IMG/VR virus record: IMGVR_UViG_3300020169_000077
Span: 1-29,368 of that record
Reading direction: 5' to 3' (one strand)
DNA: 29,368 nucleotides
Origin: a virus
Below, piece by piece: positions 1-29,368 of the stretch. Each line of letters starts with the position of its first letter. Within the stretch, counting starts at the first letter, position 1. The translations under genes and the position numbers were made by a program. The notes below the pieces were generated by a model that saw nothing but the letters and a program-made list of their open reading frames with translations, ran no database searches and had not been told where the DNA came from.

Positions 1-1
1 T

Positions 2-1732
2 GATGCTATCCATGACCTAAAGGTTATGCCATCTATGCGGTGCATGATGACAGCAGGTACTGCCTTAGCTAAGGATAACGTAGCTGGATTTAATTGTAGT
101 TACTTACACATTGATTCACCACGTAGCTTTGATGAGTTGATGTACGTGTTGATGTGCGGTACAGGTGTAGGGTTCAGTGTCGAGCGTAACTTCATCAACA
201 AACTACCAATAGTATCAGAAGAGTTCCACCCTACAGACACTGTGATTGTTGTTGCTGACAGTAAGATTGGTTGGGCCTCAGCATTCCGTGAGCTTATTGC
301 TATGCTCTATGCTGGTAAGATACCTAAGTGGGATGTGAGTAAGGTACGAAGTGCTGGCGAACGCCTTAAGACATTTGGTGGTCGTGCCTCTGGGCCTGAG
401 CCTCTAGTAGATCTCTTTAACTTCTGTGTGCAACTCTTCCAGAAAGCTAAGGGCCGTAAGCTATCAAGCCTAGAGTGCCATGATGTGTGCTGTAAGGTTG
501 CTGACATCGTAGTTGTAGGTGGTGTCCGTAGGTCTGCACTGATCAGCCTCTCTAATCTATCAGATCAACGTATGGCTAAGGCTAAGTCAGGACAGTGGTG
601 GTTGAATGAAGGTCAACGTAGACTCGCTAACAACAGCGTGGCGTACACTGAGAAACCAGACTTTGAAGCCTTCCTTAATGAGATGAAGAACATGTACGAG
701 TCTAAAGCTGGTGAGCGTGGTATCTTCAGCCGTGTTGCAGCCCAGAAGATCGCTGCTCGTAACGGACGGAGAGATGCTACGTATGAGTTCGGAACTAACC
801 CGTGCTCTGAAATCATCCTACGTAGTAACCAGTTCTGTAACCTCTCCGAGGTAGTGGTACGTGCAGAGGATACCCTTGAAGATCTCAAAGAGAAGATCGA
901 GATGGCAGCTATCATCGGTACCCTACAGGCTACACTAACTGACTTCCGTTACCTACGTAAGTCTTGGAAAACTAATACAGAAGAGGAAGCGTTACTTGGT
1001 GTGAGCCTTACAGGTATCATGGATCACCCAGTGCTGAATGCAAGGGGTGGTGTTAATGGTGAACTACAAGACTGGCTTGAGACAATGCGAGATGCTGCTG
1101 TTAAAGTTAATGAGAAGTGGGCTAAGAAGCTTGGCATTAATCAGGCTGCTGCTATTACAGCTGTCAAGCCAAGTGGTACTGTATCTCAGCTTGTCGATTC
1201 TGCTTCTGGCATTCATCCTCGCTTCTCTAAGCATTACATTCGTAGTGTACGTTCAGACAAGAAAGACCCACTGGCAATCTTCATGCAAGAAAAAGGATTC
1301 CCAGTAGAGCAAGACGTTCATAGTGAATCTTCACTGGTGTTCAGCTTCCCTGTCAAGGCACCTGAAGCTAGTGTGACTGTCAAGGAGGTGGGTGCAATGG
1401 CTCAGCTTGAGCAATGGAAAGCCTATCAGAACTTCTATTGTGAACACAAGCCAAGCATCACCGTCTACTACACTGATGATGAGTTCTTAGAAGTATGCCA
1501 GTGGATCTGGGACAACTTCGATATGTGCTCAGGGATCTCTCTGCTGCCCGTTAGCGATCATGTATACCAACAGGCACCCTATCAGGATATAACCCCTGAG
1601 AAGTACGCTGAGTTGCTTGAGGCTATGCCTACGGGTATTGACTGGGCTGACTTAGGTGACTTTGAAATGGAAGATAACACTACAGGTTCTCAAGAGCTAG
1701 CCTGTGTTGGTGGTGCGTGTGAGATCGTCTAG
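2..1732 (+). CDS. nrdJ: Class II (B12-dependent) ribonucleotide reductase, 5' end cut by the window
   Basis: It converts ribonucleotides to deoxyribonucleotides with adenosylcobalamin as radical source, feeding phage DNA synthesis. The reading frame is open to the left edge, so the first ATG visible (26) is not the start; about 576 codons are present and the N-terminus is missing. Visible landmarks fit the monomeric RTPR family: AGFNCSY (redox Cys near nt 95), CGTGVGF, NPCSEI followed by QFCNLSE (thiyl Cys, catalytic Glu and second redox Cys, with the spacing of C408/E410/C419 in the Lactobacillus enzyme), and the C-terminal shuttle pair CVGGAC just before the stop. The distance from the first redox Cys to the thiyl Cys is about 50 residues shorter than in the Lactobacillus enzyme, so this is a compact form. 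It heads the nucleotide-metabolism block that includes MazG and ThyX. Confidence 0.95.
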   Translation, partial: DAIHDLKVMPSMRCMMTAGTALAKDNVAGFNCSYLHIDSPRSFDELMYVLMCGTGVGFSVERNFINKLPIVSEEFHPTDTVIVVADSKIGWASAFRELIAMLYAGKIPKWDVSKVRSAGERLKTFGGRASGPEPLVDLFNFCVQLFQKAKGRKLSSLECHDVCCKVADIVVVGGVRRSALISLSNLSDQRMAKAKSGQWWLNEGQRRLANNSVAYTEKPDFEAFLNEMKNMYESKAGERGIFSRVAAQKIAARNGRRDATYEFGTNPCSEIILRSNQFCNLSEVVVRAEDTLEDLKEKIEMAAIIGTLQATLTDFRYLRKSWKTNTEEEALLGVSLTGIMDHPVLNARGGVNGELQDWLETMRDAAVKVNEKWAKKLGINQAAAITAVKPSGTVSQLVDSASGIHPRFSKHYIRSVRSDKKDPLAIFMQEKGFPVEQDVHSESSLVFSFPVKAPEASVTVKEVGAMAQLEQWKAYQNFYCEHKPSITVYYTDDEFLEVCQWIWDNFDMCSGISLLPVSDHVYQQAPYQDITPEKYAELLEAMPTGIDWADLGDFEMEDNTTGSQELACVGGACEIV

Positions 1733-1733
1733 T

Positions 1734-1892
1734 ATGGTTGATGATATGAGGGACATTGTCCACGGCCCCGTAATGAAAGCAATGACTGACGTTGTTGAGG
1801 GTAGGCTAGCACTATCCCAAGCCTGTCAGAAGCACAGAGTAACTAAAGAAGAGATACTAGAGTTGGTCTCTAGGTTCTTACACGAAGAGTAA
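1734..1892 (+). CDS. Small HTH-like hypothetical protein (52 aa)
   Basis: It begins one base after the reductase stop, so translation is probably coupled to the upstream gene; no good Shine-Dalgarno is visible. An in-frame ATG at 1704 inside the reductase gene would add ten residues, and one at 1746 would remove four. The segment GRLALSQACQKHRVTKEEIL looks like a short helix-turn-helix (helix, turn around HRVTK, second helix), which would suit a small DNA-binding regulator, but this is inference from pattern only. No family is recognised. Confidence 0.55.
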   Translation: MVDDMRDIVHGPVMKAMTDVVEGRLALSQACQKHRVTKEEILELVSRFLHEE

Positions 1893-1944
1893 ACCAACGT
1901 AGTAGTTTAAGAAAAGCCTGATATAAGGCGTATAGGTACCCAAA

Positions 1945-1970
1945 CAACCGTTTAAGTAAACTATAGTGAC
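1945..1970 (+). promoter_or_regulatory. Candidate phage RNA polymerase promoter
   Basis: The 123-base gap before the MazG-like gene contains TTTAAGTAAACTATAGTGAC. This resembles promoters of the T7/SP6 polymerase class, which end in CACTATAG with initiation at the G; the SP6 promoter starts ATTTAGGTGACACTATAG. It lies directly before a strong hairpin and a new gene, a sensible place for a middle promoter. It is a single-site resemblance with no second convincing copy in the window, so the call is tentative. Confidence 0.35.
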
Positions 1971-1993
1971 CCCATAGGTATTCCCTGTGGGGT
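1969..1993 (+). other. Strong RNA hairpin in the leader of the MazG-like gene
   Basis: ACCCCATAGG and CCTGTGGGGT pair over 10 base pairs (one T-G pair) around a 5-base loop. No U-run follows, so it is not a classical intrinsic terminator. It sits 22 bases before the MazG start and right after the promoter-like CTATAG. It could be an RNase III processing site as used between T7 genes, a 5' stabiliser, or a weak terminator. The next gene has the ribosome-binding site AAGGA at about 2004. Confidence 0.6.
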
Positions 1994-2015
1994 TACAACA
2001 TTTAAGGAATTGATT

Positions 2016-2333
2016 ATGACAACAGTAGTTAACTGTACACTTGATGAACTAGAACATAAAGTACTCCTCTGGGGTTACGAGAAGGGTATCCTCCCTAATG
2101 GACAAGCATCTAAGCAGTTCAGTAAGACACTAGAAGAAGTCTCTGAGTTATGCTCAGCCATCGAGAGTTTAGATGATGAAGAAGTTATAGATGCTATTGG
2201 TGATATCGTAGTGACACTTATAATGCAAGCAAACATCTGGGGTGTAGACCTTAAGGCTTGCTTAGGTTCAGCGTACGATGTGATAGCTAAGCGTACAGGT
2301 ACAATGGTTAACGGTGTATTCGTTAAGGACTGA
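2016..2333 (+). CDS. MazG-like nucleotide pyrophosphohydrolase (105 aa)
   Basis: MazG-type all-alpha NTP pyrophosphatases hydrolyse (d)NTPs or alarmones with Mg2+ bound by an E-x-x-E pair and a distal D-x-x-x-D. Here LEEVSEL (E40, E41, E44) and DAIGDIV (D59, D63) supply that pattern within a protein of the usual single-domain length. The ATG at 2016 is preferred over a TTG two codons upstream because AAGGA lies about 8 bases before it. Phage MazG proteins are proposed to keep host nucleotide or ppGpp pools favourable during infection; the substrate cannot be told from sequence. It is followed by a short spacer with a small hairpin and a 45-aa gene. Confidence 0.8.
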   Translation: MTTVVNCTLDELEHKVLLWGYEKGILPNGQASKQFSKTLEEVSELCSAIESLDDEEVIDAIGDIVVTLIMQANIWGVDLKACLGSAYDVIAKRTGTMVNGVFVKD

Positions 2334-2375
2334 GGGTTGAGCCACACTACGTGTGTCTCTTTATAGGATAATGTT

Positions 2376-2513
2376 ATGAAAGGTACTAAAGATATTGTTG
2401 AAGAGCCTACAATCACTAAGTCAGATGCTAAGGCTATACGACTAGCTAAAAGTGATAAGCGTAGGAAGAAGCGTGTATCTAAAGAAGAACTCTACGAAAA
2501 GAAGTGGAAATAG
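2376..2513 (+). CDS. Small basic hypothetical protein (45 aa)
   Basis: The frame runs from ATG 2376 to TAG 2511-2513, with AGGAT about 7 bases before the start and the primase-helicase ATG two bases after the stop. The product begins MKGTKDIVEE and ends in a Lys/Arg-rich tail (KRRKKRVSKEELYEKKWK), suggesting nucleic-acid binding or a partner of the next gene. No family is recognised. The tight packing and good ribosome-binding site support a real gene, though it is shorter than most gene finders accept. Confidence 0.6.
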   Translation: MKGTKDIVEEPTITKSDAKAIRLAKSDKRRKKRVSKEELYEKKWK

Positions 2514-2515
2514 AA

Positions 2516-4153
2516 ATGAAGAAACAATACGAACCCTCTGATTTAATTACTAAGCACCTACCTTGTGACAAGTGTGGGTCATCTGATGCTAAGTCTGTAC
2601 GAGCTGATGGCTCTGCGTTCTGCTTCAGTTGCAATACAAACTTTAAAAGTGTAGACACTAACCATATTGAGGACATCCAAGAGATGACTTACCAACAAGA
2701 AACAATCGAAGACGTAGCAACGTATCAATCCTATGCACTGACATCGAGAGGTATCAGTAAAGAAGTTGTTGATCACTTCAACGTAAAGATGTCAGTAGAC
2801 ATTGATGGAAGACCCGAAGCACACTACTACCCTTTCACTAAGCGGGGCATGACTGTAGCCTACAAGGTACGCAAGCTACCCAAAAGCTTCAGCACTCTAG
2901 GTGAGTTCAAAGGGGTGGAGTTGTTCGGACAATCCATGGCTGGTTCAGGGAAGACCCTAGTGATTACAGAGGGCGAGTTAGATGCTATGGCTGTAGCCCA
3001 AGCTAACTTTGATAGGTACAAGAAGTTCTACAGTGTTGTGTCCCTACCTAATGGTGCTCAGTCAATTCAATCTATCCTTCACAACCGTGAGTGGGTTCGT
3101 AAGTTCGAGACTGTCGTGTTGATGTTTGACATGGATGATCCCGGTCAAGAGGCTGCTGCTCAAGCTGCCCGTATGATTGGCATGGGTAAGGTACGTATCG
3201 CTAAGCTCCGAGAGAAAGACCCCTGTGATGAGCTAAAAGAACATGGCTCTGGTGCTATCCTAGAGGCAATGTGGGGTGCACAACCATGGTCTCCAGCTGG
3301 CATCCTCTCAGGTGAGAAGGTCTGGGAGAAGTTCATGGAGCGCAAGAGTGTAGTCAGTGTACCCTATCCAGAGTGCCTCTCTGGTTTGACAGGTAAGCTG
3401 GATGGTATGCGTCACGGTGAGATCACACTATTCACCAGCGGCACTGGCTCAGGTAAGTCTACTGTGATCAAAGAGATTGTACTGGACTTGCTTAAGAAGA
3501 CTGATGGTAAGATTGGCTTGATCTCCCTAGAGGAATCTGTTGGAGAGACCGCTGAGAAGTTCATTGGTATGTCCCTAGAGCGACCACTGACTGGCACCAC
3601 CCCCCTGACAGAAGACGAGATGCGTCATGGGTTCGACACAGTGTTCAAGGATGAGCGTCTTGTTCTCCTAGATCACCAAGGTTCTGTATCCGATGCGTCC
3701 CTTGTGGATAAGATTGAGTACATGGCATTGATGGGTTGTAAGTATCTTGTACTAGACCACATTACTATTGCTGTGTCCGAGGGTACTGATGGTCTGTCTG
3801 GCAATGAGGCTATTGACAAGTTGATGTCTGACTTACTCAAGTTAGTCAAGCAGCACAACGTCTGGCTGGGGTTGATCAGCCACCTACGTAAGTCTCAGGG
3901 TAAGTCCTTTGAAGAGGGATTGCTACCATCAATTGATGACATCAAAGGCTCTGGTAGTATCAAGCAGATCAGCTTTGACATCATTGCATTCGCTAGGAAC
4001 CTAGTGGCTGAGGAGGACTACGAACGTAACACAATAAAACTCAGGGTACTTAAGTCACGCTTCACAGGTAACACTGGTGACGCAGGTACCGCAGTCTACG
4101 ACCCCAGCACAACTCGCTTAACCGCAGGAGTAGCGGGGTTTGATATCATGTAA
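2516..4153 (+). CDS. DNA primase-helicase, T7 gp4 type
   Basis: This is a bifunctional replisome motor that makes RNA primers and unwinds DNA as a ring hexamer. Starting at ATG 2516 gives 545 aa and puts the zinc-ribbon cysteines at 17, 20, 36 and 39, exactly as in T7 gp4; a GTG at 2504 overlaps the previous gene and is less likely. The TOPRIM primase domain shows TEGELDA (about residue 151) and FDMDDPG (about 204). The RecA-like helicase has Walker A SGTGSGKST (about 308-316), SLEES with the catalytic Glu (about 339), Walker B YLVLDH (about 414), the sensor ISHLRK, and KSRFTGNTG carrying the arginine finger near 515. All key residues appear intact. The next gene is the RNA polymerase, 15 bases on. 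Confidence 0.95.
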   Translation: MKKQYEPSDLITKHLPCDKCGSSDAKSVRADGSAFCFSCNTNFKSVDTNHIEDIQEMTYQQETIEDVATYQSYALTSRGISKEVVDHFNVKMSVDIDGRPEAHYYPFTKRGMTVAYKVRKLPKSFSTLGEFKGVELFGQSMAGSGKTLVITEGELDAMAVAQANFDRYKKFYSVVSLPNGAQSIQSILHNREWVRKFETVVLMFDMDDPGQEAAAQAARMIGMGKVRIAKLREKDPCDELKEHGSGAILEAMWGAQPWSPAGILSGEKVWEKFMERKSVVSVPYPECLSGLTGKLDGMRHGEITLFTSGTGSGKSTVIKEIVLDLLKKTDGKIGLISLEESVGETAEKFIGMSLERPLTGTTPLTEDEMRHGFDTVFKDERLVLLDHQGSVSDASLVDKIEYMALMGCKYLVLDHITIAVSEGTDGLSGNEAIDKLMSDLLKLVKQHNVWLGLISHLRKSQGKSFEEGLLPSIDDIKGSGSIKQISFDIIAFARNLVAEEDYERNTIKLRVLKSRFTGNTGDAGTAVYDPSTTRLTAGVAGFDIM

Positions 4154-4168
4154 ACAATAGGTATTGTC

Positions 4169-6253
4169 ATGAATTGGTTAGAGAATATAGAGTTATACCT
4201 ACGGTTAAAGATAACCGGCAACCCAACGAGAGCACCCCATGGTGTTACCTTGTTAAACAAACACCCGGAGTCTCACCAGAGGCTCCAAGAGTTTGCATTA
4301 ATAGCGCACACAGTTCTTACAACTCAAGCTAAAACTGTTTCTAATGTTACACAATGTAAACTAACAGTAACAAGTATCGCCATAGGTAAACGCATCTTGA
4401 CCTCTCTGACTAACTCAAGGAGGCATGATTGGAAAGATGAAGTGCGCCTTGGGGACTTGTTCGTAGAAGCCTTCTTCCGATTAGGTTACGTGGACATAAT
4501 TAAACCAACCTTTAAATCAGTTAAGCCTGTCGAGATAGTATTCCTCGATACCTTCCCAACAGAACTACCAGAGGCTATCGCTAAGATGTCACTACATGGT
4601 GTCTGGAGTGAACGACCGAGGGCTATTAACAGAGCAGAGCAGATCATACAGTTCAAGAGGGACAGTCCTAAGTTTGTCAATGGTGTTGTCAAGAGATGGG
4701 ATGAGGTACTCGATGGCCCCTTTAAAGAACTGTTAGCAACCAAGGCTATCAAAGCAGTGAACAAGTTGCAGCAAGTACCTTGGGTGATCAACAAGGACGT
4801 ACTAGAGGCTGTCAAGGCTAACCCCTACAAGTTCTTCAAGGAAGATGATAAGTCCCCTGAGAATAGGTCGAAGAAGATAGACTATGTGTACACAATAACC
4901 AAGGCAACAGCACTATCAGAGGTTGATCAGTTCTACTATGCACTGGATGTTGACTATCGTGGTCGAGTCTACTATGTGGAGAGCTATATGAACTTCCAAG
5001 GGTCAGACCTCGCCAGAGGCCTCCTAAGCTTCTCTAAGGCACAGTTGGTCACACCCAGTGGGTTACGTTGGATGAAGATACATTGTGCCTCCTCGTACAA
5101 CGAGAGCTATCCTAAGGGGTCTATACCATCTTGGTGTACCTCAGACTACAAAACACACCTAGATTCTGAGGGATTAGATGATATCTCGGTAGACAAGATG
5201 ACGTTAAGGGATAGAGAGCTGTGGGTTGAGCACAATTACGCCAAGGTATACACGACTGCAATAAAGAAGACACTCCATGACTGTGAGAAACCTGTAGCGT
5301 TCCTAGCAGTTTGTATTGAACTACTAAAGTATAAGGAGAATGATGGTCATTATTACTCTAATCTGCCTATACCAGTGGATGGTAGCAACAATGGGTGGCA
5401 ACACCTAGGTGCTATCTCCAAGGATGAGCAGACAGCAGGTCTTGTTGGACTAGTACCTGTAGATATCCAGAATGATTTCTATGTACAGACAGCTAAGATG
5501 TTGATATCTATAACAAAAGATGAGACCCGCAGGGACATACTAGAGAGTATGCCTATGAAGAAGATAAGGAAAGGTATCAGTAAGAGGGGAAGTATGACAA
5601 GGGCTTACTCTGCTGGTGCACAGAAGATCGCTGAGAACATGTATCAAGATTGTAGTAAGTATGATTACTGTGATGAGTATGGGATAACAGAAGGTGTCTG
5701 TAAGGGTCTTGCAAGAGACCTCGTTAAGGCTATCCAGCTGGTCTGTCCCGGCCCCCTTCAGACCATGAAGTACTTACAACAACTAGCTAACGATAGGCTA
5801 GACCAGGGCTATGGTTACATGACATGGACATCCCCCTCGGGGTTCCCTGTTATCTACACTTGCAACCATCAACGGTCTGAGAAGCAACGGGGTACCATCA
5901 ATGGTCTTGGACAGATCAATCATGTAGCCAAGATAGATACTAATGTGTCTGACCGTAGAGGTTTCATGTGTGGTATCTCTCCCAACTTCATTCACTCACA
6001 AGATGCAGCTCACATGAGCCTAGTCATACACCAGTTCGAGGGTGACTTCGGAGCTGTCCATGATAGCTTCAGCACTCACGCATCAGATGTAGAAGAACTA
6101 CTTACAATAACCAAGGGTGTCTTCATAGATATGTACAATGAGGATAACTATTTCAATAACATTCAAGCTAGAATAGAAGCCACGGCTACTCAGCCAGAGC
6201 TAGGTAGCTTGAACATAAAAGATGTAGAGAAGTCAGACTACTTCTTTGCATAA
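4169..6253 (+). CDS. Single-subunit (T7-type) DNA-dependent RNA polymerase, compact
   Basis: It transcribes phage genes from its own promoters without host sigma factors. Catalytic motifs with T7 equivalents: VDYRGRVYYV (R266 for R425), VDGSNNGWQH (motif A, D404 for D537), KRGSMTRAYS (motif B, K472 and Y480 for K631 and Y639), and HDSF (motif C, H631-D632 for H811-D812); PNFIHSQD also matches. At 694 aa it is much shorter than T7 RNAP (883), mainly in the N-terminal part. It is close to the summed length of the two subunits of N4 RNA polymerase II (about 670), but here in one chain. The residue after the motif B Tyr is Ser instead of the usual Gly. It probably serves middle or late transcription; a second polymerase is encoded at 7290-10733. 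Confidence 0.95.
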   Translation: MNWLENIELYLRLKITGNPTRAPHGVTLLNKHPESHQRLQEFALIAHTVLTTQAKTVSNVTQCKLTVTSIAIGKRILTSLTNSRRHDWKDEVRLGDLFVEAFFRLGYVDIIKPTFKSVKPVEIVFLDTFPTELPEAIAKMSLHGVWSERPRAINRAEQIIQFKRDSPKFVNGVVKRWDEVLDGPFKELLATKAIKAVNKLQQVPWVINKDVLEAVKANPYKFFKEDDKSPENRSKKIDYVYTITKATALSEVDQFYYALDVDYRGRVYYVESYMNFQGSDLARGLLSFSKAQLVTPSGLRWMKIHCASSYNESYPKGSIPSWCTSDYKTHLDSEGLDDISVDKMTLRDRELWVEHNYAKVYTTAIKKTLHDCEKPVAFLAVCIELLKYKENDGHYYSNLPIPVDGSNNGWQHLGAISKDEQTAGLVGLVPVDIQNDFYVQTAKMLISITKDETRRDILESMPMKKIRKGISKRGSMTRAYSAGAQKIAENMYQDCSKYDYCDEYGITEGVCKGLARDLVKAIQLVCPGPLQTMKYLQQLANDRLDQGYGYMTWTSPSGFPVIYTCNHQRSEKQRGTINGLGQINHVAKIDTNVSDRRGFMCGISPNFIHSQDAAHMSLVIHQFEGDFGAVHDSFSTHASDVEELLTITKGVFIDMYNEDNYFNNIQARIEATATQPELGSLNIKDVEKSDYFFA

Positions 6254-6263
6254 GGAGAATTAC

Positions 6264-6530
6264 ATGGACAAGAATACAAACTTTAACGTACTAGCACTAC
6301 AAGGTGCGGACATTGATGACATGGAATACATTGAGCAGTTCAACCTAGATCCCAAGTTAGCGTACACTCCGGGTATCAACGATGCGATGCTCGACACCAT
6401 TCGTCAGGAGAACCTAGCGTTCTTCAGGTCAGAGGGTGACACTGAGAAGGAAGCACTCAGTAAAGCTAATGAGTACCACAGCACAGCCAAGGCAAGTATC
6501 AAACGTCTACTAAAGAACAAAGTCCACTAA
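6264..6530 (+). CDS. Hypothetical protein (88 aa)
   Basis: ATG 6264 is preceded by AAGGAG with 6-base spacing, a stronger start than the in-frame TTG at 6246 that overlaps the polymerase gene. The product begins MDKNTNFNVL, is acidic in its first half, and has a helical C-terminus rich in Lys (ASIKRLLKNKVH). No family or motif is recognised. Its position between RNA polymerase and ThyX, with 10- to 11-base gaps on each side, shows it is co-transcribed with both. Confidence 0.7.
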   Translation: MDKNTNFNVLALQGADIDDMEYIEQFNLDPKLAYTPGINDAMLDTIRQENLAFFRSEGDTEKEALSKANEYHSTAKASIKRLLKNKVH

Positions 6531-6541
6531 GGGAACCCTCT

Positions 6542-7195
6542 ATGAGTACTGTTAAGTTAGTAGCACTATCTAAACCATCAGTTATCACAGACTGTCACAC
6601 TGCAAGCGACCTTGTTGCATACACAGCCCGTGTCAGTAACCCAGCTAATCAGAACAACCTAGGTACCGCACCTAAGTTAATTCAGTACTTGATAAGAGAG
6701 AATCATTGGTCTCCCTTTGAGATGGTACATATAACAATGGAGATCAACACCACTAGGGACATTGGTAGGCAGATACTACGTCACCGATCCTTTGCCTTTC
6801 AAGAGTTCAGCCAACGGTATGCTGTGAGTGAGACCTTTGAGAAACGTGATGGTAGACTACAGGATACAGTCAACAGACAAAACTCAATTGAATCAGATGA
6901 CAAGATGTTGTCTGAGTCTTGGAACATGCTACAAATGGAAGTTATTAGTAAAGCTAAGGAAGCTTATAAGTGGGCATTGGATAGGGGAATTGCCAAGGAA
7001 CAGGCGAGGGCAGTACTACCGGAAGGTAATACCCAGACCACCATGTACATGGCAGGGTCATTGAGATCTTGGATACACTACTGTGAACTACGTATGGCTA
7101 ACGGTACTCAGAAGGAGCACATGGATGTGGCTAAGCAGTGCTGGAGTATCATAGGGTGTCACTTCCCTGATGTTGTTAAGGCTTTAGAGAAATAA
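6542..7195 (+). CDS. thyX: Flavin-dependent thymidylate synthase ThyX
   Basis: It makes dTMP from dUMP using methylene-tetrahydrofolate, FAD and NADPH. The ThyX signature RHRSFAFQEFSQR lies at residues 80-92 (RHR-x7-S pattern), with EQARAVLPEG further on (about 153-162), also typical of the family. The length (217 aa) matches bacterial and phage ThyX. The ribosome-binding site AAGGGA lies about 9 bases upstream. Together with the class II reductase it lets the phage supply dTTP independently of host ThyA. It is the last gene of the rightward operon and is followed immediately by a strong terminator. Confidence 0.95.
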   Translation: MSTVKLVALSKPSVITDCHTASDLVAYTARVSNPANQNNLGTAPKLIQYLIRENHWSPFEMVHITMEINTTRDIGRQILRHRSFAFQEFSQRYAVSETFEKRDGRLQDTVNRQNSIESDDKMLSESWNMLQMEVISKAKEAYKWALDRGIAKEQARAVLPEGNTQTTMYMAGSLRSWIHYCELRMANGTQKEHMDVAKQCWSIIGCHFPDVVKALEK

Positions 7196-7199
7196 AATA

Positions 7200-7240
7200 A
7201 GGGGAACCTAGGGCATTGCGCCTTGGGTTCCCCTATTTTT
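7200..7240. terminator. Bidirectional intrinsic terminator between convergent operons
   Basis: AGGGGAACCTAGGGC and GCGCCTTGGGTTCCCCT fold into a 15-bp stem with a 5-base loop (7200-7234), followed by ATTTTT on the + strand. The bases before the stem (AATAAAATA) give a U-rich tail to the leftward transcript. It starts five bases after the thyX stop and faces the end of the late operon (stop at 7290). The rest of the gap, 7241-7289, is AT-rich and I see nothing else in it. Confidence 0.9.
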
Positions 7241-7289
7241 ATGTATCAGATGTGATATATAAACCCTGTATTAGTGTGGTTTGATATCA

Positions 7290-10200
7290 TTAATGAGCGA
7301 AGTATTGATACACCTCACCCTTGTACTTCTTTAGAAGACTTCGTATCTTAGCTTGACCAGCCTTAGCATCTGCCTTGATCTTGACAAGCAACTGCCTTGT
7401 GTCTAAGTACTGTTCCAACAACTTGTTAAAGTGCTGCACCTGTTTAGGTGTTGCTGTCTTTGATCCGAATGTAAAGCCAACATCAGTAGCCATCTTCTTT
7501 TTTATAGCCATAGCCATCTCTGCGGCTTTCTGGTTGGTGCCTTCAATCGTACTGCCTCTGCCGGGATCTGTAGCTTCTGCTAACATATAAGCAAGGTTCT
7601 GTGGGAAGTCAAAAGCCTCCTGAGTTCTCTTAGTTTCCGTCAAGTATCCCATCATCTGGAACTCTTCATTAACTTCAAGAGACACCTGTGCATTCGGTGC
7701 CATCTTAGAAAGCTTATCCTTCAAGGCAACTTCTGCTCTCTGTCTAGCACCTTCATACTCCCCGAACACATCCCAATCCATAGTAGCTTTCATCCAGTTC
7801 TTATTAGTTTCCCTAACAATAACATCGAAACCATTAGCATCCATCTTAAACGCATCGTAGATTGGAAAGGCGTATGGGTTACCATTGCTAGAATTATTTA
7901 GACTAGCCATGGAGAAGCCAGTGTAAGTGGTAGCAACAACAGCAGCGTCTGTTGACTGTGCTGGTGTCACTACAGATGTGTTAGCTGCTTGCATACCTGT
8001 CCTGTTCTCAGGGCCAGATGGCCCCTCCACTACTTGAGTAGAGGCAGCAGTCCTACGTTCTGGACTGTAAGATTGTGCCTTAACTTGCCTACGCACACCC
8101 GCCTTGTTGGTCATCGAGTAAGGTATAGGTTCATTAGGTCTTGTAACAAAGCCACCCATCTCTAAGTCCATTCCAGCTGGGCCTACTATTGTTAATGGTA
8201 AGTCCGACAGTGCACTCAAGTACGCCACTGCTTTCATAGCAGCTCTGGCACGAATAGAATCCTCAGACACTACCTCTTTCAAACCAGAAACATAAGGCTC
8301 TAGTAACACAGTACCTATCTTACTAGGGTCAGATTCCTGCCTCATCAAAGCTTCATACGCATCCTTAAAACCAACAAGGTTCCTCTCCTTAAGTGCAGCA
8401 GCCCTATTAGTTGCATCTTCAATCGCTTCTGCATCTAGCGCCTCTTGATATATCATCCCTGCAAACTCATTAATAGTACCCTTGATACTTTGCAGTGCAC
8501 GACCATAACCAAAGGTCATTGTGGTGTACTTGTTAAGATTCTTCTCAGAGAATAACCTACTTGCCACTGCTGTAAGGGCTGCTGGTGCATCCGAATACAC
8601 ATCATAGTCTAAACCTACAGTGTTTATGTTACCTAGCAAAGTCTCCCTAAGCTTGTCACGTATGTCCCCAACATCTAACAGGTTCTTGTTACCAACTCTT
8701 AGGACACCTGTAAGGAATGCCAACGCAACATCACCAAGCATCATACCCATAGCTGCTAGTCCGTTAGTCTTACCATCAATGTAAGCATTGAACTGTGTTA
8801 CGTGAGGCTTCTTATTTATAATAACACTTTGATAGTACTTAGCAAAGTCCATAAGACCATCCATGTACAGCAAACCATCATCACCTGCCTTATCTATAGC
8901 ACTAAGAAGCTCTGCATCCCTATCAGGATCAAGGGCAAGCTCGTTGAACTGTGGGAACGCTGGGTCTCTAAGGCCCGTCTTATCCTGAACAGCTTGATGT
9001 ATTGAATCAGACTGTGCATTAGACATAGTAGCATCGAGAACTTCCTGTAATCTCTGACCCCACTTCCGCAACTGAGGAGTTGCTAAAGCCAATGCCTTAT
9101 CACGTTCAACTGGCAACATCATATCAGCATCGTTTACTAGGTGCATTGCATACATCTGCCTCAAGTTAACTTCCTGTCGAGAGTTAGGCTTTACAGTAAC
9201 ATAAGCAGGGTTAGCCAATGCAAACCTGACTAGCTTAGAACTTGTAGGATCTAATCCAGTCTGCTCTACAAAGATTCTACCAGTGCCTTGCATAGCCCAT
9301 GTCAAATAGTTAACACCCTTCCTATCTTTAGCAAGAGCTTGATAGTACTGTGCAATACTGTTGCGAAGCTCACCCATTGCTTGTTGTGCGCTGTAAGGTT
9401 TATCCACAGTAGCTGCCGCCTCCTTAGCATTAAAAGCAGCCATCTTCTTTTTACCAAACCCCAAGATGTTAGCATAAACCTCCTGCTGTGGAGTAAGCTT
9501 TTGCCCCGGAGTCTGAGCTGCTGCAAGTGTTGGTAGTATAATACTTGTTATCAACTTAAGTCTTGCAGGTACAACAGCGTGTGGGATCTGGCTTAGGTTG
9601 AACATAGCCTCCTTGATTGTTCTATCACCTCTTATCTTCTTAACAGCCTTTATGAAAAACCTAGATATAGGTGACTTACCCTGTCCCTCTGGCAGTGGTG
9701 GTGTCTTGTAGGGTTCCACTGGGGGTCTGAAGAAGATGCTCTTCCTGAGCTTCTTACCAGCCGCTAGTTGGGTGATGCCCAGAGGTGTCAGGTGGAACTG
9801 AACTTCACCTGTCTTACCTGTAGGTGAAACTCGTCTCATTAACTCGGCACCCGGAGCACCTTTGTTGACGTTGTAGTACATCTCTAAGAACGCATCACCA
9901 AGTACAGTTGCTTGTTCATCAGAGATATCTGTAATACTATCTGGCCCACCCGTAAGGAGTTTCCACTCCCTGTTGATGTTCCTGCCAAGCTCCTTGTTCA
10001 TAGAGCTTTTAACAAAGGGTTTCTCAAGAGCACCCATCTGTGTTTGCTCTCCAGTGTCAGAGAACATACGTGTCGCTGCATTCTCTACAGTGTCAACACC
10101 TTCCAGCTTATTCAACATGGTATCTTCAGCAACAGCTGTTGCTACTGCAATGTAGTCAGGGTTATAACCTGTACCCCACTCAGGGATGCTTGCATCAAAT

Positions 10201-10733
10201 GCCTTGTGGTTATTAGCAATCACATCTGTAAGAACACTGAACCCCTTGTCGCCTTGGACACGGTTGCCCTCCATTGTTTGCTTTTCCATACCAAACTTAT
10301 AACCACCATCACGAACAGCGTTGACGGCAGCTTTACCCCTGAGCCTAAACCCTTGATCAAGCTCCCCATCTCCTTCAGTGGCTTGCGTGATTTCCCAGTT
10401 GCCGCTTTCTTGAAAGAGCCGATTAGTGATATCACCGTATAGTTCGTTCTGCCTGTCCACTTCTTCTTCAACTGATAGTATCTTTTGCTCTTCATCTAGT
10501 TGACCTAAGAGACCAGCTTCTATTGCTTGTTGATCAGCCACAGGGTCTGAAACAGGTGCACCCTCAATTGCTTGAGGGGCATCTGCTGTTACGCTTTGAA
10601 TGGGTGCATCAGATGGTTGTAGTATATTAGACTCTATAGTCTCTGAGGGTGTGTCTAGCAGTGTACTGAGATCCATCTCTTGTTGTTGATTTGCAACCTG
10701 ACCCGGTTTTGTTGTTATGTTTACTCTAGCCAT
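7290..10733 (-). CDS. Virion-type single-subunit RNA polymerase (N4 vRNAP-like), 1147 aa
   Basis: Seen: all hallmark residues of T7/N4-type polymerases in the right order: QGTGRIFV (R486, like T7 R425), YIDGKTNG (motif A, D653 like D537), KYTTMTFGYG (motif B, K735, M739, T740, Y743 with exact T7 spacing to K631/Y639), and IYDAF (motif C, D960 like D812; Tyr replaces the usual His). Known: phage N4 packages gp50, a divergent polymerase of this superfamily that is injected with DNA and transcribes early genes. Inferred: this late-operon protein, encoded after the giant ejection protein, plays that role. It has about 380 residues before the polymerase core, including a disordered Pro/Gln-rich start, against a far longer N4 protein of about 3500 aa. 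Start ATG 10733 has AGGAG nine bases upstream. Residues 20-30 repeat the start of the neighbouring giant protein. No signal peptide is apparent. Confidence 0.8.
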   Translation of the reverse strand: MARVNITTKPGQVANQQQEMDLSTLLDTPSETIESNILQPSDAPIQSVTADAPQAIEGAPVSDPVADQQAIEAGLLGQLDEEQKILSVEEEVDRQNELYGDITNRLFQESGNWEITQATEGDGELDQGFRLRGKAAVNAVRDGGYKFGMEKQTMEGNRVQGDKGFSVLTDVIANNHKAFDASIPEWGTGYNPDYIAVATAVAEDTMLNKLEGVDTVENAATRMFSDTGEQTQMGALEKPFVKSSMNKELGRNINREWKLLTGGPDSITDISDEQATVLGDAFLEMYYNVNKGAPGAELMRRVSPTGKTGEVQFHLTPLGITQLAAGKKLRKSIFFRPPVEPYKTPPLPEGQGKSPISRFFIKAVKKIRGDRTIKEAMFNLSQIPHAVVPARLKLITSIILPTLAAAQTPGQKLTPQQEVYANILGFGKKKMAAFNAKEAAATVDKPYSAQQAMGELRNSIAQYYQALAKDRKGVNYLTWAMQGTGRIFVEQTGLDPTSSKLVRFALANPAYVTVKPNSRQEVNLRQMYAMHLVNDADMMLPVERDKALALATPQLRKWGQRLQEVLDATMSNAQSDSIHQAVQDKTGLRDPAFPQFNELALDPDRDAELLSAIDKAGDDGLLYMDGLMDFAKYYQSVIINKKPHVTQFNAYIDGKTNGLAAMGMMLGDVALAFLTGVLRVGNKNLLDVGDIRDKLRETLLGNINTVGLDYDVYSDAPAALTAVASRLFSEKNLNKYTTMTFGYGRALQSIKGTINEFAGMIYQEALDAEAIEDATNRAAALKERNLVGFKDAYEALMRQESDPSKIGTVLLEPYVSGLKEVVSEDSIRARAAMKAVAYLSALSDLPLTIVGPAGMDLEMGGFVTRPNEPIPYSMTNKAGVRRQVKAQSYSPERRTAASTQVVEGPSGPENRTGMQAANTSVVTPAQSTDAAVVATTYTGFSMASLNNSSNGNPYAFPIYDAFKMDANGFDVIVRETNKNWMKATMDWDVFGEYEGARQRAEVALKDKLSKMAPNAQVSLEVNEEFQMMGYLTETKRTQEAFDFPQNLAYMLAEATDPGRGSTIEGTNQKAAEMAMAIKKKMATDVGFTFGSKTATPKQVQHFNKLLEQYLDTRQLLVKIKADAKAGQAKIRSLLKKYKGEVYQYFAH

Positions 10734-10742
10734 TCTGTTCTC

Positions 10743-13700
10743 CTATATCTCCCAGTCATTCTTATTCTTACCAGTTATAGCATCCCTAACTTTGTGTCGG
10801 AGTGCAGTGAATGGCCCTATTGGTGTGGCCTTAAGTAGTTTGTTAACGCCCATGTCTGTATCTTGTTGTATGAGGTCAGCAATACCACCTGCCATACTTG
10901 TTATAGAGCTTAGTACAGGTGCTTGACCTACAACTTCACCTGCTGCCCATTCACCTATGTTGTCAGTTCTGCTCTGGTAGATTGGGAAGACTGTGTTGAT
11001 CACCCTCTCACCTGTGCCTAAGAGACCTGATGAGTTAATAGCTCGTCTACCTTTCTCGAAGTCATCGAGGTAAGGGTTCTCACCACCAAACTTCAAGCGG
11101 TCTTTAAGCTCTTGAGATGCAAAGCCCATGGCAATCATCAGCACCATCATAGAGAAAGCTTGATATGTCATCTCTGGACTACCACGTTTAATGTACTCAC
11201 CCCATAGCTTGGGTATGAATGTTGATTGAAACACTGATATGAAACCTTGGAACTGTGTGAACAGAGCGAACCTTGGATCTTGGTAGATCAAGGGACGGTT
11301 AGCTGCACCGGGCATCATAATAGCATCGTTGATAAAGTTTGTTGTAGCGACTTGAGTTAAGTCTTTCAACCTTGCCAACTCTGCTTCAGTTGCCGTATCA
11401 AGTTTCACCTTGAGACCAAGTATAGTTAACTCATTGATCTTACCAGTGTCTAGTCCAAGATTACGGAGATGCTCATAGGCTTCTTCAACAGCATTAGTTA
11501 AAGGGTATCCCTCAGGGTGACCACTTATTGTCTCTAGGTGGTTGAACATGTAGTCCCATGCAATACCTGCACGGATAGCACGAGTCATCTGTGTCCACCC
11601 TTGCAAACCATTCCACTTAAAGAACACTGAAAGTAAGTTCTGACGCAGTGCATTGGTTTCAGTAACACCTGTCTTAGATGCTGCACCAACCTGACTATCA
11701 AAGTAGCCTAGCTCACGCAACTGCTTCATAGCTGCTGACTCTCTATTAGTAAAGTGCTTTCTTGTAACAACAGATGCTAGTTCACCACCAGCATTATAGA
11801 ACATGTTAGCAAGTTCTTTACCCATTGTCTTAATACCACCCTTACCAAAGATCTGCTCATTAGAAAGACCCTTCATAGTTAATGATAGTTCTACAAGAGA
11901 ACTTACAGTGGCTAAGGGTAGGCCCACAAATACCATGTAGGTGATGAAGTTCTTCTGGATCTTCTGAATCAACTTACCGAACTCTGAGGTAGCCCTCTTG
12001 TAGTTACCAGACTCAGCATCGAGGTAGTCTCTCAGCTGTCTGCCCAGCTTATCAATGTCAGCTTGGGGCACACCCTCAGCTTTAGCCTCTTCAAGTAGTT
12101 GGTTGATGACATTACCATTGATACCTACATACTTCTGGTATCCTTGGAACCTAGCAGCTGACTTAGCAGCGTAGTCTACGTTAGCAAAGAAGTCTCTCTC
12201 CATGAAGTTAGCAAACTTCTTATTCTGAGCTAACCCTAGGCTACGTGACCTGTGTGATCCCGGTATAGGAGTACCTTTAGTTACAGAGAATGCACCATCA
12301 CCATCGAGCAGACCATCAATGTCAGCCTTTAAAGGGTTGTCTAAGATGTTCTCTACGATCTCATTAGCTGCCTTGTCAGAGAGGTTGTACTCTTCCTTAA
12401 GCAACACCTTAAACTTAACTGGCTCTCTTGCAACAGCAGCCTTGTCTAAAGTCTTAAAGGTAGCAAGGTAGTTCTTAACCTTACCCAACTTACCACCAGC
12501 TTCTTCATAGTACTTACTCTGATCTTCATACATTGCTTGAGCAGTCTTCTCAGCATTCTCCAGAACCTTCTTGTACTCCTGAGCAAGGTTAGGGTCTATC
12601 TTCTGATCACCTTTACGCTTTGCATTTATCTCATTGATAACATCAGGTACCTTACTGTAGTCTGGATTACCATCCTTATCAACAGCAGCTTGACCTATCT
12701 CATAGAGATCATCACTAATCCTACCCCTATCTTTAGTGCTCACCCGTCTACCAGAGTTTAACTTAGCGTAGATCTCAGTAGAATCACCTACCATATTCTC
12801 ATACTTGGATGCAAGGTTAGCCTTGAACTCCTCAAAAGAAGCACCAGAGAATGTCTTCTGTAGATTACCACCAAACATATCTGCTAGTTTCCTAACAGCT
12901 CTTGACTGTGACTTCAAGGTTTCTGTGAAGGCATTACGAGTGGAGCCTCTCCATAGTCCGGGGATCTCAGTCACACCTTTCCATAAGAGATCACTCAGGT
13001 TCTTGACCTCAGCAGCCATATCACCACGAGCACCTTTGTCTCCAAAGCTATCAGTGGCGTTAGTTTGTTCTTTAGCCTTAACCCTAGCCTCATCAGCATT
13101 CTCTTCATTGGTAGCAATCTTCCCATACTTGGCTAGCTCTTCTTGTGCACGAGTGCCTGAGTCAGAGACACCTGATCCATCTGCTGTACTACCAGCCCAG
13201 ATAGCTTGCTCTGTTTTGGCTTGATCCCAAAGACTACCAGCACTGCTAAATGCACCACCGATAGAGCCACCAGCTACAGCAGCAGAGATCATTCGATCAG
13301 CTGCATCAGTAAAGTTAAAGCTGTCGTCCTTAAGATGAGCAGCAGTGTACCCTATAAGCTCCTGTGTTGCCTCTGTAGCTGCTTCACTAGTTCCGCTAAT
13401 ACCAACACCCTTAAGGATTTCTCCAATGCGCTCACGGCTTCTTATCTGCCCTTTAACAAGGTCTGCCATTTCAGTTGACACCTTAGCAAGCTCTATCTTA
13501 GTCATGTTAGCAATGTCTTCAGGTGACCTGCCTAGTCTGATCAACTCTTCTTTACCCTTCTTAAGGATCTCTTTAGGAGTTCCCATCTTGCCAAAAGAGT
13601 TTAATAGGAACTTACCACCTGCAATATCAATGACACCCTGCATAACACCACCAGTTAAGGCTAGTGAGGCTGACTTAGCATCATCAGCTTGCTCATTCCA

Positions 13701-14717
13701 GATAGCTCCAGTGTACAGAGAAGCTGGTACTGCTAATGAAGCACCCATTGTAGGGCCAGCAGCTGCGATAGAGGCCATTGTAGTTGCCATGTAAGGCAGT
13801 GACATAGCTACGTTGTTAGCTACGAACTCGAAGGCATCTCCTGCATCTTCAACTTCTTTATAATCCAGTAGGACTTGAGCACGTTGAGACAGCTCATCAC
13901 CTGCACGGTACACCCCTGATTCACCCCAGTTCTCAAGCTCTTCAAGACCCAGAGAGTTACCTATCATAGAAGCCATACCATAACCTGCTTCCTTAACACC
14001 CACTAGTGCGCTACCGAAGGCACTACTGAATGGGCTGTAGGCACGATTCATAATGTCCCTATCATTGCTTCTGTACTTAACAATGTCTGACAGGTAAGCA
14101 TCAGGGTTCCTTGCGTACTCTGCTTCATTAATAGCCATCTCTTTGAACACCATAGGGTCATAGCCCTCTGATACCATGGCTTGGTTTATATCTGATGCAA
14201 GAGCATCGTACTTCTCTTGGTTAGGATCAGAGTACCCTGAAGACCTGACGAACTTACCAAACGCAACAGACTCTAGTTGGTCTGCTGTAACACCCTCAAC
14301 AGGATTAACAGCACCAGCTATCATCATTTGCTCACCAACATCTCTACCTTGAGAATCTATCAGTCTCCCTGTCTTACGGCCAAATGCCGCATCAACACCC
14401 GTGTCTTGAATATAGAAAGGGCCATTCTCTTGCATGAATTTGTTAAAGGCCTTTAGTGACCCAGTACCTCCTGCGGTTCCCGGTTTGTATGTAGCCCCTC
14501 CTGTCTCATCTCTAAACATCTTACTCACTTCAGGTGCATCGAACCCTTGAATCCTATAACGCTCACCATCAGATCCTTCAACTGTATCAGCATCAAACAG
14601 TTTAGTAACTTGTGATAAACCTTGTAGGTTCTCTGGTAGTTCAGATGCACTAACCACCGAGGGATCAACCCCAGTGGTTATTGCAGAAGGAGTATCAAGC
14701 AGTTTACTTAAGTCCAT
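10743..14717 (-). CDS. Giant internal virion/ejection protein with N-terminal SNase-like nuclease domain (1324 aa)
   Basis: Residues about 36-140 match the staphylococcal-nuclease fold: LFDADTVEG, YRIQGFDAPE and FGRKTGRLID followed by GRDVGEQ. They retain D44, R55, D60, E63 and R114 for SNase D21, R35, D40, E43 and R87; Thr41 is replaced by Ala. The rest is helical, with hydrophobic or Gly/Ala-rich stretches at about 298-338, 476-497, 924-948 and 1186-1201 that could cross a membrane. The C-terminal region with RPLIYQDPRFALFTQFQGF resembles large polypeptides of other marine podoviruses. Size and position match T7 gp16, the ejected core protein that starts with a transglycosylase; here a nuclease-like domain takes that place. 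It begins MDLSKLLDTPS, a peptide repeated in the next protein. GAGG precedes the start. Iyer and colleagues' phage polyvalent proteins are a second possible framework. Confidence 0.75.
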   Translation of the reverse strand: MDLSKLLDTPSAITTGVDPSVVSASELPENLQGLSQVTKLFDADTVEGSDGERYRIQGFDAPEVSKMFRDETGGATYKPGTAGGTGSLKAFNKFMQENGPFYIQDTGVDAAFGRKTGRLIDSQGRDVGEQMMIAGAVNPVEGVTADQLESVAFGKFVRSSGYSDPNQEKYDALASDINQAMVSEGYDPMVFKEMAINEAEYARNPDAYLSDIVKYRSNDRDIMNRAYSPFSSAFGSALVGVKEAGYGMASMIGNSLGLEELENWGESGVYRAGDELSQRAQVLLDYKEVEDAGDAFEFVANNVAMSLPYMATTMASIAAAGPTMGASLAVPASLYTGAIWNEQADDAKSASLALTGGVMQGVIDIAGGKFLLNSFGKMGTPKEILKKGKEELIRLGRSPEDIANMTKIELAKVSTEMADLVKGQIRSRERIGEILKGVGISGTSEAATEATQELIGYTAAHLKDDSFNFTDAADRMISAAVAGGSIGGAFSSAGSLWDQAKTEQAIWAGSTADGSGVSDSGTRAQEELAKYGKIATNEENADEARVKAKEQTNATDSFGDKGARGDMAAEVKNLSDLLWKGVTEIPGLWRGSTRNAFTETLKSQSRAVRKLADMFGGNLQKTFSGASFEEFKANLASKYENMVGDSTEIYAKLNSGRRVSTKDRGRISDDLYEIGQAAVDKDGNPDYSKVPDVINEINAKRKGDQKIDPNLAQEYKKVLENAEKTAQAMYEDQSKYYEEAGGKLGKVKNYLATFKTLDKAAVAREPVKFKVLLKEEYNLSDKAANEIVENILDNPLKADIDGLLDGDGAFSVTKGTPIPGSHRSRSLGLAQNKKFANFMERDFFANVDYAAKSAARFQGYQKYVGINGNVINQLLEEAKAEGVPQADIDKLGRQLRDYLDAESGNYKRATSEFGKLIQKIQKNFITYMVFVGLPLATVSSLVELSLTMKGLSNEQIFGKGGIKTMGKELANMFYNAGGELASVVTRKHFTNRESAAMKQLRELGYFDSQVGAASKTGVTETNALRQNLLSVFFKWNGLQGWTQMTRAIRAGIAWDYMFNHLETISGHPEGYPLTNAVEEAYEHLRNLGLDTGKINELTILGLKVKLDTATEAELARLKDLTQVATTNFINDAIMMPGAANRPLIYQDPRFALFTQFQGFISVFQSTFIPKLWGEYIKRGSPEMTYQAFSMMVLMIAMGFASQELKDRLKFGGENPYLDDFEKGRRAINSSGLLGTGERVINTVFPIYQSRTDNIGEWAAGEVVGQAPVLSSITSMAGGIADLIQQDTDMGVNKLLKATPIGPFTALRHKVRDAITGKNKNDWEI
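14298..14612 (-). other. SNase-like domain within the giant ejection protein
   Basis: This segment encodes residues 36-140 of the 1324-aa protein. The order DADTV, YRIQGFDAPE, GRKTGRLID, GRDVGEQMMIAG follows that of thermonuclease, where the last two are the beta strand carrying R87 and the helix after the xGRxVNExLV strand. About 45 residues separate DAPE from the GR motif, close to that in the Staphylococcus enzyme. Activity on DNA or RNA is inferred, not shown. Confidence 0.75.
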
Positions 14718-14735
14718 ACTTGTACCTCAATTTGT

Positions 14736-17036
14736 TTATTGTGCGTTAAACTCTTGCCACTTAGGAACCCACTTACTTCCATCAGCCTCATAGCCTTTAT
14801 TCTTAAGATACTCTAAGAAACCAGAACCACCATCACTAGCTTTTTGTTCAAACAGCTTACGCTCTTCAAGTGGACGGGTCATGTATCCATAGTTGTACAT
14901 CATTTTCAACATCTGTGCTTGTGGCACAGGTTCTTGAGGAAGGCCTTTCATCCCAGATAAAACTTCACCTGTGACAATAGGATCAGTGTACTTGCCTTTT
15001 GATTTCTCAAACATGTTAGGCTCAATGCTCCTAGAGATCCCTTGTTGTAAAGCTAACCTAGTTAAGTCCATATCAAACATCTCTTTACTTTTAGGATTAT
15101 TCCTTGCTTCTACTATTGAGTTAAACACATAATCAGAAAGTTGATTCACCTTAGCAGTGTTGAAACCGTTTTGAATTGCATACATAGACATTGCTTCAGA
15201 AACTGCCGGGATCTGCACAAGAGACACACCCTCGCCCTCTGACATCTCATTATCCACCTCAAACTTACGTAACTTAGATTCCAGAATACTTTTAATCTTC
15301 TTCTGATTATACTCATCCCTTGATTTATACTCACTCGCTTTAAGGAGTTTCTTAGTATCAACAGGCTTATCATCAGGGCCAATAAGAACCTTTCTATTCT
15401 TCTCATCCTTAGATACACGAAGAGTTATTTCAGCACCAGTCTTAGGGTCAGTCCAGTACTCAGTTTCATTTGTATCAGTCAGTGTCTTTATAAGCACAAG
15501 ATCATTAAGGTTACCAGTGTCTTTATACTTAGTGATACTCTCAGGGGTGTACTTGCCAACTGCTTTGTTAGCAATAGCTATCTTCTCTTCAATACCCTTA
15601 CCGTACCTCTTAGCTACAAAGTTCAATGAACCTTCGTGACCATAGCCAAGTGCTCGTGATCCAAGGTAGAGAGTTGCTGCTTCAGAGAGAGCACCTTTGT
15701 CTAGTACAGTGCCAAAGCCTTCCTTGAAGAAGTCCTTAACCTTATCCCATGCAGATGGTTCTTTGGTTTCATCAACACCTTCACCTTCAGGTGTCTCAAC
15801 TTCTTTAGCTTTGTTACCTGCATCAATCAAACCGCTAATGGTGCTTTCGTCATCTTCAGGCTCAGTCTTAGAGCCAACAGTACCGCTTGTCAAACCGGCT
15901 GCTTCTTCTCGAAGAGCATTAGCATCGTCAGTGTACCCAGCATCTTCAAGTAGCTCTGCTTGTCTTTCTAACTCACTAACTTGGGAGACCACTTCCTTTT
16001 GTTCACCAGCAGCAGCAGTCTCTCGTGCTATCTGGTTAATAGTTTCTTTATCTCGAAGAGCTCTAATCCTAGCAGCAGCTATAGTATCTGGTATCTGACC
16101 AAGAACTCTTTGCTTATCAATAGCTGTTATTTGAGCTTCGATGTCTTCATTCACAGGGGGTACTTCTAGTCCAAACATATTAAGGGTTGCTGCATACCCC
16201 TCACCTTGCCTCGTAAGCTTGTCCCTGTTGTACTCCTCTTCAGCCTTGGCTCTTGCTATTCTGTTAGCTGCCTCTAGCCTTGCTTGCTCTTCCCGAGCTG
16301 CTACAGGATCATAGCCAGTCTTGGCTCTGTTTGCAGCATCTACAGCTAGAGTTGCATCTGACAAGGAAGCATTCGTACCACCTAGGTAAGTACCTGCTCT
16401 CTTAAGACCAGCAGAGATGTTGTTGCCAACGTCTAAACCACCTTGGACAAGAGCACTAACTGGGCCACTGCCTTCTGTTCTCTCTAATAGGTTACGGTAA
16501 CCTGTACCCGTTTCCCCAACAGGAGGTTCTTCATTGGGTACCATATCAGCTTGTATTCCAGAGAGGTTGTAAACATCTTCAGAAGAAACACCTGCCTTCA
16601 AAGCTGCAATAGCTGCATCCTCCGCAGGAGAAACTAAGTTAGCTAACTCGTAACCCCCCGGTATGATCTGACCCCACCGATCTCTTTTGTAGTCGTAAGG
16701 GTAATCAACACCACCACCATCAGCTTTATACTCAGGGATACTACCACCTTGCTGTCGTTGCACAGCTCTACCTGCGTTATTCATTTCTTCTATCTGAGGC
16801 TCAAACATTCTCGTAGCCTCTGCATTCATTACAAACTCACCCGGGGTTAACCAAGCGGGCACTGTGTCGGTACCCTTGGGGCCACCGGGGTGCTGCTGTG
16901 GGATGTCCTGCATTGCTGGAACACCCATACCTCCAAGGAACTGCTCAACGAGTTGGGAAGCTGCGCCTCCCTCTCCGAACTCAATAGACACTTGAGCACC
17001 ATGTCTATCTTTGTGCATAATCTTTTTAATACTCAT
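14736..17036 (-). CDS. Putative internal virion/ejection protein (766 aa)
   Basis: Near the N-terminus is GGPKGTDTVPAWLTPGEFVM (residues 51-70), a motif common in large phage tail-measure and internal virion proteins. It is followed by a GG-rich stretch (QQGGSIPEYKADGGG) of the kind that usually accompanies it. The middle is rich in Ala/Glu/Arg and predicted coiled coil (ARLEAANRIARAKAEEEY; VSELERQAELLEDAG), then an acidic linker and a long helical C-terminal half. No enzyme motif is visible. It lies between the glycine-zipper protein and the giant protein, the place of gp15 in T7-type phages, so a DNA-ejection channel role is inferred. Start ATG 17036 has AGGAG with 6-base spacing. Confidence 0.65.
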   Translation of the reverse strand: MSIKKIMHKDRHGAQVSIEFGEGGAASQLVEQFLGGMGVPAMQDIPQQHPGGPKGTDTVPAWLTPGEFVMNAEATRMFEPQIEEMNNAGRAVQRQQGGSIPEYKADGGGVDYPYDYKRDRWGQIIPGGYELANLVSPAEDAAIAALKAGVSSEDVYNLSGIQADMVPNEEPPVGETGTGYRNLLERTEGSGPVSALVQGGLDVGNNISAGLKRAGTYLGGTNASLSDATLAVDAANRAKTGYDPVAAREEQARLEAANRIARAKAEEEYNRDKLTRQGEGYAATLNMFGLEVPPVNEDIEAQITAIDKQRVLGQIPDTIAAARIRALRDKETINQIARETAAAGEQKEVVSQVSELERQAELLEDAGYTDDANALREEAAGLTSGTVGSKTEPEDDESTISGLIDAGNKAKEVETPEGEGVDETKEPSAWDKVKDFFKEGFGTVLDKGALSEAATLYLGSRALGYGHEGSLNFVAKRYGKGIEEKIAIANKAVGKYTPESITKYKDTGNLNDLVLIKTLTDTNETEYWTDPKTGAEITLRVSKDEKNRKVLIGPDDKPVDTKKLLKASEYKSRDEYNQKKIKSILESKLRKFEVDNEMSEGEGVSLVQIPAVSEAMSMYAIQNGFNTAKVNQLSDYVFNSIVEARNNPKSKEMFDMDLTRLALQQGISRSIEPNMFEKSKGKYTDPIVTGEVLSGMKGLPQEPVPQAQMLKMMYNYGYMTRPLEERKLFEQKASDGGSGFLEYLKNKGYEADGSKWVPKWQEFNAQ

Positions 17037-17050
17037 CTGTATCTCCTAAG

Positions 17051-17683
17051 TTACTTACCAACTCTGGGTGCGTTTGTGTTCCCAAAGGTCACTGTGCCAC
17101 CGGGATATGTAGTGTAAGGCTGCTGTGGTTGCCCAAATGTACCTGACCAGCCTTGAGGCAGTATGCTAGCAGGTGGTGCTACAGCAGCTGGTACTACAGC
17201 AGGTGGTGCTACATCAGGTGGTGCTACAACAGGTGGTGCTACAACAGGTGGTGCCTCAGCAGGTGGTGTTACAGCAGGTGGTATTACATCAGGTGGTATC
17301 ACATCAGGTGGTATCACATCAGGTGGTGCAGCTGGAGTTTCAACAGGTGGTGCCACAACGCTAGGTACAACTTCTCGCTGCACCATCTCAAAGGGTGTCT
17401 TACCCTCTTGGTATCTAAAACCCTGAGTCTTAGTCTCGTACTGCTTCACAGGCTCGTACTGCTTCACAGGCTCGTACTGCACTCCGGGGACTACCTCTTG
17501 TTCAACTACAGGATCAGTAGGAGCAGGTTGGTCGTTAAAGGTACCAGTAGCTGGATCAAATTGTGTCCAGTCAATGTCATTTAAGAAGTCAAGGTTCATC
17601 CCATCAAAGTTCACAGGGCCACCACTGTACTTGTATTGAGGTTTAACGGTATCAAAGTAACCAGCTATTGGATCTTCTCTCAT
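17051..17683 (-). CDS. Proline-rich repeat protein of the ejection/virion block (210 aa)
   Basis: The N-terminal third is acidic (LDFLNDIDWTQFDPATG). It is followed by two and a half copies of YEPVKQ and then a Pro/Val/Ala tract of PPDVI-PPDVI-PPAV type that fills residues of about 107-170. The end, QGWSGTFGQPQQPYTTYPGG, is Gly/Tyr/Gln-rich. It has no recognisable domain; such tracts are usually extended linkers. AGGAG precedes the start with 7-base spacing, and the next gene starts 14 bases after its stop, so it is part of the virion operon. Whether it is a structural spacer or a scaffold-like factor cannot be decided. Confidence 0.65.
   Translation of the reverse strand: MREDPIAGYFDTVKPQYKYSGGPVNFDGMNLDFLNDIDWTQFDPATGTFNDQPAPTDPVVEQEVVPGVQYEPVKQYEPVKQYETKTQGFRYQEGKTPFEMVQREVVPSVVAPPVETPAAPPDVIPPDVIPPDVIPPAVTPPAEAPPVVAPPVVAPPDVAPPAVVPAAVAPPASILPQGWSGTFGQPQQPYTTYPGGTVTFGNTNAPRVGK
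17171..17355 (-). repeat. 15-base tandem repeat encoding PPxVx units
   Basis: About a dozen imperfect copies of a 15-base unit (read on + as ACATCAGGTGGTGCT or ACATCAGGTGGTATC) run head to tail, encoding five-residue PP-[DVAE]-V-[IA] units in the 210-aa protein. Period and phase match codons exactly, so this is a coding minisatellite and not CRISPR. The copies differ mostly at one or two positions, suggesting recent expansion by slippage. Confidence 0.9.
17435..17480 (-). repeat. 18-base tandem repeat (YEPVKQ units)
   Basis: Two identical copies of CTCGTACTGCTTCACAGG followed by a partial third (CTCGTACTGC) lie next to each other. They encode YEPVKQ twice, then YE leading into VQ on the upstream side and YETKTQ on the other. 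Perfect DNA identity indicates a young duplication. Confidence 0.9.
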
Positions 17684-17695
17684 AGTAATCTCCTA

Positions 17696-18571
17696 TTAAC
17701 AGTTGCAGTTTGCCATTGGGCCACAACCACAACCTTTACCAGCGTATCCACCTTTGGCTAAGTTCATTCTGTCATCACCCATGAGGCCTAATAAACCCAT
17801 CAAACCACCACCAGCAAGGACACCTTTGAGGAGCTTAGCTCTTTTAACAGAGTCACTATAGTCTTCTTGTGGGTTGTTATAACCAACGCCACCAGTACCA
17901 CCGGGGCCAGTAGTTTCAACAGGGCCACCATCAGCTTTAAACAAGGTGTCTTTAACTCGACCAAGACCACCTGCAAGTTTGTTAATGCCAAGCTCAGCAA
18001 CAGTGTTAGGGTTGTCAATAAAACCACCTGAACTGTCTTTAGCCATGTTTGTAAGTCCGTCTGGGGAGAAAAGGTTTCTCACTGAACCAAGGAGTGTAGG
18101 GCTTGTAGTTGCTTCACCAATCGTAGGCGCTGCCATACCAGATAGGTTTGTAGCTGCCTGTTGAGACAGAGCACCCTTGAGACCTTCCTTAGCACCAGTT
18201 GCAGCAGCTTCAGTAGCACCTGTAAGTGCTGCATCAGTAGCCGCCTGTGAAGCTGCTTGTGTAGCGGTTGCCTTAGCGCCCTCTGTAGCTACCTTAGCTG
18301 CATCAGCAGCCCCGGGCATTGGTATACCAGCTGTTAGAGTGCTTAGTGCTACACCTTCAGGAGTGACCCCAGAGAGGTCTCCCTTGCCAGCTAAGCTACC
18401 CCCTATGGATGACCCCATGGCCACACCTAAAGGGCCGAGGGGGGCACCTAGAACGCCCCCTATGATACCACCGAGGGCACCCAGTAACGGATCACCACCA
18501 CCACCCTCTGGGGCAGCGGGTCTGTTAACGTGTTGTACTGGGGATGTCTTAAATCTATTCATTGGCTGCAT
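17696..18571 (-). CDS. Glycine-zipper virion protein with Cys-rich C-terminus (291 aa)
   Basis: Residues about 25-70 form a Gly/Ala/Leu zipper (GALGGIIGGVLGAPLGPLG) typical of small ejection proteins and membrane-inserting peptides. An Ala/Thr-rich region follows (ATQAASQAATDAALTGATEA). After KADGGPVETTGPGG, a motif also seen in the 766-aa protein, comes a hydrophobic LLKGVLAGGGLMGLLGLMG. The protein ends with GKGCGCGPMANCNC, four cysteines in the last eleven residues. It overlaps the upstream gene by one base (TAATG), with AGGGGG before the start. By position and composition it could be the T7 gp14 counterpart that lines the outer-membrane pore during DNA ejection; this is inference. Confidence 0.65.
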   Translation of the reverse strand: MQPMNRFKTSPVQHVNRPAAPEGGGGDPLLGALGGIIGGVLGAPLGPLGVAMGSSIGGSLAGKGDLSGVTPEGVALSTLTAGIPMPGAADAAKVATEGAKATATQAASQAATDAALTGATEAAATGAKEGLKGALSQQAATNLSGMAAPTIGEATTSPTLLGSVRNLFSPDGLTNMAKDSSGGFIDNPNTVAELGINKLAGGLGRVKDTLFKADGGPVETTGPGGTGGVGYNNPQEDYSDSVKRAKLLKGVLAGGGLMGLLGLMGDDRMNLAKGGYAGKGCGCGPMANCNC

Positions 18572-19095
18572 TACTTACCCCCTGACTTTTGCTTAGGTGC
18601 TGTAGTGGTTGTAGACTGTGATTGTGGTGCAGCACCAAGGAAGCTAAAGTACCTTTCAGCACCTCGTGCTTCAGAGTCTAAACCCTCTTGGTCTAGTGCC
18701 CTAGCACCTTCAACAGTCTTACCATACTCTTGACCAGCTTTCAATTTAGCCTGAAGGTCAGCTTGTTGCAGCTGCATTGCTCGATCAGCCATTCCAGCTT
18801 CACGCCCACGGTCTGCCCTTGCAGAACCTAGAGCACCCTGTTGGTTAGAAAGCATAGCGCCTTCAGTGTTACGTAGTTGGTTGAGGATGTTCTCAGTACC
18901 CAAGCCACCTCGCATTGCGCCTTGAGCAATACGACCTTGCTCTAAGAGTGCTTGACGTACAGCATCGCTATCAGCGACACGACCCAGTGCACCCTCACGG
19001 TACAACCTACCAACGTCTTGGAGGACGGGGAGGGTTGCCGCTTTAATATCGGGATCAATCTCTTGGATTGACCGTGTTGTTTCCGTCTTAGCCAT
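18571..19095 (-). CDS. Putative virion protein, Gln/Ala-rich helical (174 aa)
   Basis: ATG 19095 (MAKTETTRSIQEIDP) has GAGGAG nine bases upstream and is preferred over an in-frame GTG at 19119 that overlaps the GNAT-like gene. The sequence is almost entirely helical and rich in Gln, Ala, Gly and Arg (AMRGGLGTENILNQLRNTEG; GMADRAMQLQQADLQAKLKA), ending in a Thr/Ser/Lys tail. No catalytic motif is visible. Proteins of this look occur next to ejection-protein genes in other podoviruses, so a minor virion or scaffold-like role is likely but unproved. Confidence 0.6.
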   Translation of the reverse strand: MAKTETTRSIQEIDPDIKAATLPVLQDVGRLYREGALGRVADSDAVRQALLEQGRIAQGAMRGGLGTENILNQLRNTEGAMLSNQQGALGSARADRGREAGMADRAMQLQQADLQAKLKAGQEYGKTVEGARALDQEGLDSEARGAERYFSFLGAAPQSQSTTTTAPKQKSGGK

Positions 19096-19096
19096 A

Positions 19097-19576
19097 TTAT
19101 ATAACTCCTCTGACACCACTCAATGGGGTGCAGTTGTATTGTTTCTGTAAGAACGCCACATAGTCTCTAGCCATACCAGTAGAGTGAATAGTATCAGCTC
19201 TCCAGTCGGTACCACCATGGGCCTTGATGTGTTCAATCATGTAATCAAAGCAAGCCTTAACTGCTAGGGCATTGCTCGGCTTCCCTGCCGAATAATCAAC
19301 GATCATCTCTTTTACATCCATGACAGGCTTACCACAGTATTGTTCAATATATGTACTACATAACATAAAGCCTAGCATATTATTATCTTCGTCTACAAAC
19401 TTAATCGCTAGGTAGTTCGGATCACCCCCTTTTGCTTTCGCTAGTAATTCTAAGAACCCAGCAGTCCAGTATGCTTCATCTTTATTATCATACGCAAAGT
19501 AATCATCTCCTTCATAGGAGGTACGTACAAGCGTCATAGCATCGTATACATCATTTGAACCCATCAGTTTAATCAT
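19097..19576 (-). CDS. GNAT-fold acetyltransferase-like protein (159 aa)
   Basis: The order of segments fits a GNAT fold: an N-terminal helix (DVYDAMTLVRTSYEG), YLAIKFVDEDNNMLGFMLCS as the central strand pair, VMDVKEMIVDY as beta-4, a helix NALAVKACFDYMIEHIKAHG, and RDYVAFLQKQYNCT as the C-terminal element. A clear Q/RxxGxG/A acetyl-CoA loop is not present, so enzymatic activity is doubtful. T7 gp13, needed for virion assembly and placed before the ejection genes, is also GNAT-like, and the position here is equivalent. GAGAGGA lies just before ATG 19576; ATG 19564 is an alternative. Confidence 0.6.
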   Translation of the reverse strand: MIKLMGSNDVYDAMTLVRTSYEGDDYFAYDNKDEAYWTAGFLELLAKAKGGDPNYLAIKFVDEDNNMLGFMLCSTYIEQYCGKPVMDVKEMIVDYSAGKPSNALAVKACFDYMIEHIKAHGGTDWRADTIHSTGMARDYVAFLQKQYNCTPLSGVRGVI

Positions 19577-19594
19577 TTTGTCCTCTCATATTCA

Positions 19595-20041
19595 TTACGG
19601 TTTAGTAGGCCATACCACATCATCAAGTGATGTTGCACTTGAGTAGTCCTCTGGGATGTCTCTAAGTGCCTGTCGGTAGGTGGCCCACTCTGCTCTCTTA
19701 GCAGTTGTCAAAGGGCTGTCTGGTATTTGTGTCCAGTCGGAGTTAAATAAAAGTGTATCCCTGTGCTGTCTTATTTCAACAATCAAAGCATTGGTATCTA
19801 ACACCCAGCTGTTGTTATTCCAAACCATATAAGCACCATCACGTTCAGTTCTAGTTTCCCATTGGTTATTATCAAAGCTCCAATACCTTAACTGTATAAA
19901 GTCTTGGTTGTTAGAGTCAAGCGGTATGTGTTTTGCTAATAGGTTATTATATGTTTTACCATCAACATACATAGTATCAAGCTGCGTAGAGCAAACAGTT
20001 GCAACCTCTCCGTTTTCTTTTATCAAAGCTATCTTATTCAT
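19595..20041 (-). CDS. Phage tail (fibre) assembly chaperone-like protein (148 aa)
   Basis: The C-terminal segment RDTLLFNSDWTQIPDSPLTT followed by KRAEWATYRQALRDIP is the signature of the tail-assembly-chaperone / DUF4376-like families found next to tail-fibre genes. The N-terminal part (GKTYNNLLAKHIPL; LRYWSFDNNQWETRTERDG) is beta-rich and probably recognises the fibre. Its start overlaps the stop of the 246-aa fibre-tip gene by one base (TAATG), indicating coupled translation. The chaperone presumably folds or trimerises the fibre proteins upstream. Confidence 0.8.
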   Translation of the reverse strand: MNKIALIKENGEVATVCSTQLDTMYVDGKTYNNLLAKHIPLDSNNQDFIQLRYWSFDNNQWETRTERDGAYMVWNNNSWVLDTNALIVEIRQHRDTLLFNSDWTQIPDSPLTTAKRAEWATYRQALRDIPEDYSSATSLDDVVWPTKP

Positions 20042-20781
20042 TATCCGTTATACCTCGCAATTACTTGAGTTCTGGTGTCTTGAGATTCTACTGTTGGAGC
20101 TGTACCCGACTCACTTGGTGCAGTTAAACCATACTGAGCACCTACAGAAATAGACTGAGGAAACCCACCAAGGTTAGGCTCGTACTGGTAATGTCCATAA
20201 GAAGCTCTGTAGTATATCGTACCGTTGCTTTGTATCCTTGACACCTTACCCATTGCGTTTAAACAAAGATAATAATCATAAACATCAGTCCCAGTTTCCC
20301 AACCGGGGTTAGTTTCATTAAATTCAAAGTTAACGGCAGAGGGATAAGACAGTGTGTACGTGTATGCCTCAACACACTCCATATCTTTGTACTCGCTAGA
20401 AAAGCCCAAGCTACCATCAGGGTTGTATGTGTTGAGACCATAACCTGTTGATGGGGCCGTTGTAGCTTCAGTACAAATAACGTAATCAAAAGAACCTTGA
20501 TAAAAGTTAAATGTAAGAGTTCTACCTATTACAAACGTATTTGCAGAGTAGTCTATGTAACCCCAGAAAGTTATCGTATTACCCTGACCGACACCATTTG
20601 TAGAGCTTGGCTTTATAAAGATTACAAAATCAGTACCAAGACCCGGAGGTAGGGCCGTCACTAATGTTGGAGCTTGGGGGAAATTACTAGTAGTTCCTGA
20701 AAGCAAAACTTGCAAGTTGCTATAAGAAGAATCTATCTGAGTATACCCTGATTCATTTAATACTTGTATTCCATTAGTCAT
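20041..20781 (-). CDS. Tail fibre tip / receptor-binding candidate (246 aa)
   Basis: The start MTNGIQVLNESGYTQIDSSY matches a recurrent opening of short tail-fibre proteins (M-x2-G-[IV]-Q-[IV]-x-[ND]-x2-G) and is shared with the 92-aa gene just upstream. The rest is rich in Tyr, Thr, Ser, Gly and Asn with predicted beta strands, typical of host-recognition domains. It precedes a fibre chaperone gene, which supports an exposed adhesin role. AGGAC lies 7 bases before the ATG. Confidence 0.65.
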   Translation of the reverse strand: MTNGIQVLNESGYTQIDSSYSNLQVLLSGTTSNFPQAPTLVTALPPGLGTDFVIFIKPSSTNGVGQGNTITFWGYIDYSANTFVIGRTLTFNFYQGSFDYVICTEATTAPSTGYGLNTYNPDGSLGFSSEYKDMECVEAYTYTLSYPSAVNFEFNETNPGWETGTDVYDYYLCLNAMGKVSRIQSNGTIYYRASYGHYQYEPNLGGFPQSISVGAQYGLTAPSESGTAPTVESQDTRTQVIARYNG

Positions 20782-20783
20782 TT

Positions 20784-21062
20784 CTAAGTCCTAAACAAAA
20801 GTAAGTTGTAGTCATGAGTCCCTGATACCAATGCTGTTATAGTTATTGATCCAGTGTTGAGTGTGGTTTGTATCTCCCATGCAGTCTCTACACTATTATT
20901 ATAACCCCATGTACCATCGTTTGTTAACCCTGCAACAGATATAGTTACAGGGCTTCCAAAGGTCACTACTCCCGAGTAGAAAGCTGAGAATTTAATTAAA
21001 CGCCAATTAGTATCTAGTGTGATATTACCAAGGCTGTCAAAGATTTGAACACCATAACTCAT
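20784..21062 (-). CDS. Short tail fibre tip-like protein (92 aa)
   Basis: It opens MSYGVQIFDSLGNITLDTNW, paralogous to the start of the 246-aa protein, then consists of short beta-type segments with Thr/Ser/Gly (VTISVAGLTNDGTWGYNNS). It overlaps the end of the 971-aa fibre gene by four bases (ATGA), so the two are translationally coupled. It is probably a small distal subunit or cap of the fibre; no catalytic motif is present. Confidence 0.65.
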   Translation of the reverse strand: MSYGVQIFDSLGNITLDTNWRLIKFSAFYSGVVTFGSPVTISVAGLTNDGTWGYNNSVETAWEIQTTLNTGSITITALVSGTHDYNLLLFRT

Positions 21063-23974
21063 GTTAACTTCCCTATCTTAACCCTTAATGTTGTTGCATC
21101 AAAGATCTTTATAGTCTGAGAGGTAATCTCCATACGCTCACCACTGTTGGCTGATTTCACATTTAAACCACTAGGAGAAGTACCTGAGACATTAACAAGA
21201 CCAACATCAATAGTACCTGTCTTTAGAAGGCCACCATCAATTGTTGTTAGCTGTGCACTGTTAGGATCACTAAGCTCATTGTTAAGATTACTAAAAGTAA
21301 CCAAGCCATCAAACTGGAATGAAGAGAATGGTGTTGAGAATGCAATAACTTGTGAACCACCAAGAGTTACCTCGCTCACGTAGTAACTAGTCGCCCAATA
21401 ATGAGCATCGCCACCTGACACGGCTGGTGGGGTACGAGACCAGTTAGCTGTAAGCCCTCCAAAGTTACCAGTTTGAAACAAGTAGGCAGTTGCTGTAGGA
21501 GTAGCTGGTGGGCTTGTGGCAGTTAAACCGTAGTATAAGTAACCAGAAGTATTACGTGGGCCAGCAGCACCATCAGTGCCGTTAGTACCATCAATACCGT
21601 CAGTTCCATCTTGTCCATCAGCACCCGGAGCACCCGGAGCACCCGGAGCACCATCTTGGCCATCAGTGCCATCAGAACCATCCACACCATCTTGAACAAG
21701 CTTAGTTACAGCTGCCCAAGTTAAAGTGTTATCAACACCAGTAGCACCGTTAACAGTAGCTGTTGTAGTCGAAGTCCACAAAGGATTTCCATCAGCATCA
21801 GGTGCTGTAGAGTACCAGTTTGTAGGAGGTGTAATCTGATTAAGACCGAAGTCATAGCTACCACCTGTAGGTGGAGCTGGCAGGGTTGGCCCTCGTCTGT
21901 AAATAGAGAACTTAAACACGGACTGACCATTAGTTCCATCGGTACCACTCTTAGCCTGTAGCACTGGGGGAGACCACACTGGTGAACTGTCAATACCTGT
22001 TTGACCTACTATAGAAAACAATGCAATACTTATGTAGAGGGCATCTGTTCCCGGGGGCGGTACATCAGACCAGCCTGTAGGTGGCGTTAAGGTGTTAGTT
22101 CCAAAGTCAAAGGAACCACCTGTTGGTGCAATTGTTATCTCTGTAGAGCTTCTTTTAAATACATATGCTTCATAAAGAGACTTACCCGAGGTACCATCTT
22201 CACCATTGCTAAATACTAAAACAGGTACACTCCAAGGTATAGTCGAGTCAGTTCCTGTTGCACCTAACACACTTGCTAATCCTGTACTAACGTATACAGG
22301 GTCAGTACCAGAAGGTATTGAACTGCTGTACGTTGTTGGTGGTGTAAGGTTAGAGTTGTTGAAGTTAAAAGAGCCACCAGTTGGTGCTGTCGTTATAGCT
22401 GTCGCACTTCTTTTATAAACATTAAGGACAGCAGTAGACCTACCATCGGTTGCATCCTGACCATCAATACCGTTTGTTGATAAAGTTGTTGGTATCGTCC
22501 AAGTAAGGCTTGAGTCTGTACCTGTTGGGCCGGAGATCGTAGCTGTAGTTGTAGCTATGTAAAGATCATCAGATCCACTAGGCACTGTATTAGACCAACC
22601 TGTTGGGGGTGTGCCTACATTATCTGTAAAGTTGTAAGAGCCACCAGTTAGTGCTTCTGTATATGGTAATGGGCTTCTCTTAAAGACATTATAAAGGTAC
22701 ACGCTTACACCATCGGTGCCGTCTGTACCATCTAGTCCATTATCAAAAGCCTTAGTCGGGACTGTCCATGTAGTGCTGTTATCAATACCAGTCTGCCCAA
22801 CGACACTAAAGTTACCGCTGATCATCCATGCAGGGTCTGTTCCAGTTGGTATATCTACATACCAACCCGTAGGTGGTGTAAGGACATTGGTTCCAAAGTT
22901 AAACTCACCACCTGTTGGTGTAACTGGTTGTGTAGCGGAACGTGTAAAGGCTAGTCCTTCAAAGAAAGAACTACCTTGAGAACCATCAGAACCCGGAGCA
23001 CCAGCAAGGCCATTTTGAAAAGCTAACTCAGCAGGTGACCAAGCGATAGATGAGTCTGTGCCTGTTTGACCAACCACAGATGCAATAGCACGACTCACAT
23101 ACACAGGGTCAGTGCCTGTTTCAATACCTACAGACCACCCCGTAGGAGCCGTTAAAACGGCCCCTGTGAAGTTAAAGGAACCCCCGGTAGGTGTGGTTGG
23201 GGTCGTAGCTGATCGCTTGTAAACGACAAGCAGTGCGGTGCTAACACCATTGGTACCATCTATCCCATCAACACCATCTATACCGTTACTCGATAAACGA
23301 GATGTGCTCCACTCAGTAGCTGGTATAACAAAGGTACCTGACCTGCTTGCTGCAATAGCTGAGGAAAGCCAAAGAACACCACCAGAGCCTACGTTATCTA
23401 AGGTAGTCCAACCATCATTGGGAACAGAACGTGTATACGAAGCATCTGCAAAGGTATACGTTAATGTGCCCTGAGGATTAGTTGGTACAGCCCCAGTGGT
23501 TCTTTGGAACAATGTAACAGTTGCTGTGTTAAACCCATCAATACCAGCTGTGTTTGCAGAGGAAATGAGGGTAGGGGAAGACCAACTGTCAAAGGAAATA
23601 ACCTCTGTGTTGCTCCTATCAGCAATGTTAATCTGAATAGCATATAGATAATCACCCTGAGTTAAGTCAGGTATAGACCTGTACCACCCATCAAAGTTTA
23701 CAGTAGATCCAGTTGATGAGTTAGTGAGGGTTGTTGTTGAGTAGGTATAAACAGTGTCTACAGTTATCTCTTCAGCGAAAGGCATACTGTCAGCACTGTA
23801 TCGTTTGTAGAGCAAGAGAGTTACAGCATTAACTGCATTACCTCCTGCTCCCGGTAAGCTGCTTGCACCTGCTCCTACGGATACTCCAAAACCACTAGAT
23901 ACCGTATTGCTCACTTCATTCATCCAACTATCTAGTTGAACATCTCCTGTTATGGGTGGTCTTATTACAGTCAT
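21059..23974 (-). CDS. Large modular tail fibre protein (971 aa)
   Basis: Layout: N-terminal attachment segment (ITGDVQLDSWMNEVSNTV), two diverged beta modules (about residues 50-245), six clear repeats of about 88 residues (251-765), a collagen-like Gly-x-y tract (763-806), one further module, and a C-terminal domain with FDGLVTFSNLNNEL, TIDGGLLKTGTI and ERMEITSQTIKIFDA. That last domain is the type found at the end of lambda J-like and other phage fibre proteins. It is most likely a trimeric fibre projecting from the tail. AAGGAGGT sits before ATG 23974, which overlaps the stop of the nozzle gene (TAATG). Repetition favours recombination and length variation. Confidence 0.85.
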   Translation of the reverse strand: MTVIRPPITGDVQLDSWMNEVSNTVSSGFGVSVGAGASSLPGAGGNAVNAVTLLLYKRYSADSMPFAEEITVDTVYTYSTTTLTNSSTGSTVNFDGWYRSIPDLTQGDYLYAIQINIADRSNTEVISFDSWSSPTLISSANTAGIDGFNTATVTLFQRTTGAVPTNPQGTLTYTFADASYTRSVPNDGWTTLDNVGSGGVLWLSSAIAASRSGTFVIPATEWSTSRLSSNGIDGVDGIDGTNGVSTALLVVYKRSATTPTTPTGGSFNFTGAVLTAPTGWSVGIETGTDPVYVSRAIASVVGQTGTDSSIAWSPAELAFQNGLAGAPGSDGSQGSSFFEGLAFTRSATQPVTPTGGEFNFGTNVLTPPTGWYVDIPTGTDPAWMISGNFSVVGQTGIDNSTTWTVPTKAFDNGLDGTDGTDGVSVYLYNVFKRSPLPYTEALTGGSYNFTDNVGTPPTGWSNTVPSGSDDLYIATTTATISGPTGTDSSLTWTIPTTLSTNGIDGQDATDGRSTAVLNVYKRSATAITTAPTGGSFNFNNSNLTPPTTYSSSIPSGTDPVYVSTGLASVLGATGTDSTIPWSVPVLVFSNGEDGTSGKSLYEAYVFKRSSTEITIAPTGGSFDFGTNTLTPPTGWSDVPPPGTDALYISIALFSIVGQTGIDSSPVWSPPVLQAKSGTDGTNGQSVFKFSIYRRGPTLPAPPTGGSYDFGLNQITPPTNWYSTAPDADGNPLWTSTTTATVNGATGVDNTLTWAAVTKLVQDGVDGSDGTDGQDGAPGAPGAPGADGQDGTDGIDGTNGTDGAAGPRNTSGYLYYGLTATSPPATPTATAYLFQTGNFGGLTANWSRTPPAVSGGDAHYWATSYYVSEVTLGGSQVIAFSTPFSSFQFDGLVTFSNLNNELSDPNSAQLTTIDGGLLKTGTIDVGLVNVSGTSPSGLNVKSANSGERMEITSQTIKIFDATTLRVKIGKLT
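21557..21688 (-). repeat. Collagen-like Gly-x-y tract
   Basis: It encodes GVDGSDGTDGQDGAPGAPGA and continues to about residue 806 with uninterrupted Gly at every third position. The DNA has three adjacent copies of GCACCCGGA (GAP/PGA units). Such tracts form trimeric rods in phage fibres. Shorter pieces of the same type link the upstream modules. Confidence 0.9.
21680..23224 (-). repeat. Six tandem ~88-residue fibre modules
   Basis: Modules begin at residues 251, 342, 430, 519, 605 and 691 of the fibre protein, each with [VIA]-[YF]-[KTR]-R-[SG], then PTGGSFNF, LTPPTGW, GTDPVYVS, VGQTGTDSS-x-W and a short Gly-Asp linker such as NGLDGTDG. Spacing runs from 86 to 91 residues. The DNA of the copies is diverged, so the duplications are old or under diversifying selection. 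Confidence 0.9.
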
Positions 23975-26142
23975 TATCTACGACCTCCTTTCTTGACCTC
24001 TAATTGAATACCAGAAAGCTTCCAGTTAGTGTCTACATTGTTCTCATCTGTAAACCTGAAGCTAATCAATCTACCATTAATTCTGGTATCTGTTTTATAA
24101 TCTGAACCAATAGAAAACAATACGTTCTCACTGATGCCCTCTGCACCATCATTAGATGATAGTGGGTTTGAAGCTAAAGATGCACCGGGTGCATTAGTAA
24201 CTCTGAACCGAAGCCTGAGTTGTACGTCATCTTCTGAATCCTTGCTTGCCCAAAGAGCAATAGAGTTTAATGATTCAACATCAAACTCAGGAGTCATTGG
24301 AGCTTCTAGTCTTTCTATATACGACTCATAGTTATTATCATTAATGTCAGTATACTTGTTGTTAAAGTCAGCACCATAGATATCGCCATTAAACACAAAC
24401 ACTGGCCTTGATACACTTGCATCTACATCAGCAGATAAAGACCCACCAGCTAAGATAGTCTTAGTGTGTCCTGATACGCCATGGGTTGCTGGTGTGATTA
24501 CCCTACGAGACCATACATTGGAATCGTAGTTGTAGATAAGCACTTCATTAGAGCTACCTGTAGATGTTAAGTTTGGAAAGCATATCCACAACTCATCATC
24601 AGCTGTGTTATTAATTATAAAAGCTTTACTTGAGTACGTTGGGTGTACATTGTCAAAGTAGTAATCCCTAACCCTGTTGTTAGACAACGACTTCACACTT
24701 GCAGGGTGTCCAGAGAACTGATAGATATCATCAGACCCAACAATAACATGTGTGCCTCGGTGCTCGTGCACTAAGTCTAAGCCTGATGCACCATGGGTAG
24801 AGCTTATGATAGCTGCTGTGTAAGGTATAGATGGATTACCTGTCTTGCTTAACGCATGTATAGAGTTGTTAGTATACACATAAAGATTACCTTGCATAGG
24901 TGCAAGCTCTTGTACGATACCTGTAGTAGACAGTGTAAACTCTTCCGCTGTAGATACACCTGCACTGTACGGGTTCCAGTTGTGAGGGATAGCACCAGCT
25001 GCTGCAACATCAGATATCCTAACGACACCCGGTTGATTACGAACTGCTGTACCACTGCTCATTATGGTATACCGTGTACTAGAGTACGTACCAGATGGTA
25101 GTGTGTTTACAGTAACTTGAGTGTCACTGTTAATGTTATTAATTGTATAGATACCTTTAGCAAATGAAGGTGAGTTTATCTTAATCACATCACCAACTGA
25201 AAAACCATGCTTGTCTGTAAAGGCAAGGGTGCTGTTAATGGTGTTGACACTAGCAACTGGAGGTGAGTTAATCTCAACCAAGTTACCTGCAACTAATGTA
25301 TCACCCCACGCCCGTATAACACCTGCACGTACCTGTACAGTTGCAAGAGATCTTATGGTTACATAAACTGTATCCCCACTCTGCAAGAACTCTGTAAAGG
25401 CAGGACTACCACCAGCTGCTGTTGCAACAGTCACGATATGTGTGTCTGTTACTGGGTCTAAAGATGAGGTTGCTTGATCTACTGTAGTGACGCTTGTTAA
25501 GTTGACACTAAACTTCTTACTGTTGTCAGTACCACTATAAACATTCACCACCACTTCTTCTAAGTCAAAGTTAACTTTCTTACCCAGATCAAACTCAGCT
25601 ATGTGTAAGTCAGAATCAAAGATGTCTTTGAAGGCCACTTCATTTGTATAGTATGAATCCCAACCCGGTAGCTCGAAGGCATCTAGGAGGGTCATATTGG
25701 TATTGCCAGTTGCATCCAAGATGTACCAAGGACGAGCAAGACCATTGTTAATTATAATAGCATATCCACCTTGGTAGACTGCATGTTGCCAATCACCACC
25801 TGCTGGTACATCAAGCTCAAGGTCTCTTGTGTTACCATCACTAGCACGTAGAAGGTAGACCCTATCGGTGGTGTTGTCTGTTGTTACTATTACGTAGTAG
25901 CCATTAGTTGGTGTGAGGTTGGGGTTAGCCCACCATGCAACGTGTATCATGTTCCCAACTATAGTGTCCCCTGAGAAAGAACTAAACAGTTTAGCTTCTC
26001 CGGGTATCTTTTCTACACATCCATTATTAAACCGTACATTGAGTACATCACTAAAAGCGTTGGTTGGTAATGCAATGGCAGGTGTGTCTTTGATCAATCC
26101 AACAGTGTTGAGTCCTGTGATAGGGACAACTTGCTCTGTCAT
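23974..26142 (-). CDS. Tail nozzle/hub protein, beta-propeller type (722 aa)
   Basis: The start (GLIKDTPAIALPTNAFSDVL, then NVRFNNGCVEKIPGE) resembles tail tube/nozzle proteins of the T7 gp12 and P22 gp10 type, which open by placing defined contact sites on the tail. Propeller-like blades follow: VYTNNSIHALSKTG, HRGTHVIVGSDDIYQFSG and EVLIYNYDSNVWSRRVITP. An inserted region of about 200 residues (roughly 190-370) looks like extra beta domains. GGAGGT lies seven bases before the ATG. It leads directly into the fibre gene, as expected for the component to which fibres attach. The fold assignment is by pattern and could be tested by structure prediction. Confidence 0.65.
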   Translation of the reverse strand: MTEQVVPITGLNTVGLIKDTPAIALPTNAFSDVLNVRFNNGCVEKIPGEAKLFSSFSGDTIVGNMIHVAWWANPNLTPTNGYYVIVTTDNTTDRVYLLRASDGNTRDLELDVPAGGDWQHAVYQGGYAIIINNGLARPWYILDATGNTNMTLLDAFELPGWDSYYTNEVAFKDIFDSDLHIAEFDLGKKVNFDLEEVVVNVYSGTDNSKKFSVNLTSVTTVDQATSSLDPVTDTHIVTVATAAGGSPAFTEFLQSGDTVYVTIRSLATVQVRAGVIRAWGDTLVAGNLVEINSPPVASVNTINSTLAFTDKHGFSVGDVIKINSPSFAKGIYTINNINSDTQVTVNTLPSGTYSSTRYTIMSSGTAVRNQPGVVRISDVAAAGAIPHNWNPYSAGVSTAEEFTLSTTGIVQELAPMQGNLYVYTNNSIHALSKTGNPSIPYTAAIISSTHGASGLDLVHEHRGTHVIVGSDDIYQFSGHPASVKSLSNNRVRDYYFDNVHPTYSSKAFIINNTADDELWICFPNLTSTGSSNEVLIYNYDSNVWSRRVITPATHGVSGHTKTILAGGSLSADVDASVSRPVFVFNGDIYGADFNNKYTDINDNNYESYIERLEAPMTPEFDVESLNSIALWASKDSEDDVQLRLRFRVTNAPGASLASNPLSSNDGAEGISENVLFSIGSDYKTDTRINGRLISFRFTDENNVDTNWKLSGIQLEVKKGGRR

Positions 26143-26216
26143 TGGATACCTCCGTTATTACTTATATTCATTAGGGTTACCCCGGTTTCGTCCTATAGGG
26201 ACTAGCGAACTTACAT
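26143..26216 (-). promoter_or_regulatory. Longest gap in the late operon, with a CCTATAGG element
   Basis: This 74-base spacer lies between the lysis block and the nozzle gene. Read on the - strand it contains GCTAGTCCCTATAGGACGAA, whose CCTATAGG core (26192-26199) resembles the initiation region of T7-class promoters and the CTATAG at 1961. GTCC-CTATA-GGAC could also fold into a 4-bp hairpin. It may be an internal late promoter ahead of the tail and ejection genes; the evidence is only this resemblance and the unusual spacing. Confidence 0.25.
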
Positions 26217-26648
26217 TTAGAAAACTTTAAACAACTTAAGCACAACCCCAATAGTCAAGGGTATTAGGACTAATCCAAAGAGTCCCCAAAGTAATGCTGC
26301 TTTTAACAATGCCCACGTTTCAGCTCTCTTCCTTAATCTAAGTTTCTCAGCAGCATCTCTCTTTCTTTTACAGTCAGATTGATACTGAAGCCAGTCAGAG
26401 TACATGTTAGGTCTTCCAGCGTAAATCATAGATTCTTTCAACCACTCTTCTTGTTCTTTAAGTTTCTCTAAGGCCATGAATGCTTGAAGGTCTGATTTAC
26501 CACCCGGCCCTGCTTTCTTAGAGAGGGCTGCTTTGTTATCAAAGTAACTTGAAGCTGCTTGAGCACAATCGTAAATCTCTTTACCATTGTTCAGTGCAGC
26601 CTGTATAACTTTAAAGGCTGCGTTAGCAGCTGCTAGTTCAGCTATCAT
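26217..26648 (-). CDS. Small protein with C-terminal membrane anchor (143 aa)
   Basis: It opens with an Ala-rich helix (AELAAANAAFKVIQAALNNG), then a long charged helical region (LEKLKEQEEWLKESMIYAGR, CKRKRDAAEKLRLRKRAETW), and ends in one strong membrane segment (ALLWGLFGLVLIPLTIGVVL) with a short Lys tail. It overlaps the 71-aa gene by ATGA. Its location beside endolysin and holin genes suggests a role at the membrane in lysis or in a virion-membrane step, but similar proteins in other marine phages have no defined function that I can name. Confidence 0.6.
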   Translation of the reverse strand: MIAELAAANAAFKVIQAALNNGKEIYDCAQAASSYFDNKAALSKKAGPGGKSDLQAFMALEKLKEQEEWLKESMIYAGRPNMYSDWLQYQSDCKRKRDAAEKLRLRKRAETWALLKAALLWGLFGLVLIPLTIGVVLKLFKVF

Positions 26649-26860
26649 GTGTACACCTCAATAATAGTAGGGTCAACCCTCTTGGGTAAACAATAAGTTT
26701 CTACAGGGCTCTTATGCAACTCCCCGTGTCTTTGGTCTGCAACATGTTGTGTTCTTAGTTTCATTGCAAACAATAAACACCTATCAAGGTCTTCCCAGTG
26801 GCTTTCTTCTTGTATAGGCTTACCGTTTAGTAACACCACAAGTACGAAGACAAGTTTCAT
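26645..26860 (-). CDS. Small exported or membrane protein in the lysis block (71 aa)
   Basis: It begins MKLVFVLVVLLNGKPIQEES: a short hydrophobic start that could be a signal or a buried strand, and no lipobox Cys. The rest is polar with two cysteines (DLDRCLLFAMKL; VETYCLPKR). Short proteins of this pattern are frequent near lysis genes of marine phages. A spanin role would be attractive but no spanin signature is visible. Its ATG overlaps the holin stop by one base (TAATG). Confidence 0.55.
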   Translation of the reverse strand: MKLVFVLVVLLNGKPIQEESHWEDLDRCLLFAMKLRTQHVADQRHGELHKSPVETYCLPKRVDPTIIEVYT

Positions 26861-27243
26861 TAGCGTTCTCTTTGAACCCCTTTAGTCTTTTCGTAAGACC
26901 TCATGGCCCCAAGTCCTAACATTCCCATCAACACTGTCTGCAATAGTGAAGTGTTCACAACAGGTACAGTGAACCAGATGTCCAGTATTGGTGAAAGGAT
27001 CGTAGAGTACAGTAAAGCAATTCCACATACCCATCCAATTGCAGGTCTCCAACCAGCCACAAACAAAGACTTGTGTGCAGCCTCAACTTTGTTAACTTCT
27101 AGCTGACCCTTCAGAAGCTCCTGTGCGTGTCTCTCAGCCATTGTAGCTAGCTCATGGGCTATGGCATTCTTCTGATCTTTATCTTCTATAAACTTATCTA
27201 ACAGCCCTGTAACGGGGCCTATGAGTGTTGTCAGTAACGACAT
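26860..27243 (-). CDS. Holin, 3TM / GTA-release family type (127 aa)
   Basis: SLFVAGWRPAIGWVCGIALL (residues about 67-86) is the hallmark of the Holin_3TM family first described for gene transfer agent release. It is preceded by a charged helix (HAQELLKGQLEVNKVEAAHK) and followed by a second membrane helix (LLQTVLMGMLGLGAM). ATG 27243 has GAAGGAG with ideal spacing and is preferred over the in-frame ATG at 27267. Such holins permeabilise the inner membrane to release endolysin. The endolysin gene is immediately upstream. Confidence 0.85.
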   Translation of the reverse strand: MSLLTTLIGPVTGLLDKFIEDKDQKNAIAHELATMAERHAQELLKGQLEVNKVEAAHKSLFVAGWRPAIGWVCGIALLYSTILSPILDIWFTVPVVNTSLLQTVLMGMLGLGAMRSYEKTKGVQRER

Positions 27244-27254
27244 ACGTTTCTCCT

Positions 27255-27617
27255 TCAATAACACCACATTACAGGAGCCTTACCAGCTCCGATAACCCGG
27301 CTATCCACATGGATGAAAGTACGAGCGATTCCAATCCCTGTAAATCCTTGTTGAATAGCTTGTTCCACGATCTTGTATCTTTGCTCCCCACCACTAACTT
27401 TAATGTCCGCTGCAATTCCTTGGGCATGTGTTCCTGCTTTCTCCTTTCGTTTTTCTATGGAGTGGTCTTTACTTCTAAAGCCACTAGTTATTATGAATGG
27501 GAACCCACAAGCTTCTCTTAATTGATCAAGCTTGTGGATAAACTCCACATCCATTTCATTATCACCTGTCTCTTGACAGTTAAAATCTTCTATCTTAAAG
27601 TATTTAAAGCTCCCCAT
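27255..27617 (-). CDS. Endolysin, peptidase M15 type (120 aa)
   Basis: It cuts peptidoglycan stem peptides to lyse the host. The order FKIEDFNCQETGDN, LDQLREACGFPFIITSGFRS, GTHAQGIAADI and FIHVDSR fits the M15A_3 family, with zinc ligands H64, D71 and H103. It is a single-domain enzyme without a cell-wall-binding module, the usual form for Gram-negative hosts. ATG 27617 has AAGGA at proper distance; ATG 27638 is in frame but poorly preceded. It overlaps the end of the small holin-like gene by 14 bases. Confidence 0.9.
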   Translation of the reverse strand: MGSFKYFKIEDFNCQETGDNEMDVEFIHKLDQLREACGFPFIITSGFRSKDHSIEKRKEKAGTHAQGIAADIKVSGGEQRYKIVEQAIQQGFTGIGIARTFIHVDSRVIGAGKAPVMWCY

Positions 27618-27792
27618 CCCTATCCTTCTCCCGACCATGTACTAGGTTTTGTATTGTAACCGACTCATATATTCTAATCCCAAGCCATACTATTGTAAGG
27701 ATAGAAGCAGTTGGTGGTAGCCAAGAGGCTAAGGTTGCCACAGCAGTAGATGCAGCTGCTATGTCCAGTACTTCTTTTGTTGATTCTATCAT
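27604..27792 (-). CDS. Small holin-like membrane protein (62 aa)
   Basis: There is one clear membrane segment (SWLPPTASILTIVWLGIRIY) after an Ala/Thr-rich amphipathic start (VLDIAAASTAVATLA), and a charged C-terminus (GREKDRDGEL). This is the layout of small class II/III-like phage holins of about 60-80 residues that precede endolysin genes. AAGGA lies before ATG 27792. With the 127-aa protein it makes a second holin candidate; one may act as antiholin or pinholin. Confidence 0.65.
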   Translation of the reverse strand: MIESTKEVLDIAAASTAVATLASWLPPTASILTIVWLGIRIYESVTIQNLVHGREKDRDGEL

Positions 27793-27841
27793 AAGTTAAA
27801 ATCCTTTTGATTATTATAACTAAGGAAAGTGTCAGCTTTAC

Positions 27842-28051
27842 TTACTCAGCTTCTTTCTCAAGATCAGCAACTAACATGCTAATAAAAGCATCTCTGCCTA
27901 CTGACAATTGATCAAGGTTAAACTGCGTAGACCTGATCTTTCTATCTAAGTCATCGCAATGGCTAACCATGGCTTTTTGTGAATCAGTCATATCTTCAAA
28001 AATGTATTCTTTATCGTTGATCGTGATGGGAGTTGTTTTTTTCTCGCCCAT
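27842..28051 (-). CDS. DUF6447-like small protein (69 aa)
   Basis: It has a short beta start (TPITINDKEYIFEDMTDSQK) followed by a long helix (HCDDLDRKIRSTQFNLDQLS) and a C-terminal helix (GRDAFISMLVADLEKEAE). This is the pattern of DUF6447-like proteins, widespread in marine phages and of unknown function. No catalytic residues stand out; a coiled-coil dimer is likely. It lies just upstream of the lysis genes. Confidence 0.6.
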   Translation of the reverse strand: MGEKKTTPITINDKEYIFEDMTDSQKAMVSHCDDLDRKIRSTQFNLDQLSVGRDAFISMLVADLEKEAE

Positions 28052-28064
28052 GTTTGTATCCTCT

Positions 28065-28853
28065 TTAATTATTGGTAAATTGGTTATATCTTGCGTAAGC
28101 CTTTACAGCTCCATACTCCAGCGTGTCTTTGTGGAAAACAAAACCCCAACACCAAACAACGTCACACTCCAAGTGAGTAGTCGCTCCTAACGGGTACGCT
28201 AATCCTTTCTCAGCACAGAACTCCCTAATACGCCTTGGTGTGGCATACACATAAGCATCTACCCAATCGCTCATAGAGCCATCTTGTTTGTGAGTCACTG
28301 CATAGAATGTCTCTGCAACTGGGAGATCAGGGGTGTTTCCAGAATACTTAAGCAATACTGGTTTAAATAAAACCTCTTCTGTTACTAAATCAAACTTCAA
28401 GCCGTACCAGCCTTTCAAGACTGATAGCTCGTAATTAGTATTGAATCGGTTCTGAACCTCGTCACTAACTTTATTGCCGCTACAGTCGTACCAGCTAATA
28501 CTAGGGTTCTGGTATGGTTCCCTATATCCGTTGTATTTTCCTATAATGTTAAGTTCGGAGTTTTGATAGTCAATATAGTTGGGAAAGGCGGCGGTCAACT
28601 CCTTCAGTATTTCAGCGCCATTCTCGGTATTGATACTGTAGTCTTGCCTAACAAGGGTTCCGTTGACATAAACATCATCTCTAACTTGAATATACTTAAA
28701 CTCCCTTAGGGCTAAAGTCATAAGCGCACTGTCCAGTTCGTCCTGTATTCGATGGCCGTGAACTGCAATCGGAATCTCTATAGTGATGTCATTTTTATTG
28801 TAAGCAGCATAGCTACCTGATTCATCAGTTCTAATAGTATATTCTCTGTTCAT
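28065..28853 (-). CDS. Hypothetical protein next to tail-fibre gene (262 aa)
   Basis: I do not recognise the family. The sequence is beta-rich with many Tyr, Asn and Asp (EYTIRTDESGSYAAYNKNDI; YDCSGNKVSDEVQNRFNTNY) and no membrane segment or signal peptide. The C-terminal part has several cysteines (REFCAEKG, LECDVVWCWGF). It starts within the ATGA overlap with the fibre-like gene and so is translated with it, which suggests a tail or host-interaction protein or a fibre partner. Confidence 0.55.
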   Translation of the reverse strand: MNREYTIRTDESGSYAAYNKNDITIEIPIAVHGHRIQDELDSALMTLALREFKYIQVRDDVYVNGTLVRQDYSINTENGAEILKELTAAFPNYIDYQNSELNIIGKYNGYREPYQNPSISWYDCSGNKVSDEVQNRFNTNYELSVLKGWYGLKFDLVTEEVLFKPVLLKYSGNTPDLPVAETFYAVTHKQDGSMSDWVDAYVYATPRRIREFCAEKGLAYPLGATTHLECDVVWCWGFVFHKDTLEYGAVKAYARYNQFTNN

Positions 28854-29368
28854 GTGAATTGCACCGTTACTACTTCACCATCAGTCGGGAAAGGGTTTGT
28901 GGTAGACCATGACCATTGCCGACCTCCACTACTGCCTGTATGACCATACGTTGCCGAAGCTCTCGTGTACGTAGTTCCTTTTATAATCATGCTTGTAAAC
29001 CCAGAGTTAACATTAGTGCCTTCAACCGTCAATATTAAGTTTGATCCTGAGTAAACAAGAGCTCTATAATCGTTACCAGATAACCAGTTACAGGTTCCAT
29101 CGCTGATACTTCCGATCATCCAAATGTACCCATCGTATCCCCACTGTGCGGCGTTATACTGCCCCGGAGGTTGATACTCCACAGTGACGTACTGCGTATC
29201 CAAGATAACCACAGCACTGGCTCCGTACCACTCACTAAAAGACATCGTAGCCCCAGAGGCTTTACCTATAAGGCCACGAATATCTGAGTCGTTTAAAGAC
29301 ACAGTGGTGCCCGAAGACCCACCAGCTTCGATGTGTATCTGGTTTAGGCTTATTGGCCCTGAAGTTTG
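28850..29368 (-). CDS. Tail-fibre-like protein, N-terminus cut by the window edge
   Basis: The frame is open to base 29368; the GTG at 29302 is an internal Val and not the start. Reading from the edge gives QTSGPISLNQIHIEAGG, then TTVSLNDSDIRGLIGKASG and MSFSEWYGAS, a signature found at the start of many marine phage tail-fibre and tail-tip proteins. Probably only a few residues are missing. The remainder (GYDGYIWMIGSISDGTCNWL, TVEGTNVNSGFTSMIIKG) is a beta domain likely exposed for host binding. Together with the 971-, 246- and 92-aa proteins the phage has at least four fibre-type genes. Confidence 0.75.
   Translation of the reverse strand, partial: QTSGPISLNQIHIEAGGSSGTTVSLNDSDIRGLIGKASGATMSFSEWYGASAVVILDTQYVTVEYQPPGQYNAAQWGYDGYIWMIGSISDGTCNWLSGNDYRALVYSGSNLILTVEGTNVNSGFTSMIIKGTTYTRASATYGHTGSSGGRQWSWSTTNPFPTDGEVVTVQFT

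Follow-up and report, generated by a model that had tools for sequence, protein, structure and literature searches.

The virion RNA polymerase (vRNAP) of phage N4, gp50, belongs to a type of giant enzyme that has been regarded as a hallmark of the Schitoviridae (PMC7650795). In reference genomes, these giant three-domain gp50-type vRNAPs are 2,842-3,820 aa long (PMC10654107). Their promoters in N4 are hairpins with a 3-base loop carried by the template strand (PMC4496689). When IMG/VR was surveyed with profiles of the N4 vRNAP, the proteins shorter than 2,500 aa were dropped, a cut-off because of which compact forms were filtered out (PMC10654107). In the literature that was searched, mostly outside subscription journals, no mention of a compact virion RNA polymerase of the N4 type was found.

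The locus studied here is part of a 29,368-base virus record, hereafter the window, to which all coordinates refer. Positions 26-7195 of its plus strand carry replication genes for a B12-type ribonucleotide reductase (RNR), a primase-helicase (2504..4153, plus strand; phrog_239, E 1e-153), a T7-type RNA polymerase and ThyX. The T7-type enzyme (4169..6253, plus strand; Pfam RNA_pol, E 3.8e-58; phrog_414, E 1.5e-103) is a non-virion protein of 694 aa with 11 cysteines, and thus the first RNA polymerase that the original prediction had assumed is present in the replication block. The late block lies on the minus strand, convergent with these genes. Its final gene (7290..10733, minus strand) starts with ATG and encodes a cysteine-free protein of 1147 aa, for which the original prediction had proposed the role of a second, late-expressed RNA polymerase; the open reading frame is real, and its strand, previously unstated, is the minus one. 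Judging from sequence profiles and the predicted fold, the protein is a single-subunit RNA polymerase of N4 vRNAP ancestry that has been pared down to its catalytic module. Beside it stand the genes of two other cysteine-free proteins: an ejection-type virion protein of 1324 aa (10743..14717, minus strand; phrog_6958, E 5.7e-28; tblastn), whose C-terminal part is akin to the virion structural protein gp51 of the LUZ24-like phage tf, and an ejection/tape-measure-like virion protein of 766 aa (14736..17036, minus strand; phrog_25241, E 8.6e-9). The same gene order (T7-type RNA polymerase, a small gene, then the convergent vRNAP and two large genes) was found in all eight relatives (55-60 kb) examined and in Roseobacter phage CRP-7. 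The placement of the second polymerase at the end of the late genes, within the ejection block and not among the replication genes, therefore holds, with synteny kept in nine genomes. In N4, too, gp50 is the last late gene; it adjoins the ejection genes gp51 and gp52 and converges on the replication block.

Template-strand C-GNA-G hairpins precede early genes in both N4 and the window. They were searched for as C-GNA-G triloops with a stem of at least 5 bp, a scan that recovered all three N4 promoters (P1-P3) as a control. This triloop class was chosen once repeated GAA hairpins had been noticed in two relatives (G004 and G007), and the window clade constitutes an independent test. In the window, the putative vRNAP promoter GAGaCACAC-GTA-GTGTGgCTC (2339..2359, minus strand) is located on the template strand, 155 bp ahead of the primase-helicase gene, the first gene downstream, toward which it would direct transcription rightward; its DNA fold has an energy of -6.8 kcal/mol (z -4.8). 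The motif GAGaCACAC-GNA-GTGTGgCTC has three copies in G011 and two in G010; among its near-copies, one has the loop ATA and a stem preserved by a compensatory change, and another has the loop AAA. By pattern search, 12 viral contigs contain the motif; in all five that could be checked, it is carried by the template strand of early genes of the window type. One of these five, which matches the left end of the window at 99.8% identity over 1,577 bases, bears two further hairpin copies. G007 has four copies of GTTGCGAAGCAAC, a 13-mer identical to the N4 P1 core, and G004 has three copies of the hairpin TCCCGAAGGGA. Altogether, C-GNA-G hairpins are present in the window, G010, G011, G007, G004 and G009. 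Over 12 genomes, the template strand of the early genes holds 23 of them, as opposed to 5 for the opposite strand (p 9e-4). Seven are intergenic versus 0.63 expected, a count that omits the copies located in noncoding DNA that spurious ORFs overlap. Around the early start, the wider set of hairpins with 3-nt loops and 6-bp stems shows no enrichment (4 observed, 5.7 expected), and the claim is accordingly restricted to the C-GNA-G class. At window 846, a further hairpin falls within the coding sequence of the RNR and is also conserved in G011; it was not counted as a promoter. G006 contains T-ATG-A hairpins in four copies with long conserved flanks. The hairpin promoters had been missed by the original prediction.

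Several functions may be envisaged for these hairpins. One possibility is that they serve as repressor sites, in RNA processing or as terminators, with the early genes being transcribed by the host RNA polymerase. This would fit with the occurrence of other kinds of hairpins and with the early regions of seven of the 12 relatives (G001-G003, G005, G006, G008 and CRP-7), in which no C-GNA-G hairpin with a stem of at least 5 bp was seen. Nevertheless, both the triloop class and the strand polarity are those of all three N4 early promoters, down to the identical 13-mer of G007. Moreover, the central base of the loop varies while the G and the A are constant, the compensatory change in one near-copy keeps the stem, and the hairpins have no terminator-like T-run. 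A role other than that of promoters thus seems unlikely, although it retains some weight. Phage-carried early transcription from N4-type hairpins is supported by these sequence patterns, the hairpins being found in the window and part of the relatives.

The cysteine content of the proteins bears on the place where the polymerase would act. Cysteine is absent from 50 of the 54 full-length polymerase homologues (0.06 per 1000 aa in the family) and nearly so from the relatives of the two neighboring ejection-type proteins (0.06 and 0.39 per 1000 aa), in contrast to the 14.3 per 1000 aa of the T7-type RNA polymerases of the same phages. Among known proteins, N4 gp50/51/52 and T7 gp15/16 have no cysteine at all, whereas the non-virion N4 RNAPII has 15-22 per 1000. 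Proteins that are not ejected can be devoid of cysteine as well, as is the case for some capsid, scaffold and fibre proteins. Since the gene has an N4-like position and its product has zero cysteine as in known ejected proteins, the 1147-aa polymerase is probably packaged in the virion, as had been predicted. Alternatively, an active relative of the N4 vRNAP could be made late and act in the cell, in late transcription or replication priming, without being packaged. A position in the late operon would by itself also be expected of a late-expressed cytoplasmic enzyme. Yet, the cysteine pattern is that of ejected proteins and not that of the cytoplasmic polymerase of the same phages, the gene has a fixed position beside those of cysteine-free ejection proteins, and the N4-type hairpins are oriented in the early sense, all of which makes an unpackaged enzyme improbable. 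For StenR_269 and the Zobellviridae, a putative vRNAP has, according to the part of its description considered here, been proposed on the grounds of its size, its helicity and the absence of cysteine (PMC10747016). By that description, it would likewise be a large, cysteine-free, alpha-helical virion protein with a similar genome position, but the proposal is presented there without the catalytic-residue or profile evidence available for the 1147-aa protein (PMC10747016).

The five catalytic residues that had been predicted for the protein are at the correct positions, and each of them is invariant in a 41-member alignment of homologues with identities down to 22%. They correspond to R486 (codon 9276..9278, minus strand, as all the following) in the TxxGR motif, equivalent to R424 of the N4 mini-vRNAP; D653 (8775..8777) in motif A, DGKTNG, equivalent to N4 D559 (DGVTNG); K735 (8529..8531) and Y743 (8505..8507) in motif B, equivalent to N4 K670 and Y678; and D960 (7854..7856) in the YD of motif C, equivalent to N4 D951 (FD). 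Motif B reads K-YTT-M-T-FG-Y-G, in agreement with the predicted K-x3-M-T-x2-Y-G spacing. The DGKTNG of motif A is mostly kept and its DGKT is invariant; the likeness of this motif to that of N4 can be seen by comparing N4 ADGVTNGPINAM with NAYIDGKTNGPASNAM from a family member (P0015). The Tyr-Asp of motif C is indeed present, but it is not the anomaly that it had been taken for: the polymerase family has Y-D, with H-D once, and the Schitoviridae set has F-D or H-D. Scans of viral contigs revealed more than 65 homologue loci, in which the full-length polymerases have around 1100-1370 aa; a scan of genome contigs found no relatives of the 1147-aa protein.

An ancestral polymerase could also have lost its activity and become an ejection protein that only helps DNA entry. 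T7 gp16 is a protein of such a size with a purely ejection role, and in the distant CRP-7 group the catalytic Lys is replaced by an Arg. Nevertheless, the five catalytic residues and the DGKT of motif A are invariant among the 41 homologues, which points to selection for catalysis, and candidate cognate promoters persist. A catalysis-dead descendant of an N4-type vRNAP is thus very unlikely, and the 1147-aa RNA polymerase is probably active. The case of CRP-7 itself, an isolated podovirus, is different. Its gp33, annotated as hypothetical in a genome for which ORF30 is the only named RNA polymerase (PMC6918029), has the same position and size as the 1147-aa protein and is also cysteine-free, and the Asp residues of its motifs A and C and the Tyr-Gly of its motif B align with those of the latter (blastp E 0.003). 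In addition to the motif B substitution, it differs by an HD in motif C, and the early region of the CRP-7 genome shows no C-GNA-G hairpins. The divergence of gp33 is too great for a significant profile match (15%), and the AlphaFold (AF2) model of the CRP-7 group has a pLDDT of 35, for which reason this group is not claimed to be an active polymerase.

The kinship with N4 appeared only when diverse alignments were used on both sides of the profile comparison, shallow profiles being insufficient. With such alignments, the family profile matched a Schitoviridae vRNAP profile made from 21 modules with a probability of 96.5% (E 8e-10) over 718 columns, compared to 18.8% (E 1e-3) for the T7-type RNA polymerases and 0.4% for the neighboring ejection proteins. 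R486, D653, K735, Y743 and D960 fall exactly on N4 R424, D559, K670, Y678 and D951 in this alignment. The PHROG RNA polymerase family was matched by 28 of the 41 members (best 3e-7), and such weak matches are expected of a real distant member, because the N4 mini-vRNAP itself scores only 5e-6. The AF2 model (pTM 0.78, catalytic half mostly with pLDDT >85) contains the palm and fingers of single-subunit RNA polymerases. The best 50 PDB matches obtained with Foldseek are all enzymes of this kind (T7, mitochondrial and N4; best E 2.9e-14), including the promoter complex of the N4 mini-vRNAP (3C3L, E 1e-13). Foldseek does not rank the N4 vRNAP above the T7 RNA polymerase, and the preference for N4 comes from the sequence profile. 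T7 RNA polymerase and the T7-type enzyme of the same phage share the single-subunit fold and the catalytic residues with the 1147-aa protein, but they are cytoplasmic, cysteine-rich, encoded among replication genes and much less similar to it in profile than the N4 vRNAP. The invariant residues, the profile homology to the N4 vRNAP and the predicted fold, which answer the proposed comparison with both N4 mini-vRNAP and T7 RNA polymerase, uphold the prediction of a second RNA polymerase. A coincidence of motifs in an unrelated structural protein might be suspected from the 1147-aa sequence alone, for which no significant match was found in Pfam, PHROGs, PDB sequences or, by tblastn, phage genomes, but it is rejected as next to impossible by the profile homology (E 8e-10), the fold match (E <1e-12) and the invariant catalytic residues.

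The 1147-aa protein and N4 gp50 therefore have in common their catalytic residues, homology over 718 columns, fold and absence of cysteine. As the original prediction had stated, N4 gp50 is about three times longer (3500 aa, cysteine-free); its large N- and C-terminal domains have no equivalents here, and the giant three-domain size that characterizes the gp50 of Schitoviridae is not reached at 1147 aa. Further differences are found in motif C (YD here, FD/HD in N4-type enzymes) and in the second RNA polymerase, which is an intact 694-aa T7-type enzyme here and is split into gp15/gp16 in N4, as had also been stated. The promoter-contacting K849/K850/D901/R904 of N4 align with M859/G860/T899/V902, in a region where the alignment is weak. 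There is a high likelihood that the polymerase works like the N4 vRNAP while being outside the giant gp50 family by its size and domain layout. The phages are marine podoviruses of 55-60 kb, as opposed to the 68-78 kb of the Schitoviridae, and their group is best read as lying outside this family, the features compared being the genome size and the unsplit second RNA polymerase.

A second class of promoters may exist in these phages. A T7-type linear promoter-like motif, CGCTAGTCCCTATAGGAC, is located in the window at 26187..26210 (minus strand), on the late strand and within the gap that precedes the late gene whose start is at 26142. Linear motifs of this type occur on both strands, as CGCTAGTCCCTATAGGAC in the window clade and as TAAGTTCCTTATAG or ATATACCCCTTATAG in others, and they are natural candidate promoters of the 694-aa T7-type RNA polymerase. 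In the scenario that we favor and consider likely as a whole, the compact N4-type vRNAP would be made late, be packaged together with the two neighboring cysteine-free ejection proteins, and enter the cell along with the phage DNA. There, it would recognize the template-strand C-GNA-G triloop hairpins upstream of the early and replication genes and transcribe these genes without the host RNA polymerase. The T7-type RNA polymerase would be one of the early products and would then read the linear promoters of the early/middle and late blocks, a cascade suggested by the existence of a second, linear promoter class on both strands.

A broader reading, whose chances we judge to be even, is that the whole genome of an abundant marine podovirus group of family level is transcribed by two single-subunit polymerases without the host RNA polymerase, the vRNAP being in charge of the early genes (hairpins) and the T7-type enzyme of the middle and late ones (linear promoters on both strands). 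N4 returns to the host RNA polymerase for its late genes and would thus differ from such a host-free scheme. In phiKZ-type phages and P23-45, a virion RNA polymerase is also followed by a second, non-virion phage RNA polymerase, but their virion enzymes are relatives of the cellular RNA polymerases and not single-subunit proteins (PMC10770324, PMC7598289). If true, the two-polymerase scheme would be the single-subunit counterpart of that of phiKZ.

In this stand-alone form of about 1150 aa, encoded by a different group of phages, catalysis and promoter recognition are uncoupled from the giant flanking domains, and the origin of virion RNA polymerases and their packaging signal become testable. 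Cysteine depletion offers an easy way to spot ejected proteins from their sequence, and compact polymerases specific for hairpins on single-stranded templates would possibly be useful tools. A compact vRNAP also predicts that early transcription in ocean phages would be insensitive to rifampicin, and the sequences suggest that a large group of these phages may enter the cell with a transcription machine of its own.

The distant, syntenic counterpart of the compact N4-type polymerase P0001 in the Roseobacter phage isolate CRP-7, gp33 (L006:21543-25250), is grouped with the loci L015-L023. Throughout this group the catalytic lysine of motif B is replaced by arginine, but motif C reads HD; its members could be altered or inactive virion polymerases. 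In two other P0001 homologues, of 1366 aa (L054:9284-13384) and 1308 aa (L079:9218-13144), motifs B and C are separated by an inserted domain at about residues 910-1065, which matches phrog_1017 (E = 1.2e-8).

P0001 (window 7290-10733) and the adjoining 1324-aa ejection-type protein P0002 (10743-14717, - strand) have a near-identical N-terminal peptide, which starts P0002 (MDLSKLLDTPS) and occupies residues 20-30 of P0001 (MDLSTLLDTPS). It is possibly a packaging signal or the trace of a recombination, and it is not conserved in the 94% relative L001. By eye, residues ~36-140 of P0002 resemble a staphylococcal nuclease (TNase) domain (LFDADTVEGSDGERYRIQGFDAPE...GRKTGRL); a Pfam search with E-values up to 1 did not find this domain in the P0002 N-terminus.

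Related genomes harbour other hairpins. In G006 (L102-L104), TGTTT-ATG-AAACA occurs four times near the early start, with long conserved flanks, and these sequences could be the promoters of that phage's virion RNA polymerase (vRNAP), with a different loop. The early block of G001, G002 and G006 also contains one conserved AGGTTCT-NNN-AGAACCT hairpin per genome, whose flanks are conserved while its three-base loop varies freely.

The window encodes a B12-dependent (class II) ribonucleotide reductase (26-1732, + strand), as do Cobavirus-type marine phages. Its left end is 99.8% identical, over 1,577 compared bases, to contig IMGVR_UViG_3300020182_000174 (L161/L163), which continues leftward beyond the window and bears two more copies of the putative vRNAP promoter hairpin. 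Given this identity and extension, the contig supplies the early half of a genome that probably belongs to the same phage.
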